This document shows, piece after piece, positions 1 to 51,094 of a stretch of DNA of 51,094 bases (the first letter of the stretch is position 1; each line of letters begins with the position of its first letter). Location of the stretch: IMG/VR virus record IMGVR_UViG_3300038307_000123, positions 1 to 51,094 of that record, one strand, 5' to 3'. Source of the stretch: a virus. Below the pieces are notes generated by a model, which was given only the letters and a program-made list of their open reading frames with translations, searched no databases and was not told the DNA's origin. Made by a program: the position numbers and the translations under genes.

Positions 1-669
1 GGAGATACGAACATGGACTTTATCGGGAAAGATTCCCCTCATACTATCCTCAACACTAGCCTTCTCATACATGAGCCGTTGCTCAAGATCTTGGGCAGAG
101 GATAAGTCAAATCCAAATCCATTCTCAATCTGATGGGCAATAATCTTAGTGACCATATGCTCAAGACGGATAGGCTTTTCATTCTTCTGGAGAAACTCTT
201 GTTGATATCTAAATATCTTTTCGGATACGTGGACATCTTGAATACAGTAGTCTTCCATCTCTTGGCTCCATTCCTCCCAACCATCTGCATAGTCGGATTT
301 ATATTCACCAAGATACTCACCCCATGCCTTAAGAGAGTTCCCTCCAAGGGGGTGACTACTCTTATCGGGGAACATCATCCTCGATATAATGAGCGTATCG
401 AAGTTCTTAGTTGGAATACGGTGAGTAAACCGCTCCAGAATAGGAATGTCGTACAGCACGATATTATGGCCAATGATGACATCAGCGTCACATAGACTGC
501 GGACACCATCCATAATATTATCTTTTCTATACACATTAACGGAACCTGTATCAATGTCTTTCGTAACCATGACATGGATACGGTCAGCTTCTGTGTGAGG
601 GTTTCCCTTACGATCAAGTACCAATTCATTTAAACCATTCGCCTCCAAATCAAATATCAGTCTCGACAT
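1..669 (-). CDS. T7 gp5-like DNA polymerase, N-terminal exonuclease part (cut by window edge)
   Basis: The frame is open from an ATG at 669 to base 1, giving 223 residues of a longer protein. It matches the N-terminal 3'-5' exonuclease domain of T7-type family A DNA polymerase. Seen: FDLEANGL near residue 6 (exo I Asp/Glu pair), IIGHNIVLYDIPIL near residue 72 (T7 has HNGHKYDVPAL), DTLIISRM, then SLKAWGEYLGEYKSDY and the exo III-like DYCIQDV. It replicates phage DNA with the helicase encoded just upstream. The ATG lies inside the end of the primase-helicase gene (20-nt overlap), so translation is probably coupled. The polymerase domain lies outside the window. Confidence 0.93.
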   Translation of the reverse strand, partial: MSRLIFDLEANGLNELVLDRKGNPHTEADRIHVMVTKDIDTGSVNVYRKDNIMDGVRSLCDADVIIGHNIVLYDIPILERFTHRIPTKNFDTLIISRMMFPDKSSHPLGGNSLKAWGEYLGEYKSDYADGWEEWSQEMEDYCIQDVHVSEKIFRYQQEFLQKNEKPIRLEHMVTKIIAHQIENGFGFDLSSAQDLEQRLMYEKASVEDSMRGIFPDKVHVRIS

Positions 670-2398
670 GCGGACCTCCAAACGTAATGTTACCATCGGG
701 GTCAACTACAAACTCAACCTCATACATACGCCCACTCATCTGGTCATACCGAAGAGCCGTAGCTACTCCAACATTGCCAGTGAACCTGTTCTTCAATACA
801 CGAATAACAGAAGTGTGGGCAGTCTCAGGGTCGGGAGATTGTCTGTCTCTCTCAAGGGCTACAACAAGATTAGGAACAGAAGCTAGAGAACCGGAACCTC
901 TTAGGTCCTGTAGTCCAATGCGTCCACCCTCTTCATACTGCCTACCTTGAGTCTTTCTCAACTGAGAAATAACATCTATATGAACGCCTGTTCTTTCGAC
1001 TAATTGTCGAAGGCTCTTCATAAGATCGTCAATGACTAATCTTTCTCCGCCGTATTTATCCTGAGTGTATGAGTCCATCATAGCAATTACTGCTGCTGTG
1101 ATGTGATCAAGCACAATAACCTTACACCCTAGAGATACAGCCATGTATTCAATACGGGATAAAAGATTCTTGTAGTTATGACAGCCGTGGCTATCGTAGA
1201 TGAATAGGTCGGTGTCGGAAATTTCTTTCCTTGCTGACTGGTATTCATCTTCAGAGAGTTCTGCAAAGCCAGCAGATAAACAACTCTTCTTACCTAACTG
1301 CTTACGAAGGTTATCGAGGGCAGTCATAGCTTTGATCTTTCTAATTGGTTTGTTAATTCTTAAGGAGATTAAGTCATCGAGAGTTTCCTCCGGTGCTTCC
1401 TCAAGCATAAGCATACCAACAGTTCTATTATTTTCTAAGTGGTGGTTGACCAGCTCCCTAACAAGTGTTGACTTGCCTGAGCCTGTGCCACTAGTCCACA
1501 TAACAATCTCACCACCTCGTTGACCAATAAGAAACTCAGTCAACTGAGAGAATGGGTAGTCCCAAACCTCATGCTTAATAGTGGGGATGATTGATCCTTC
1601 AATTTCAGAGGCATGTAAGATACCATCTGGTTTATAAATCTGAGCTTCCCAGAATGCCTTGACAAGAGAAGCCCCGTCATTATTCATTAGACATTCATTA
1701 GGATCTTTATAGGGCAGGCTCTTCACAATCTTTACCTTACCGGGAGGCAGAATCTCAGCACACTTGTTAGCGGCTTCAACTCCAGCATCATCGGAATCAA
1801 ACATAAGAATGATCTCATCATAGGCGTTGAGGAATTCATAGTTATCCCTAAATGCCTTAGCCCCAGATGCTGTCCCATTAGGTAGGCTTACTACAGGGTA
1901 CTTCTTGTTGAGAGTTTGGGACATAGTAAGACAATCAATCTCACCTTCAGTCACAAGGATTCTCCTACCCTTATTGTTCTTCCATAAGTTCTGGCCGAAC
2001 ATAGGAAGCTTAGTGGTATCGCCCTTCCAAGCGAACTTCTTCTCCTTACCTCGGATATGTTGAGCCTGTAGGCTGCCATCCTCGGAGTAGTAGTTCGATA
2101 CTTCATATACATCTTCCCCACTCCGAACGACTCGGTAGTTATACAACCGACACACATCGTCCTGAATTCTGCGGTGAGGTAGATCACAAATTGATCCGTT
2201 CCAAGGTGACCAATCACCTGAAACCTTTGGCTCGTGCTTGGTAGTTCCATCACCCTTTTCGTGATGCTCGCAAGCAAAACAATAGCCGTGTCCATCTGAG
2301 TATCGAGCTAGGTTATCACCTGTTCGGTCATTACCCTTATCTCTACACTTAGGACATGGCTCTTTTCCAATACAATAACTATCATCTGTAGTGTTCAT
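650..2398 (-). CDS. T7 gp4-like primase-helicase
   Basis: 582 aa, bifunctional replicative primase and 5'-3' helicase. An N-terminal zinc-binding segment has CPKC near residue 15 and CFAC near residue 40. The TOPRIM primase domain has TEGEID near 150 and MFDSDDAG near 199. The RecA-like helicase domain has a Walker A GTGSGKST near residue 304, a hydrophobic strand ending VIVLDH near 425, and LRGSGSLASVPNLVVALER near 495. The order and length match T7 gp4 (566 aa). It sits between the RusA-like gene and DNA polymerase, the T7 arrangement. The ATG at 2398 follows a weak GGAAA about 8 nt upstream. Confidence 0.95.
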   Translation of the reverse strand: MNTTDDSYCIGKEPCPKCRDKGNDRTGDNLARYSDGHGYCFACEHHEKGDGTTKHEPKVSGDWSPWNGSICDLPHRRIQDDVCRLYNYRVVRSGEDVYEVSNYYSEDGSLQAQHIRGKEKKFAWKGDTTKLPMFGQNLWKNNKGRRILVTEGEIDCLTMSQTLNKKYPVVSLPNGTASGAKAFRDNYEFLNAYDEIILMFDSDDAGVEAANKCAEILPPGKVKIVKSLPYKDPNECLMNNDGASLVKAFWEAQIYKPDGILHASEIEGSIIPTIKHEVWDYPFSQLTEFLIGQRGGEIVMWTSGTGSGKSTLVRELVNHHLENNRTVGMLMLEEAPEETLDDLISLRINKPIRKIKAMTALDNLRKQLGKKSCLSAGFAELSEDEYQSARKEISDTDLFIYDSHGCHNYKNLLSRIEYMAVSLGCKVIVLDHITAAVIAMMDSYTQDKYGGERLVIDDLMKSLRQLVERTGVHIDVISQLRKTQGRQYEEGGRIGLQDLRGSGSLASVPNLVVALERDRQSPDPETAHTSVIRVLKNRFTGNVGVATALRYDQMSGRMYEVEFVVDPDGNITFGGPHVETDI

Positions 2399-2417
2399 AG
2401 TACAGTTTCCTTGTTAG

Positions 2418-2798
2418 CTAATTTATTTCTTCAACCCTCATGACGAAGTAACCTTCCTCACCGGGGTCGGTCCATGCTTTAGCAGCATGAACAACAACAA
2501 CCTGTTTATCATCAACCCAAAGTTTGCCGTTTAGACAGTCAAAAATAGCCTTTAAATAATTGTCGATGTCCGCCTTCGGATAATCGAGCTTTGTTCTTTT
2601 AGGTTTAGTTACATACATGAATACCTCGGTTCGGAGGTTTTCCTCTAGAGGAACCCACCCCGAACCGAGCGTATCCACGACAGTCTTCGCGGCATCAATC
2701 TTAAATTTCTTGTAAGGTCCTGTATAATAAGCACCCCACTTAGAAATTCGTGGCCGACTAGCGGCTATTGGATTAACTTTGAAGACAAACTCTGGCAT
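2418..2798 (-). CDS. RusA-family Holliday junction resolvase
   Basis: 126 aa. RusA-type endonucleases resolve branched DNA made during phage replication and recombination. Seen: the RusA signature DIDNYLKAIFDCLNG near residue 78 followed by WVDDKQV, which provides the conserved acidic metal-binding residues, with a basic KPKRTKLDYPKAD just before it. T7 carries endonuclease I (gp3) at this map position; here a different fold fills the slot. The ATG overlaps the TGA of the SSB gene (TGATG), indicating translational coupling. Confidence 0.9.
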   Translation of the reverse strand: MPEFVFKVNPIAASRPRISKWGAYYTGPYKKFKIDAAKTVVDTLGSGWVPLEENLRTEVFMYVTKPKRTKLDYPKADIDNYLKAIFDCLNGKLWVDDKQVVVVHAAKAWTDPGEEGYFVMRVEEIN

Positions 2799-3325
2799 CA
2801 GAAGGGCAGATCATCAAGGTCTTCGTCGGGGAGATTGGCAGCCACGGGTGCGGACACGCCTAAATCCTCGTCTCGGAACCCTTCAGTCTTTTCAAAGCCT
2901 GAGGTCATACCAGTAGTGTCACCCTTCTCGATGATTTGTACACCTTCGAGATAGAATGAGACGGACTCATCCCTACCGAGGACACATGGTGTGACCTTAA
3001 CCCGACAAGTATCACCACCAAATGGCAGTGCCTTAGTCGGCTTGGCTTCGGCATCAACACAGGGGAATGTTTGCATGCCTTCCTTTGCCTTGAGTACGTT
3101 TCTAAACTTAACGGTCTTGACACCCTCTTTATTCTCTCCCATACCATTGATCTTCTTACCGCCCATAGACTCCATTGTCTCATTGAGCATAGTATTAAGA
3201 TCATTGTCCAACTGGACAGTCAAGCTATGGTGGGGATTACCAAACTTTACGTCAGGCTTGTGCAAATGTGACCAAGTGACGTGTACGTCTCCACTAAATA
3301 GAGACTTACCATATTTATTATCCAT
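2798..3325 (-). CDS. gp2.5-like single-stranded DNA-binding protein
   Basis: 175 aa. The assignment rests on position (immediately before resolvase and primase-helicase, as T7 gene 2.5), size, a beta-rich basic body, and a C-terminal acidic tail ending DEDLDDLPF. A terminal aromatic after an acidic tail is the hallmark of gp2.5 and other phage SSBs, used to contact polymerase and helicase. The ATG at 3325 has a good AAAGGAG about 8 nt upstream. It is the first gene after the class A promoter-like motif at 3355-3386, so it probably heads the replication operon. Confidence 0.82.
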   Translation of the reverse strand: MDNKYGKSLFSGDVHVTWSHLHKPDVKFGNPHHSLTVQLDNDLNTMLNETMESMGGKKINGMGENKEGVKTVKFRNVLKAKEGMQTFPCVDAEAKPTKALPFGGDTCRVKVTPCVLGRDESVSFYLEGVQIIEKGDTTGMTSGFEKTEGFRDEDLGVSAPVAANLPDEDLDDLPF

Positions 3326-3354
3326 TACTTTTTCTCCTTTGTTAATGTAATGAG

Positions 3355-3386
3355 TATTGATTCTATCAATAGACCCGATTTTATGT
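3355..3386 (-). promoter_or_regulatory. class A phage promoter-like motif with 5' hairpin (copy A3)
   Basis: Minus strand reads ATAAAATCGGGTC, then a hairpin TATTGAT-AGA-ATCAATA (3355-3371). The same arrangement occurs at 7851-7883 and, less perfectly, at 19427-19450. The hairpin sequence differs from copy A2 but the pairing is kept. It overlaps the TAA of the upstream 71-aa gene and precedes the SSB gene by about 30 nt. Interpreted as a phage RNA polymerase promoter with initiation at or near GGG; no experimental start is known. Confidence 0.65.
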
Positions 3387-3596
3387 CGCGTCTACTTCTT
3401 GCTTATCTTCTTCTTCTTTAGCCTCAGGTGCAGTGGTTTCGATACTGTGAATAGCCTTCTCAATATCACCAGCAACAGCCCTAAGCATAACTGAGATGTT
3501 ATCTAAAAATGTTAGGACTTGTGGAGCAGAGATACCCTGATCAGTAAAGTCCTTATACTTTTCGTTTACGTGAAACTTATCTGTTTCTTCATTCAT
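3381..3596 (-). CDS. small hypothetical protein (71 aa)
   Basis: No family recognised. The frame can be read further upstream, but the ATG at 3596 is chosen because GAGGAA lies just before it and it overlaps the end of the phosphoesterase gene by 8 nt. The N-terminus is polar (MNEETDKFHVNEKY), the middle is a probable amphipathic helix, and the tail is Glu/Asp/Lys rich (PEAKEEEDKQEVDAT). Its stop codon lies inside the class A promoter-like motif, so it ends one transcription unit just where the SSB unit starts. Confidence 0.7.
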   Translation of the reverse strand: MNEETDKFHVNEKYKDFTDQGISAPQVLTFLDNISVMLRAVAGDIEKAIHSIETTAPEAKEEEDKQEVDAT

Positions 3597-4287
3597 TAAA
3601 ATTTCCTCTATAATAAGGTTCGCCTTTAGCACAAGGCATGATTTCGTGGTAAGGCAATCCATCGATGACAACACCACAACTTAGTACTGGTTTCTTTAGA
3701 AACTTAGAGCCGTAGCTCATAGCGGGGTTGTGAATATCTACACCACATCCCACATCCATCCCAAAGATACGTCCATTCGGACCACACAACCACTTAACTC
3801 CTGCATTAGAGTGGTGGTGTCCTATTACAGTAGAGATCATCTGACCCCTACTCGCATTGAAGGCGGTGTTCATTCCACTAACGCCTTCTCCATGATAGTA
3901 AAGCACATCATCTATTTCTGTGCTATGTACCCACTTCCACTTAGGTGTGTTCCATACCTCCGCATAGTCGCGGATGAACTGGGAAGGTATGTTTACAGTG
4001 GAGGCTAGCCGGTATACCCGCATGTCATGGTTACCTATAGTAACCGATGCTTTGGGGAAAGCTTTGTTCCACTTCTGAACACCCTCAAGTGTCATGCTAT
4101 ATTCGGTGTTAACATCCGAGCTATCGATGTCCTTAGCATGGAAGGATATGTTGTGGTGATCCACAATATCTCCTAGAAATACTACCGTATCGCAGTCCCA
4201 CACCTCATATAAATCTAAACAGAAATCTAGGTAGCCGGGATGAGTTGCAGGCTCATGTAAGTCACCTATTGCAAGTACCCTAGCCAT
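3589..4287 (-). CDS. calcineurin-like metallophosphoesterase
   Basis: 232 aa. It carries the metal-binding motif series of the calcineurin-like phosphoesterase superfamily: GDLHEP near residue 7, FLGDIVDHH near 36, GNHD near 85, and GHHHSN near 158, followed by GMDVGCG. These place two metal ions for hydrolysis of a phosphoester; the substrate (nucleotide, nucleic acid 3' end or phosphoprotein) cannot be read from sequence. Start: the ATG at 4287 (MARVLAIGDLHEP) puts the first motif at the usual N-terminal position and has GGAGG 5 nt upstream; a longer frame upstream is not needed. Confidence 0.88.
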   Translation of the reverse strand: MARVLAIGDLHEPATHPGYLDFCLDLYEVWDCDTVVFLGDIVDHHNISFHAKDIDSSDVNTEYSMTLEGVQKWNKAFPKASVTIGNHDMRVYRLASTVNIPSQFIRDYAEVWNTPKWKWVHSTEIDDVLYYHGEGVSGMNTAFNASRGQMISTVIGHHHSNAGVKWLCGPNGRIFGMDVGCGVDIHNPAMSYGSKFLKKPVLSCGVVIDGLPYHEIMPCAKGEPYYRGNFNE

Positions 4288-4591
4288 TGTTGCCTCCAAA
4301 CCTACGCTTAGCATCAGCCTTCCATTGTGCTGATAGTGGGGGCAAGTCCCTTCTTTCCCTAGTGTTGGGGATAGGAGCAGCACTTACGTACTCTCCTCGT
4401 TCATCCTTAACGTGATCCCACTTCTCATAGTAGGCCTCAATCGGTTCGTGGATGTTCACATTCCCCTTCACTGCATCCTTCTGGGCAGCTGTCAACCACA
4501 TGTCCCCGTCCACATTCTGCATCGGGCGAATCACTTCGTGTGTCCTCTCCGTCCCCGCTACTCCCTTGAACGTTTTCGTTATTCTTTCCAT
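4280..4591 (-). CDS. hypothetical protein (103 aa)
   Basis: No family recognised. It is polar, with a basic N-terminus (MERITKTFKGVAGTERTHE) and a basic C-terminus (QWKADAKRRFGGNNG). The ATG at 4591 has GGAG 8 nt upstream. The 3' end overlaps the phosphoesterase start by 8 nt. The first 155 nt also encode, in another frame, the tail of the preceding gene (4437-4778). Confidence 0.7.
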   Translation of the reverse strand: MERITKTFKGVAGTERTHEVIRPMQNVDGDMWLTAAQKDAVKGNVNIHEPIEAYYEKWDHVKDERGEYVSAAPIPNTRERRDLPPLSAQWKADAKRRFGGNNG

Positions 4592-4778
4592 CCTGAATCT
4601 CCTTTAAAAGTTGCTGTTTAAATTTCTCTGCATCCCAGTTGAGTCTCTTAAGAATACCGTACCAAGTCTTTGGTACTCTTCCTCGGGAAACATCGGACTT
4701 AACGCCCATCTCAACTTCAGATGCTCTACTTAATTGACAATAATAGTCTACCTTTGTGAGTGCTTGTTCAACATTCAT
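4437..4778 (-). CDS. hypothetical protein (113 aa) whose tail overlaps the next gene
   Basis: No family recognised. The first ~65 residues look like an ordinary small helical protein (MNVEQALTKVDYYCQLSRAS...RVPKTWYGILKRLNWDAEKF). After about residue 63 the frame runs on inside the 103-aa gene and becomes low-complexity, with Cys, Gly, Asp and Ser (CGRGHVVDSCPEGCSEGEC). The ATG at 4778 follows AGGAG about 10 nt upstream and overlaps the upstream gene by 11 nt. The N-terminal part is probably the functional unit. Confidence 0.6.
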   Translation of the reverse strand: MNVEQALTKVDYYCQLSRASEVEMGVKSDVSRGRVPKTWYGILKRLNWDAEKFKQQLLKEIQDGKNNENVQGSSGDGEDTRSDSPDAECGRGHVVDSCPEGCSEGECEHPRTD

Positions 4779-5007
4779 CTTTAAATTCTCCTGAATCTTT
4801 GAGTTCATCAAACTCTTCTTGTGTTATTTTTCCAAAGGCAAGGTCCCATCGGGCTCTACCTTCCTTGGAACTAACAGAAGAGGAACGAGGTCGTTGCCCT
4901 TCTGTACCTGTAATAGGATCGGAGCCATCGAGGTTAGTAATACCCTTGGATAACTCCTTCCTTGCTTTTTTACTCATACTATCAAATCGTCTTACTTGTT
5001 CACCCAT
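4768..5007 (-). CDS. hypothetical protein (79 aa)
   Basis: No family recognised. A charged small protein with a basic N-terminal helix (MGEQVRRFDSMSKKARKELSKG), a Ser/Arg-rich middle, and an acidic C-terminus (EEFDELKDSGEFKDEC). The ATG at 5007 has GGAGG 6 nt upstream, a strong site. It ends inside the start of the next gene. Confidence 0.72.
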   Translation of the reverse strand: MGEQVRRFDSMSKKARKELSKGITNLDGSDPITGTEGQRPRSSSVSSKEGRARWDLAFGKITQEEFDELKDSGEFKDEC

Positions 5008-5009
5008 GT

Positions 5010-5141
5010 TTAATCCTCCGATACTCCTGTGTCAGGCTCATCTAACCAATCACCTTCGTCAACATAAGTCCAATCATAATCCTCGGGGGTATCGTCGCCG
5101 TCATCATTGAAAACACTATTCAAGTTCTCTGGTTCTATCAT
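5010..5141 (-). CDS. very small acidic protein (43 aa)
   Basis: The frame MIEPENLNSVFNDDGDDTPE continues to an acidic, Trp-containing tail ending TGVSED, TAA at 5010. About a third of residues are Asp/Glu. A GGAAG lies about 9 nt before the ATG. It fits tightly between neighbours, overlapping the upstream gene by 26 nt and ending 2 nt before the next ATG. No function can be inferred; acidic mini-proteins in phage middle regions are sometimes DNA mimics or enzyme inhibitors, but nothing here shows that. Confidence 0.6.
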   Translation of the reverse strand: MIEPENLNSVFNDDGDDTPEDYDWTYVDEGDWLDEPDTGVSED

Positions 5142-5433
5142 ATCTATAAACTTCCTTAATCATTTGCCTCGGGATTTTATTAATCATGCCACACTCTTCG
5201 GGTCCAATGCTATCAGTCAGGGATATAAACTCTTCGTTAGAGTATAGGATATATCCAAGTGTACGCATTAGCGGTGGCCTCTTTGATGCTTCTTCAATGC
5301 CTGCTTGTAGATCCATCCATCCGGAATCACCACATGCTTCGGCATCTAACCATACTACTTCTACTATAGTATTCTTAGCTGAAGAAGTATTCAGAGTCGA
5401 GCACTCGGGCTGGGTCAATTCTTCCGGATCCAT
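5116..5433 (-). CDS. conserved-looking phage protein (about 105 aa)
   Basis: The core (TIVEVVWLDAEAC...GWMDLQAGIEE...PPLMRTLGYILY...SLTDSIGPEECG...IPRQMIKEV) resembles a small protein of unknown function that I recall from many podo- and siphoviruses; it has no known activity. The start is uncertain: no ATG or GTG precedes the core outside the RNA polymerase gene, so the ATG at 5433, inside the last 59 nt of that gene, is used. A non-ATG start nearer to the polymerase stop is possible. Confidence 0.65.
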   Translation of the reverse strand: MDPEELTQPECSTLNTSSAKNTIVEVVWLDAEACGDSGWMDLQAGIEEASKRPPLMRTLGYILYSNEEFISLTDSIGPEECGMINKIPRQMIKEVYRYDRTRELE

Positions 5434-7819
5434 TGGGAATTGGTGGAGTTGGGAGCCCAAGATATTTTTCGACATCCTGTTTGAACGTTTCAAGTACATT
5501 CTCCTTATGTGTTTCTATAAACGCTAAACGCAAGCACTCATTCATGGTATCTATATCAGGAGCATGTACTCCATATGAGTCATGTATCATTGAGAATGAG
5601 TCGATGCCTTTAGCTAGTAATCTGATTAGGGTTAAGAACATATGTGCTGCATCTAAGCTGTGAATATAATTAGGTGCTATGCCTAGTTCCTGACCATGAC
5701 AGTTGACACCATCATAGAAATTAGCAAACACTAACTCAAACTTCTTCTTATTAAACAACTCAGTGTAAGACCGTCGTTGTCTAATGGGTTGGTATACATG
5801 TTCGACTATGAATCCAGAGGGGGTAGTCCATATGAGATGCTTCTCTGCTGCATTAGCTACACCCGCTACTTCCTTAAGCCAATCCTTTCCTTGGTTGGGC
5901 ATTGATAGCGTGGTCCCTAGCCCCTCTTGAACAGCACGAGCCATCTCTACAACAGCACCGCTTCTATTCTCACGAGGAACCCAGTCAAGGTGTCCCTCTA
6001 ACTTGAGGTACTTCTGTATACCGTAGAAGGTAAGACCATAGGCATCGCACATCGTGGGTCTCTTAACGACAGCACGCTCAATGCCTTCTTGCCAGTGATC
6101 CATAAAGGAAACAAACCAATCGAGGCCATCTTTATTCTCAGTGATGATGTCATTAGTTTGTTGTGCTATATACCCATAAAGATCTTGGGGCTTATCGCTC
6201 GATGTAACATTAGTTAAACCAGCTACAATCTCATCTCCCATAATAACTGACCAATGCTGCGAACCATTACATGCTCCGTCTAACTGCACGGGTAGCTGGG
6301 TAAGGCCATCCTTTCTTGCTAACTCTATACAAGCAGCCAGCCTTTGGAAGGATGGGTTCTTCTTTTCTTTATCTGATATCCATTCTCTATGTTCGTAAGG
6401 ATCTTCCGCAATATCCAACAACATCTGTAGGTTATCATCAACCCACTTAACTCTACTATCATAGGTATCTTTATCTTGATCAAAGAGATTTGCTGTGTGT
6501 ACTTTAAGCCAGTACAATCCCCTATCCGTTTGTTTCTTTGGTGTTTTAAATAGCAACAATCCCTTATCAAAGTCAGCTCCCTGTGGAGAGAGCAGCTCAC
6601 ATGCTGTGTATGCTCTCCCTCTGAAGTCTAGACTATATGGGTGATAGAACCAGTCATAGGGCATTAGCTTCTTGGCGAGGTGTAACCTCACTAACATACG
6701 ACACCTCTTCTGTTCCTCTCTATACCACTTACCCCATGTCTCTTCTCGTTCAGCCATCCACTTAGCTTGGTCTATCTTAGTTCCTTCTTTCGGGTACTCC
6801 CTTATATTGAAGCCCTCAAAATCATGGGATGGTAGGTTAGCGAGACAGGTGTTGCCCTTAAAGAAATTCTCCATCACCCCAAGAACCTTGGGATTAATAG
6901 TCCACTCAGTATTCTGAAGTGCATTCACTCCTTTCAGAACTAAGTCAGAACAGTGGTGTTTAATTCTATCCTCATCATCACGACTGTTGTTGACGTACCT
7001 CTTAACAGTAGGTTTTCTTAGCCACCGTAGGTAGTTTCCGCCGGGCTCATCTATTAGGTGATCCACTGGTGGTGCAATCATGGGTCTATAGATAAGAGAG
7101 GATAGCTCCAAGAGGTGATGCTTCCTATGTAACTCTCTTAGTATATCATCATTTAATCTAACAAAGATATTTTCTTTATTAGGTTTCTTAGACCAAGAAT
7201 TAATTTTGACTCTCTCCGCAACAACAATATCTGATAGCAAAGCAATGCGTACCAGAGCGTGGCCAAAGTCTTGCTTACCTTTCCTATCTATGGAGGGTAT
7301 GTCCCCTAGTTTCTTAGTGAAAGCAAGGCATCTCTTAGGTGACCAGTTCTTTGTAAACTTAGACTGTTTCCTCCAGTCATCCTTGAACTGTTCTTTACTT
7401 GCTTGATAAGAAACAATATTAATTACATCCTCAGCTACATCGCTTGCTAAAGTCTGAGCTCTTGCTCCACCAACCAAGGACGTAAGGCCTCTGTCACGAG
7501 ACCCATCCAAAGTTATCTTAAGTATGTTTCTAATAACAAGGTCAGCTGCTTTGAATGATCCAATACTTAGTAAGGGAATTAACCAACGGGGTGTTCGCTT
7601 TCTTTTAACAGCTTCATCAATCCAAACCTGATACAGGGGTTGTAGGTGAATAACACTAGCGTCTAGCAACTGTTGCTCAGGCTCACCTTCATCGGGAGAC
7701 CTATTAAAATCATTCCAGTATTTATTAACACCTTCCATAAGGAGATCCTCTTCCCACACAGCCTGAAGATTTTTTCTATCCTCTTGTTCTTGCTTGGGAA
7801 TACTCTTCCATTGATACAT
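5375..7819 (-). CDS. T7-like single-subunit RNA polymerase 1
   Basis: 814 aa, DNA-dependent RNA polymerase that transcribes phage genes from phage promoters. All catalytic motifs are present. The DFRGR motif (T7 WRGR) is near residue 398. Motif A is QLDGACNGSQHWS, with D514 equivalent to T7 D537. Motif B is KRPTMCDAYG, with K586 and Y594 equivalent to K631 and Y639. IAPNYIHSLDAAH is near 714. Motif C is IHDSYG, with D747 equivalent to D812. It ends LDSEYFFS, the usual aromatic C-terminus. Length is near T7 (883 aa) with a shorter N-terminus. The ATG at 7819 has GGAG 8 nt upstream. A class A promoter-like motif lies about 50 nt upstream. A second, divergent polymerase is encoded at 14260-16362. 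Confidence 0.97.
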   Translation of the reverse strand: MYQWKSIPKQEQEDRKNLQAVWEEDLLMEGVNKYWNDFNRSPDEGEPEQQLLDASVIHLQPLYQVWIDEAVKRKRTPRWLIPLLSIGSFKAADLVIRNILKITLDGSRDRGLTSLVGGARAQTLASDVAEDVINIVSYQASKEQFKDDWRKQSKFTKNWSPKRCLAFTKKLGDIPSIDRKGKQDFGHALVRIALLSDIVVAERVKINSWSKKPNKENIFVRLNDDILRELHRKHHLLELSSLIYRPMIAPPVDHLIDEPGGNYLRWLRKPTVKRYVNNSRDDEDRIKHHCSDLVLKGVNALQNTEWTINPKVLGVMENFFKGNTCLANLPSHDFEGFNIREYPKEGTKIDQAKWMAEREETWGKWYREEQKRCRMLVRLHLAKKLMPYDWFYHPYSLDFRGRAYTACELLSPQGADFDKGLLLFKTPKKQTDRGLYWLKVHTANLFDQDKDTYDSRVKWVDDNLQMLLDIAEDPYEHREWISDKEKKNPSFQRLAACIELARKDGLTQLPVQLDGACNGSQHWSVIMGDEIVAGLTNVTSSDKPQDLYGYIAQQTNDIITENKDGLDWFVSFMDHWQEGIERAVVKRPTMCDAYGLTFYGIQKYLKLEGHLDWVPRENRSGAVVEMARAVQEGLGTTLSMPNQGKDWLKEVAGVANAAEKHLIWTTPSGFIVEHVYQPIRQRRSYTELFNKKKFELVFANFYDGVNCHGQELGIAPNYIHSLDAAHMFLTLIRLLAKGIDSFSMIHDSYGVHAPDIDTMNECLRLAFIETHKENVLETFKQDVEKYLGLPTPPIPNGSGRIDPARVLDSEYFFS

Positions 7820-7850
7820 AAATATCTCCTTTATTATTTATTCTTTGGTG

Positions 7851-7883
7851 TATGGATTCCATCCATAGACCCGATTATAGGGC
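7851..7883 (-). promoter_or_regulatory. class A phage promoter-like motif with 5' hairpin (copy A2)
   Basis: Minus strand reads CCCTATAATCGGGTC, then TATGGAT-GGA-ATCCATA (7851-7867), a perfect 7-bp hairpin. Relative to copy A3 the stem differs by a compensated base pair (GGAT/ATCC against TGAT/ATCA). TATAAT could be read as a bacterial -10 box, but no -35 hexamer is spaced for it and the conservation continues downstream through GGGTC. It lies between the 57-aa gene and RNA polymerase 1. Confidence 0.65.
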
Positions 7884-7904
7884 GTTGATATAACTCCTGT
7901 ACTA

Positions 7905-8078
7905 TCAGTCGTTTAAATCTTCGGCCTGCATGTTATAGTTCATCTTATCTTCTAGGGTTTTATCTTTATCTTCTTGTTGTTGTTCTTTCTTATCTTTGTC
8001 CTTACCAAAAGATTTCTCCCAGTTCTCTGCCCATTTCTTAGGGTCAACGTGCCTATACCTGTCGCCTTTGCCTGCCAT
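7905..8078 (-). CDS. small basic phage protein, MAGKGD type (57 aa)
   Basis: MAGKGDRYRHVDPKKWAENW followed by EKSFGK and a Lys/Glu/Gln/Asp-rich tail. Similar short proteins opening with M-x-GKGD and containing W-x3-W or N-W-x3-F are common in phage genomes, function unknown. The ATG is fused to the upstream stop (TAATG at 8076-8080), with AAGGAG 7 nt before it. It is the last gene before the class A motif and RNA polymerase 1. Confidence 0.75.
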   Translation of the reverse strand: MAGKGDRYRHVDPKKWAENWEKSFGKDKDKKEQQQEDKDKTLEDKMNYNMQAEDLND

Positions 8079-8257
8079 TATGACTTCTCCTTGTCTTCGT
8101 CCTGCCTATATGGCAGTAATTTATTCAAAGCTTCCCGTCTCTTACGACACGGTTCACATTCTTCCGCTTCGGATCCAGTTACTTTCTTTATAGCATTAGC
8201 TACAGTATCACCCAGTCCCTTTGACTTCTTCTTGTTTTGCAAGGCGTTCCTCCTCAT
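8078..8257 (-). CDS. small CxxC protein (59 aa)
   Basis: MRRNALQNKKKSKGLGDTVA, then NAIKKVTGSEAEECEPCRKRREALNKL. The pattern GLGDTVANAIKKVTG then ECEPC, basic residues and LNKLLPY resembles small phage proteins of unknown function with one CxxC knuckle. The ATG at 8257 lies 3 nt before the end of the upstream gene, with GAGG about 10 nt upstream. It ends in TAATG shared with the next gene. Confidence 0.72.
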   Translation of the reverse strand: MRRNALQNKKKSKGLGDTVANAIKKVTGSEAEECEPCRKRREALNKLLPYRQDEDKEKS

Positions 8258-8259
8258 GT

Positions 8260-8559
8260 TTAGTCATCCTCTACAATAGGATTATCATACATATCACAGC
8301 ACTCAGTAACATCATCAGTTAAATCAACGGGGTTAGCTACCCACTTGCCGTCAACATATACGCCTGTTCCATAGCGTTCTGAATGCATTTCATGATCTAG
8401 ATATTCACAGTCATCCATTCCAGTATAATCAATCTCCTCCCAGTCACCATCCTTAGCTTTTTCTACGGCCTCTTCCTTTGTTTCAGCCCATATCGTAGCA
8501 GTCGCTGTATCCCATAGATAACTACGTACTACTACCTCTACATCCCATAACTTTTTCAT
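8260..8559 (-). CDS. hypothetical acidic protein (99 aa)
   Basis: MKKLWDVEVVVRSYLWDTAT, then EAVEKAKDGDWEEIDYTG and an acidic C-terminus (LTDDVTECCDMYDNPIVEDD). The first half has the strand-turn-strand-helix look of small phage proteins beginning with a V-x-V-x-R strand and an AETKEEAVEKA helix. No function known. The ATG at 8559 has AAAGGAG about 8 nt upstream. It is the first gene after the tRNA pair. Confidence 0.75.
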   Translation of the reverse strand: MKKLWDVEVVVRSYLWDTATATIWAETKEEAVEKAKDGDWEEIDYTGMDDCEYLDHEMHSERYGTGVYVDGKWVANPVDLTDDVTECCDMYDNPIVEDD

Positions 8560-8606
8560 ACCCTGTCTCCTTTAAAATTTTTCGGTAATTTTTTTCGATT
8601 TCCTAA

Positions 8607-8680
8607 TAGCTCCGGTGGGATTCGAACCCACACTGTATGGATTTTAAGTCCATTGCCTCTACCAGTTGGGCTACGGAGCC
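8607..8680 (-). tRNA. tRNA-Leu (anticodon UAA), short variable loop
   Basis: Minus strand, 74 nt. Acceptor stem GGCTCCG/CGGAGCT, D-arm GCCCAACTGGTAGAGGC, anticodon stem-loop ATGGA-CTTAAAA-TCCAT with anticodon UAA, 5-nt variable loop ACAGT, T-arm GTGGG-TTCGAAT-CCCAC. CCA is not encoded. Bacterial leucine tRNAs normally have a long variable arm; this one does not. Confidence 0.93.
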
Positions 8681-8683
8681 CGG

Positions 8684-8822
8684 GTTGACTCTGGACACAA
8701 GCCACTGTGTCTGCAATGTGTGGTTCCCTAAGCTGGGCGACACACCTTAACCGTAATGAATCTTACATCATCTTCACCCAGATGTCTGGGTCACCGAAGG
8801 CTTTGTACTCGGCAGAGTCAAC
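8684..8822 (-). ncRNA. structured spacer RNA joining the two tRNAs
   Basis: The stretch between the tRNAs is closed by a perfect 10-bp inverted repeat: GTTGACTCTG starts at the discriminator base of tRNA-Arg and CAGAGTCAAC ends 3 nt before the 5' end of tRNA-Leu. Inside are CCCAGA-CA-TCTGGG, a GACACA/TGTGTC hairpin and a GTGTG/CACAC hairpin. It is probably part of a dimeric tRNA precursor and may be a processing signal or a functional RNA. No known ribozyme core was recognised. A reading frame ending DPDIWVKMM crosses it but has no start. Confidence 0.5.
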
Positions 8823-8895
8823 ACTCCCGGCTGGATTCGAACCAGCGACCTACGGCTTAGAAGGCCGTTGCTCTATCCAGCTGAGCTACGGAAGT
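8822..8895 (-). tRNA. tRNA-Arg (anticodon UCU)
   Basis: Minus strand, 74 nt. Acceptor stem ACTTCCG/CGGGAGT (one G-U pair), D-arm GCTCAGCTGGATAGAGC, anticodon stem-loop ACGGC-CTTCTAA-GCCGT with anticodon UCU (reads AGA/AGG), T-arm CTGG-TTCGAAT-CCAG. CCA is not encoded. The stop codon of the upstream protein gene lies within it. Confidence 0.95.
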
Positions 8896-9410
8896 CTGGT
8901 CCCTTTGTTCTGTAGGTATATACTTGTCCATGTGTCTAGCCTACCTTTAATTAAAAGATAGGGAGAAACTTCTGCTGGTATACCCTCTGTTATAGCAACA
9001 GCTGCGGTATAACAAGCAGCATTAGGATAAAGAATCTTACCTGTGTTGTGTATCTTGGTGGTAACTTCCTTTATCTTCTTCCAAATGTGGGTATTATCCT
9101 CGAACAAGTACCCATCTAACGTATCGAAGTGAGGATCAGGTTCTCCTTTGATGAAGGCTGAGCCCCATCCGGGAATCATTAACTTGTGTTGGTAGTATAT
9201 CCTTGGATCGAAAGAACCAACAGCTGTTAAGAAGTTAACCGTTTGTTCGGTAGGTCCATGCCTACCACCAAGAGTTAGTAACGCAGCAGCAATAGAGGAT
9301 ATGTAATCCTTCTCACTGCTAGCACACTGGCCCACAAGCAGGGAGCTAAAGTTCTCCCTGCCTGCGAGCTCGGCATGTACATTCATAAGCTCATCAATGA
9401 GCCTACTCAT
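8886..9410 (-). CDS. citrate-synthase-like protein, truncated and probably non-catalytic
   Basis: 174 aa. Three stretches recall the citrate synthase C-terminal half: GGRHGPTEQTVNFLTAVG near residue 48 (family HGGAN-type), IPGWGSAFIKGEPDP near 79 (family PGFGH-x-Y-x-x-x-DPR), and LYPNAACYTAAVAI followed by GIPAEVSPYLLIKGRLDTW near 128 (family NVDFYTA...GIP...GW). The second catalytic His and the catalytic Asp positions appear to be Ser and Ala, and the protein is less than half the usual ~430 aa. A role in metabolism is therefore doubtful; it may bind a CoA-like ligand or have another job. The start overlaps the DUF932 gene stop (ATGA). The stop TAG lies in tRNA-Arg. Confidence 0.5.
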   Translation of the reverse strand: MSRLIDELMNVHAELAGRENFSSLLVGQCASSEKDYISSIAAALLTLGGRHGPTEQTVNFLTAVGSFDPRIYYQHKLMIPGWGSAFIKGEPDPHFDTLDGYLFEDNTHIWKKIKEVTTKIHNTGKILYPNAACYTAAVAITEGIPAEVSPYLLIKGRLDTWTSIYLQNKGTRLP

Positions 9411-10399
9411 GACGCTGCCAGTGCTGCCTTGAATACTTGCTTCTTCTTCGTTTCAGTCTTACCAAATAGGTTAGAGTGCAAACGATTCTCAGCTTTCTTC
9501 TCAGGCGTACCAATGTACCGAGTCTTATGGTCCATCCAATTCGTTACCGCATTGAATGCATTCCACATATTAGTCCCAGCAACTTGGCGTTCAGAGTCAA
9601 AGGTTTCTGCCCATGTAGACAACGTAACCTTTGCTCTCTTCTTCGCTCTCTCTTCCTCTTTGTTCTCAGGATTCATAGGAATCTCTTCGAACATGTCCTG
9701 ATAGATCTCAGTCCAGAACTTTTGAACAGTTTCTGTCGTGACCTGTCGGTAGTTCAGTACTCCAACAGCATCCTTAAAGAACTGCCCAGTCTCACGGAAC
9801 AAAGACATTGCTTCCTTAGCTTCCTGAATCTTCATTGCCATGTCGCCATTATGAGTAAAGCCAAAGCTCTGCCCTTGCTGGTTCAATGCCATAGTCAGTG
9901 TGTTGTTACACACCACACGGACAGACGTAGGCTTAGCAGTAGCACGCAGCATGCCATCGTGACCGTTGGTCAGCAGCATGTATCGTTCCACTGTGTCGCT
10001 ACCGTTGCCGGTATCAAAGGATTCACCTCTAATCAAGAAGTATACTTGTCCACCGTTGAACAGTGAACCGCAAGACTCAACAACAGAGTCTGATCCATTG
10101 AGTGAGTAGGCAATCTCTGCCAACTCAGAGTTCTGTAGTGGTTGGTAACGTGTACCGACCCAACCAAGAACATCTCCAGTATCTGAACGCACGTTGGCAC
10201 GATGCTTGGCATCCTGAATAACCTTACCATCAGGCATCTGAATGTCCAACCATTGCGACTGATCAACAGTCCAGTCAAGGCCCGCTTGTTTCAAAGCTTG
10301 GCGTGGGTTGAAGGCATCTTCAACTACCGTACCTAGCCCGTGCCATGCAGCTTCCTTGTAATACATAGCACTATCGTTCTCATACATTTCATGTGACAT
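9407..10399 (-). CDS. DUF932 / TIGR03299-type phage protein
   Basis: 330 aa. It opens MSHEMYENDSAMYYKEAAWH followed by GLGTVV, the typical start of DUF932 (phage/plasmid-like TIGR03299) proteins, and continues with WLDIQMPDGKVI, the LGWVGTRYQPLQNSELAEI block, FDTGNGSDTVERYMLLTNGHDG, and TSVRVVCNNTL. The C-terminal half is helical, with NMWNAFNAVTNWMDHKTRY. The biochemical function is unknown. The family is frequent in mobile elements and phages. The ATG at 10399 has GGAG about 8 nt upstream. Confidence 0.9.
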   Translation of the reverse strand: MSHEMYENDSAMYYKEAAWHGLGTVVEDAFNPRQALKQAGLDWTVDQSQWLDIQMPDGKVIQDAKHRANVRSDTGDVLGWVGTRYQPLQNSELAEIAYSLNGSDSVVESCGSLFNGGQVYFLIRGESFDTGNGSDTVERYMLLTNGHDGMLRATAKPTSVRVVCNNTLTMALNQQGQSFGFTHNGDMAMKIQEAKEAMSLFRETGQFFKDAVGVLNYRQVTTETVQKFWTEIYQDMFEEIPMNPENKEEERAKKRAKVTLSTWAETFDSERQVAGTNMWNAFNAVTNWMDHKTRYIGTPEKKAENRLHSNLFGKTETKKKQVFKAALAAS

Positions 10400-10411
10400 A
10401 AGTTTCTCCTT

Positions 10412-10543
10412 TTACTTTTGGTCACGAAGCTTAACATACATGAAGGAAACCATTCCTCCAATGAGTATGCCTAAACAAGTCCCAAGAAGGACATAAAGAT
10501 TCTCTACATCTTGGACTTGCATTGTAATAAATTCAGTTTCCAT
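10412..10543 (-). CDS. small single-pass membrane protein (43 aa)
   Basis: METEFITMQVQDVENLYVLL followed by GTCLGILIGGMVSFMYVKLRDQK. Residues ~17-37 form one hydrophobic segment with small-residue GxxxGxxxGG spacing; the C-terminus is positively charged, suggesting an N-out, C-in orientation. The ATG overlaps the end of the upstream gene by 11 nt. Function unknown. Confidence 0.62.
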   Translation of the reverse strand: METEFITMQVQDVENLYVLLGTCLGILIGGMVSFMYVKLRDQK

Positions 10544-10769
10544 AATATAATTCCTTTTGTTTTACTAAGTCAATATCATCTACAGTAATAGAGGTCGTAC
10601 ACTCTTTACCTAAGTCATCCATATACCGGACATGATAGACATCTTCATCCCAGTAGTCAAGTATATCCTCTACCTTTCCTACATAGTAATCGACTCTATC
10701 ATTCTCGGTGTTTTTGATGGCGACTTTATCGCCAATATCTAACACAGAAAGTTTCTTCATCATACCCAT
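10533..10769 (-). CDS. hypothetical small beta protein (78 aa)
   Basis: MGMMKKLSVLDIGDKVAIKN, then YYVGKVEDILDYWDEDVYHVRYMDD. The pattern of alternating hydrophobics with a GDKVAI turn suggests a small SH3-like or KOW-like barrel, without a family match I can name. The ATG at 10769 has AAAGGAG about 8 nt upstream. Confidence 0.72.
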   Translation of the reverse strand: MGMMKKLSVLDIGDKVAIKNTENDRVDYYVGKVEDILDYWDEDVYHVRYMDDLGKECTTSITVDDIDLVKQKELYYGN

Positions 10770-10780
10770 AGTAATCTCCT

Positions 10781-11200
10781 TTAATCAGGCAGCCAGCCTG
10801 CAAATTGCATACCGTCTTCACGATAAAACCAAGAAATCCATACGTCTTTGTCTCCCCAATCTTCCATCATCTTATTATAGATGCCTCCGGGTGGAGCCCA
10901 TGCTGTGTACATCTCCCAGTATACAGTTGTATCATCTTCTCTATCGAAGTGAACGATGTCTGGTTCCCACTTGGTTCCCCAGTTAGTTATGTTCCAGTCG
11001 TACCAATTCTCCTCCTCCTCCTCAGGTCTAGGAAGAATCTTATTAAACTCCATAGTAACATGTACTGCTTGGTTAATATTTTCTTGGTTAGGTAGCTCCA
11101 TATGTTCCTTACGAGTACCTTCACAGTACTTAACGAACGCATCTCTAGTTTCCTTGTCTGGGCAGTACACCCTGACCTCATTCAAACACCAGTTAGGCAT
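10781..11200 (-). CDS. YubB/Api92-like ferredoxin-fold protein
   Basis: 139 aa. It begins MPNWCLNEVRVYCPDKETRD, the signature opening (MPNWC-x-N-x-V/I) of the DUF1281 / YubB ferredoxin-like family found on plasmids and in phages, and continues with FNKILPRPEE, WYDWNITNWGTKWE and the aromatic WEMYTAWAPPGGIYNKM block. Function unknown. The start overlaps the sulfotransferase-like gene by 8 nt. Confidence 0.85.
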   Translation of the reverse strand: MPNWCLNEVRVYCPDKETRDAFVKYCEGTRKEHMELPNQENINQAVHVTMEFNKILPRPEEEEENWYDWNITNWGTKWEPDIVHFDREDDTTVYWEMYTAWAPPGGIYNKMMEDWGDKDVWISWFYREDGMQFAGWLPD

Positions 11201-11729
11201 GGCCTATCTCCTTATTTAATCTAGCAATACTTAATGAACCACCGTAGTCCACAGCACTTGCTAACCTATAGAAATATTCTCCGGGATCTTCTTGTAACAG
11301 GTTAACATGTAACCTACACACAGGAATGGCCGGGTTGTCTCTCTTAAAGTCCGCAAACATCTTTTCATCTTTCTGAATACTATCCATCACACCGCCGGGG
11401 TGTAGACCAGACCACTTCCTAAGGGAGGCTACCTGTTCCATGTACTCTCGTTCGGTATGGATAAGAACACTAGGCTTACCCCAGTTCTCATCCAACCAAC
11501 GTAAGCCGTAGCCTCCCACTTTAATAGCGGTTGGTGTACTAGTTGGAAGATTCCAATGAAAGATTTCAGGTAACGAACTGTGTTCCACTTCAAAGTACCC
11601 ATGTCTGTTATACTTGGGGTTGTGGACAGCGTGACCATAGCGGTTACCAATGACGTTGTATCCCCATAGGGATAGAGTCTGCATCACTAAGCTGCTACCA
11701 GTTCTTCCGCTACTCAGAACTGTAATCAT
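11193..11729 (-). CDS. sulfotransferase-like P-loop protein
   Basis: 178 aa. The N-terminal VLSSGRTGSSLVMQTL at residues ~4-19 matches the 5'-phosphosulfate-binding loop of PAPS-dependent sulfotransferases (type RSGSS/T). PSVLIHTEREYMEQVASLRKW near 85 resembles the family 3'-phosphate region (strand then R-x-x), and PVCRLHVNLLQEDPGEYFYRL near 135 the later helix. It is shorter than most sulfotransferases (250+ aa) and may act on a small host or phage molecule. Kinase or other P-loop functions are less likely because no DxD or lid is seen. It overlaps its neighbours by 8 and 20 nt. Confidence 0.65.
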   Translation of the reverse strand: MITVLSSGRTGSSLVMQTLSLWGYNVIGNRYGHAVHNPKYNRHGYFEVEHSSLPEIFHWNLPTSTPTAIKVGGYGLRWLDENWGKPSVLIHTEREYMEQVASLRKWSGLHPGGVMDSIQKDEKMFADFKRDNPAIPVCRLHVNLLQEDPGEYFYRLASAVDYGGSLSIARLNKEIGHA

Positions 11730-11940
11730 CGTGCCACTTCTCCTTCTCGTCTGCTCCCTTCTTTAGCCAGAGAACGTACCATAGTACATCTTCAAGGCTA
11801 GTCCAGTCACATTCGTTATCGGCATAGTGAGGAAGCACACTTCCATCATCAGTCCAATCATGTATGAGGTTACAGTCACGTAGCTCAATCATGAAATCCT
11901 CCGAAAGCTCACACTTCACATCCATTGTAGTCTTACTCAT
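11710..11940 (-). CDS. hypothetical acidic protein (76 aa)
   Basis: The start is set at the ATG at 11940 (MSKTTMDVKCELSEDFMIEL), which has GAGG about 5 nt upstream and overlaps the previous stop (ATGAGTAA); ATGs 6-12 nt upstream are alternatives. The middle is acidic and Trp-rich (HDWTDDGSVLPHYADNECDW), followed by WYVLWLKKGADEKEKW. No family recognised. Confidence 0.68.
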   Translation of the reverse strand: MSKTTMDVKCELSEDFMIELRDCNLIHDWTDDGSVLPHYADNECDWTSLEDVLWYVLWLKKGADEKEKWHDDYSSE

Positions 11941-12097
11941 CGTCATCCTCATTTAAGTTAAAGCCATAGAAATTACACAGACTGTCGATGCTGTCTAGGT
12001 CTCCGCATCCGCCGTAGTCACCACCACAGGCATGGTAAAAGCTAAGTGCTACATCTCTCCAGTTAATCACATCAAGTTCTTTATCTAATTCTATCAT
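11933..12097 (-). CDS. small acidic protein (54 aa)
   Basis: MIELDKELDVINWRDVALSF, then YHACGGDYGGCGDLDSIDSL and a tail ending NLNEDDDE. The ATG at 12097 has GGAGAG about 6 nt upstream and lies inside the end of the preceding gene; the stop overlaps the next ATG. No family recognised. Confidence 0.65.
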   Translation of the reverse strand: MIELDKELDVINWRDVALSFYHACGGDYGGCGDLDSIDSLCNFYGFNLNEDDDE

Positions 12098-12290
12098 CAC
12101 AGCTCTCCAGTTTTGCTACGAGTTCACGGTATCTATCACTGTCTAAGCCTACGCACTGTTGTTCCTCGTCATCAGGGTCATAGCCCTCTTCATCACTATA
12201 GATTTCACAGTCCTTACAACCAACGACATCTTCCCATTCTCGAAGGGCATCGAGTAGGTTTTCACACTCGTCTTTATTTAGAGTTATCAT
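12081..12290 (-). CDS. small acidic protein (69 aa)
   Basis: The start is chosen at the ATG at 12290 (MITLNKDECENLLDALREWE) with AGGG 6 nt upstream, inside the end of the previous gene; longer starts exist. It has two CxxC-like spots (VVGCKDCEIY and a later lone Cys), a run of Asp/Glu (DEEGYDPDDEEQQC) and a basic C-terminal helix. No family recognised. Confidence 0.65.
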   Translation of the reverse strand: MITLNKDECENLLDALREWEDVVGCKDCEIYSDEEGYDPDDEEQQCVGLDSDRYRELVAKLESCDDRIR

Positions 12291-12612
12291 TGTCATCCCT
12301 ATCATATTCAGGTTCAATTTCATTCCATTGGTCGTGATCAATCTGATCTGCATCCCAGCCATAGGCTTCGAGCATATCAGATGCTTCGCGACCATACAAT
12401 TCCCCTTCTACTTCGTTCTCTTCTTCATCCATCCAGACGTATTCAATATAACATGTCTTCAGGTCTGCATCTACATCTTCCCAAGGTGGGTCAACGTAGC
12501 TGCCACTGTCCCAGTTCAGAGTACCTTCAATGCTGCCCACTCCATAGAGAGAGACACCATCATCAGTATCTAAAGCAAAACTAAACTGAGCATCAACAGG
12601 GTAACTTGGCAT
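12274..12612 (-). CDS. hypothetical acidic protein (112 aa)
   Basis: MPSYPVDAQFSFALDTDDGV, then a beta-rich part with VGSIEGTLNWDSGSY and CYIEYVWMDEEENEVEGELY, and an acidic tail (EPEYDRDDNDNSK). Strongly acidic overall. The ATG at 12612 has GGAG 6 nt upstream. No family recognised. Confidence 0.72.
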   Translation of the reverse strand: MPSYPVDAQFSFALDTDDGVSLYGVGSIEGTLNWDSGSYVDPPWEDVDADLKTCYIEYVWMDEEENEVEGELYGREASDMLEAYGWDADQIDHDQWNEIEPEYDRDDNDNSK

Positions 12613-12621
12613 AGCAATCTC

Positions 12622-12954
12622 CTAAATAATCTCATGTTGGAGAAAGAACTGGTTCAGTACACTAGTTACAGGTGGCGGGGTATCGGTCTGCCACTGAAAG
12701 ATTCCACTGTAATCTTCCTCGGGAATTTCTCCTTCGGAATCACAGGGGAATATCATTGTCTCATAGTATGTACTTTCATCAAACTCTTTCATGCTTACAG
12801 TTGAGATGAGGAAGTAGTCTACTACTACCCGCTCATCGAACTGGTTCGTTATGGTTTGTGGTGCATGAAACTTATAGAACGGAGCTGGTGTGCTATGTTC
12901 TCTGTCCAATACACCTACGTGTTCAAACCCAGTATAACCTAAGTTACTTGGCAT
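12622..12954 (-). CDS. hypothetical protein (110 aa)
   Basis: The start is placed at the ATG at 12954 (MPSNLGYTGFEHVGVLDREH), which overlaps the preceding gene by 11 nt; its ribosome site is weak and a longer frame extends upstream. Contains FDERVVVDYFLIS and an acidic segment CDSEGEIPEEDYSGIFQW. No family recognised. Confidence 0.62.
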   Translation of the reverse strand: MPSNLGYTGFEHVGVLDREHSTPAPFYKFHAPQTITNQFDERVVVDYFLISTVSMKEFDESTYYETMIFPCDSEGEIPEEDYSGIFQWQTDTPPPVTSVLNQFFLQHEII

Positions 12955-13087
12955 CAGACTTAGGCTTCGGCTTAGTAAGTGTGATACCACGCTTCTTACA
13001 TTCAGCCTTTGCTTCCTTCGTAGTCTCTGGCTTACACACTGGGTTCAGTGCGATACCCTTGACTACTCCATCATCGTAATTACTCAT
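12944..13087 (-). CDS. small basic protein (47 aa)
   Basis: MSNYDDGVVKGIALNPVCKP, then ETTKEAKAECKKRGITLTKP and KPKSDAK. Two Cys and a Lys-rich C-terminus set it apart from its acidic neighbours. The ATG overlaps the previous stop (ATGAGTAA), with GGAGG about 9 nt upstream. No family recognised. Confidence 0.66.
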   Translation of the reverse strand: MSNYDDGVVKGIALNPVCKPETTKEAKAECKKRGITLTKPKPKSDAK

Positions 13088-13361
13088 CGTAATCCTCCTC
13101 GATAAACGTTACGGTTACCTTCGAGACTCTACCCTCGCCGTTGTATTCAACGTCAACAGGGTAACAGCCATCTCCGTAACCAGTAGAGATAGCCAAGCCT
13201 GTACCGTGTCCCAGCGGTGCTGAAACGCCATTAGAATCTGTAACTTTGTCACAGAAGTCTATCCAATCTGTTACTCTATGACTTGCATCATCGCCCAATA
13301 CATAGCATGGGTCTCCAATCCAAATCAATCCAGCATCTACGCATACCTCTCCATCATTCAT
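13080..13361 (-). CDS. DUF4241-like protein (93 aa)
   Basis: The end of the protein, LAISTGYGDGCYPVDVEYNG followed by EGRVSKVTVTF, matches the GWGDG-x-YP...DGR-x-x-x-V-x-x-F pattern of DUF4241 and related phage proteins, and LIWIGDPCYVLGDD precedes it as in those proteins. Function unknown. The ATG at 13361 is chosen because GGAGAG lies about 5 nt upstream and it overlaps the previous stop (ATGAATGA); earlier ATGs are possible. Confidence 0.7.
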   Translation of the reverse strand: MNDGEVCVDAGLIWIGDPCYVLGDDASHRVTDWIDFCDKVTDSNGVSAPLGHGTGLAISTGYGDGCYPVDVEYNGEGRVSKVTVTFIEEDYDE

Positions 13362-13485
13362 CAAACTCTCCATCATCATTAGGAAGTTCCTTCTCCAGCA
13401 ACCAGTGCTGGCACTGCTTCAGGAATTCTTCGTCCTCGTTCATACCACAGTACTCAAGGTACACAATATCATTCTCGCTAAACAT
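13354..13485 (-). CDS. very small acidic protein (43 aa)
   Basis: MFSENDIVYLEYCGMNEDEE, then FLKQCQHWLLEKELPNDDGEFDE. It starts 3 nt after the upstream stop, with AAGG about 8 nt before the ATG, and ends overlapping the next start. Acidic, helical. No family recognised. Confidence 0.64.
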   Translation of the reverse strand: MFSENDIVYLEYCGMNEDEEFLKQCQHWLLEKELPNDDGEFDE

Positions 13486-13487
13486 AG

Positions 13488-13691
13488 TCAAGCCTTCCAG
13501 CCACGCTTCGCGGCTTTCTCACATTGCCATTGGAATCCCTCATCAAACGTGACGCTCACGTTGGCGGGGTCATCCGTTAGTTCACGGATATACTCGACCG
13601 CATCATTCGCACAGTCAAAGCAATCATCAATCTTGCCGTCCACATAGACAGCGACTGACCACGGAGCCAGCATTTCTACTTTGATGTTCAT
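13488..13691 (-). CDS. hypothetical protein (67 aa)
   Basis: MNIKVEMLAPWSVAVYVDGK, then DDCFDCANDAVEYIRELTDD and a C-terminus QWQCEKAAKRGWKA. A CxxC and a helix-rich middle. The ATG at 13691 has a very strong AAGGAGG 8-9 nt upstream. It is the first gene downstream of the class B element B1, so probably the head of the 13.7-8.3 kb transcription unit. Confidence 0.75.
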   Translation of the reverse strand: MNIKVEMLAPWSVAVYVDGKIDDCFDCANDAVEYIRELTDDPANVSVTFDEGFQWQCEKAAKRGWKA

Positions 13692-13714
13692 AATAAAACA
13701 CCTCCTTAGTTAGT

Positions 13715-13740
13715 TCTTCTATTGGTGACCTCTGGTCACC
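13715..13740 (-). promoter_or_regulatory. class B repeat: inverted repeat plus AATAGAAGA (copy B1)
   Basis: Minus strand GGTGACC-AGA-GGTCACC immediately followed by AATAGAAGA. The stem differs completely in sequence from B2/B3 (GGTGGGC...GCCCACC) but stays perfectly paired. The 3' half GGTCACCAATAGAAGA resembles the SP6 promoter (GGTGACACTATAGAAGA). It lies about 24 nt 5' of the start of the 67-aa gene. Confidence 0.55.
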
Positions 13741-14023
13741 GTTCAAGATGTACAGAGAGCACGGGTGGTATCTCAGGGTTGACTGTGGCTGGTGAGCCTC
13801 CGGTCCAGTCTCCCACCTGCAATGCTCCTCTTCGGTTCGCCCTGATCAAGGGCTTGCCTAGTGCATCTCCTATAGGTTTGGTCCCCCCGCCACACTTCCG
13901 ACTCTCGGTGGTGACCACCTCACCCGACCACTGACACCGCCTCTGCCGTTCGGGATAGCCTGTGGATTCTCTAAGTGTAAGACCCTGCAATCCACAGGTA
14001 AGTAGTCGAACACTGTATTCCCC
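13741..14023 (-). ncRNA. probable structured non-coding RNA, about 280 nt
   Basis: Between class B elements B1 and B2. Reading frames exist on both strands but look compositional (Arg/Gly/Pro-rich, no convincing start). Instead there is a perfect 10-bp stem CCTGTGGATT/AATCCACAGG (13959-13968 with 13989-13998), a palindromic GGTGGTCACCACC, and CCCTTGATCAGGG. GC content is visibly higher than in the flanking genes. I do not recognise tmRNA, RNase P, 6S RNA or a group I intron core. Confidence 0.42.
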
Positions 14024-14049
14024 TCTTCTATTGGTGGGCTCTGCCCACC
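14024..14049 (-). promoter_or_regulatory. class B repeat (copy B2)
   Basis: Minus strand GGTGGGC-AGA-GCCCACC followed by AATAGAAGA. Same layout as B1 and B3. Interpreted as a phage promoter-like or RNA-processing element; the two readings cannot be separated from sequence alone. Confidence 0.55.
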
Positions 14050-14156
14050 TGACCCCCGAGAGTCCAGCCGAATAAGGCTGTAGCACCTACTCAGTTTGTA
14101 GGGTAACAGCCATTCGGCAACGCAGATATCTGTCACTCTGCTAAAGAAGCACATGC
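14050..14156 (-). ncRNA. probable structured non-coding RNA, about 110 nt
   Basis: Between B3 and B2. In order on the minus strand: AAGAAGCA/TGCTTCTT hairpin at the start, GCAGA/TCTGC, a long two-part stem GCCGAAT-GGCTGT ... ACAGCC-TT-ATTCGGC enclosing CCTAC/GTAGG, and GACTC-TCGG-GGGTC. Nearly every base can pair. No protein-coding frame is convincing. Confidence 0.45.
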
Positions 14157-14183
14157 TTCTTCTATTGGTGGGCTTTGCCCACC
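14157..14183 (-). promoter_or_regulatory. class B repeat (copy B3)
   Basis: Minus strand GGTGGGC-AAA-GCCCACC followed by AATAGAAGA. It is the first of the three copies after the RNA polymerase 2 gene. Confidence 0.55.
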
Positions 14184-14213
14184 TTTGCGTTCGTAGTCGA
14201 GCGGCGTAGGTAT

Positions 14214-14241
14214 GGTGGCTCTACCCGAAGGCAGAGCCACC
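14214..14241 (-). terminator. strong hairpin after RNA polymerase 2
   Basis: Minus strand GGTGGCTCTGCC-TTCG-GGTAGAGCCACC, a 12-bp stem with one mismatch or wobble and a UUCG tetraloop, about 20 nt after the polymerase stop codon. There is no U-tract, so it may act as a mRNA 3' stabiliser rather than as an intrinsic terminator. Confidence 0.55.
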
Positions 14242-14259
14242 GAACTTGCGTCGTTCGGA

Positions 14260-16362
14260 TTAGGAGTACATGTACTCGCTATCCAGCGAAGCTGTGAGGT
14301 CCATCTCTCGACGCACAGGTGGTAGCGGGATGCTAGCACCCAATGGAGCCGAGTGGATGAACTCGTTGCGTACCTTCAGGATCGCATCGCTTCCGTACAG
14401 TTCCACAAAGCACTTGTGGATCAGCTTCCGCAACGCATCCATCTTGGACGCAGTGGTGGCGAAGCAGTCATGGATGCAGGTGATTGGCCCATCCCAACGG
14501 GATACCACAAGGGCAACCAGTGCCGCGTCATAGCTATGAACAAAGTTCGGAGCCATGCCACGGACAACTTGGTTGGGGTCAACTGTATCAGCAGACTCAA
14601 CACCAAACTGGGTCTTCACCATGTTGCCCTTGGCATCCATGATGCTGATGCGCCGCTTCAAGATAGCGGTTGGCATCACTGCGACAAACCCCGAAGGGGT
14701 TGTCCACTGAGGACGAACGCCAGCTTCCGCTAACGCACGCCCTCCAGCCTTGAGGAACTTCATAATGGAGAGGACTCCACTCATCAGCTCCTCGCAGCTG
14801 GCCCAGATGCCTTCAGCCAAGCTCTTAGCCTCAATGCGGTCAGGCTCAATGCCTTCTTCGATCAGTTGATCGATCATCCCTGCAAGGCTGATGCCGTAAG
14901 GGATGCACATAACAGACTGCTTGACTTCAGCACGCTCACGACCACACGCCTCAGCGGTGGTGATGTACGGGTCATTCCGCAAGCCATCTTTCGATGGCAT
15001 CACATTAGTCGCAACAGCGACTGCTTCATCACCTGCCATTGCAGACAGGTGCTGAAGTCCCGAACAAGTTGCATCAACTTGAATCGGAGTTGTGATGGGA
15101 CCCGTCCCAACGAGGTCAAGTACCGCAGCCAATGCTGACCAACGGTCCTTGTCACCCGGATCGTTGCCCTTCCAGAAGGCAACAGGGTCCGCTTGCATCT
15201 CGTCGTACCGCTCATCACACCACTCGACACGCTCCTCGAAAGAAGCTTTATCGAAGCCAAACTTGTTGGCCGTGTGGATTTTCAACCAACGCAACGCCTT
15301 AGCGGTACGCCGACACCCCTTCGCATAGCGAAGAAGCCCTCGGTCAAGGTCCCAACCCTGAGGGTTGAGGATGTCACTCACGTAGTACACACGACCACGG
15401 TAGTCACACTTGACACAGAAGTGAAAGGTGTTGTTGAGCAGGCCTTCTGCCTCCTTGAGAGAAGCATCAGCCCGAAGGACCTTGCCATCAACCGCATCTT
15501 TGGATGAGCGGTAGCCTTTCAGTCCACGCTGGGCGAACTTCAAGACCTGCTCATTGATGCAGTACCCTACGGCCTGCATCCGATTAGCCATCTCCACCAC
15601 CATAGGTGAGGCGAGGCTATCGCCATCGACGAGGTTGTACGCCATCCATTTGGACAGGTATCCTCCACCCACACCTGCCTCGTTCCAATCCACAGGTTGA
15701 TGCACCATAGGTCTACGGATGGGTCGTGCCAAGGCACGCCCTTCCATGTTCCCATGAATGCGTCGAAGCCATGAGTCAGTCAGTGACAGGTAGAACTTGG
15801 AGTTCTCCTTATCCTTCTGGATGAGTCCAGATACAACGGCGACCTGCAACACCACCATCCCAATCCGGCGGAGTAAGTCTTGCTCGACAACGGACAGGTC
15901 CGTGTCGGACACCTCAAGGAACCGGACTTGGGAGTCACGGCTTGCCCACTTAGCACCACGCTTACGCAGTAGCTTAGTGTGCTCCTCGAAGAGGGCTGTG
16001 TTCTCCTGCTTTGCCCTAAGGAAAGCAAGGGTCACACGAAGACGCTCCACGAACCGGTCGAGAACGACCTGCTCAAGAGCAGTCTTACCCAAGACTTCAA
16101 CATCGAAGATAGAGGCAACCAGTTCGACTGCCAATATGTCAGGTGAGAGCACCTTCCACATTGGATACCAAGGCTGAGCCTTGGCGTAGTCTTCACTGAT
16201 GTCCACCCTAAGGGTGTCCGCCAGCGACTGGCCGACCTCATCTACGACAGCGACGGCAAAGCCGCCGTCTCCTCCGGCACGCTGAGCGTTACGGAATGAG
16301 CGGTTACGAGTTGGCTCTACAAGAGCCGCCTCACGTTTGAGTTGAAGGTCAAATGTATTCAT
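14260..16362 (-). CDS. T7-like single-subunit RNA polymerase 2
   Basis: 700 aa from the ATG at 16362, which has AAGGAGG 5 nt upstream; the frame opens 8 codons earlier but without a ribosome site. All catalytic motifs are intact. The DYRGR motif is near residue 320. Motif A is QVDATCSGLQHLSAMAGD (D430). Motif B is KQSVMCIPYG (K481, Y489). MAPNFVHSYDAA is near 603. Motif C is IHDCFAT (D632). It ends LDSEYMYS. The N-terminal domain is shorter than in T7 (883 aa), and the region corresponding to the specificity loop differs greatly from polymerase 1, so different promoter recognition is likely (inference). Base composition is visibly more GC-rich than polymerase 1. It is preceded by a 370-nt structured leader and followed by three class B elements. 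Confidence 0.96.
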   Translation of the reverse strand: MNTFDLQLKREAALVEPTRNRSFRNAQRAGGDGGFAVAVVDEVGQSLADTLRVDISEDYAKAQPWYPMWKVLSPDILAVELVASIFDVEVLGKTALEQVVLDRFVERLRVTLAFLRAKQENTALFEEHTKLLRKRGAKWASRDSQVRFLEVSDTDLSVVEQDLLRRIGMVVLQVAVVSGLIQKDKENSKFYLSLTDSWLRRIHGNMEGRALARPIRRPMVHQPVDWNEAGVGGGYLSKWMAYNLVDGDSLASPMVVEMANRMQAVGYCINEQVLKFAQRGLKGYRSSKDAVDGKVLRADASLKEAEGLLNNTFHFCVKCDYRGRVYYVSDILNPQGWDLDRGLLRYAKGCRRTAKALRWLKIHTANKFGFDKASFEERVEWCDERYDEMQADPVAFWKGNDPGDKDRWSALAAVLDLVGTGPITTPIQVDATCSGLQHLSAMAGDEAVAVATNVMPSKDGLRNDPYITTAEACGRERAEVKQSVMCIPYGISLAGMIDQLIEEGIEPDRIEAKSLAEGIWASCEELMSGVLSIMKFLKAGGRALAEAGVRPQWTTPSGFVAVMPTAILKRRISIMDAKGNMVKTQFGVESADTVDPNQVVRGMAPNFVHSYDAALVALVVSRWDGPITCIHDCFATTASKMDALRKLIHKCFVELYGSDAILKVRNEFIHSAPLGASIPLPPVRREMDLTASLDSEYMYS

Positions 16363-16374
16363 TTGTTCCTCCTT

Positions 16375-16387
16375 GGTGCTAAGCACC
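16375..16387 (-). promoter_or_regulatory. hairpin abutting the Shine-Dalgarno of RNA polymerase 2
   Basis: GGTGCTTAGCACC on the minus strand, a 6-bp stem ending 1 nt before AAGGAGG. Equivalent 13-15-nt hairpins with changed but paired bases sit before the ribosome sites of the genes starting at 18156, 18467 and 19150. Confidence 0.65.
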
Positions 16388-16758
16388 TAACGAAACGGGG
16401 ATGACCAGTCCCCAAACAGATGGTCGAAGACCCACGCTTAGCGGTAGCCAAACGTGGGGAAAAAAGCAGACCCACACATGTATGCACACGTATGCCCTGA
16501 GAGGCACGGAGAGCCCTCCTGAGGGCAGTTCTCCAGTCTACCCTAGGTGTACCCCTCTTTAGAAGGGATGCCCTTAGGGCGGATCCTAGGGATTCCTAAG
16601 GAATGTCCTCCAGATACTGCCTGAGGCAGGGGCTGAGGTAAGTCCAGCCCTCAGGGGTGGTCGCCAGTCCGAGCGGAAGCGAAGCCACCCCCACCCCGAA
16701 GGGTGGGACGCTCAGGGCTTAAGGCGGTTTAGTCTCCTCACCCTGATGAGGACCCGTA
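16388..16758 (-). other. long structured leader before RNA polymerase 2 (no gene)
   Basis: About 370 nt without a credible protein gene. On the minus strand it carries many hairpins: CTGCC-TCA-GGCAG, GGAGA...GCCCTC-AGG-AGGGC...TCTCC, GCCCTAAGGGC, CGTGT-GCAT-ACATG followed closely by CTGCTTTTTTCC, CCCACG...CGTGGG and GGGGA-CTGGTCA-TCCCC. The hairpin and U-run could terminate or attenuate transcription into the polymerase gene. Confidence 0.5.
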
Positions 16759-17283
16759 TTAGCTACGGGGAGAGAAGCTGAAGCCATTCGTACTAGCGGT
16801 ACGAGTAGCTGGCTTCTCCTTGATGCCGAAGGCTTCACGAGTGAAGCGGTTACCTTCGGGGTCACAAACATCGATGTTACCCAGCGTAGCTGAGTTCCAC
16901 TGCGAGTAGAATTCCTTATAGGAAGTCTCCAAGCAAGAGCCACCCACTTCATGGGTGATCTTCCATCCAATGTGTCCTTCGAAGTACCGGACAGTGCCGG
17001 TGAACTTGATGACCACACCTTCAGTGGTATCGACAACAATCTTACCAGTGGCTTTGAGCTTCTTACCGTAAGCGTTCATCAGAGTGAACCCTTGCAGCGT
17101 AAGCTCTTCCACCATGTCGTGAGCCTCCTCCGCTGACAGGTAGCCACTAGTGCCGTCCTGCTTTGCGAACTTGACCACGCCATTGGACCTATTGGAGGTG
17201 CTGAAGACCACCAATGAGCCCTTCCCGTTATGCAGCCAGAGACCAGCGAAACGGGCATAGGAGGATGTTGTTTGATTGTTCAT
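16759..17283 (-). CDS. hypothetical protein (174 aa)
   Basis: No family recognised. MNNQTTSSYARFAGLWLHNG, then a beta-rich N-terminal half (GSLVVFSTSNRSNGVVKFAKQDG, TGKIVVDTTEGVVIKFTGTV) and a C-terminal part with CDPEGNRFTREAFGIKEKP and a Ser/Thr tail. The ATG at 17283 has AAAGGAG about 8 nt upstream. It lies in the GC-richer block between structured intergenic RNAs. Confidence 0.75.
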   Translation of the reverse strand: MNNQTTSSYARFAGLWLHNGKGSLVVFSTSNRSNGVVKFAKQDGTSGYLSAEEAHDMVEELTLQGFTLMNAYGKKLKATGKIVVDTTEGVVIKFTGTVRYFEGHIGWKITHEVGGSCLETSYKEFYSQWNSATLGNIDVCDPEGNRFTREAFGIKEKPATRTASTNGFSFSPRS

Positions 17284-17306
17284 AGTGTTTCTCCTTTAGA
17301 GAATAT

Positions 17307-17321
17307 GTCCCACCGTGGGAC
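17307..17321 (-). promoter_or_regulatory. palindromic hairpin in the leader of the 174-aa gene
   Basis: Minus strand GTCCCACGGTGGGAC, a perfect inverted repeat about 8 nt 5' of the AAAGGAG ribosome site. Same position as the GRTGCT hairpins of neighbouring genes, but a different sequence. Confidence 0.5.
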
Positions 17322-17376
17322 GGTCAGGTGATCGGCGGTCAAGCATATGACCTTCAACCAATGCACAAGGGATGGC

Positions 17377-17396
17377 ACACCTACCGACGTAGGTGT
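17377..17396 (-). terminator. hairpin between the 64-aa and 174-aa genes
   Basis: Minus strand ACACCTAC-GTCG-GTAGGTGT, a perfect 8-bp stem about 16 nt after the stop at 17412. No U-tract follows, so it may be a stabiliser or processing site rather than a true terminator. Confidence 0.45.
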
Positions 17397-17411
17397 ACAC
17401 ACCCTCAAGCA

Positions 17412-17606
17412 TTAGCCATGAGTGAGTTGGTTATCCTCACGTACCATAGCTACAGCCTCAGCTATCAGTGTAGCTGGGAGCTCCATCTCATTGTCCCGTA
17501 CCCCCATCTCATTGAGGATACGTACAGCATGGGCTGGGTCCACTGCCTCCACTTCATCAATGATAACGTGACCGGCAACTTGGATACTGATATTAAACTT
17601 AGGCAT
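17412..17606 (-). CDS. hypothetical small protein (64 aa)
   Basis: MPKFNISIQVAGHVIIDEVE, then AVDPAHAVRILNEMGV and a helical C-terminus. The strand-strand-helix layout (x-I-x-V-x-G-x-V-I-x-D-E-V-E-A-x-D-P-x-x-A) is common in small phage proteins of unknown role. The ATG at 17606 is chosen for GGAGG 5 nt upstream. Confidence 0.72.
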   Translation of the reverse strand: MPKFNISIQVAGHVIIDEVEAVDPAHAVRILNEMGVRDNEMELPATLIAEAVAMVREDNQLTHG

Positions 17607-17817
17607 GATAGCCTCCAACGAATGGATTACAATAGTTTATAGACGCACTGGCAAACCCATCCTTAAGTCCAGCGGTCCATGTAAGTAGCACCTGTTGTGC
17701 GGGTGTTCCTTCTCCGCTCTTTGGGGTGGGTGATCAGGGTCACCCGTGATGCCTCTATCCATGAGGCGAAAGCCTACCATACCCTTTCAGGCATGGTAAG
17801 CGAGTTGTGGTTAGATG
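17607..17817 (-). other. structured intergenic region (no gene)
   Basis: About 210 nt without a protein gene. On the minus strand: TACCATGCC-TGAAA-GGGTATGGTA (17775-17798), GCCTC-ATGGATA-GAGGC, GGGTGA-CCCTGA-TCACCC and CGCTGG...CCAGTGCG. No hammerhead core (CTGANGA with a GAAA partner) is present in this one. Confidence 0.5.
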
Positions 17818-18156
17818 TCAACAATAGTGAGGAGTCTCGGTATCCTGTCGAGAGCCACGTTCCTCTTCACATACCACACGGTACTCTCCACCGTCACCCC
17901 ATCCCTTGGGGATGTAGCCTTCCGTATCACGGTAAGGACTATCACCCTCAGGCATGTTAGCGGTGTTGCGAGCTCGCTGCATAGCTTCAGAGTCCGTCTT
18001 CAGCTTACAGTAATCACCCACGAGAGCACGGAGCTGGTGTGCTTCCTCACGATTCGCCACTTCGAACGACTCGCGAGGAGTCCACCAATCGTACCACCAA
18101 CCGCCCTCTTCGGGTCCGCCGTAGCACTGCTCCACGTTGTAGATTGTAACAAACAT
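17818..18156 (-). CDS. phage protein with YGGPEEGGWWYD motif (112 aa)
   Basis: MFVTIYNVEQCYGGPEEGGW, continuing WYDWWTPRESFEV. I recall short proteins with this G-G-P-E-E-G-G-W-W-Y-D signature near the N-terminus and a GE-x-R-V-x-x-E-x-x-x-G block near the C-terminus from other phages; no function is known. Here YRVVCEEERGSRQDTETPHY supplies the second block. The ATG at 18156 has AAAGGAG about 8 nt upstream, preceded by the 18170-18182 hairpin and the first hammerhead element. Confidence 0.75.
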   Translation of the reverse strand: MFVTIYNVEQCYGGPEEGGWWYDWWTPRESFEVANREEAHQLRALVGDYCKLKTDSEAMQRARNTANMPEGDSPYRDTEGYIPKGWGDGGEYRVVCEEERGSRQDTETPHYC

Positions 18157-18169
18157 CTGTATCTCCTTT

Positions 18170-18182
18170 GGTGCTTAGCACC
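18170..18182 (-). promoter_or_regulatory. hairpin abutting the Shine-Dalgarno of the 112-aa gene
   Basis: Minus strand GGTGCTAAGCACC ending 2 nt before AAGGAG. It belongs to the covarying GRTGCT-N-AGCAYC hairpin set. Confidence 0.65.
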
Positions 18183-18198
18183 ATAGAGCTGAGGGTCT

Positions 18199-18257
18199 GC
18201 CTCGTCAGTGCCATGAGACCATTCATGACAGACTCCCCACTGCTGGGAAGTTTCGGC
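18199..18257 (-). ncRNA. type II hammerhead ribozyme (copy 1)
   Basis: On the minus strand, in order: stem II strand GCC; core GAAA (18254-18251); stem III ACTTCCC/GGGGAGT with a 6-nt loop; cleavage triplet GUC (18233-18231); stem I TGTCATGA/TCATGGCA with loop ATGGTC; core CTGACGA (18208-18202); stem II strand GGC. This is the circular order of a type II hammerhead, with every conserved core base present. Predicted cleavage is between 18231 and 18230. It starts directly after the stop codon of the 69-aa gene. An alternative pairing of GTCTGTC with GGCAGAC would inactivate it. Confidence 0.88.
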
Positions 18258-18467
18258 TTAGCGATTACGCAACTCACGCCTGAGCTCTTCGTAATGACTC
18301 GCTGGTGGTACAAAGTACCGATGATACATCCACCGCAATGCATCAGCAGCTATCCACAAGAGTGGTCGCCACAATGCTACCCAGTAGACATAAGCTCCTA
18401 CCACACACACTGCTACGAATAACAGAATAGTAATAGCCAGCAAAACAATGAGAATGAATTCAAACAT
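18258..18467 (-). CDS. small membrane protein (69 aa)
   Basis: MFEFILIVLLAITILLFVAV, then CVVGAYVYWVALWRPLLWIA. Residues ~3-42 are almost entirely hydrophobic, enough for one long or two short membrane helices, followed by a basic cytoplasmic-type tail (HYEELRRELRNR). Function unknown. The ATG at 18467 has AGGGAG about 7 nt upstream. Flanked on both sides by hammerhead elements. Confidence 0.75.
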   Translation of the reverse strand: MFEFILIVLLAITILLFVAVCVVGAYVYWVALWRPLLWIAADALRWMYHRYFVPPASHYEELRRELRNR

Positions 18468-18480
18468 AACGTATCTCCCT

Positions 18481-18495
18481 TGATGCTGAGCATCA
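18481..18495 (-). promoter_or_regulatory. hairpin abutting the Shine-Dalgarno of the 69-aa gene
   Basis: Minus strand TGATGCTCAGCATCA, a 7-bp stem ending just before AGGGAG. The same fold as the GGTGCT hairpins, with compensated base changes. Confidence 0.65.
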
Positions 18496-18510
18496 TAGAG
18501 CTGAGGGTCT

Positions 18511-18569
18511 GCCTCGTCAGTGCCGTGAGACCATTCACGGCAGACTCCTCATTGCTGAGGAGTTTCGGC
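18511..18569 (-). ncRNA. type II hammerhead ribozyme (copy 2)
   Basis: Same order as copy 1: GCC, GAAA (18566-18563), stem III ACTCCTC/GAGGAGT (perfect), GUC (18545-18543), stem I TGCCGTGA/TCACGGCA (perfect), CTGACGA (18520-18514), GGC. Stem I and stem III differ from copy 1 by paired substitutions. Predicted cleavage is between 18543 and 18542. It starts 1 nt after the stop codon of the 76-aa gene. Confidence 0.9.
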
Positions 18570-18570
18570 G

Positions 18571-18801
18571 TTACTCAAGATCAGACGGGTAGATCTTCTT
18601 AGCGTACTCACCTTGACCGTGAATCACTAGAGGATCTTCCTCGGACTTATCCTTCTCTTCGGCACTCATGGCCTTGAGAAGTCTATCAGCAGCCTTGGCA
18701 ATACAAGTCATAGACTCGATTACCTTCGTCTGCTGTTGAACAAGAGAGACAAGCTCTTTGTTCTGAGTGATAAGTTCTTTGATCAATGCTAGTTCGTTCA
18801 T
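18571..18801 (-). CDS. small helical protein (76 aa)
   Basis: MNELALIKELITQNKELVSL, then VQQQTKVIESMTCIAKAADR. The heptad-like spacing of Leu/Ile/Val over residues ~4-45 suggests a coiled coil. The C-terminus is acidic, then ends GQGEYAKKIYPSDLE. Function unknown. The ATG at 18801 has AAGGAGG about 7 nt upstream; the third hammerhead lies 5' of it. Confidence 0.75.
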   Translation of the reverse strand: MNELALIKELITQNKELVSLVQQQTKVIESMTCIAKAADRLLKAMSAEEKDKSEEDPLVIHGQGEYAKKIYPSDLE

Positions 18802-18834
18802 GACGAACCTCCTTAAAATAGAGTTCGAGGGTCT

Positions 18835-18891
18835 GCCTCATCAGTGCCGTGAGACCATTCACGACAGACTCCCATCGCTGGGAGTTTCGGC
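18835..18891 (-). ncRNA. type II hammerhead ribozyme (copy 3)
   Basis: GCC, GAAA (18888-18885), stem III ACTCCCA/TGGGAGT capped by a GCGA (GNRA) tetraloop, GUC (18869-18867), stem I TGTCGTGA/TCACGGCA, CTGATGA (18844-18838), GGC. It has U at the free core position N7, where copies 1 and 2 have C. Predicted cleavage is between 18867 and 18866. It starts 1 nt after the stop codon of the 85-aa gene. Confidence 0.9.
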
Positions 18892-18892
18892 G

Positions 18893-19150
18893 TTACACAT
18901 TATAGATGTGTGTGAGTTCCATCCGACCATTGTGAAAGCTTACCTTAATGATAGGGTTCTCCTTCTCAAAGATATAAGCTGTTACATAGGTCGAATCCGT
19001 AGACCGGATGTACTCCTCTACAAACTTCATACTCTCTTCCGTAGTAGAATGAATTTTGATGAGAGGCTCACCTAAGCATTTCTCTATCAATGTGACAAAC
19101 AATGAAGTCTTAGGTTGAGTATCTGCGGTCTTGCGTGCTAGGTTAAGCAT
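18893..19150 (-). CDS. hypothetical protein (85 aa)
   Basis: MLNLARKTADTQPKTSLFVT, then EESMKFVEEYIRSTDSTYVT and a strand-rich end (PIIKVSFHNGRMELTHIYNV). No family recognised. The ATG at 19150 has AAGGAG 7 nt upstream, with the 19163-19175 hairpin before it. It is probably the first gene of the early region. Confidence 0.7.
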   Translation of the reverse strand: MLNLARKTADTQPKTSLFVTLIEKCLGEPLIKIHSTTEESMKFVEEYIRSTDSTYVTAYIFEKENPIIKVSFHNGRMELTHIYNV

Positions 19151-19162
19151 GGTATGCTCCTT

Positions 19163-19175
19163 GATGCTAAGCATC
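19163..19175 (-). promoter_or_regulatory. hairpin abutting the Shine-Dalgarno of the 85-aa gene
   Basis: Minus strand GATGCTTAGCATC ending 1 nt before AAGGAG. Fourth member of the covarying leader hairpin set. Confidence 0.62.
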
Positions 19176-19344
19176 GTTGGGGGATCCCCTTGGTAAATTC
19201 TAACTTAAGAATTTGACAAGTCCAAGGGGGGGTACGAGGGGGATTGCTTTAAATCAATCCTAAACACCCCCTCTACAGATTCGCGACCCCCTACCGGATT
19301 CCAGAGTCATTCCTCAGTTCACCGACGAATTCATTAGGAGGCAC
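19176..19344. other. intergenic leader region (no gene)
   Basis: No protein gene. On the minus strand it has GGATTG...CAATCC, AATTCT-TAAGTT-AGAATT, a GGGGATCCCC palindrome and several C-runs. Nothing here looks like a well-spaced sigma70 promoter. Confidence 0.45.
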
Positions 19345-19426
19345 AACCTAGGTTTAACCTAAGTACCTAGGTATACTTCCTTTATATAATACTTATATAT
19401 TTTCAATCCTAAGTTAAACCTAGGTT
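19345..19426. repeat. AT-rich inverted repeat, origin or genome-end candidate
   Basis: Arms AACCTAGGTTTAAC (19345-19358) and its exact complement (19413-19426) enclose about 54 bp, with an almost pure A/T core near 19379-19404 and a further CCTAGG/CCTAAG motif inside. It lies directly downstream of class A motif A1 and between the last late gene and the first early gene. T7 primary origins combine promoters with an adjacent AT-rich stretch, so an origin or left-end role is plausible. Confidence 0.5.
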
Positions 19427-19450
19427 CTATCTAGAGACCCGATTATAGGG
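19427..19450 (-). promoter_or_regulatory. class A phage promoter-like motif (copy A1)
   Basis: Minus strand CCCTATAATCGGGTC, identical to A2 over 15 nt, followed by TCTAGATAGAACCTAG, where the hairpin is weaker than in A2/A3. It begins 2 nt after the stop codon of the Pro-rich gene and points into the early region, a position like T7 phi-OL. Confidence 0.65.
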
Positions 19451-19452
19451 AC

Positions 19453-19815
19453 TTAGGTAAATATCTCAGGTGGAGCCTTCTTAACAGTCTCTCCTCCCAA
19501 CGCAACCACAGGATCCTTTGTAGGAGCCTGAGATGGCTCAGGAGCCGTCTTAGAAGTGGGAGGTGGCTGAGGGGTCCCTTGAGCCTGAGGTGGCTCAGGA
19601 GCCGTCTCAGGAGCTGTGGGCTGTAGGGTCATTTGCTCTACTGCCCTCTTTGGGTCATCTATTGGCATGGGAGTATTCTGAGGTTTCTTAATTGGTCCTA
19701 CCTCAAGTAGAGCATTAATAAACTGTCCAATGTCTGTTCCGTCTAAGAACATCTGAGATTCTGTGGGAAGACTAAAGGATTCTCTGAACCTCGGATCCTT
19801 TCTATAATCTTTCAT
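19453..19815 (-). CDS. Pro-rich small virion-associated-like protein (120 aa)
   Basis: The N-terminal ~55 residues look folded (MKDYRKDPRFRESFSLPTES, then GTDIGQFINALLEVG). The rest is Pro/Ala/Gln/Thr-rich and disordered-looking (APEPPQAQGTPQPPPTSKTA). The ATG is fused to the giant gene's stop (TAATG), so it is co-translated with it and is the last late gene. Function unknown. Confidence 0.7.
   Translation of the reverse strand: MKDYRKDPRFRESFSLPTESQMFLDGTDIGQFINALLEVGPIKKPQNTPMPIDDPKRAVEQMTLQPTAPETAPEPPQAQGTPQPPPTSKTAPEPSQAPTKDPVVALGGETVKKAPPEIFT
19524..19607. repeat. 57-bp imperfect direct repeat inside the Pro-rich gene
   Basis: A 27-bp unit at 19524-19550 recurs at 19581-19607 with two mismatches; the period of 57 bp is 19 codons, so the reading frame and the Pro-rich repeat are kept. 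Confidence 0.6.
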
Positions 19816-22800
19816 TATTTCCTACCTCCTAAGTATTTCTCTTCTAAATGTTTTCTTCTTTCCTCTGCTAATGCCCCAACATCCATCTGAGGAGATTCTT
19901 GACCGGTTTGCCTACTAGGTCTATTCTGAACACCTAAGGGATTTGCTCGGAAGGAATTAGCTGAGCCAGTACCCATTATGTCTCCATGATAATAATTGGC
20001 TGCTGTTTGTCCAGCAGCTCTAAACAAGGCTTCCCCAAAGAATGGAATGAACCTCGCTAAAGCAATAAGACCCTCCGTTGCCTCTTGGTCATCCTTCCAG
20101 TTTATTGTCCCAAGCATAGAGTCCATTGTCTTATAGGCAGCTGCTATTGAGATAGGTGCATAGTCCTGCCACCTAGCTTGGTTTCCTGCTAATGTACTTA
20201 CTGCCGCTGTTACTAGCTGAGCAAGGTAGCCTCCGTATGGACCTAATCCGGGGAATCTTGCGAGGTATCTCATTGTAGTCATTATGGGATTTTCCCTAAA
20301 CTCCTCATCAATCTCTTCCCAATCCTTACCAGCAGCTAACTGAATAAGCATCATATATGCCATATCCAATACCAAATGTGTTCCGTGCTTTAAAGCAAAC
20401 CCATGAACAGACATATTGCTTGCATCTCTAATCATTCGTTGAGCAGTGAATGCTGTTGGGAAAGAACGATACATATTAATAATCTGAGACCACGGCGACC
20501 CATCTGTATTTACATCCATAGGATTAGGATCAATAGCGTACCTTTTAATAAATCGTCTATCAAACTCTCGTAAAGAGTTAGCCAGACTAATCATAGCATT
20601 CTTCTCGTCCTTGGATAATCCTTCTTTACCTACAGCCAATCGAGCTATATCTCCAACACTGTAGACTCCATTCCAACCATCTGTATCGTTTAGAATCTCT
20701 TCCATCTTTCCGGGTATGACTTGACCATCTGAAGTTACTGTTCCCATGTAATCGGCAGTCATCAGTCCTGCTTGCTGCATCTCCAGCATAACTCTCCAGT
20801 TATGTCGGAAGCTAGTACTTGGGACTTTAGATTGTCGTAGAATCTTTATCCACTCTGCTTGGGTCTTAGGTCTCTTAGACTCCACAAAGGTTTGAAGGTC
20901 TTGTCCTGTAAGACCTTGATCCATTCCTTCTTTTTTCATAGCGGCATCATGGGCATCTAAAGCATGAACAGCTCTAGCGAATGTTCCCTTACGTAAATGC
21001 TTCATGATATAGCGTCTTCCTTGAAGAGCAGCAGCCGATCTCATAGCAAGGTCTGCTGCCTTAGCAGTTCCTTTATGCCCTCTTTGCGACTCCTGCACCC
21101 ACCTCTTTGGATGAAGAATATGCTTGTCTCCTGCTTCACTAACACTGACATCTCGCATGAAGGCATTAGCTCCGTCCGAGTCTCTCAATGTATACTGAAG
21201 AGTATATGCCAATTCAGTAGCCATCTCAATACGCTTACGTTTACTGAAAGATTTCATTAGAATCCAAGGCTGTCTCCAAGTACCCATGACATCCCCTAAA
21301 CTAAAGATACCATTCATTGCTGTCAGTGTTCCTTCTACTGTTTGAATAGCAGTTCCTAAGTTACTTCCGTAGATAAATCTAATGATACCATGCCCCGCAG
21401 TCGCCAGCATTCGGGGAGCTGGGTCTGCATTAGCCGCTTCTCCATGTCTGGCTCCGAGTCCATGAATTACATTCCGCTTTCTTCGAAGGACTTTAAGGGT
21501 ATCCTCAGTATTTACGGTTCTTAACATAGTGCCTCTATGTTCTTGAGCCCTGCTAGTTTCTTCTCCGTGTTGATTGAATAGTCCATCATTCTGTAAGTCT
21601 TCCATTATATTAATCATATCGAGGAAGCTTACATTAGAATCGCCAGTTATCTCATTAAGGACTAATCGCTCAGAAGCATCAATCCCGATGCCTCTAGTTG
21701 TTCCTTCAACTAAATCTATGAAGTCCCACGTAAAGAAATCTCGAAGAGCCTCGTTCTCGTAGATCTCTCTAGCAGTAGGCATATGGGTATCGTGCTTATG
21801 TGGGAAGTAAGCGGATGAATTAGACTTCTGATATAAGACCCCTGCATGCCACTGTGCTGGGGTGTTTACTGGGTTCGCTCTATCGTGATGTCCTTCGGTA
21901 TGAATCTCTTCACTAAAGGGTTGGCTATCTGTAAACGTATCTACTAATTTTTTCTTTCCTTCTTGGTTATGCTTTAACCAATTAAGTCTCTCTGCTACAG
22001 CCTTAGCATGTGTTCCTCTTCCCTTAAGAGATTCATTATATCTCCGCCTCATTACATCCTTCTGGCCCGATGTTAAAGTATCGCCAAAGATGCTCTCAAT
22101 CGATGATCCCTCTTGTCGGGTATGATGTACCATATCGGAAATAACAAGACGGCGGTAGCGACGAATAGAAGCTGGATCTATTTTTCCATCCTTCCAATCA
22201 GAACGAATCTGTTTAAAAGCTTCTGATCCAGTATCGACTGCTCCCTTAGCTTGGGATTCAGCATATCTTTTCATAGCTAACATATCTATAGCATTTGTAT
22301 ATACTCCGTTGTCAACTTCTGAGGCTCTTTCCCAATCGTTATCAAAAGCATCTTCATCAGTAAGGAAGTAGTTAGGCATCCACGCTTGAGCAAATAGCGT
22401 TACATTATTAACATTGGAATGACTATCAACTAGCCTAGACTTTGCTTCGATAACATCTTCTAATACAGACATCATACCTGAAGCCTTTTCCTCTGAAACA
22501 TTAATACTCTTCTCAAGCTTAAGAGGAATACGAAGATCAGATCTTCTATTTTCATCAGAGGTAATCTTACCTACCTGCTCACCTCGTTCTAACAGAGTAT
22601 CAACAATGCCGGTATAAACCTTTGCAAGCTTCTGCATATCTTGGATTTCTTCTGGAGTAAACCCATCCAATTCAAGTTGGGCTTCATCTTTAATACCAAG
22701 AACCATTTCCCGTGCTCCTCTATTGATGTCGCTAAACTTACTCATGGGCTTATTTGGATTTACGAATTGAGCCCCTCTTTCTACCGAAGAAGAATACTTA

Positions 22801-25800
22801 TACATAATGTCACTTACTTCTCTAGTAATGACTTGACCAAACATATCCATTTCTCTTCGGACTTGTCCTACTGTCTTAATCCCTAATCTATTTGCGATAG
22901 CTCCTGTATTCGCAACGACATTATCTTCTAACATAAGACTCATCAGTAGTCCCCAAGCATCTGGATTTAACCATGTAGCAGCAGCTTCGGAAGGACCAAC
23001 AGCCCACTTCTGACAACCCTCGATGAAACCGTTAAGCCCTAATCCTCTGCCTCCTAGGTATCTAATGATACCGGCGAGGTTCTCTGAAATCTTATCCCCA
23101 AACTTATATGAAGCATGTCTTAGAACGTAGGACATAAAGACTTGTTTATCTCTTCGAGTAGCGAGTTTACTAAAGTCAATCTTAATGTCAATACTGCCAT
23201 CAGGATTTTCTACCTCGTAAAGAGCTCCCCGTTCTTTCAAGTCTAAGTATCCCTCGACATAATCTTGCCTAGTTAGTCCCACAGCATCCTTACCATAATC
23301 AGCTTCCTGAATCTTTGCTTCTCGACTTTGGATATTCTTCTGAATTCTCGGCAAGATAGAACGAATTCTTTCTAATTCCGCAGCCTCTTCTGGAGTGATT
23401 GTTCCATCTGCTTCTTTTCCTACTAACTCTCCAGCGTTATTCTGGTGTGTTCTTTCTTGTCCCTTTAGTCTATTCAGTCTTTCTAAGTTATCGACATACT
23501 CTGCCTCAGGCCTATCAATCCTTGTTACTGGATATGCAACCTGAGTGGGGTCTTTATGGACCGGTCTAGTTGCCCCTTCGTGGACATAGGTTACGTTTCT
23601 TTCCATATCTTGTGAGGGAGTAAATGATTTTTTACCAGCATCCATATTAAGACCCATGATACTATCGGACAAGGACTCCATTCTGGAGTACAGGTTCGGA
23701 TCACTTTCTTTATATCTATGAGTGACCTGTCTAATATCGTGGAGCAACTTACTATAGAACCCACCAATTTTTGCAAAGACTTTATCAAGCAGGCTCTTCT
23801 CACCAGAATACTTTTGTTCAATCTCTGATAAGACACCGGTATCATATAGGTCGCCTCTCTGCATTTTATATGCAGTGTATTGAACCATAAACTCTTCGGG
23901 GTTTTTGACGTAGTTGTTGTAAAGGTTTTCTGCTTTGGCGGTCATTGTGCCACCGTGGAATGCTTTAACTAAGTCCCACATCATCTGCTTACCCCGAGTA
24001 GTTCCCAACATTTGAGAAGCCTCAGACCATTCAGTACCACCTTCTCTGATAAACTTCATAACACCTATGTGTGCTAACTCGTGAGCAATGACATCTACAA
24101 TATCTGGAGTACTCTCACCAATCTGTTCTGTATCGAACTTAATAATAAACTCTCCAGACTTATACAGAGCTGCTCCAAGCTTGTCCTTAGTCAATGGACT
24201 TTGAATCAAGGATAGGTTCTTAACGATATCTGGGTTCTTAATGATTGCTTGAGACAGCATTACACGGAGGATGTCCTTCTGCTTAGCAGAAAGATCAAGT
24301 CCCTGTATCTGTGTAGCTAGAGTATTAATCTGATGGTCATAGTTGAAGTCAGAACTTGGTCCATCAATGCCCTTGAGATTCTCAGTGAATCCCTCATGGG
24401 TAGAGAACTCTATGGGCTCAACGCTATGAGCGTATTCGAAAGGATCGTTTACGCCTAAAGCATCTTCTGAATCTACACGAGTCATTTGAATCACAGCTTT
24501 GTCAACAAGGAATCGTACTTTCGACTCTTCCATCCCAGTTTCTTTAGCAACCCCTTCGACATCTACTTTATCATAGATATCTTCTGCATCCGAATCAAAC
24601 TGACTTTTAGACCCGACCATAGTCTTCTTAGTTTCCAATCTCATGGAAGCTTCTAGTGCTTCTCTTACGGGGTAGTACATAGGATTATCAAAGTTTCTTG
24701 TATCCAATACTACGTTCATTGCTCTAATCATATCATAAGCTTTATTCATACTTGCTTCTGGGTCATGAAGAGGTTGAAATACTTCGATAGTCTCAGGAGT
24801 TACACTAAAGTCTCTCCAACTATCTTTATCCGAAGGAAGTCTTTCATCTTTAATCATGAACTCTCTTCGCCCACGCATTTCCTCCATCCTAAGAATAATG
24901 CCAAGAGTTACCGCAGTCTCCATGTCTTCTCTCATCAATGACTCAAGCTTATCAACAATCTCCATTTCCCCACGATGACGTAGCGTTTGGATTCTCTGGA
25001 GCAGCGGAACTAACGAAGCGGTTACATAAGCATGGTTTGTTCCTTGAGCATCTTGTTCTGCAAGAGTTGGGAATAAATAAGACGAGGCTTTCGTAACTCT
25101 ATGCCTTGCTCCTCTATATCCTTGGAAGCCGTGATCAACAGTCTGGAGCTCCGCTCCTCCTGCTTCTGCCTGTATCTCTTCAAGAACATCAGTAAGAATT
25201 CTTTCGTTGTTCCTTTGATCGAAGAAGGGACGGTTGGCTAGGTTATCCGAATGTGAAGTATGTTCATTTCTTTTGATATTAAGGAGGTTGGCTTCCTCCT
25301 GATATCGAAGACCCTTGTGGTTATTCAAAGAGTTGAGTGCCATCAGTATAGCTTCTGGTGTCAGTCGATATCTCCAAGTACTTCCCTTTACTCTGGAATG
25401 TGTACCAACAGTTGCCCCTCTTCTCATCTCATGAATATTCTCACGCTGAGCTTTTGCAGCTCTCTGTGGTTTGCCGATTATTCCATTATATGATCCCTTG
25501 TCATCTGCATGAACAAACAAGTAGAAGTTCCCAATGTTTCTAAAGGTTCCAAGTTCATATGCTTTATTATATACCCACTCGGAAGCGGCTCTGTCTCGGA
25601 TCTGCCATGCTCTACGAGAGAGAGGACTGTCTTCAGTCTTGTCCATCTCCGCAAACATATAAGCAACCTGATCATCGACTGTATGGAAATCATCGCTAGT
25701 CGGAGGTCTTCCGTTGTCTGCAATAAACTTCTCAATAAGCTTCTTACCTTCTTCAACCTTCTCGTCAATAGCTGACCTCACATTTTCATCGGCAAGGACT

Positions 25801-28800
25801 TGGTTTTGAATATCAAACACATCCTGTCCCTGAACCGCTAGAGGCAATACAGCCGTGTCGCTAAAGTCTATCCCGCCCTCAACCCACTTCCTTTTCTCAG
25901 GGTCCCAAACCATTTCTCCTTCTTCAAGGATGATATGGGAAACAGGAACCATAGGAAGAGTAAAGGCTTCTACGTTATTAGTTCTTTCTTTATACTTACC
26001 TAAGACATCTCGATAGGTATTGTTCTTCTGCTTTCTTGCTTCGGCTTGTGCAAGTTCACTTGCTTCGTGTGTCATAAGAGCTTCCCAGAAGTCTTTCAGC
26101 CTCTGCTCTGAGATATCTCCGATCTCCCCAGACCAACCAAGCTTGCCGTTGATTCTATCAAACTCTGCTTTCTCTTCTGGAGTAAAGTTCTTTTCTCTTT
26201 CTGCCTTCCACTTTCTAGAATTCTTTTTGATATTTCTTTTAGCAGACTTAAAGACAGAACGGTATACTCTCGGGTTCTCAAATCCCGGAACAAACGTAGG
26301 CAATCCCTTGGAGGGAAATAGCTCTTGATATCTCCAGTCGTATGTTAAGGCATCTTGTTCCTGTTTGAATAATCCCCAAACATCATCAAGGTATGCAATA
26401 CGCTTAGTCTCAAGTTCAATCTCAGCAATCTGTTCCGCTGTGAGTTTGTCAGATCTTTCGATAATAGCTCTGACCTTCGAGTACTCTCGCCCAAGATTTT
26501 CCATATGTCTATTCTGGATTTGATGTAGACGCATGACATAGAACAAGTGAGCAACATGTCCCGCCTCAAGTAAATGAGTGAGTCCTGTTTCCTGAGCAAA
26601 GGCAGGCAACGCTGAACGAAGCTTAGAAGCTAGTCGCATATGTCCTACCTTATCTACCATAGCTAGTTCATTTGTCCAATCAATTTCTTGCCAAGGAATA
26701 ATAGGCATCTCGCTCTCATCCCAGATGTGAGCAAAGCCTCTGGCTGACTCTGGAATTACTGACTGCCCTTCGACATGTATCTTCTTCCCTTGTCGTGCAA
26801 AGGCTTCTTCTCTTCTAGCGAGGTAAGACTCCTGTTGTTCAATGTCTCGTAATACTTTAATCTTTCTTAACTCAAGAATACCTCTATCGAAGAAATCGAT
26901 GTCCGCCATCTTTGGTCGGAATGCTGCGAAGCCTGCTGCATTGCTAGTATCAATCTCAAGAGCATTGCCGCCAAACCTTCGGCCCCCCTCTTCTACTTGA
27001 AGGAAACGAACTTTGGAAGGAAGTCCTTGATTCTTCTCAATAGCACCGAGCTGTTTAGCTGCATCTGATTCAGGATCGATCTCTCCATCCCATCCTCTCA
27101 TGTCCGAATCAAGTTGTTCTTCTAAGTCTCTACCCTTCTCCCAATTCTCAGCTTCTGTATCAGAACGTTCTTTCCATGCTGAGTAGAATTCAGCATCGGT
27201 TTTATCTTCGAAGTCCCCAAACATTGGCTTCTGTTCGCCTGCAAGCCTGAGCTGGAAGTCCCGAACAATCATAGCATCGATCTCATGGATAGCTTCTGCT
27301 CTTGATTCGGCTGGGTCCATTCCCGCCTTAACCCGCTCTTGGTGCTTAGCGTAGAATGGATTATTTTTAAGTTCCCACATACCCTGAGCATTCTCATTTT
27401 GACTGTAGGTTCTGCTCCAAGAAGTGTTATGGGTCTTGAATCCAAAGTCATAAGCTGGGTGGAAACGATTACCTGCTAAGTCAACAGCGAAAGTATGGAA
27501 CCAAACATGATCCATTGCCCCGCCCTCTCCCTCTTTCATGAAGAGGTCTTCTTTGGTCGCATGTCTCCATCCAAGACTTTCTTGTTCAACCCTACTTGTT
27601 TCAAGCAATCCTCGTGCAGTTCTGTTGACTGTATTCATTGCCTTCAGTAAAGGCATAGTTCTATAGGCTGCCTCATCATAACAGAGGATCTGAAGATAGT
27701 CGTGATACTCTTCACTTGATAATTGATTAGCGGTTGTAGCTCCTCTTTCTACAAGGAATTGCTTAGCCTTCTGAATTCTTTCTGCATAGAACTCCGCTAC
27801 TTTTTTAGGATCTTCTCCGGTAGCTTCTGCAATAAATTGAATACGTTCCTTTAGTCTTCTGTCTAAGACAGGTGCTGACCCATCCCTCTTAATTCTAAGT
27901 TCATCTTCTGTGGCCATATCATGACTTCTCTGGTACGCATCCCATCGTTTCTTTCCATTCTCTGCTAATGGCTGGGACAATAATTGAATTACCTTCTTCT
28001 TTAAATCAACTCCATTAACCGTCCCAAGTTCCAATGCCTTATCCAGTACGATGTTTCCTTCAATCACGCCCTTGCTAACTAAGAACTTAGTGAAAGACTT
28101 TATTTCAGCCGAAGAGAATTCTCCCTTCCAGCCATTCTTTTCTTCGCTTAAGAAAGCATTCAGATCATTTCCAATAGCTTTCTCTCCAGCAGAGTATAGA
28201 CGAGTCATGATAGGCATCTTCCAGAATTCTCTAAGCTTCTTATTCCTATCCGCTACAATATCATCTTGCCCTTCCATATCTATAGCATACATTGCGTCAT
28301 AGAATTTTTGGAGATGTACTAATTCTTCCGAGCTTAGTCCACTCTTCTCAGGATCAATAGCTCCTTCTCTAAGAACTTTCTCTAAAGATTCTTTTGTAGA
28401 TCTCGCAGCTTTAACATACTCATCCGTTTGGTAGAGCCCTAGTCCCTTACCAATCTCTAATAAAGCTCGGCTAGTATCGGGATGATCTCTATCAAACATC
28501 ATAGCTCTGAAGTGATGCTTACCGTTGAAGGACTTATCGAAGTAATTCTTAGTTGAGAATAAAGCTTCTACTGGTGTCCCTTCATGTTTATTTATATACT
28601 CTAAGCCTCGGTCTAGTGCTTGCCATGATGTACCCTCTAACGCAGGGTAGGTCATTTCCCAACCCAATACAACTGACAACCCACCTAAGTTTACCGCCGC
28701 TGACGGAGTACCAGCAGACATGGCTGCTTCTTTATGGTACACCGCTACAGTAGGATTATCATCAATAAGAGCTTGACGCTCTTCTGGAGTAAGGTCAGAT

Positions 28801-31800
28801 ACTTCCTTGGGTGTTCCATCGTCATTCAGAAACTCTGTCTGGTTGTCAAAGATTTCCATGACATCCATGAAGAACATCTTATCGCCTTGAGCCAGAGTTT
28901 GAGAGTCATGAATAAAATCAAACAATGCCGCAGGCATATCTAACATAGCTTCTATCTGTCGTTGCCGATGCTCAGCCATATTCGGAGGAGAGGTAAAGGG
29001 AGTTCTGTTTGTAATATCAGGCATTAGATGCATACCTAATGGTGTCATTCCTAGTAACTCTTCTAAGGGAAGCCCTTCCTTCTCTTTATCCGCAGCCCAC
29101 TCGAAGAATGCTTTGACTTCTTCTGGAGTTAAAGTATGGTTTAAGACATGCGTTATTCTTGCTCTAATCTTAAAGTCAGCTTTAATATCGGCTAGTACCT
29201 GTGCTCTATGTGGAGCAGCATGATTGAGTTCTCCCTCAACCAAGGTTACAGGCTTCAGACTCGTATTGACTGGGTTTCTTTCGGTAAGCCTAGTATCAGT
29301 ATCAAAGTCCTTAAGCTTTGTGGAATCGATTGCCCTTGCTCTTTTAGTTCCTTCATCCTGATGAACAAGAGTATGTGCAAGACCCTTGCCTACTTCAGTT
29401 GCTGGTTGCCAATCTAATGTTCCATTACCAAAGTCTGATAGACTTAATTCATACTTAGCCAAGAACTTATCTAGAATTAGCCCCAGTACTTCTTCATAAA
29501 AGGCTTCAGACTCAGAGAGCTTCTCGTCTGGATGCTCCTGAAGATACTTCTTTATCTTTGCTCTCTCCAGATCAGTGACCTCAAACTCTTCCATGAGTCG
29601 GTTGATTCTCCTCGGTGAAGCAAGTGTTACTAGACGTTTGATAGCCTCTTGCCTTACTCTACTTACGTAGTCTGGTTCCGAAGAGTGTCTTCCAATGAAG
29701 GATCTCGTTGATCTATCTAATTCTAATGTATAGCCGTTCTCATTCCATAATTCTTCTGTAACTTCTTTAATAGCGGTTTGATCAGTTTCAATATCCTTAA
29801 GAGTACCATAGAGATCATACCGACCTGTTTGGTTATTAGGGTCCTTTAGCCTTGCTCTGGCTTCATTCAGCATTTCTCTAGATACTAAGGTATTGGTTTC
29901 ACTACTAAGTGCAAGGAGAGCAGCGAGGTCATCTTGAATAATTCCGATATCATATCGTGCTAAGTGTTTATTAGTTTCATTGAATGGACCTGCTTCAGGG
30001 TTTACAATCGCTTCAGAGAATAGTACATGTAGTCCAATATCCCTCAGTTCTGGAGGGAAGGCAGCCAGAATAATATCCTCAGATGCAGTACCTACTCTAC
30101 TATCTTCTTGTGTAGGTCTCGTAGCTTCTGGACCAAACAAGGTCTGTCTGACTGTTGTTAGATTCCTAAAGGCATCGTTGAGAAGTTGCTCTTCATTTTC
30201 TCTAGTATGTCGATTGATTTTCACCTTGCCGTCTTTAGTTTCCTTCGCTGCATCCTCAGGTGATTTAGTGATACGACCTGCATGAGCGTCGGGATGGATG
30301 TCTCCAATAGGAGTACCGGCGTTACTAGGAATAGATTCATTGTTAAGCTCGACTAATTCTTCGCCTGTTCTTTCGATTGTTTTCTTAAATCTCTTAAGCT
30401 CTAATACTCTATTAGTTTGATGTCTTTTCCATTCTCGGATAATCTCAGATGTCTCTTCTTGTGTAAACTCTTCCTTACCTTCCCACTCTTTGTTGAGGTT
30501 GTTCAATGCTTTATCTCTACCGTTCTTGCCCGCAAACAGGAGATCAACAAGTTTCTGTCTTGAGATAGTTTCATTAGTCATGAAGTTATCTTCTAGGAGA
30601 GTTTCAATTAATTTCTTTCTCTCGGCTAATGCCTCTAACTGAGATGCTACATAAGTAGCAACCCTGTATTGCATAGCTCCTGTACTTCCTTCAGTCCCTT
30701 GGATGAGATCAATGAGATCGATTCCTGAGGACTCATCTATAACACCGGCTTGTTCCCTGATGTTATCCCTGAGCTCTACAATGCTCGGAGACTTCTTCTT
30801 CTTTAACTTTTTCTTGACTGCCGTAAGAGCCTTCTTCTGTGCCTTAAGTTTCTTTCCAATCGCTTTCTTCTTTGCTTCGTGTTTCTTATATTCTTGTGCT
30901 GCTTCTTCTCGATTGCTCTTACTCTCTTTGCGATTGTTCATCTTAGTTAGAATAGAAGGCATAATCAAACCAAGAGCCGTTGCTTCTGCATCGAGTTCCC
31001 CTACTTCCTTATCGATTTTAGATTTCTCTTGGAAGTCTGGATCGTTTGTTTCAAGTTCTTCTGTTAACTCGGCTTCTCTCTTCTGAAGGGCTTCGAGTCT
31101 ATCCTCTAATGCTCTCTTCTTGTCGAGAAGATCCTGCTTGGCTGATCCCGCAGCATCTCTTTCCGCTAGCTTCTTCTTCATATCCTCAACAGTTTTCTTC
31201 TCTTCATCAGTCTTCGCACCTTCTTCAAGCTGCTCAACTAAATCTGATTCTTCTATAATAACTTCGCTAGTATCGCTTGTGCCTTCTAAGTCACTCTCCA
31301 TTCCATCGAGGATGTCAATAGCCTCTCCCAACTCTGAAGGAGCTCCTTCTTCTAAGCTTTGTTCAATGAGATTCTCTTTAGCCTGAGCAATTCCCTCTGT
31401 CTCAGATAAGCTAGCTTTGTCTGCTGTGCCATCTCCAAACATTGCATCCGCATCCGACTCAAGTTGTTCTTTGTCTGTCCTAGTCTGAGCTTTTTCATTA
31501 GCCGCTTTAAGTGCTTCTACAGCAAGCTCTCTCGCCTTTAGTCCTTCTGTTTCCGGTTCTGCATTTTCAATGGCTTCTTCTTGTTCCGTAATAACGTCTG
31601 TGACATCTCGGCCTTTCCAGTTAGGATTCTGTACTGTGACTGTTCCACTTCCGTCCTTTGCTCTAATAACCGCTTGACGAGCACCCTTAAAGTCAAAGTC
31701 GATTGCTGCTTTTTGAATCGCTGCGTCAACCGCTTCTACTATCGTCCCTAAGGATTCTTCTTGTAAAGTTCGAAGAGTAGACTCTTTAATTATCTGACTC

Positions 31801-33962
31801 TCAAATACTTCGTTGAGAGATTCGTTGACTGCCGCTCTAAGGTTGTCGGGGGTTTGCTGGTCTGGTTCTAGTGAGTCCCATCTAGCTTCAACTTGTGACT
31901 TGAGTTCTGTAGGAATTAGTTTAAGAAGTCTTTCGGGGTTGTTTGTGTCAGTCACCCAATCATAATACTCTTCAATAGTTCCTTCGAACTCTCCGGATTC
32001 CACATCTTCCGCATGAAGTCTGTCTAGCATTACTTGCATGTGGGTTTGCCCCATCCTTGCTTGAAATTCAGCAGATGTTTCTGTAGCTATTCCAGCATCC
32101 AACATCCTGTTATGAGCTATGGTGGATAGCTGAACCATTGCGGTTTCCATAGTTAACTCAGGCATTGTTGCATCTGGGTCAGTCTTAAGCATCTCTGCTC
32201 TCTGAGTTTCTCTACCAGCCCGCCAATCAGCCACTAGCTTAGAAGTAGTTAAGTCTGGATTCACTTCGGCTAATGCTTCAGCTGACATCATAAATTCCGA
32301 TGAAATTCTTTGGAAGTGGGGACTGTTGTTGAGTTGTTCCCAACTAAGCTCCATTCCTAATTCTGATTCTAAGGCAACCTTTAGCTCTCCCTCAATAACA
32401 GCAAAGTCAACCATCATTGATAATTGAGTTGAGTTTTGAGCGGAGTTCAGCCTAGAGGCTAACTTCAAAGAATCTCCTAGCTTTCCTGCGGAAGCTGGAT
32501 CAAACATAGAATTTAATGCAACTTCTCCAGTCCACCCCGCAACTGCATTGGAGCCCTTAAATAGATTAGTCATCGCAAAGTTTGCACCGGGAGAGATAAG
32601 AGCCTCTAAGCCACCTTCCATCCACATTTCCCCGTAACTGAATTCATGATCATAGTGTTCCATATTGTGCCACTGATCTAAGACACTTACGCCAGTACCA
32701 GAGATAAATCCTTCAGTTCCGTTTGCCGCTAAATACGCACCAATCTTTCCGGCTCTACCTTTCCACGTTAGGTTAGCCCACTTCGCAGTAACAGACGGAA
32801 GAATCTTATGCATCACGGTTCCGGGAAGCTGAGACGGTAGAAATGTTTGTGCTTTCTTCAGTAAAATAAGTCCTTCGGAAGTTTTTTCTGCTAGTTTCAC
32901 CAGCTTCTTATATTTCTTATAGGCCATTGCACCCTTGCGAAGTTTATTTGCAATGACAAGAGCTGGTGCTATGCCGGTAAATGAGAGACCAACGCCAATC
33001 GCCATCTCTGTTGAGGAATCTGGATCATCGATGAAGGAATCCCTTACGAAACTCCAAGCCGTAACCCAGAAACTATCCTCATCTACTTCTTTGTGATAAG
33101 CTAAGGACTGCATCATTGCTACGTTCTGGAAGTGGTCCATTGTCTGTAACATAAACTGATGAGTATTCTTTACTTCTCTCAGCCTATCAAAATCAAATCC
33201 AGATACTGCCAACTCTACATATACCTCGGGAGCATTTTCTTCCATGTGTTTAAGAAGTGCTTCTCCTACGTCCTCATCAGGAACAAGATTTCCTTCTTCA
33301 TCCAGTAACAGAGAAGGCTGAGCCTCTGCCCAATCTTCTACCGTACCTCGACCAATGCCCCAGTTACTGCCAATAGGAGCCTTAACCCCTTCATCTCCAA
33401 GTCCAGGAACCATCTCTACTAAATCATTGATGTTATACTTAGCCGCAGTATAATGATTTGTTGCTGCGATAGCCTCTGGTTCTTGCATTTCTGTAACAAA
33501 GATCCCACCTAATTGCTCTCTAATTTCAGGAGACTCAACCATCCGTCCTCTAATATACAGGTTGCCTGCGTTTAGGTTAGCGAACCCAGTTGAGTGACCC
33601 ATCCTAGTTAATTCCCAAGAAGCCTCATTCTGAGTTTGAATACCAAACTGCATTTCCCCTGTATCTATGTCCATGAAAGGACTTGCAAACTTTTCCCAAT
33701 GCCCAAGCGATACGCCCTGATCTCCGACAACATCTAAAGAAGAAAGATACTCTCGTCTAGCTTTTGCAATTTCATGTTGAAACAAAGCCGAATCATCCAT
33801 AAAGGGTTCAACTTCAGCGTCTGTCTCAGGAGTTTTTAGGTACTCTTCTCTAGAGTAATCTCTTTTAAATTCGGCTTCTCTCATCCAAGAATCTCTCTGT
33901 TGATACTGCTGGACGAGATTTTGATCATCTTCATTTAAATGTAAAAAGGGGTTTCTGGCCAA
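19815..33962 (-). CDS. giant internal virion protein (4715 aa)
   Basis: One uninterrupted 14-kb frame. Start: TTG at 33962 with AGGAG 8 nt upstream; the next ATG is 26 codons further in. It occupies the T7 gp16 position (last of gp14-, gp15- and gp16-like genes) but is over three times gp16's length (1318 aa). Seen: a hydrophobic stretch GLSFTGIAPALVIANKL near residue 320; a long Lys/Glu coiled coil near 930-1070; R-EFW-K-MPI-M-TRL-Y near 1915, the spacing of polymerase motif B; a zincin motif AHELAHIG near 3294; and a C-terminal region with MYRSFPTAFTAQRMIRDA and several amphipathic or hydrophobic helices, as in large ejected podovirus proteins. Likely ejected with DNA and possibly multi-enzymatic. 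No lysozyme or transglycosylase motif was recognised. Confidence 0.8.
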   Translation of the reverse strand: MARNPFLHLNEDDQNLVQQYQQRDSWMREAEFKRDYSREEYLKTPETDAEVEPFMDDSALFQHEIAKARREYLSSLDVVGDQGVSLGHWEKFASPFMDIDTGEMQFGIQTQNEASWELTRMGHSTGFANLNAGNLYIRGRMVESPEIREQLGGIFVTEMQEPEAIAATNHYTAAKYNINDLVEMVPGLGDEGVKAPIGSNWGIGRGTVEDWAEAQPSLLLDEEGNLVPDEDVGEALLKHMEENAPEVYVELAVSGFDFDRLREVKNTHQFMLQTMDHFQNVAMMQSLAYHKEVDEDSFWVTAWSFVRDSFIDDPDSSTEMAIGVGLSFTGIAPALVIANKLRKGAMAYKKYKKLVKLAEKTSEGLILLKKAQTFLPSQLPGTVMHKILPSVTAKWANLTWKGRAGKIGAYLAANGTEGFISGTGVSVLDQWHNMEHYDHEFSYGEMWMEGGLEALISPGANFAMTNLFKGSNAVAGWTGEVALNSMFDPASAGKLGDSLKLASRLNSAQNSTQLSMMVDFAVIEGELKVALESELGMELSWEQLNNSPHFQRISSEFMMSAEALAEVNPDLTTSKLVADWRAGRETQRAEMLKTDPDATMPELTMETAMVQLSTIAHNRMLDAGIATETSAEFQARMGQTHMQVMLDRLHAEDVESGEFEGTIEEYYDWVTDTNNPERLLKLIPTELKSQVEARWDSLEPDQQTPDNLRAAVNESLNEVFESQIIKESTLRTLQEESLGTIVEAVDAAIQKAAIDFDFKGARQAVIRAKDGSGTVTVQNPNWKGRDVTDVITEQEEAIENAEPETEGLKARELAVEALKAANEKAQTRTDKEQLESDADAMFGDGTADKASLSETEGIAQAKENLIEQSLEEGAPSELGEAIDILDGMESDLEGTSDTSEVIIEESDLVEQLEEGAKTDEEKKTVEDMKKKLAERDAAGSAKQDLLDKKRALEDRLEALQKREAELTEELETNDPDFQEKSKIDKEVGELDAEATALGLIMPSILTKMNNRKESKSNREEAAQEYKKHEAKKKAIGKKLKAQKKALTAVKKKLKKKKSPSIVELRDNIREQAGVIDESSGIDLIDLIQGTEGSTGAMQYRVATYVASQLEALAERKKLIETLLEDNFMTNETISRQKLVDLLFAGKNGRDKALNNLNKEWEGKEEFTQEETSEIIREWKRHQTNRVLELKRFKKTIERTGEELVELNNESIPSNAGTPIGDIHPDAHAGRITKSPEDAAKETKDGKVKINRHTRENEEQLLNDAFRNLTTVRQTLFGPEATRPTQEDSRVGTASEDIILAAFPPELRDIGLHVLFSEAIVNPEAGPFNETNKHLARYDIGIIQDDLAALLALSSETNTLVSREMLNEARARLKDPNNQTGRYDLYGTLKDIETDQTAIKEVTEELWNENGYTLELDRSTRSFIGRHSSEPDYVSRVRQEAIKRLVTLASPRRINRLMEEFEVTDLERAKIKKYLQEHPDEKLSESEAFYEEVLGLILDKFLAKYELSLSDFGNGTLDWQPATEVGKGLAHTLVHQDEGTKRARAIDSTKLKDFDTDTRLTERNPVNTSLKPVTLVEGELNHAAPHRAQVLADIKADFKIRARITHVLNHTLTPEEVKAFFEWAADKEKEGLPLEELLGMTPLGMHLMPDITNRTPFTSPPNMAEHRQRQIEAMLDMPAALFDFIHDSQTLAQGDKMFFMDVMEIFDNQTEFLNDDGTPKEVSDLTPEERQALIDDNPTVAVYHKEAAMSAGTPSAAVNLGGLSVVLGWEMTYPALEGTSWQALDRGLEYINKHEGTPVEALFSTKNYFDKSFNGKHHFRAMMFDRDHPDTSRALLEIGKGLGLYQTDEYVKAARSTKESLEKVLREGAIDPEKSGLSSEELVHLQKFYDAMYAIDMEGQDDIVADRNKKLREFWKMPIMTRLYSAGEKAIGNDLNAFLSEEKNGWKGEFSSAEIKSFTKFLVSKGVIEGNIVLDKALELGTVNGVDLKKKVIQLLSQPLAENGKKRWDAYQRSHDMATEDELRIKRDGSAPVLDRRLKERIQFIAEATGEDPKKVAEFYAERIQKAKQFLVERGATTANQLSSEEYHDYLQILCYDEAAYRTMPLLKAMNTVNRTARGLLETSRVEQESLGWRHATKEDLFMKEGEGGAMDHVWFHTFAVDLAGNRFHPAYDFGFKTHNTSWSRTYSQNENAQGMWELKNNPFYAKHQERVKAGMDPAESRAEAIHEIDAMIVRDFQLRLAGEQKPMFGDFEDKTDAEFYSAWKERSDTEAENWEKGRDLEEQLDSDMRGWDGEIDPESDAAKQLGAIEKNQGLPSKVRFLQVEEGGRRFGGNALEIDTSNAAGFAAFRPKMADIDFFDRGILELRKIKVLRDIEQQESYLARREEAFARQGKKIHVEGQSVIPESARGFAHIWDESEMPIIPWQEIDWTNELAMVDKVGHMRLASKLRSALPAFAQETGLTHLLEAGHVAHLFYVMRLHQIQNRHMENLGREYSKVRAIIERSDKLTAEQIAEIELETKRIAYLDDVWGLFKQEQDALTYDWRYQELFPSKGLPTFVPGFENPRVYRSVFKSAKRNIKKNSRKWKAEREKNFTPEEKAEFDRINGKLGWSGEIGDISEQRLKDFWEALMTHEASELAQAEARKQKNNTYRDVLGKYKERTNNVEAFTLPMVPVSHIILEEGEMVWDPEKRKWVEGGIDFSDTAVLPLAVQGQDVFDIQNQVLADENVRSAIDEKVEEGKKLIEKFIADNGRPPTSDDFHTVDDQVAYMFAEMDKTEDSPLSRRAWQIRDRAASEWVYNKAYELGTFRNIGNFYLFVHADDKGSYNGIIGKPQRAAKAQRENIHEMRRGATVGTHSRVKGSTWRYRLTPEAILMALNSLNNHKGLRYQEEANLLNIKRNEHTSHSDNLANRPFFDQRNNERILTDVLEEIQAEAGGAELQTVDHGFQGYRGARHRVTKASSYLFPTLAEQDAQGTNHAYVTASLVPLLQRIQTLRHRGEMEIVDKLESLMREDMETAVTLGIILRMEEMRGRREFMIKDERLPSDKDSWRDFSVTPETIEVFQPLHDPEASMNKAYDMIRAMNVVLDTRNFDNPMYYPVREALEASMRLETKKTMVGSKSQFDSDAEDIYDKVDVEGVAKETGMEESKVRFLVDKAVIQMTRVDSEDALGVNDPFEYAHSVEPIEFSTHEGFTENLKGIDGPSSDFNYDHQINTLATQIQGLDLSAKQKDILRVMLSQAIIKNPDIVKNLSLIQSPLTKDKLGAALYKSGEFIIKFDTEQIGESTPDIVDVIAHELAHIGVMKFIREGGTEWSEASQMLGTTRGKQMMWDLVKAFHGGTMTAKAENLYNNYVKNPEEFMVQYTAYKMQRGDLYDTGVLSEIEQKYSGEKSLLDKVFAKIGGFYSKLLHDIRQVTHRYKESDPNLYSRMESLSDSIMGLNMDAGKKSFTPSQDMERNVTYVHEGATRPVHKDPTQVAYPVTRIDRPEAEYVDNLERLNRLKGQERTHQNNAGELVGKEADGTITPEEAAELERIRSILPRIQKNIQSREAKIQEADYGKDAVGLTRQDYVEGYLDLKERGALYEVENPDGSIDIKIDFSKLATRRDKQVFMSYVLRHASYKFGDKISENLAGIIRYLGGRGLGLNGFIEGCQKWAVGPSEAAATWLNPDAWGLLMSLMLEDNVVANTGAIANRLGIKTVGQVRREMDMFGQVITREVSDIMYKYSSSVERGAQFVNPNKPMSKFSDINRGAREMVLGIKDEAQLELDGFTPEEIQDMQKLAKVYTGIVDTLLERGEQVGKITSDENRRSDLRIPLKLEKSINVSEEKASGMMSVLEDVIEAKSRLVDSHSNVNNVTLFAQAWMPNYFLTDEDAFDNDWERASEVDNGVYTNAIDMLAMKRYAESQAKGAVDTGSEAFKQIRSDWKDGKIDPASIRRYRRLVISDMVHHTRQEGSSIESIFGDTLTSGQKDVMRRRYNESLKGRGTHAKAVAERLNWLKHNQEGKKKLVDTFTDSQPFSEEIHTEGHHDRANPVNTPAQWHAGVLYQKSNSSAYFPHKHDTHMPTAREIYENEALRDFFTWDFIDLVEGTTRGIGIDASERLVLNEITGDSNVSFLDMINIMEDLQNDGLFNQHGEETSRAQEHRGTMLRTVNTEDTLKVLRRKRNVIHGLGARHGEAANADPAPRMLATAGHGIIRFIYGSNLGTAIQTVEGTLTAMNGIFSLGDVMGTWRQPWILMKSFSKRKRIEMATELAYTLQYTLRDSDGANAFMRDVSVSEAGDKHILHPKRWVQESQRGHKGTAKAADLAMRSAAALQGRRYIMKHLRKGTFARAVHALDAHDAAMKKEGMDQGLTGQDLQTFVESKRPKTQAEWIKILRQSKVPSTSFRHNWRVMLEMQQAGLMTADYMGTVTSDGQVIPGKMEEILNDTDGWNGVYSVGDIARLAVGKEGLSKDEKNAMISLANSLREFDRRFIKRYAIDPNPMDVNTDGSPWSQIINMYRSFPTAFTAQRMIRDASNMSVHGFALKHGTHLVLDMAYMMLIQLAAGKDWEEIDEEFRENPIMTTMRYLARFPGLGPYGGYLAQLVTAAVSTLAGNQARWQDYAPISIAAAYKTMDSMLGTINWKDDQEATEGLIALARFIPFFGEALFRAAGQTAANYYHGDIMGTGSANSFRANPLGVQNRPSRQTGQESPQMDVGALAEERRKHLEEKYLGGRK

Positions 33963-33977
33963 AGGTTAATCTCCTGC

Positions 33978-36900
33978 TTATGGTGTTGGGACTGGTGAAA
34001 GGGGTATAGGTTGGGGCTGCTGGCTTTGAGCATATGCTCTATCCAGCTCTTGGACATGGAATAAATACTTAGTTTCTCCTCCGGTACTTGGAACCCCCCA
34101 CTGCTCTGGTCCAATGTCTCTGCTTGTTATGGGTAGTTTTACTGTTCCGGGTCCTATTCTTATTTGTAGCGTAGGCTGTGCCTCGTCATTGATAAAGCCA
34201 CGGTCAATATCTAGAGTTGAGAAGTCTACATTCATATCGATGTATTGGAATCTCGTAGGATCCCCATTGATTCTTTCTTTATGCCACTTGTTTAGTTCTC
34301 GGTGTCCTCCAAAGCTATTGTCTACTAAGAAGTGATTAAACCCTGACCATACAGCTAAGGAGGTCAGTGTTCCATCTTCACCTTGGTCACTAAATTGTGG
34401 TAACTTGAAATACGAAAGTGCTTTCTCTCGAACTGCATCTGTTTGGGCCGTTGTCATTATCTTTGGATCGGGACCTATAGGATTGCCTGATGCATTATAT
34501 ATCCGCGATCTACTAGGCTCATACCCAATCTCCGCCATAAACGTTGCGTTTCTTTCGATAATAACATTTTCCATCATTTCAAGAGCCATCTCTGCTTGGG
34601 AACCCGTAGGATACCCTACAATATTGGTTCCCGAGTCTCTGTTTATTTGATAGACAGCTTCTGAGTAAGCTCTAGCTGTTATTCTAAACTGGGCTCTTAA
34701 TGTATCGCCTTCTTTATTCTGAGTTGCGGGGTCATCCGCCCCAATGACATCGCTCATAGAAGGTAAGAACATTCTTTCTAGTTGAGATGGATTTGATAGT
34801 GAGTAGCTTGATTTCATTGGACCCATTCCTGAGGAAGTTTGTGGAACAAATACACTTCCTGCTACGGTTACTCCATAAACGTAAGGCATACTTGCGTTGC
34901 CGAACTTAACTGATCCATTAGGACTGACGAAAGGTCTCTGTCCCGGAATCCAGTCTTTATCGTCTGGTAACCAAGGAGGTCGTTCTTGAAGCAGCCAATG
35001 AGCACCTGTATCTGTAACCTTATCAAGCCATCCCTGTTCTTCGGGAGACAGATGGTTGTAAAGAGATATCTTTTTACTTCCTTGTCCTACTGTAGTAATT
35101 CTATCTATTGTTGTGATATCATCTCTTCCTCTAGTGTCTTCTAAACCATTGAAGTAGTCTATCGAAGCATTCCAATTATTAGTGTATCCGATCCTCGTCA
35201 TAGGAGGAGCATCTTTAGGCCCGGGAACAGAAGCATCCCCCAGAAGAGAGGAATCAGTTGTGGTGAGATTGGGCCCCATTTCATTAATAAACTCTGAGGG
35301 CCTACTATTAGGATTCCATGTTCCCTTATTATCAGTCCATCTTCCGGAGCCCTTTCCTCCAATGTCCATGCTTTCGTGCCATCTCGACATAGCGGAATGG
35401 GGCATCTGTGCGTGTCCTGCTGGGTTCTCAGCAGAGTTCATAATTCTACTTAGTCCGGTAGAAGGACTGCTCGGGTCAATATAATAATGAGAGGAGGCTC
35501 TATCTGATCCAGAGTTTACGAGATTTGATAATCGGATTCTTTCTGATAGTTGTTCCGTACTGTGACCGGTACTTAATTTTTGGGCAGCATAATACTCCCA
35601 CATATCCTTCACGCTCCAGCCTGATTCTTCTAGCCGAGGAACCAAGTTGCCTCCTCTGCTTCCGTTCTTATCAGCAAATGGAGATTCGAAGCTAGTGTCG
35701 GCCAGCATAATCCGCTTAAGCACGGCATCATTCAATACTGTATACTGTCCAGTTCCTCTTTGTTGTACCCATCCGCCTTGATTGTCGTTTTCAGAACCAT
35801 CCCATATCATCTCTACCTTAGTATGATGGTTGTATTCTAGATCCTGCTGTAAATGCTCACTAGCTAATGGAGAAATCTGTGCTAGAGTCATAGCTAAGAT
35901 CCTGCCCGGACTGCTAACATGATAATCATCGTCCGAATAACTTGCATCAGTCCAATAACTCGAATGCTCATCAATGAAGTCTGGCCCAAATAAACCTTGG
36001 GCAATGTATGATGCTGCGTGTCTGCTGGCTGTAGGTAATTGTCCAGTGAGATGTTTCCCTCTCCCTACTGATTTATTCCCCTCTTTATTTTCTCCATTTA
36101 CTACTATCAGTGCGGATAAGAGACCGGCACTAGCTGAAGTGATTCTATTAACTGCGTCAGCTGGATTAGTTTCAGCCATAGCGGCATGCATTACAGGTCC
36201 CCAGTGACCTTTATATTCATGCAGGAAGTGGGCTGTCCATGAAGTTGTTGCTTTAGTTTTCAGACTATTGGAGAGAACTGTCATAGCGTGTTGGTATCCC
36301 TCTTCAGTACTTCTCGCATCCATAGCATGTAATACAGCAAGAGCAGGTCTAAGCCGACTTATTTCATCTGGCTGGATCCCATCTTCTATGATGCTTTCAA
36401 CGACATCTATGGATTGATTACGCATATCAGTAATCGCTCCAACTAGGTTTGATTGATGATCGCTGCTCCAGTTTGGTTGGTGTGTTTGACCTTCTGAAAC
36501 TAATCCATCCATTAAGAAGTTTACTTTTGCTGCCGCATGTTCTGGAGTAAGACTCCAAAGATTCTCTGCATTCTTAGGAGTAGCTATCCATGCATCTCCT
36601 GCGTGGAGAGATGCGGGATTTGCTTTCCAGTCCACAAGGAGCGTGTCTCTAACGGCTTGGGAGTATCCATTATAGTGTTCTCCGGGATGCATGTCATATC
36701 GCTTGTGCCAATTTTGCATATCGTCAAACATAATACCGCCAATTAACTCACCGGTCTGAGGATCTAGAGTGATGACATCATCCATAGTTACTTGTCTGCG
36801 TCCTCCGGACCCATCGTCCATATACCAACTACCTTGTGATATTGCACGATCATAGAAAGCACCAGCCTGTGCGATCCCTTCATTCCCTCTTCCATAGTAT

Positions 36901-39431
36901 GAGCTAAGGCTCTCTATTCCTTTAGTATTGGCATTCCATCCAAGGGGACCTCCTGCGACCACATTAGCTACATCAGCATTAGACGGCTGTACAAGTTCGC
37001 CTCTTGCTGTGACTGAACCCTTATCAAGCTTATCAGAGGCAGCAGCCATTGCTGTTGCTGTCTTACTTGCAGTAGTCACTCCTTGTTTACCCATTCCAGC
37101 TAGTAAGCGAACTGTTGGCTCAATCTCTGTATATGCTCTTTTCCCCCATTCTTGGACTAAAGCTTTATCTCCGGGTGTAACGGCAGCATCGAACTTACCC
37201 CTAACCTCTGTTGCTAAAGCCAATCTCTGTTTCTGTATTAAAGCTTGGATAGCATCCTCGCTGCTAAGATCAGCGGAAGCCGCAGCGGTGCTTACTCTAT
37301 CTATAGCCGCTTGTAGGGCTGAGTCTGATTGTCCTTCTCTTCTAGCTTCCCGAAGAGCCCTGATACTTCTTTGATATTCCTCTTGGATGGTAGGATTAAC
37401 CTCTAAGGGAGAAGCTACTGCTTCTTTAAATGGGCTCTGCCCGTTTTGAATTCTTTCCTTGGCGTACTCTACCGCCTTTTTCTGAATATCGGGAGTAACA
37501 TCCCCACCACCTCTTAAGTGATCTATTTCTGCTTTAGTTAGAGTAGGTACTATTGAAGGAATCAATACTTCTTCCGTACCCTGCATACCTAAATCAGAAG
37601 CCCCTACTCCTATAGAAAACTCTGTCATTGTTCTTCCAGAACCATCCGTCATCTCTAGATCACCAAGGTGGCCCGGTCCCTTCTTTGATCCATCTACCCT
37701 AGTGCCACGATCTATCTGAACATCTATGACTCCTAAGGCTCTATCAATACGATTCTTCGCTTGCTCTGGCTCGCCCATGTTAGCAAGATGTGTTATTTCT
37801 TCAATGAGATCTCCCATCGCATCCTCACGTTGTGCATCTTCTGCTTGCTTCTGAGCTAATTGAATAGAGGAGGATAAGAGTCCATCTTCTGGGATGACCC
37901 ATCCTCCGGTAGTTGAATCAGTTACCTTCCCATCCTTATCTTTTAATTCAATCTTTAAATCATCATCCCAAACAAAACCAGCCCTATCAAGACCAGAGTT
38001 CTTTCTTCTAAGATTATCGGCTTCGGGGGAGAGTTCAGGATTTATTACATTGACATTATTCTTTAATAGGCTTACTTGCTGAACGACAAGCTGACTCGCC
38101 ATATAAGCTCTATGTGTGGGATTCTTCCAATCAGGAGAAATCGTTACCTCTTTCCCATCCTCATTTATTTCAGTAATAGGGAACCATCGAGCCATCTGAG
38201 CCCACTCTACTTCAGTAGCTCCATCTAAATTTGTACTGATAGATGTAGTTAAGAGTTCCATAACTGCGGGTGTGATTTCTTGAGAAGTTCCTTGGATGTC
38301 TCCAAGCGATGCACCAAGCATGTCTACTACTTCACCTTCATAAACCATAGGAAGTTTAGCTGTCTTAGCTACATTCATAGTTGTCTTTAATGCAGTAGCT
38401 GATTTCTCAGCCATTACCTTATCTCTGTATGAATGCGATGCCGCAGTACTCCATTGAGTTATCTGATCAATTTGGGGCTGAAGACGTTCAATATTAACTG
38501 CTCCAGTTCCCGTAGATTCAATTTCATCAATAGACATACCTTCAGATGCTGCATGTACCTGCTTTGTCAAGTGCTCTGCAAAGTAAACATCCGCATTAAA
38601 CGAGGGGTCATTGAGGATGCTATTCCTTAAGCCGGGGAAAGGACCTCCAGTACCGGGAACTATTTCTCCGGTTGCTTCATCTACCTCCGGATACTCACTA
38701 ACTTTATCTAGCCACTCTCCTTGCTCTTCATAAGTGCCGTTAAAGAAGCCATCCATTAGTGATCCGTATATGTCCCTAACAACGGCAGTCTTCCGTAAAT
38801 TAACATTAGCATCATTCTTAACTTGAGCGAGTCCGCTCTCTATACCATCATACATATACTGAGATCGTTCTGGAACCCATCTTCTCTTTTTAGCTAACCA
38901 CTGCTGTTTGTCATCTATGGACATATCTGGACCAAGGGTTTCAAACTCTAGCTTATTCTCTCGGAATTTATCAGTATCGCTTAGACTTCCTAATTTATTA
39001 GATAATCCTGTAAACCATTCTTTATTGCCATCCCTAATCCCCCAAACATCGGGATCATTCTCAAAGTCTTTTCTTTCTTTCCCATACTTAGCATTAATTT
39101 CCGAAGCAATATCTTGGTCTGTTTTATCCTGAGACTTCATCTTTTCAATATCATCGAGGATTTCTTGCTTCTCTCTTCTATCAAACTCATCACCTATTTC
39201 TTTATAGGCAACGGCAGCTTTGGTTCCCGCATTAAATAAGGAGTTAATGCCTTGCCATGTGTCGGATCTCTTAGCTTGGAATGCCTGTCCTTGATACATA
39301 ATTCCGCCGGAACTCTGTCCAGCTGTCTCGGGAGTTACTTGCCCTCGGGCTACTTCCTCTAGAACATTTTGACCCTGAATATTTATCTCTGCTGAACTCC
39401 GTCTTCGTTGTCCTGTATCAGGTGCTGGCAT
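33978..39431 (-). CDS. gp15-like large internal virion protein (1817 aa)
   Basis: By position (between the gp14-like and giant genes) and helical composition this is the counterpart of T7 gp15 (747 aa), greatly enlarged. The N-terminus resembles internal core proteins (GINSLFNAGTKAAVAYKEIG then charged helices). Near residues 600-680 lies a distinct segment (MTEFSIGVGASDLGM, VLIPSIVPTLTKAEIDHL, KAVEYAKERIQNGQSPF) that also appears in unrelated phage structural proteins. The middle (~1000-1250) is helical, with repeated ALAVLHAM-type motifs. No enzymatic motif was identified. The ATG at 39431 has AGGAG about 7 nt upstream. Confidence 0.72.
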   Translation of the reverse strand: MPAPDTGQRRRSSAEINIQGQNVLEEVARGQVTPETAGQSSGGIMYQGQAFQAKRSDTWQGINSLFNAGTKAAVAYKEIGDEFDRREKQEILDDIEKMKSQDKTDQDIASEINAKYGKERKDFENDPDVWGIRDGNKEWFTGLSNKLGSLSDTDKFRENKLEFETLGPDMSIDDKQQWLAKKRRWVPERSQYMYDGIESGLAQVKNDANVNLRKTAVVRDIYGSLMDGFFNGTYEEQGEWLDKVSEYPEVDEATGEIVPGTGGPFPGLRNSILNDPSFNADVYFAEHLTKQVHAASEGMSIDEIESTGTGAVNIERLQPQIDQITQWSTAASHSYRDKVMAEKSATALKTTMNVAKTAKLPMVYEGEVVDMLGASLGDIQGTSQEITPAVMELLTTSISTNLDGATEVEWAQMARWFPITEINEDGKEVTISPDWKNPTHRAYMASQLVVQQVSLLKNNVNVINPELSPEADNLRRKNSGLDRAGFVWDDDLKIELKDKDGKVTDSTTGGWVIPEDGLLSSSIQLAQKQAEDAQREDAMGDLIEEITHLANMGEPEQAKNRIDRALGVIDVQIDRGTRVDGSKKGPGHLGDLEMTDGSGRTMTEFSIGVGASDLGMQGTEEVLIPSIVPTLTKAEIDHLRGGGDVTPDIQKKAVEYAKERIQNGQSPFKEAVASPLEVNPTIQEEYQRSIRALREARREGQSDSALQAAIDRVSTAAASADLSSEDAIQALIQKQRLALATEVRGKFDAAVTPGDKALVQEWGKRAYTEIEPTVRLLAGMGKQGVTTASKTATAMAAASDKLDKGSVTARGELVQPSNADVANVVAGGPLGWNANTKGIESLSSYYGRGNEGIAQAGAFYDRAISQGSWYMDDGSGGRRQVTMDDVITLDPQTGELIGGIMFDDMQNWHKRYDMHPGEHYNGYSQAVRDTLLVDWKANPASLHAGDAWIATPKNAENLWSLTPEHAAAKVNFLMDGLVSEGQTHQPNWSSDHQSNLVGAITDMRNQSIDVVESIIEDGIQPDEISRLRPALAVLHAMDARSTEEGYQHAMTVLSNSLKTKATTSWTAHFLHEYKGHWGPVMHAAMAETNPADAVNRITSASAGLLSALIVVNGENKEGNKSVGRGKHLTGQLPTASRHAASYIAQGLFGPDFIDEHSSYWTDASYSDDDYHVSSPGRILAMTLAQISPLASEHLQQDLEYNHHTKVEMIWDGSENDNQGGWVQQRGTGQYTVLNDAVLKRIMLADTSFESPFADKNGSRGGNLVPRLEESGWSVKDMWEYYAAQKLSTGHSTEQLSERIRLSNLVNSGSDRASSHYYIDPSSPSTGLSRIMNSAENPAGHAQMPHSAMSRWHESMDIGGKGSGRWTDNKGTWNPNSRPSEFINEMGPNLTTTDSSLLGDASVPGPKDAPPMTRIGYTNNWNASIDYFNGLEDTRGRDDITTIDRITTVGQGSKKISLYNHLSPEEQGWLDKVTDTGAHWLLQERPPWLPDDKDWIPGQRPFVSPNGSVKFGNASMPYVYGVTVAGSVFVPQTSSGMGPMKSSYSLSNPSQLERMFLPSMSDVIGADDPATQNKEGDTLRAQFRITARAYSEAVYQINRDSGTNIVGYPTGSQAEMALEMMENVIIERNATFMAEIGYEPSRSRIYNASGNPIGPDPKIMTTAQTDAVREKALSYFKLPQFSDQGEDGTLTSLAVWSGFNHFLVDNSFGGHRELNKWHKERINGDPTRFQYIDMNVDFSTLDIDRGFINDEAQPTLQIRIGPGTVKLPITSRDIGPEQWGVPSTGGETKYLFHVQELDRAYAQSQQPQPIPLSPVPTP

Positions 39432-39443
39432 CTATATCTCCTA

Positions 39444-40061
39444 TTAACTTGTAAGTTGTGATCCGGCCATAGCTCCACTGGTTCCACCAGAGACTCCAGC
39501 TGCAATAGCTGACCATCCCCCATTGATGGGTTGAGGTGCTTGACCGCCGATGTATGAATTGAGTAGGTATTCGTTCTTTCCCATTCTTGCTAAAGAGCCT
39601 TGGTACTGGTCATCAAGAGCTTGGAACTGTTCGTTTGTATTGTACTTTAATGATTCGGCAGATCTCGCCCAATTCCTAAAGGCCTGTCTCTTCATTGCTA
39701 ATGCAGTTCCTGATGTCCCAGAAATCCCCTTAGCTCCGATAGAGGAGTTTAATAAGTCGTATGCAGATTCATTAGATTGATTCATAGCTGTGAATTGCTG
39801 GGCTGCTACTCGGTTAAGGCTTCGCTTGTTTCTAATCTTCGTAGATGTTGCAGCTTTTCCAATATACAGATTCTGTAGGGTCTGCTGACGCATGTTTTGA
39901 ATCTGTTGATCGTTCTGCTGTTGAACCTTAAGACGAGCTTGGTGCTCTTGGTTTAAATAATTAGCATGTGCTTGATTATTTGCATTACCAGTTTGTTCTT
40001 GACTAGCCATATAGCTAGTGGCTGCTCCAGCAATAGCTAGACCCGCAATTACGTAACCCAT
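39444..40061 (-). CDS. gp14-like internal virion protein (205 aa)
   Basis: N-terminal hydrophobic, Ala/Gly-rich segment (MGYVIAGLAIAGAATSYMAS), a long Gln/Asn-rich helix (NYLNQEHQARLKVQQQNDQQ...), and a Gly/Ser-rich C-terminus (SAIAAGVSGGTSGAMAGSQL). This composition and size match T7 gp14 (196 aa), which inserts in the host outer membrane during DNA ejection. It overlaps the terminase gene by 13 nt, with GGAG about 7 nt before the ATG. Confidence 0.82.
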   Translation of the reverse strand: MGYVIAGLAIAGAATSYMASQEQTGNANNQAHANYLNQEHQARLKVQQQNDQQIQNMRQQTLQNLYIGKAATSTKIRNKRSLNRVAAQQFTAMNQSNESAYDLLNSSIGAKGISGTSGTALAMKRQAFRNWARSAESLKYNTNEQFQALDDQYQGSLARMGKNEYLLNSYIGGQAPQPINGGWSAIAAGVSGGTSGAMAGSQLTS

Positions 40062-41752
40062 TTATTTCTCCTCTGTTTTCTCGTCAGCCACTTATTAGAT
40101 TGTGGTTGATTAAATTGATCTAGATTCGAGGGACCTGTTTCATTATAGGCTCCATGCCCTAAGGCATCCCCAGCTCTGAAATCTTTTGCCCACCGAGCGA
40201 CTGTATTTTCTCTTTGCTTTTCTTTATTCTTTTCAATGACATTATCAATGTCAACACTTAGGTTATCTTTCCAGAAGGACACAGCAGCAGACAATACATC
40301 TACTCTATCGTCGTGCCTAAGACACCCCCGCCTACCTGTGAGTCGGGTGATCTGCTTCTGGGTTTCTTCTTGCCTGATGGCAGCCTTATCAAAGACAACT
40401 CGATGAGAAGCCAAGGCAGGTTCTAAAGATTCGAGCATCCTTAGTTCCTTTTGTCCACCCACCTTATATTCTTCGATGGCAACCTGCCCACATCGTTCAG
40501 CAATAACAGGACGAAGAAGCTGATTAAACATTCCGTCACCATAGTTAGCCTCCACCATGATTAGTTTTAGATTATATTGATTAACTAACTTGGCAATCCT
40601 CATAAGAGTAGCCTCATCATATCCACCATCTAATCCCTCAAGCTCATGTATCCAGACATACCCATTACATATCGAGGCGATACATATGGCAGTTTCATCC
40701 TTACCTCGTCCCGATGGATCCACAAACATGGCTGTTTGCTGGTATTCTACGTACTCCTTAGAGACCCACATAGGCTCATAGAGGAGGTCCCCATGCATGC
40801 CGAATGAAGGACACCCCTTCAGAGGCACGGAGCTGGCCCACACGACCTTTTCAGGACACACTTGGGGGTCAACGTCCAAAACGATTAGATCGCCCAGACG
40901 GAGCGGATACAGGGCCTCATCGGCAGCTGACGTATCGAGCTGATAGTGGAGCCTGAAGAGGGTAGGACCAACCTTGGCCTTCCTCTCCATAAGAGTATCT
41001 AAGTCGAACCGCTCAGGCTGAGTAGCGTCACCGGGCTCAATCCCTAGTCCCCATACCCAGTCATTGATATTATCACATTCAGAAGGAATGCTTTTATCTG
41101 GCATAATAGCAGGGAACTTAGTAATAGGATACCCAGAAGAGAGCTGATTGTAAATAGAATCTTGAATCTGAGGGGTCCCTAGGAAGAGAACCCTGCCGCC
41201 CTTGTTTCTAATCTGCTCTGCCTCAAGGCATTTATGCATAAGCTTATCCCTGACAGTCTGAGTCTCACAGTTTCCCTCGATCTCCACATCGTCAAAGATT
41301 AGAAACTCAGCATGTGAGCCCGTAATCTGAGATGTGATTCCTCTAGCGTAGCAAGATAAATCCTGCCCAACCTGAGTACGACACTCCAGATTAAACCCGA
41401 AGGCATTATCCGTAGTGTGGTCTCCGGGAACCATATGATGACAATAAGGGACTAACGTAAGTATCTTCCTAGTCATAGAAATAAACTCGACTGCCTTATT
41501 GGCAGTAGCTGAGATAACCATAACAGTTGTATCAGGATTCTTTAGCAAGTACCACGATGCGAGACAAGACGTAATAACAGACTTTCCAAATCCACGACCC
41601 GCTTGTAGTTGCATATCTTTGGGACCTTCTTGTAGTGCATCCGCCATAGCGTACTGGGCTGCCGTTGGCTCACCGAGTCCCATGTATTTAAACGCAAAGT
41701 ACAAATGGTTCCTAAAGTCTTCGACAACCTCAGCAGGAATGTGATCATACAT
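40049..41752 (-). CDS. terminase large subunit (T7 gp19-like)
   Basis: 567 aa from the ATG at 41752, which has AAGGAGG 4 nt upstream; the frame opens 9 codons earlier. ATPase domain: Walker A QAGRGFGKS near residue 50, Walker B FLIFDDVEIEG near 152, coupling motif LFLGTPQI near 190. Nuclease domain: MFVDPSGRGKDETA near 340, MVEANYGDG near 395, and RHDDRVDVLSAA near 480 provide the three acidic clusters. It packages concatemeric DNA into proheads. It lies upstream of the internal virion genes, unlike T7, where gene 19 is the last large late gene. Confidence 0.96.
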   Translation of the reverse strand: MYDHIPAEVVEDFRNHLYFAFKYMGLGEPTAAQYAMADALQEGPKDMQLQAGRGFGKSVITSCLASWYLLKNPDTTVMVISATANKAVEFISMTRKILTLVPYCHHMVPGDHTTDNAFGFNLECRTQVGQDLSCYARGITSQITGSHAEFLIFDDVEIEGNCETQTVRDKLMHKCLEAEQIRNKGGRVLFLGTPQIQDSIYNQLSSGYPITKFPAIMPDKSIPSECDNINDWVWGLGIEPGDATQPERFDLDTLMERKAKVGPTLFRLHYQLDTSAADEALYPLRLGDLIVLDVDPQVCPEKVVWASSVPLKGCPSFGMHGDLLYEPMWVSKEYVEYQQTAMFVDPSGRGKDETAICIASICNGYVWIHELEGLDGGYDEATLMRIAKLVNQYNLKLIMVEANYGDGMFNQLLRPVIAERCGQVAIEEYKVGGQKELRMLESLEPALASHRVVFDKAAIRQEETQKQITRLTGRRGCLRHDDRVDVLSAAVSFWKDNLSVDIDNVIEKNKEKQRENTVARWAKDFRAGDALGHGAYNETGPSNLDQFNQPQSNKWLTRKQRRNKWVT

Positions 41753-41768
41753 AATACCTCCTTGTTTG

Positions 41769-44700
41769 TTAGTTAACATCGTTCACCAATTCAATCCTTA
41801 AGAATCCTCCCTTACGATGTAAGGAAGATACTGGTGGACTGTCCCCATAAAAAGCCTCATCTTTATCTGGGTTTGATTCGTACCAGCCATCAGCTTCATC
41901 GGGATAGAAAGCCATAGTTCCTCTGCCAATGTCTTCGGTATGTTCTCCTTGGTAGGCTTGGTTAAATATCTCTGTTGCGGAGTAGACTCCGTTGCCCCAC
42001 CACGATGCGTCATAATAGAGAGCAATCCAAGAACTTCCGGGGATTGATCCTTCGCTCAGCCACTCTTCTGTGGGCGTGTATAGGAAAGAATCTTGTATGA
42101 ATTTGCTGTTGTTTCTAATATTATATGTTTTCCAATCAGTTCCTACAGCCCAGTCTTGAAGGGTTGTATCCCACGTTGGTTTTTCTGATCCCCTGTATCT
42201 ATTGAGAGCGTCTTCATTATCTGCTATAGTCAAAGAAGTAATAGGAATTTGAGCGTCATGCTCAACAAAATCAGAAGCATCGAAAGTACAGTGCATATAT
42301 GATAGACAGAACTTAGGATCAATAAGACTACTAACTAGGTCTCCATCAATCATTTGAATATCCTTAGGGCTTCCAATTCCGTGGATATGGGTATTGAAAG
42401 GAACCCACCATCCAGCATTAGCGATGCCTCCGGCTACTGGATTTTGTAATGGTGTATTTCTAAAAGCTTCCTCAACCAAGTGAGGTTGATCAGCACCATA
42501 GGCAGCCTGTGTAACTGGGTTACTTGAAGCATCGTTAGGAAAGGCTGAGGGGAAGGTATAAAGCATAAGCTCATACCATCCATTTTGGAAATCAGCAAGA
42601 GGACTAATGGAGGTTCCACCTGAGGTGGGCATTCTCCAAGTAACTGGTGCTATGTTTGAACTAGCTTCTTTAGATATCACAGGAAAATATTGTGGCTTTA
42701 CCCAAGCACCTATAGTAATCTTATAGGTATTACCGGGCTTTAAACATAACCAGTGATTTGGTAGAGGATGCTGTACGGTACTGCCACTACCATCATTCAC
42801 TTCATATGTATCGCCGTGATCTGTCCAATCATTAACAGTGCCAGTAGCTTTAGCACTCTTATTATAGTTTCTTCCAACCGTCCTGATCCATCTGGCATTA
42901 TCACTGGCTCCTGTAAAGCCCCACTCTCTGTAGTAACGAGAGTAATTATCGTCAAGAACATTCATCGATGGATAATTTACTGCGATATCTTCCCCACTAT
43001 CGATATCAGCCGTAGTTGTTTCTCCCATTGAAAGATAACTACCATAGTCAAATCTTTTTTGATCCATAGGAATCTGATCAAAAGTTTTGTAATCTCTCCA
43101 GTAAACCTCCGAGAAAGTTATCTGTCCTCTTGGCTGCCAATCTTGTGGATGGAACCCACCAAATCTAAACTCTACTCCTGATTGTTTGGCAGTAAAGTAC
43201 TGTAATCCGCCTACAACCGAAATGTCTCCGTGATTCAGTGCTCCTAACATCCTATCCCAATACTGAGAACCGTCGAATGGAGAGGTATCAACTAGTGAAT
43301 CAGTCCCCAAAGTTTTTGTAAGGTCATAGACATAAAGACTTCCGCTCCCGAGGCACATAAAATCTCTTTGAACCGACCAAATATTAGATTGGGGGGCAGC
43401 GGGATCGCAATCATCCGGCAAACTTTCATTATCCCCACTACAGTCTCCTCTGTGATACCTGAAGTCTGCGACACTCATATAAAATTGAGGGTATCCTACA
43501 GTACCATCGCTTATTCCTTCGTTAATTAAAGTAAGCTGTCCGTTAACGTTAAGACCAATAGAAGGATTAAACCAGAAGTTAAGTCCCCAAGTATTAGCAC
43601 CTTCTGTATAATTAGTATTTAATTTTTTAGATGCGTGATACAAAGCATTGGAGACAGTGAACGACATAATTTGATTGACTGTCGAACCGTCAGACCAATT
43701 CCCCACAAATCCGGCCGAACCACTATTGGCAACCCAACAATTAGGCATCGAAGCGGCATAAGTATATGCCGCGTTTAAATCACTATTTCCATTATCCTGC
43801 CCACCACCAACATATTCAGTAGAAAACCAAGAAGTGCCAGTCTCATATATCCAAGTCGTAGTGCCGGGAGTCCGGAATCTAAACATAGAGTGCTCTTCTC
43901 CACCTACTTTTATTTGTACTAATGTGTGTGAAGAGTCGGTTTCATCATAGGTTACACTTTCATCAATAGTTTCTGAAGTAGTGGGCGGAGACACTGTGTC
44001 GTATGTTCCAATAGCTCCTCCATCGCCCATCCACTTATGAGGAACAAGTTGGAGGTAGTAATGGTTAGACGATGTTGGAGAGTGATCATGCCTGAAGTAT
44101 AAGTAATTTCCATTTTGTACAGCAGGAGGATGACCGATGTCTCCTGCTTCTGTTGCAGTAGTAGTTAGAATAGTCTGTGCAATAATTGCGGCATCACATG
44201 ACGGAGTATGTGTTTCCTTACATATCCATGTTTCGATAATATTCTTATTGTATTGCTGATGCGATACTACATCATGAGGAGCTTGTTGATAATCATGTTC
44301 ATACTGACAACTCCATTCTCCTCTCCATGTAGCCCATATATCTCCTAGTAAAGATATTCCATTCCCCCAATAAGGAAGCTGATTGGAAGGATTGATCTGT
44401 TTAGGTCCGTATATTTTTAATCCCGCTAAGTCTAGGTACATATCCCCTAAGAGATCATCTACATCTCCCTCGTAGGGCCAGCCATGTCCTACATCTCCTG
44501 CTCCTAATGGACCAACATCGGCTGGAGGGACGTTTGGTCTGTTGCCATCGATAAGAAGGTCTTGTTCTGGAGGACCATAGTCAGCCCATATAGTTTTGCC
44601 TCTTAATCCTCTAAGAGAAGGATCGCTATTTTTGTTTGTTTGGACTTGAGTCCATTGGACATTATTCTGTGTTCCGTATCCGGTTACTTGAGCATTAGTG

Positions 44701-45077
44701 CCGGTAATCTCGCCAGTGAGGCTGCTTCTTTCCAAGCCATCTAGGTTGGATCTATCTCTTACATATAACTTACCATGAGTTGTAATCTCGCCGGTTTCTG
44801 AGGAGGTTACATGAGGAATCCACCACCACTCATTCAACGCCATGGATGAGTGAGGCACTGGTTCCTCAGTGGTAGGAGTATAGTACACTAATCCGGGAGT
44901 GTCCTCAGAAGGGCTGTCTAATATTGTATCTACAATCCAATCCCCTTTATGAGGTGCGGGTGTGGTAGTATCCTCAACCCACTTCCATCTCCACCACATC
45001 CACTCAAAGAGTGCTCCATCATCTAACGCAGTGATGGGGAAGTTTGGTCCCTTGCCTGATAAGTCAGTTCCTGCCAT
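41769..45077 (-). CDS. large Trp-rich tail/adhesin-like protein (1102 aa)
   Basis: No family recognised with certainty. Very rich in Trp, Gly, Asn, Asp, Ser and Thr, beta-rich, with few charged helices: the composition of receptor-binding or appendage proteins. The N-terminal region (ALFEWMWWRWKWVEDTTTPA) is unusually aromatic. Later parts contain carbohydrate-binding-like strands (KPGNTYKITIGAWVKPQYFP). It sits between the small and large terminase genes. The ATG at 45077 has AGGAGG about 6 nt upstream. It could be a second fibre or a host-recognition protein; structural proof is absent. Confidence 0.55.
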   Translation of the reverse strand: MAGTDLSGKGPNFPITALDDGALFEWMWWRWKWVEDTTTPAPHKGDWIVDTILDSPSEDTPGLVYYTPTTEEPVPHSSMALNEWWWIPHVTSSETGEITTHGKLYVRDRSNLDGLERSSLTGEITGTNAQVTGYGTQNNVQWTQVQTNKNSDPSLRGLRGKTIWADYGPPEQDLLIDGNRPNVPPADVGPLGAGDVGHGWPYEGDVDDLLGDMYLDLAGLKIYGPKQINPSNQLPYWGNGISLLGDIWATWRGEWSCQYEHDYQQAPHDVVSHQQYNKNIIETWICKETHTPSCDAAIIAQTILTTTATEAGDIGHPPAVQNGNYLYFRHDHSPTSSNHYYLQLVPHKWMGDGGAIGTYDTVSPPTTSETIDESVTYDETDSSHTLVQIKVGGEEHSMFRFRTPGTTTWIYETGTSWFSTEYVGGGQDNGNSDLNAAYTYAASMPNCWVANSGSAGFVGNWSDGSTVNQIMSFTVSNALYHASKKLNTNYTEGANTWGLNFWFNPSIGLNVNGQLTLINEGISDGTVGYPQFYMSVADFRYHRGDCSGDNESLPDDCDPAAPQSNIWSVQRDFMCLGSGSLYVYDLTKTLGTDSLVDTSPFDGSQYWDRMLGALNHGDISVVGGLQYFTAKQSGVEFRFGGFHPQDWQPRGQITFSEVYWRDYKTFDQIPMDQKRFDYGSYLSMGETTTADIDSGEDIAVNYPSMNVLDDNYSRYYREWGFTGASDNARWIRTVGRNYNKSAKATGTVNDWTDHGDTYEVNDGSGSTVQHPLPNHWLCLKPGNTYKITIGAWVKPQYFPVISKEASSNIAPVTWRMPTSGGTSISPLADFQNGWYELMLYTFPSAFPNDASSNPVTQAAYGADQPHLVEEAFRNTPLQNPVAGGIANAGWWVPFNTHIHGIGSPKDIQMIDGDLVSSLIDPKFCLSYMHCTFDASDFVEHDAQIPITSLTIADNEDALNRYRGSEKPTWDTTLQDWAVGTDWKTYNIRNNSKFIQDSFLYTPTEEWLSEGSIPGSSWIALYYDASWWGNGVYSATEIFNQAYQGEHTEDIGRGTMAFYPDEADGWYESNPDKDEAFYGDSPPVSSLHRKGGFLRIELVNDVN

Positions 45078-45086
45078 TATGTCCTC

Positions 45087-45296
45087 CTACGATCCAAATT
45101 TAAAAGGTGCATCTTCTGATAACTTTTCTTTGATTTGATTCAAGCTCTCTTCAGGAAGAACACCTTCCATATCTCTGTAGTCAGTTAGAAGTCCTCTAGC
45201 AATTCCCGCCCACCCCGGACTGGGGTTATTTTCTAAAGCAGAGATAGTACAATCAACCAGTACTTCACCAAGTCTTTCCATATGTTTCTTATTCAT
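45087..45296 (-). CDS. terminase small subunit-like protein (69 aa)
   Basis: MNKKHMERLGEVLVDCTISA, then LENNPSPGWAGIARGLLTDYRD and a C-terminus SEDAPFKFGS. An N-terminal helix, a short A-x-x-L/G-A-R-x-L-L-x-D block and an ending like DAPFxFG resemble T7 gp18/DNA maturase A proteins, and the position two genes before the large subunit agrees. It is short (T7 gp18: 89 aa). The ATG at 45296 shares a base with the upstream TGA; a TTG one codon earlier is possible. Confidence 0.6.
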   Translation of the reverse strand: MNKKHMERLGEVLVDCTISALENNPSPGWAGIARGLLTDYRDMEGVLPEESLNQIKEKLSEDAPFKFGS

Positions 45297-45460
45297 CAAT
45301 GTTTCTCCAATTTCCTTATTCTTAATTCATGGTCTGAAAGAAGATTGTTCGTTCGTTTCATTTCCGAAGTTAAACACCCGAGTTGATGGGACATTTTCCA
45401 CAGCATTGCTACGATACCGCCCCCTACGATAAGTTCCAGCACGATTGTCCCCTCCATCAT
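45296..45460 (-). CDS. small membrane/coiled-coil protein (54 aa)
   Basis: MMEGTIVLELIVGGGIVAML, then WKMSHQLGCLTSEMKRTNNL and LSDHELRIRKLEKH. One N-terminal membrane helix followed by a charged coiled-coil-like helix, the topology of inner-membrane spanins (Rz-like) or of pore-regulating proteins, but much shorter than T7 gp18.5. Its ATG overlaps the upstream TGA. A lysis role is inferred only from topology and position. Confidence 0.6.
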   Translation of the reverse strand: MMEGTIVLELIVGGGIVAMLWKMSHQLGCLTSEMKRTNNLLSDHELRIRKLEKH

Positions 45461-45579
45461 TTAGTCCACGGCAGTTTCTTAGCTACCCAACTGAATAATG
45501 ACCGGCCAATCAAGGCTCCGGCTGTGAACACTACGATAGTAAAGAATACTGTGCCTAAGGCACTACTTAAGATTTCCAT
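45457..45579 (-). CDS. small single-pass membrane protein, holin-like (40 aa)
   Basis: MEILSSALGTVFFTIVVFTA, then GALIGRSLFSWVAKKLPWTK. One membrane helix with a basic, aromatic C-terminus; it could be a mini-holin (T7 gp17.5 is 67 aa with one membrane segment). GGAG lies about 7 nt before the ATG. It overlaps both neighbours. Confidence 0.6.
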   Translation of the reverse strand: MEILSSALGTVFFTIVVFTAGALIGRSLFSWVAKKLPWTK

Positions 45580-45964
45580 TTTTCTTCTCCTTGCGAATTT
45601 CTAGAATTTTCCTAATGTTTTTATAGCCCCACACGAGGCTTATTGCTCCAGTAGCTCCAATGAGCGGAAGAAAAATCCACGAAGCATACTGACTGATAAC
45701 ATAATTTAGGATTATCAGGCTGACCCCACCAATGATTGGCCGCCAGCCCAGTATTCCCCGTGATATGGTTAATAATATCATACCACTTAAGAGACATAAG
45801 CCTCCGATGCCACTAAGAATCGTAAGATTCTCAATAGCGGTGATTCTTTCAACATCTGAAATAGAATTAACTACGCTATGGGTAGTAGAAGGAGCAGTAG
45901 GAAACATTTGACAGCCTCCTAAAACTCCTGTAGTAGATAATAACCCTGCTTTTTTCACACTCAT
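45563..45964 (-). CDS. membrane protein with lipobox-like N-terminus (133 aa)
   Basis: The N-terminus MSVKKAGLLSTTGVLGGCQM is basic, hydrophobic, then LGGC, a fair signal-peptidase II lipobox. Three hydrophobic segments follow (TILSGIGGLCLLSGMILLTI near 46, IIGGVSLIILNYVI near 78, and a third near 100), then a very basic C-terminus. Lipoprotein plus multi-spanning topology is odd. Possible roles are holin, superinfection exclusion or outer spanin; the sequence does not decide. The start overlaps the fibre gene's stop (ATGA). Confidence 0.62.
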   Translation of the reverse strand: MSVKKAGLLSTTGVLGGCQMFPTAPSTTHSVVNSISDVERITAIENLTILSGIGGLCLLSGMILLTISRGILGWRPIIGGVSLIILNYVISQYASWIFLPLIGATGAISLVWGYKNIRKILEIRKEKKNGNLK

Positions 45965-48276
45965 GTAACTTTCCCCTCTACTTGTACGTTTAACGTAGCA
46001 TCTATTCCTCCAAGGAGGATTTGCGAAAATATAACAATTCTCATAAACATATATCCATTAGCATTGCCCGGCAAAGATACAGAAGTTCCAGTTCCCAAGT
46101 CATCAAAGGTATATCTATCATCTATATTCAACGGAGGGCAATCAGTTATTGACTGCACCCTTTCTAATAAGGTGTAGTTATTATACCAATCAGTACCGGA
46201 ATCATTGCAGGGGTATGATCGGATTTCTTGTGGACCTACTCGAACTAAGTCACCCCTAAATGTGGGAGTAGACGTAGTTGACCCGTTGATTTCTACGGAA
46301 AACGTAACACTCATGTTCTTAACTTCGATAGATGTCCAGCCTTCAGGTATCTTTATCAAACTATGGAACGAATTAGTTCCAGTAGAGGTTGTTTCATTCC
46401 TTAGCAATGGAACAGTAAACATAGCTGGTATTGCCGGAATTTGTCCATGCTTTGAGAAATCAAAGGATATTCTATCGTAGTCGTTTGTCTGTATTCCCGA
46501 GGGGTAAAGAACAAAAGGTGTGTCATCGCTGTGAGTTAGGTTTACAACATCCATCACAAGCCCGCCACCCTCTTCTGTATACGTCTCTCTCAAGTGCTCG
46601 ACCCTAAAGGTGGCACATTGTCCCGGAGAAGTTTCTCTGCTGAGAATCAATGTAGCAATACCAATATCTGGATCCGCTTGGTCTCCAGAAAGAAGATGTT
46701 CGAGAAGAGCCTCAACATTTGTTCCCGTGGCATCTACATATGGAATCTTAATTTGGGTTACAGTACCCATATTAGAAGGAGTATCGACAAAGAATTGTCC
46801 GGAATTTTCAACAGGATCGTTTGTAGAAACCGTATCGTCCCAGTAGTATTTTAAAGGAGCACTGCTTGAATCAGCTCCAAGAGGGAACTGCATGTTTGTA
46901 CAATACCACTCCTTTTCTCCGGCAGGCTCTCTTCTTTCAAGACGAAGTAAATATCCCGTGTAGTTTCCGCTTCCGGTTCCTCCTCCGGGACCGCCGAAGG
47001 TGGGGCTGAGTTGCTCAAACAGGTGTCCTACTTCTCCTTTGTGAGCATTGGTAGTTCCTGTAGCATCGCTAGTTACAGCATAACAAAGGTTATTAAAGCT
47101 ATCTTCAAGGTCATCCGGAACAGGAATTACATCACCTAAAGCACTTAATGGACCTTTCCTCCATATGTAGAATCCGTTCCCTCTTTCTCCTTCTTCTCCT
47201 TGAATACCATCGATTCCTTGCGGACCCTGATATTTACTGAATGGCCCAACCAAACTAGTAGACCCATCACAGTATGTGAAAGTAAGGCTGAACTGATGGC
47301 TAATATCGTTACCAGATATGCCTGTAATATAGGGGGGATTGCTATAAATAACCTCATGAATTGCATCAGTTGATAAGGTAAACGAAAGTTTGGTATAAGA
47401 GCACCCGCTTTCTGGAGTACCTGCATTCCCTTCGGAATCGCACGGAGACACTACGCCTACGTCAGTCACATATGCCCCATTTAATGAAGGCTGCTGACCT
47501 AACATAAAGTTAATATCATTCCTCAAACCTTTGACAGAGTTTGTTAGCATGGCAGAGTGTTCATACAAATCGCTGATAACGTAAGGATCATTACTATTAG
47601 GTGGCTGAGGTAAAGTAGGATCGCCTGAAAGATATCCCGCCGAAGAAGCCCAAGGCTGACTCTCATCCCAGCTGATTGGATAGCTCCACTTATGATTGCC
47701 TAATGAATTACCTAAAGCATCGTCAGTAGGCCAACCAAAGACTAAAGTCTGTAGATCATCTATGTTAGCCTCTTCCACAAGCATACGAGCTCTAACATCA
47801 TCTAAGTCGCACTGAATAGATGCGGTTAGTACACAAGTAAACTCAGGGAGCACCTGCCAATATGGATTGGTTTCCTCAAACCTATTGAGAAGCTCTTGAA
47901 TCAAGTGAAGTAGCTGATCATTATCTAGATTAAGGGTAGCTGCTGTAAGCTTAGCCCCATCAGTGAATGTAATATAGCTGTAATCGCTAGGAGTTACTCG
48001 ATAAAATAAGATATCATGTACCTTAGGATTATAGTTTCCATTACAAGGCAAGGCTGCTTGAATCTCTGAAACATTTACTGTCTTATTAATCTCATTAAAG
48101 TTTACGGTAAGAGGGATATCTCTTCCCTCATCACAAGTATAGTATGCCTTGAGCTGTTCGTTATGCGGTCTCTTGTCTAATAACTGTACTGATGCATATG
48201 AGTGGTCGGGGGTGGGGTCTCCGCTTACCCAACCAAGGCCGGGATTAGCGGCAAACGTAAGCTTTACAGTAGACAT
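45961..48276 (-). CDS. tail fibre-like protein with gp17-type anchor and collagen-like patch (771 aa)
   Basis: Near residues 100-130, FTDGAKLTAATLNLDNDQLL matches the tail-attachment region of T7 gp17 (consensus F-x-D-G-x-x-L-x-A-x-x-L-N). A short Gly-x-y run (GPQGIDGIQGEEGERG) near residue 350 is collagen-like, typical of trimeric phage fibre shafts. The C-terminal half is beta-rich and receptor-type. It lies directly after the 577-aa fibre and shares its anchor type, so the virion may carry two kinds of fibre or a branched one. The ATG at 48276 has GGAGG about 6 nt upstream. Confidence 0.72.
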   Translation of the reverse strand: MSTVKLTFAANPGLGWVSGDPTPDHSYASVQLLDKRPHNEQLKAYYTCDEGRDIPLTVNFNEINKTVNVSEIQAALPCNGNYNPKVHDILFYRVTPSDYSYITFTDGAKLTAATLNLDNDQLLHLIQELLNRFEETNPYWQVLPEFTCVLTASIQCDLDDVRARMLVEEANIDDLQTLVFGWPTDDALGNSLGNHKWSYPISWDESQPWASSAGYLSGDPTLPQPPNSNDPYVISDLYEHSAMLTNSVKGLRNDINFMLGQQPSLNGAYVTDVGVVSPCDSEGNAGTPESGCSYTKLSFTLSTDAIHEVIYSNPPYITGISGNDISHQFSLTFTYCDGSTSLVGPFSKYQGPQGIDGIQGEEGERGNGFYIWRKGPLSALGDVIPVPDDLEDSFNNLCYAVTSDATGTTNAHKGEVGHLFEQLSPTFGGPGGGTGSGNYTGYLLRLERREPAGEKEWYCTNMQFPLGADSSSAPLKYYWDDTVSTNDPVENSGQFFVDTPSNMGTVTQIKIPYVDATGTNVEALLEHLLSGDQADPDIGIATLILSRETSPGQCATFRVEHLRETYTEEGGGLVMDVVNLTHSDDTPFVLYPSGIQTNDYDRISFDFSKHGQIPAIPAMFTVPLLRNETTSTGTNSFHSLIKIPEGWTSIEVKNMSVTFSVEINGSTTSTPTFRGDLVRVGPQEIRSYPCNDSGTDWYNNYTLLERVQSITDCPPLNIDDRYTFDDLGTGTSVSLPGNANGYMFMRIVIFSQILLGGIDATLNVQVEGKVT

Positions 48277-48285
48277 CGAGGCCTC

Positions 48286-50019
48286 CTATTGTATAATTGT
48301 AAATCTAAAATTAAAATCTTTAAGTAAGGGATGACCAGAATATTTAAAGTTAGTCGGATCATTATCTCCTTGATTAGAGGGATGTTCATACAGAAAGAAA
48401 TGTGGGGTCATAAACACGGGCGAGCTGGTCTGCGTTGCCGACCACACCACAGGTCTATTTAGGGCATACATAACACTAAACCCAGTTTGTTCTTTGTTAC
48501 AAACCATTGGACCCAATGCCATAGGTTCTGTTACTACTCCCATGCTGCTTTTGCGGTCATAAGCATCTTGCCAAACATAACTGGTCTGATCCTTCCAGTT
48601 TAAATGGTTATTATGTGAGGAGAAATAACGGGATTCCCCGAGAGATTCAAAGGGGAAGTGGAACGTCTCAGAACCGCCGCCACTGAGGGGGTGCGTAATC
48701 GTCTGAGTCTCTTGCCCTGTACGGGTTCCTCCCGAATAGGCGTGTAAGTTTGTATAGAAAGGCCAATTAAATTCAGCATCCATGTGCGTTGGTTGGAATG
48801 AGGTGAGCGGGGCAGCGGTTCCAAAGTTTAATTCCTCATTGATGTTCTGTATATATTTCAGAGACCCACCTCTATTTACCCCTACTCCGCTAGAAAAGCT
48901 ATCGCCCTTCCCATCCATAGATAAAATAACATGATACTGATTCGAACCAACATTGCTACGAGAGTCATCATCTATTATTAAGGTATCCTCAAAAACAAAA
49001 TCCCAAGTAAAGACATCCCACTTAATCCATGAGGGGAGAAGCACAACACTACTAGTATATTGGTCGTTTCCTCCCGCACTTGTACATGTTAGTGGGGCAT
49101 AGTTCGCGGTTTGTAAAGATACGTTGTATAAATTTTCATAATCAGCCTGTCCAGCAGAGGTATCAAAAACGGGGAAGGTTGTACCTGTATCTGATTTAAT
49201 CTTAGGATAATAGTTCCCCGCAGTATTCCAATATCTGCCCTTACCGATGATTTCCATTTTGCTTTCTTCGAGAGCTGTAACTCTATTCTGGAGCCCTTGA
49301 GTATATAAGTCGGAATGAGATGCAATGATGGCATCTAGTTGTCCTCTGTTCACAGCGTGGGTATTTCCACTGCCGGAAGGAACCGTAACAGCATTACTAA
49401 AGGCACACGTTCCAGTAAAAGTAATATCCGAGGCGGAGTTAAAGGAAACATTAGTCATAGGAACCCAGCTAGTCCCCGACCACCCGAGAAGTTGGTCGCT
49501 GGTTGGGGATGACGAAGAAGTATTAACGTCATTGAGCTCATCAATACTGATATCGGGCTGGCCCGGAACAAACTGTTGCTGGGCAGCTTCCCAAATAATA
49601 ACATCTCTTCCCGTAATTCCATCAATATCAATCAAAGAAGACGGAAATTCCTCAATAGATGTAGAGTAAAAGGATTTCTCTTGGATTAAAAAGAATAATT
49701 GATCGAGGGATTTATTAAGAGTTGAGGCGGATAACTTAGCTCCATCAGAGAAGATCACAGATCTTTCCAGATCGTCTGTCTCTCGCCTAATTTCTATAGT
49801 ATCTGAGGAGATTAAAGCTACCCTCATCGTAATAGTCTGTCCAGTCTCCTGTACAGTGTAGTCCCCATCAGCAATGCCCACTCCACGGATAAGCTTAACA
49901 TCATTCTTATAGACTTTTAGCTGATCAGCGGCAGGTTTTCCTGTGATGAACACAATTCCTGAGAAGGAGAACGGACCAACCCCTGTTTGAGTAGTGTATA
50001 TTTTATATGGTAGTGACAT
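48286..50019 (-). CDS. tail fibre protein with T7 gp17-like N-terminus (577 aa)
   Basis: MSLPYKIYTTQTGVGPFSFS opens an N-terminal domain like that of T7 gp17, with VIFSDGAKLSASTLNKSLDQ near residue 90 and LFFLIQEK after it, the tail-attachment segment. A helix with VTALEESKMEIIGKGRYWNT near 245 marks the shaft transition. The C-terminal ~330 residues are a unique, Gly/Ser/Thr/Asn-rich receptor-binding part. It follows the nozzle gene and precedes a second fibre-like gene. The ATG at 50019 has GGAG about 7 nt upstream. Confidence 0.83.
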   Translation of the reverse strand: MSLPYKIYTTQTGVGPFSFSGIVFITGKPAADQLKVYKNDVKLIRGVGIADGDYTVQETGQTITMRVALISSDTIEIRRETDDLERSVIFSDGAKLSASTLNKSLDQLFFLIQEKSFYSTSIEEFPSSLIDIDGITGRDVIIWEAAQQQFVPGQPDISIDELNDVNTSSSSPTSDQLLGWSGTSWVPMTNVSFNSASDITFTGTCAFSNAVTVPSGSGNTHAVNRGQLDAIIASHSDLYTQGLQNRVTALEESKMEIIGKGRYWNTAGNYYPKIKSDTGTTFPVFDTSAGQADYENLYNVSLQTANYAPLTCTSAGGNDQYTSSVVLLPSWIKWDVFTWDFVFEDTLIIDDDSRSNVGSNQYHVILSMDGKGDSFSSGVGVNRGGSLKYIQNINEELNFGTAAPLTSFQPTHMDAEFNWPFYTNLHAYSGGTRTGQETQTITHPLSGGGSETFHFPFESLGESRYFSSHNNHLNWKDQTSYVWQDAYDRKSSMGVVTEPMALGPMVCNKEQTGFSVMYALNRPVVWSATQTSSPVFMTPHFFLYEHPSNQGDNDPTNFKYSGHPLLKDFNFRFTIIQ

Positions 50020-50028
50020 AGAGTTCTC

Positions 50029-51094
50029 CTAGGATTGAATCGAGGAGTTGTATGGTTTGAACTTACCAATAAACTCTAAGCTGGTGATAGAAACGGGTGA
50101 TGGATAATCTGAAGTGATTGTCACTATGGTTGTGTCGGCATTGCCAAAGATTCTGGCGGTGAATTCTCCTTCTTCCTCTACTAATAAATCACCCAATGCA
50201 TCTGGGGAGTTGTTAATAGTGAGAGGAGTATGTGTTGTGACTGTAACAGCATCCTTGGCTCCGTCACCATCTGTATCCGTGCTTCCCATATTAACTCTCT
50301 TATTTCTCTGTATCTCAACATCATATACACCAGATTTAAAGTGTTTAATGTTCATCATTCTCAGAGCTAGCGTTCCCTCTATAGGGAATCCAGTGTTCGG
50401 GTCTCTGTAATTAATCTGGGAAAGCTCAAGCTTCATAGTATATGGAGACCCACAACGAGAGGTGTAATCCACACCACCATCAGCACTCCAATCCCCTGAA
50501 GCACTGAGAACCGTACAATCTGAACTGTCATCGCTTGTATTTGTGACCGTAAGCGTATCAGCTAATCGTTGACCGGATTGAGTTGGCCAATCTGGTCCCA
50601 AGATAACTTCGCTAGCTGAGGGATCCCAATAAGGAAGCGTCCAGTAAGTCACATTATTTGAGTATGTCGTAGCAGCATTAGGAATCTCTGCTATTCTCTC
50701 TAATCGAGGAGAGTTGATATCTAAGAATTGAAGGGACGTTCTCTCTAAGAATCGCTGTCTCAAAGTACCGTTGTATGCAGGCCTGATGACAATAAGATAT
50801 AAGTAATTTCTAGAGTACCAGATATACTCTATCTCTGGCTTAGGTAAAGTAGTCTTATCCGTTGCCGCATCATAATAAGTAACACTATCCCAATCATGAT
50901 TACCACCGGTATCAGAAATCTGTCCGTCAATGATGGTTTGGGGCAGGATATACTTATAGAATGCGTTCTGTGCTAGCTGTCCGCCGGACCACCTTGCGGT
51001 ATAGATATAGAGTGAATCAGGATTATCCTCATCAACTACAAAGATGCTGTCCTGTGCGGGTGCAACAGCTGCACATCTGAAGTTCTTAGGTAAA
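50029..51094 (-). CDS. tail tubular protein B / nozzle (T7 gp12-like), C-terminal part, cut by window edge
   Basis: The frame is open without a stop from base 51094 down to the stop at 50029, 355 residues visible; a TTG at 50763 lies inside it and is not the start. The C-terminus has the gp12-family pattern: TLALRMMNIKHFKSGVYDVE, then FTARIFGNADTTIVTITSDY and PSPVSITSLEFIGKF. Upstream parts read as propeller-like strands (SIFVVDEDNPDSLYIYTARW). In T7, gp12 forms the tail nozzle that contacts the fibres, and here the fibre gene follows directly. The N-terminus lies beyond the window. Confidence 0.87.
   Translation of the reverse strand, partial: LPKNFRCAAVAPAQDSIFVVDEDNPDSLYIYTARWSGGQLAQNAFYKYILPQTIIDGQISDTGGNHDWDSVTYYDAATDKTTLPKPEIEYIWYSRNYLYLIVIRPAYNGTLRQRFLERTSLQFLDINSPRLERIAEIPNAATTYSNNVTYWTLPYWDPSASEVILGPDWPTQSGQRLADTLTVTNTSDDSSDCTVLSASGDWSADGGVDYTSRCGSPYTMKLELSQINYRDPNTGFPIEGTLALRMMNIKHFKSGVYDVEIQRNKRVNMGSTDTDGDGAKDAVTVTTHTPLTINNSPDALGDLLVEEEGEFTARIFGNADTTIVTITSDYPSPVSITSLEFIGKFKPYNSSIQS

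Follow-up and report, generated by a model that had tools for sequence, protein, structure and literature searches.

Why should self-cleaving ribozymes in a phage genome begin where the upstream genes end? The question is raised by three type II hammerheads in the window, by which we mean the whole stretch of DNA that was analysed (51,094 nt, IMG/VR record IMGVR_UViG_3300038307_000123). They alternate there with short genes on the minus strand, all in the same direction: 93-aa frame, copy 3, 76-aa frame, copy 2, 69-aa frame, copy 1 and 112-aa frame (Table 1). Type II hammerheads have been described in bacteria and prophages, and the window copies belong to the same family (RF02276) and share its core and open stem II (Perreault et al., 2011; PMC3088659). 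In the same paper, clustered hammerheads are proposed to divide phage transcripts into mRNAs of one operon or one gene. The idea of transcript cutting has thus already been put forward. The available part of that text makes no mention of a stop-codon register, of a stop-to-hairpin distance or of a hairpin added to type III hammerheads, unlike what we describe here. Nor did a search of the open-licence literature, by title and start of abstract, find a treatment of the stop-codon register of phage hammerheads, of a common distance or of an added hairpin.

Table 1. Ribozymes and neighbouring open reading frames (ORFs) in the window.
Feature	Position	Strand	Details
ORF, 93 aa	18893..19174	(-)	Stop TAA at 18895-18893; directly upstream of hammerhead copy 3
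Type II hammerhead copy 3	18827..18892	(-)	Rfam RF02276, 53.3 bits; stem III hairpin 18885-18868, 7 nt past the stop; predicted cleavage after C18867
ORF, 76 aa	18571..18801	(-)	Between copies 3 and 2; stop TAA at 18573-18571
Type II hammerhead copy 2	18503..18570	(-)	Rfam RF02276, 56.2 bits; stem III hairpin 18563-18544, 7 nt past the stop; predicted cleavage after C18543
ORF, 69 aa	18258..18467	(-)	Between copies 2 and 1; stop TAA at 18260-18258
Type II hammerhead copy 1	18191..18258	(-)	Rfam RF02276, 54.1 bits; stem III hairpin 18251-18232, 6 nt past the stop; predicted cleavage after C18231
ORF, 112 aa	17818..18156	(-)	Downstream of copy 1; PHROGs families of unknown function, best phrog_30656, E=1.2e-08
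ORF, 174 aa	16759..17283	(-)	TAA end 7 nt before the pistol ribozyme
Pistol ribozyme	16683..16751	(-)	Rfam RF02679, 44.7 bits (cut-off 34.5); between the 174-aa ORF and the second RNA polymerase gene (T7-like)

All three window copies exceed the RF02276 cut-off of 37 (53.3-56.2 bits). In the Rfam alignments the core (CUGANGA, GAAA and GUC) is intact, stems I and III are closed and stem II is open; an alignment of the three copies gives the invariant columns. A pseudoknot between the stem I loop and the tail 3' of stem II (GGUCU with AGACC) is invariant in the three copies, and its variants are compensated in relatives (UGUCU/AGACA in L007, GGCCU/AGGCC in L008), as judged by eye. On the minus strand, copy 1 reads TAA-GCC-GAAAC, with GCC at 18257-18255, and copies 2 and 3 read TAA-C-GCC-GAAAC. 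The sequence and Rfam agree that the ribozymes start 0 (copy 1), 1 (copy 2) and 1 nt (copy 3) after TAA, which bears out the sequence-only reading that they lie 0-1 nt after stops (TAA-GCC-GAAA and TAA-C-GCC-GAAA); the coordinates given in that reading, 18198-18260, cover copy 1 only. Because the ribozymes start so close to the stop, stem III begins 6-7 nt after it.

When the three copies are aligned, similarity begins at the stop and runs as far as the start of the following gene, including its ribosome-binding site and ATG; outside this span the copies differ. They are paralogous, duplicated cassettes, whose shared register counts as about one event and therefore by itself proves little. Outside the window the register is a range, as shown below. 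A small hairpin lies between the ribozyme and the ribosome-binding site of copies 1 and 2 (18157-18190 and 18468-18502, minus strand), with bases that have changed yet remain paired (GGTGC/GCACC and GATGC/GCATC); copy 3 is without it. The 93-, 76- and 69-aa frames have no PHROGs or Pfam match at E <= 0.01. Elsewhere on the minus strand, the phage has two separate genes for T7-like single-subunit RNA polymerases (5375-7819 and 14260-16386; 814 and 708 aa, both with phrog_414 as the best match) and a single open frame of 4715 aa (19815-33962), which adjoins a frame of 1817 aa (33978-39431). Among named phages, distant blastn found no counterpart of the window region; the only matches were short ones to the 1817-aa protein, in records annotated as lysozyme, endolysin or hypothetical.

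The register was therefore sought in other viruses. Viral contigs of IMG/VR were scanned for type II hammerheads using patterns of ribozyme letters only, with nothing upstream of stem II, for three stem II sequences. Stems I and III were required and near-copies were dropped, which kept 125 of 133 GCC, 131 of 153 GGC and 50 of 59 CCC matches, or 306 in total; one earlier filtering kept 120 of 128 rows. The few CGC, GTC and GAC matches are outside this set, and the sets are samples, with counts made among the matches listed. At least one stop triplet was present at an offset of -1 to 5 nt in 259 of the 306 dereplicated ribozymes, as against 50-84 of 306 in windows of the same width shifted upstream (among the matches listed). 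By offset, from -1 to 5, the stop triplets numbered 24, 92, 42, 30, 36, 40 and 31 over a background of 9.6 per offset, and just past offset 5 they numbered 9, 11, 16 and 15 (n=306, among the matches listed). The type II register is thus a range (-1 to 5), not a single value. The upstream proteins fall into 235 families, with a median offset of -1 to 5 in 161 of them, again among the matches listed.

A held-out stem II sequence (GTC, 154 of 160 kept) had a stop at -1 to 5 in 135 of 154 matches listed, compared with 27-42 in the controls, and 82 of the 108 listed that could be scored by ORFs of at least 80 aa were in register. The upper edge at offset 5 was sharp in the first type II sets and soft in the held-out set, among the matches listed. 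Stop-triplet counts and their shifted controls accompany the ORF counts because calling genes by the longest ORF misassigns short genes: several seemingly "far" type II rows plainly end in a stop adjoining the ribozyme. The type II ORF table excludes 33 of the 306 rows, which were too near the end of the locus. Sequence accounts in part for the lower edge of the type II range, as no stop fits within GCC-GAA. The ribozyme may also shape the choice of stop. TGA is rare among offset-0 stops (10 of 92, versus 45 of 107 at offsets 3-5; p = 6e-7), and an A is present two bases before stem II in 109 of the 148 type II copies that have no stop at -1, 0 or 1 (both among the matches listed). Since this A is conserved, the last bases of an offset-0 stop seem to serve also as a conserved part of the ribozyme.

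In the named phage Bcep176, gp32 as annotated ends 2 nt before stem II and 9 nt before stem III. PaP3 is said to carry a variant hammerhead (PMC3088659); it was found neither by a relaxed scan nor by Rfam at the gathering score, and was not used. Two contigs (L020 and L797) have 7-9 type II hammerheads inside a few kilobases. The register has exceptions. In six annotated R4-like Streptomyces phages it holds in just 14 of 37 type II copies: the offsets are 0-5 (14 copies), 8-17 (15), 24-47 (5) and about 260-270 (3). The cultured Streptomyces phages R4 and Hank144 have several type II copies each. Nineteen of the 20 copies at offsets 8-47 were viewed by eye (L638-L643). Between the stop and the ribozyme, the repeated element TGTGCAAGTG was present in 7 of the 14 viewed copies at offsets 8-17, with a near variant in 3 more, and all four copies at 42-47 had TTGTGC-17 nt-TACTGT, which resembles a sigma-70 promoter. 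A translated gene upstream is thus not always required for the ribozyme.

Type III hammerheads are arranged differently. They do not abut stops: in a first set (28 of 28 kept), 0 of 28 among the matches listed had one at offset 0-4. In a larger sample, 132 of 176 matches were kept after near-copies and flanks under 260 nt were dropped. Under a strict rule (6 or more base pairs, 4 or more of them GC, and a gap of 0-3 nt to the ribozyme), a separate hairpin precedes the ribozyme in 70 of the 132, compared with 0-3 of 132 at shifted positions, and the gap is 0 nt in 64 of these 70 (all among the matches listed). Folding finds the hairpin in 94 of 132 matches listed versus 63 of 396 controls; those without it thus number 62 of 132 by the strict rule and 38 of 132 by folding. 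The same pairing test is positive in 7 of 306 type II and 2 of 108 type I hammerheads, among the matches listed, and in 1 of 69 pistols. A matching hairpin on the downstream side of the ribozyme is almost never present (type II, 1 of 306; type I, 0 of 108; type III, 1 of 132, among the matches listed). In a held-out type III set (64 left once those resembling copies in the earlier set were taken out), the hairpin was found in 38 of 64, with 0, 0 and 0 in the controls (among the matches listed). Of the 70 added hairpins listed, 65 are distinct, and therefore it is the structure that is kept, not one sequence, at a cost of roughly 15-30 extra bases. Judged from sequence, the added hairpin is found mainly where the upstream fragment would be without a ribozyme hairpin.

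The added hairpin of type III and stem III of type II have a similar distance from the stop. Measured from upstream ORFs of at least 80 aa, stem III lies 5-11 nt from the stop in 140 of 204 type II loci, and the added hairpin does so in 49 of 57 type III loci, with 1 of 57 at 0-4 nt (among the matches listed). Terminator-like hairpins of the same loci were 5-11 nt from the stop in 40 of 243; theirs is a crude set, with 678 of 734 sites kept and 243 lying close to the end of an ORF of at least 80 aa. The distance recurs across genes: the 64 type III upstream proteins belong to 37 families, and the median is 5-11 nt in 29 of the 37, among the matches listed. In type III the lower limit is unforced by sequence. 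The held-out type III set had 19 of 30 stops at 5-11 nt, under the 70% threshold fixed in advance, and repeated the lower edge, with 0, 2, 1, 0 and 2 stop triplets at distances 0-4, then 14 at 5 (both among the matches listed). The hairpin that would be left on the upstream mRNA thus appears to track the stop. Counted from the first base in the P site, the bacterial mRNA channel is reported to take up 11 nt (PMC7282821). When the stop occupies the A site, the channel would therefore also contain about 5 nt of the RNA beyond it, and a hairpin at 5-11 nt would stand at or in front of the terminating ribosome. The same geometry would place the stem II strand in or at the channel; the sequence-only reading had put it inside the footprint of a terminating ribosome.

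The 5-11 nt distance is not universal, since type I hammerheads and pistols do not keep it. The type I set (108 of 112 kept, a sample) has a modest stop peak at offsets -2 to 0 (8, 18 and 25 of 108; background 5.4), and stem II is mostly reached 11-16 nt past the stop (both among the matches listed). An ORF of at least 80 aa ends at the UGA of the type I core itself in 10 of 108 matches listed, versus 76 of 2136 control TGAs (L455, L494, L509, L483 and others); some genes may thus stop inside the core. For pistols, a pattern scan gave 105 matches in 101 stretches, 89 with P1, and 69 were left after near-copies and short flanks were removed. P1 often starts less than 5 nt from the stop, and stops are only weakly enriched, with 49 at offsets 0-6 over a background of about 4 per offset (n=69). 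No pistol was found in hammerhead-bearing viral records (0 of 50).

Why, then, do the ribozymes stand where they do? The hairpin falls on the upstream fragment in types II and III, and is added where it would otherwise be absent; we therefore read the cassettes as devices that make ribosome-flush, hairpin-capped mRNA 3' ends, and hold this to be somewhat more probable than its negation. Under this model, type II hammerheads would cut the polycistronic phage transcript between genes. After the predicted cleavage the upstream fragment would keep a hairpin, which is stem III in type II and the added hairpin in type III. The upstream mRNA would be left with its stop codon, about 5-11 nt, the hairpin and a short cyclic-phosphate tail. 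Such an end would amount to a minimal 3' UTR with the hairpin flush against the terminating ribosome. Structure at the 3' end is described as shielding bacterial mRNA from exonucleases (PMC3997798), and the hairpin may protect the end of the message with neither host processing enzymes nor a terminator. The register would be set by ribosome geometry: a hairpin at less than 5 nt would need melting for the stop to be decoded, and one farther away would leave naked RNA. In type III, where the upstream fragment would be without a ribozyme hairpin, a separate one would have been added at the same distance. Nearness to the stop would necessarily bring stem II of types I and II within reach of the ribosome, and any delay of cleavage caused by translation would be a side effect.

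Translation could instead be the purpose of the arrangement, as the sequence-only reading suggested: a ribosome at the stop would cover the stem II strand and GAAA and delay cleavage, and poorly translated messages would be cut faster. The first paired strand is indeed often within reach of a ribosome at the stop in type I and type II hammerheads and in pistols, and for one plant virus it is already known that a ribosome at the stop codon opens a 3' structure, with a change in output as the result (PMC6265322). The spacing behind the proposal is real and ribosome-sized, and recurs at hundreds of unrelated genes. As the driver of that spacing, masking is not supported, since in type III it is the hairpin that keeps the distance: the type III ribozyme lies beyond the inserted hairpin, out of reach of the terminating ribosome, and the constant spacing in types II and III belongs to the hairpin, not to stem II. 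Some type II copies of R4-like phages, moreover, have promoter-like sequence between the stop and the ribozyme, or sit 8-17 nt off. Gating by translation, which could apply to types I and II, we regard as unlikely. A broader version would have a single rule of docking with the terminating ribosome, in which types I and II are held open so that cleavage reports translation, type III is insulated by its hairpin, and topology amounts to a choice between gated and constitutive processing; this we consider quite unlikely.

Three other explanations were considered. If genomes are simply compact, ribozymes would be confined to short intergenic gaps and the stop would be the nearest allowed boundary. 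The cassettes are short on both sides, and the following gene begins, with its ribosome-binding site and start, at a median of about 25-28 nt, as compaction predicts; yet terminator-like hairpins of the same contigs are widely spread (the 40 of 243 given above), pistols are weakly enriched at stops, and type III spends its extra bases on a hairpin, which together make compaction alone improbable. It is very improbable that the hairpin serves to shield the ribozyme against ribosomes that go on past the stop by readthrough, sliding or rescanning. The type III hairpin is near the channel entry and directly abuts the ribozyme in most listed cases, as shielding would have it, whereas in type II the exposed stem II strand comes before the hairpin and would be left unshielded. 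The 0-nt gap also bears on the 3'-end model, since stacking of the added hairpin on stem III could be a folding aid instead. A mobile or duplicated cassette whose left end merely happens to be a stop codon would account for the similarity of the three window copies from the stop to the next start. That explanation was already weakened by the diversity of the type II upstream proteins, with their 235 families among the matches listed, and by an offset that varies from -1 to 5 and so is not copied exactly; we think it extremely improbable.

The arrangement has parallels in other systems. At RNase III sites between the early genes of T7, the phage polycistron is cut and the upstream mRNA retains a hairpin. 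The window ribozymes resemble them in the intergenic cut and in the hairpin on the upstream mRNA, and the window phage has T7-like RNA polymerase genes; the T7 sites, however, need the host enzyme, whereas the window RNA is predicted to cut itself. Hammerheads in the 3' UTRs of rodent Clec2 genes are close after the stop codon. The window copies are like them in this position and unlike them in that the Clec2 ribozyme is discontinuous and found in mammals, not in a phage polycistron. In the 3' UTR of TYMV, an upstream domain holds the coat-protein stop (PMC6265322), so that, as in the window, the stop is at the edge of a folded 3' element and within the footprint of the ribosome. TYMV is a eukaryotic virus with no self-cleavage, and the effect of the ribosome that was measured there is a possibility here.

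These observations bear on what phage hammerheads do for their hosts' viruses. Gating by translation, if true, would mean a ribozyme that reads ribosome traffic. The shared distance and the added hairpin point to formation of the 3' end of the upstream mRNA, which would explain the placement of these ribozymes in unrelated genomes.

Follow-up and report, generated by a model that had tools for sequence, protein, structure and literature searches.

Predicted type II hammerhead and pistol ribozymes in a row behind small-gene stop codons of a phage that encodes two single-subunit RNA polymerases

What do three short, similar elements do at the junctions between consecutive small genes of a phage, and how far does such an arrangement depart from what is already known? 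The question is raised by an uncultivated virus contig from IMG/VR, record IMGVR_UViG_3300038307_000123, whose 51,094 nucleotides constitute the window analyzed here; its relatives were taken from the same collection. A sequence-only reading had described three elements of ~58 nt as type II hammerhead ribozymes, each between a stop codon and the leader of the next gene, and had regarded a tandem series of intercistronic processors as new. All genes predicted in the region are minus-strand genes. Along the transcript, the giant ORF is followed by ORF 19815-19453, the 85-aa ORF, copy 3, the 76-aa ORF, copy 2, the 69-aa ORF, copy 1, the 112-aa ORF, ORF 17606-17412, ORF 17283-16759, a pistol ribozyme and the gene of one of the two single-subunit RNA polymerases of this phage (Table 1). 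A Pfam search with the giant ORF and searches of PHROGs and Pfam with the 85-aa ORF returned no match, and no named phage showed DNA similarity over the whole region.

Scanning the whole window with Rfam 15 revealed exactly three matches to RF02276 (Hammerhead_II), all on the minus strand, and no further Hammerhead_II in the record. This covariance-model comparison, which the sequence-only reading had proposed as a check, placed all three copies well above the cut-off of 37 bits, with E-values of 2.9e-8 to 5.3e-9 against the whole Rfam library. Each copy displays the anatomy given by that reading, namely stem II GCC/GGC, GAAA, a stem III of 7-8 bp, GUC, a stem I of 8 bp and CUGA[C/U]GA with its variable base, and the core CUGANGA ... 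GAAA ... GUH is complete with its pairing intact in all three. Loops close stems I and III while stem II is open, which is the type II order. Cut sites computed from the model alignments fell on the positions already proposed. The elements had also been located correctly, but their 3' border had been drawn ~8 nt too short, since loop I (GGUCU) is base-paired to the tail AGACC. The resulting GGUC/GACC pseudoknot, present in each copy, had been missed; type II hammerheads typically have a pseudoknot of this kind (PMC3088659). On the plus strand, a hammerhead-like reading near 17745 (GTGATGCCTC...GAGGCGAAA) was rejected, its core being absent by eye and Rfam giving no match.

Table 1. Ribozymes, genes and leader palindromes of the locus (window coordinates)
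Feature	Coordinates	Strand	Evidence or remark
Giant ORF, 4715 aa	19815..33962	-	Upstream of the ribozyme region in all hammerhead-carrying relatives (synteny)
Small ORF, 85 aa, upstream of copy 3	18893..19150	-	Shine-Dalgarno (SD) AAGGAG
Type II hammerhead copy 3 (5'-most in transcript)	18827..18892	-	RF02276, 53.3 bits; predicted cut 18867/18866
Small ORF, 76 aa, between copies 3 and 2	18571..18801	-	Ortholog follows the single hammerhead of G001
Type II hammerhead copy 2	18503..18570	-	RF02276, 56.2 bits; predicted cut 18543/18542
Leader palindrome GATGCTCAGCATC, between copy 2 and SD	18482..18494	-	Pattern search
Small ORF, 69 aa, between copies 2 and 1	18258..18467	-	N-terminal half hydrophobic by eye
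Type II hammerhead copy 1	18191..18258	-	RF02276, 54.1 bits; predicted cut 18231/18230
Leader palindrome GGTGCTAAGCACC, between copy 1 and SD	18170..18182	-	Pattern search
Small ORF, 112 aa, downstream of copy 1	17818..18156	-	Weak match to phrog_30656, E 1.2e-8 (phage families of unknown function)
Pistol ribozyme	16683..16751	-	RF02679, 44.7 bits (cut-off 34.5)
Single-subunit T7-like RNA polymerase, 700 aa	14260..16362	-	SD-preceded ATG 16362; PF00940, E 7.7e-48; phrog_414

Nine copies, comprising the three of the window and those of the contigs G001, G002, G062, G064 and G004 and of Roseobacter phage CRP-7, were aligned to examine the pairing. Standard pairs made up 98.4% of the pair cells, and 12 of the 21 base pairs, pseudoknot included, changed on both sides with pairing kept; the paired changes that had been pointed out between the window copies are thus real and reach the relatives. 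None of 500 shuffles reached the observed covariation or came close to it. In stem II a CG pair is swapped for UA, and in the pseudoknot GG becomes GA, AA or AG with the partner changing in step, so that GGUC/GACC of the window is replaced by GAAC/GUUC, GAUC/GAUC or AGUC/GACU in relatives. The core letters are invariant and the stems vary pairwise, and this covariation argues strongly that an RNA structure is under selection. Together, model scores and covariation fully support the prediction that the three window elements are type II hammerhead ribozymes, and this part of the earlier interpretation stands. The elements could instead be mere structural hairpins or decayed remnants that do not cleave, and the G001 copy (L001:7363-7443) deviates from the optimum in this sense: it scores 30.8 bits, below the cut-off, carries GUU at the cut and a long mismatched stem III, and looks degenerate. 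Such decay is, however, highly improbable for the window, where the core residues are intact in all three copies and belong to a core that stays invariant across the nine while stems and pseudoknot vary in pairs.

A fourth ribozyme, also overlooked by the sequence-only reading, was found by the same scan. The pistol begins 7 nt past the stop of ORF 16759-17283, with the RNA polymerase gene downstream. Its syntenic counterpart in G001 scores 65.8 bits, and the pistol of G002, which starts 2 nt past a stop, 66.1 bits. Read by eye, the P1 loop and the downstream strand are CAGGG/CCCUG in the window and CGCAGC/GCUGCG in G001. Within the lineage, only the window, G001 and G002 carry a pistol. A manA RNA (L003:5606-5800, 69.2 bits) lies downstream of the G002 pistol and may hint at the host or environment. 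A sequence pattern for this hammerhead type matched 106 stretches in IMG/VR, a sample skewed towards GGC/GCC stem II because the pattern demanded GGC, and 50 of the pattern-matching records (49 viral contigs and CRP-7) were searched over their whole length. No pistol was detected in these 50 other hammerhead-bearing records, which makes the pairing of hammerhead and pistol a trait of the window's lineage. A pistol adjoining hammerheads is in itself expected, since the class came to light in searches around other ribozymes and around phage genes associated with ribozymes (PMC4604425).

The position of each ribozyme relative to its neighbors is precise. Copies 3 and 2 start 1 nt past the TAA stops of the 85-aa and 76-aa ORFs, and stem II of copy 1 abuts the TAA stop of the 69-aa ORF; the placement between a stop and the leader of the next gene, already apparent from the sequence, is thereby refined to a start 0-1 nt past the stop, followed by a gene bearing its own SD. 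The predicted cuts lie 26-28 nt behind the stops and 65-75 nt before the next ATG.

Hammerhead cleavage leaves a 2',3'-cyclic phosphate on the upstream product and a 5'-OH on the downstream one. With each hammerhead starting at a stop, and the pistol within 7 nt of one, cleavage would leave the upstream message with a very short 3' UTR whose last structure is the stem III hairpin, terminated by a 2',3'-cyclic phosphate. The message downstream would start with a 5'-OH and have a leader of 65-75 nt, with the stem I hairpin at its front and an SD of its own. As stems I and III are both closed in the type II topology, a hairpin would cap each of the new ends; the predicted energies in the window are -10.6 to -11.8 kcal/mol for stem III and -8.4 to -12.5 kcal/mol for stem I. 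Such caps should shield the ends from exonucleases and from decay that depends on a 5'-monophosphate, and single small genes would in the end receive separate messages from one long transcript. The hairpin-capped ends therefore point to separation of the message into single-gene units as the most likely function. Family membership, pairing, placement and conservation form the basis of this model, from which we infer cleavage in infected cells, protection of the ends and a benefit for separate expression. Judged from sequence, the three hammerheads and the pistol are active and process the minus-strand transcript running from the giant ORF in the direction of the RNA polymerase gene with a probability of roughly 0.7, and splitting of a polycistronic message, with cleavage during infection, is probably the best explanation of their role.

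To place this arrangement in a wider context, 135 distinct phage type II hammerheads from IMG/VR loci (L018-L120) were analyzed, with genes taken as open frames and no gene finder. A position between a stop and an SD-preceded start was observed for 102 of 125 (random positions, 12.6%). Counted from the stop of an ORF (60 codons or longer), the first base of stem II fell at -2 to +3 nt in 85 of 130 copies, against 1.8% for random positions and 4.1% for matched AGCC sites in the same loci. Both placement figures favor the proposed splitting of messages. This anchoring was seen in 55 of 79 loci, most commonly with stem II taking the G of a TAG as its first base. For the mature 3' UTR the predicted median length is 24 nt, most of it taken up by the stem III hairpin. 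Over the 135 copies, the predicted product hairpins have median energies of -10.9 kcal/mol (stem III) and -10.2 kcal/mol (stem I). In bacterial genome contigs, 11 of 29 copies were anchored (random, 1.9%); the rule thus holds strongly for environmental viruses and less so for these contigs. The term "stop codon" is absent from the main text of Perreault et al. 2011 (PMC3088659), and no later treatment of the anchoring was found in the literature searched, which was one paper library; anchoring of hammerheads at stop codons across many phages thus seems not to have been pointed out before.

A start at the stop codon also bears on the ribosome, which covers ~12-15 nt past its A site. A terminating ribosome would accordingly sit on GAAA and on some of stem III, keeping the ribozyme open, and cleavage could then depend on the translation level of the upstream gene. 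The 65% of phage copies that are stop-anchored agree with such gating, but plain intergenic compaction also yields stop anchoring, and a T7-like polymerase outruns ribosomes, so that the RNA may be cut before a ribosome comes; we consider gating unlikely. A broader proposal, doubtful but somewhat less so, sees phage type II hammerheads, along with pistols, as a general device for 3'-end formation, the device being fused to stop codons. In it, the A-G-C-C start would accommodate the stop, often a TAG overlapping stem II by one base, the message would end in a hairpin UTR of ~24 nt, and the terminating ribosome would gate the cut. If true, it would answer the open question of the role of prokaryotic hammerheads. 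With the locus and the stop anchoring taken together, the message-splitting proposal gains precision and becomes testable as a model in which 3' ends form with defined UTRs, and the placement rule could aid the search for further phage ribozymes.

Regarding the leaders, the palindrome G[GA]TGCTNAGCA[CT]C abuts the SD of four genes, that of the RNA polymerase included, at 16375-16387 and 19163-19175 as well as at the two positions of Table 1; with one mismatch allowed, five occurrences were found against 0.39 expected by chance. It also precedes the polymerase of G001 and follows the hammerhead of G002, and it may be an RNA hairpin or an operator. Were the leader hairpins to hide the SD, the ribozyme region would be a translational switch, and in copies 1 and 2 CUCU does pair with the SD across the palindrome. 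Over 104 phage copies, however, the probability of an unpaired SD was 0.65 against 0.67 in shuffled leaders (p = 0.34), by which hiding of the SD by the leader was rejected as a general rule; we regard the switch as improbable. The tail motif CCT[CT] is over-represented (21% versus 4% in shuffled sequences), possibly through shared descent. Scans of the region for sigma-70 promoters and terminators gave counts within ~2 standard deviations of shuffles.

Another conserved element, with no Rfam match, occupies positions 19227-19288 on the minus strand (AATCGACTA-GGGGTC[AG]NGAATTT...GGGG...CCCC-NN-TACCCC). Its length is constant at 62-63 nt and its middle is variable. In the lineage and in other phage contigs it lies near the end of the giant gene or behind it, often 0-20 nt past a stop; besides the window, the loci with the element are L001:6912, L003 near 1197, L161:2518, L152, L171, L172, L174-L178, L181, L182 and L184-L188. 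In a test for RNA structure, the variable middle formed hairpins no better than shuffles do, and for this reason we make no ribozyme claim. The element could be a protein-binding site, a packaging site or a new RNA.

Among the relatives, G001 (66.7 kb) has an RNA polymerase 87% identical to that at 16362-14260, and a broader search by RNA polymerase 1 added 29 records. A hammerhead lies shortly downstream of the giant gene in the window, G001, G002, G062 and G064, the RNA polymerase 1 of the four relatives being 49-80% identical. The hammerheads of G062 and G064 also start at a stop, overlapping a TAG by one base in the former and directly behind a TAA in the latter. G069 and G077 have the giant-gene junction without a hammerhead, which indicates that the element is dispensable in the lineage.

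Ribozyme and leader might mainly be a mobile or duplicated linker cassette: homologous recombination between its near-identical copies would allow phages to gain, lose and shuffle small genes, cleavage making the inserts harmless to their neighbors. In their 3' halves the window copies match G062 at 38-39/40 positions and G002 at 37-38/40, both relatives having an RNA polymerase 1 of 49-50% identity, but G001 at just 30-33/40, although RNA polymerase 1 is 80% identical there. A 100-nt cassette reaches 84% DNA identity to G002 where most other aligned stretches show 55-65%, the G002 copy has the palindromic leader of copies 1 and 2, and G001 and G002 each possess a single copy against three in the window. 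Yet a 134-nt stretch elsewhere is 88% identical to G002, so strong conservation is not peculiar to the cassette, and selection on the ribozyme could account for part of the similarity. We hold this account to be a serious candidate at somewhat under even odds; it is compatible with processing of the message, which we keep as the main reading.

Among known systems, the closest is the family RF02276 itself: the window copies share its core, topology and pseudoknot, score well above its cut-off and, with stem II GCC/GGC, stay inside the family range; RF02679 has one member in the window. A DNA search with the ribozymes alone matched a single named phage, Roseobacter phage CRP-7 (MK613349.1), whose type II hammerhead (570-633, 50.1 bits) is 71-79% identical in DNA to the window copies. 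Unlike the window, CRP-7 has one copy and no pistol, and further DNA similarity is almost nil. The annotated start of CRP-7 gp02 (619-1116) falls at 619, inside the hammerhead, and is therefore probably misannotated.

Clusters of prophage hammerheads that flank single genes or short gene blocks, often of type II with the loop I/tail pseudoknot, were described by Perreault et al. 2011, who proposed that long phage transcripts are processed into single-gene messages (PMC3088659). In that study a triple tandem array of A. tumefaciens was cut in vitro and, once cloned, in E. coli (PMC3088659). A 2017 review repeated the processing proposal and still called the role of prokaryotic hammerheads an open question (PMC6155905). 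Longer arrays occur in our sample as well: the 50 records hold up to nine copies each (nine in G051, eight in G030 and G036), mostly spaced by a few hundred to ~1500 nt. Long arrays with about one copy per gene, in G051 (L080, 64120-69424), G030, G036, G034 and G024, exceed the three copies of the window. The novelty that had been assumed for the tandem series is not supported, and splitting of the message by phage hammerhead arrays has been a published proposal since 2011. Like the clusters of Perreault et al., the window has its ribozymes, three hammerheads and a pistol, in one orientation (minus) between consecutive small genes; it differs from them in its two single-subunit RNA polymerases, in the pistol within the row and in the position of each copy at a stop codon. 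What is added here is this mixed hammerhead-pistol row in a two-polymerase lineage, together with stop-codon anchoring.
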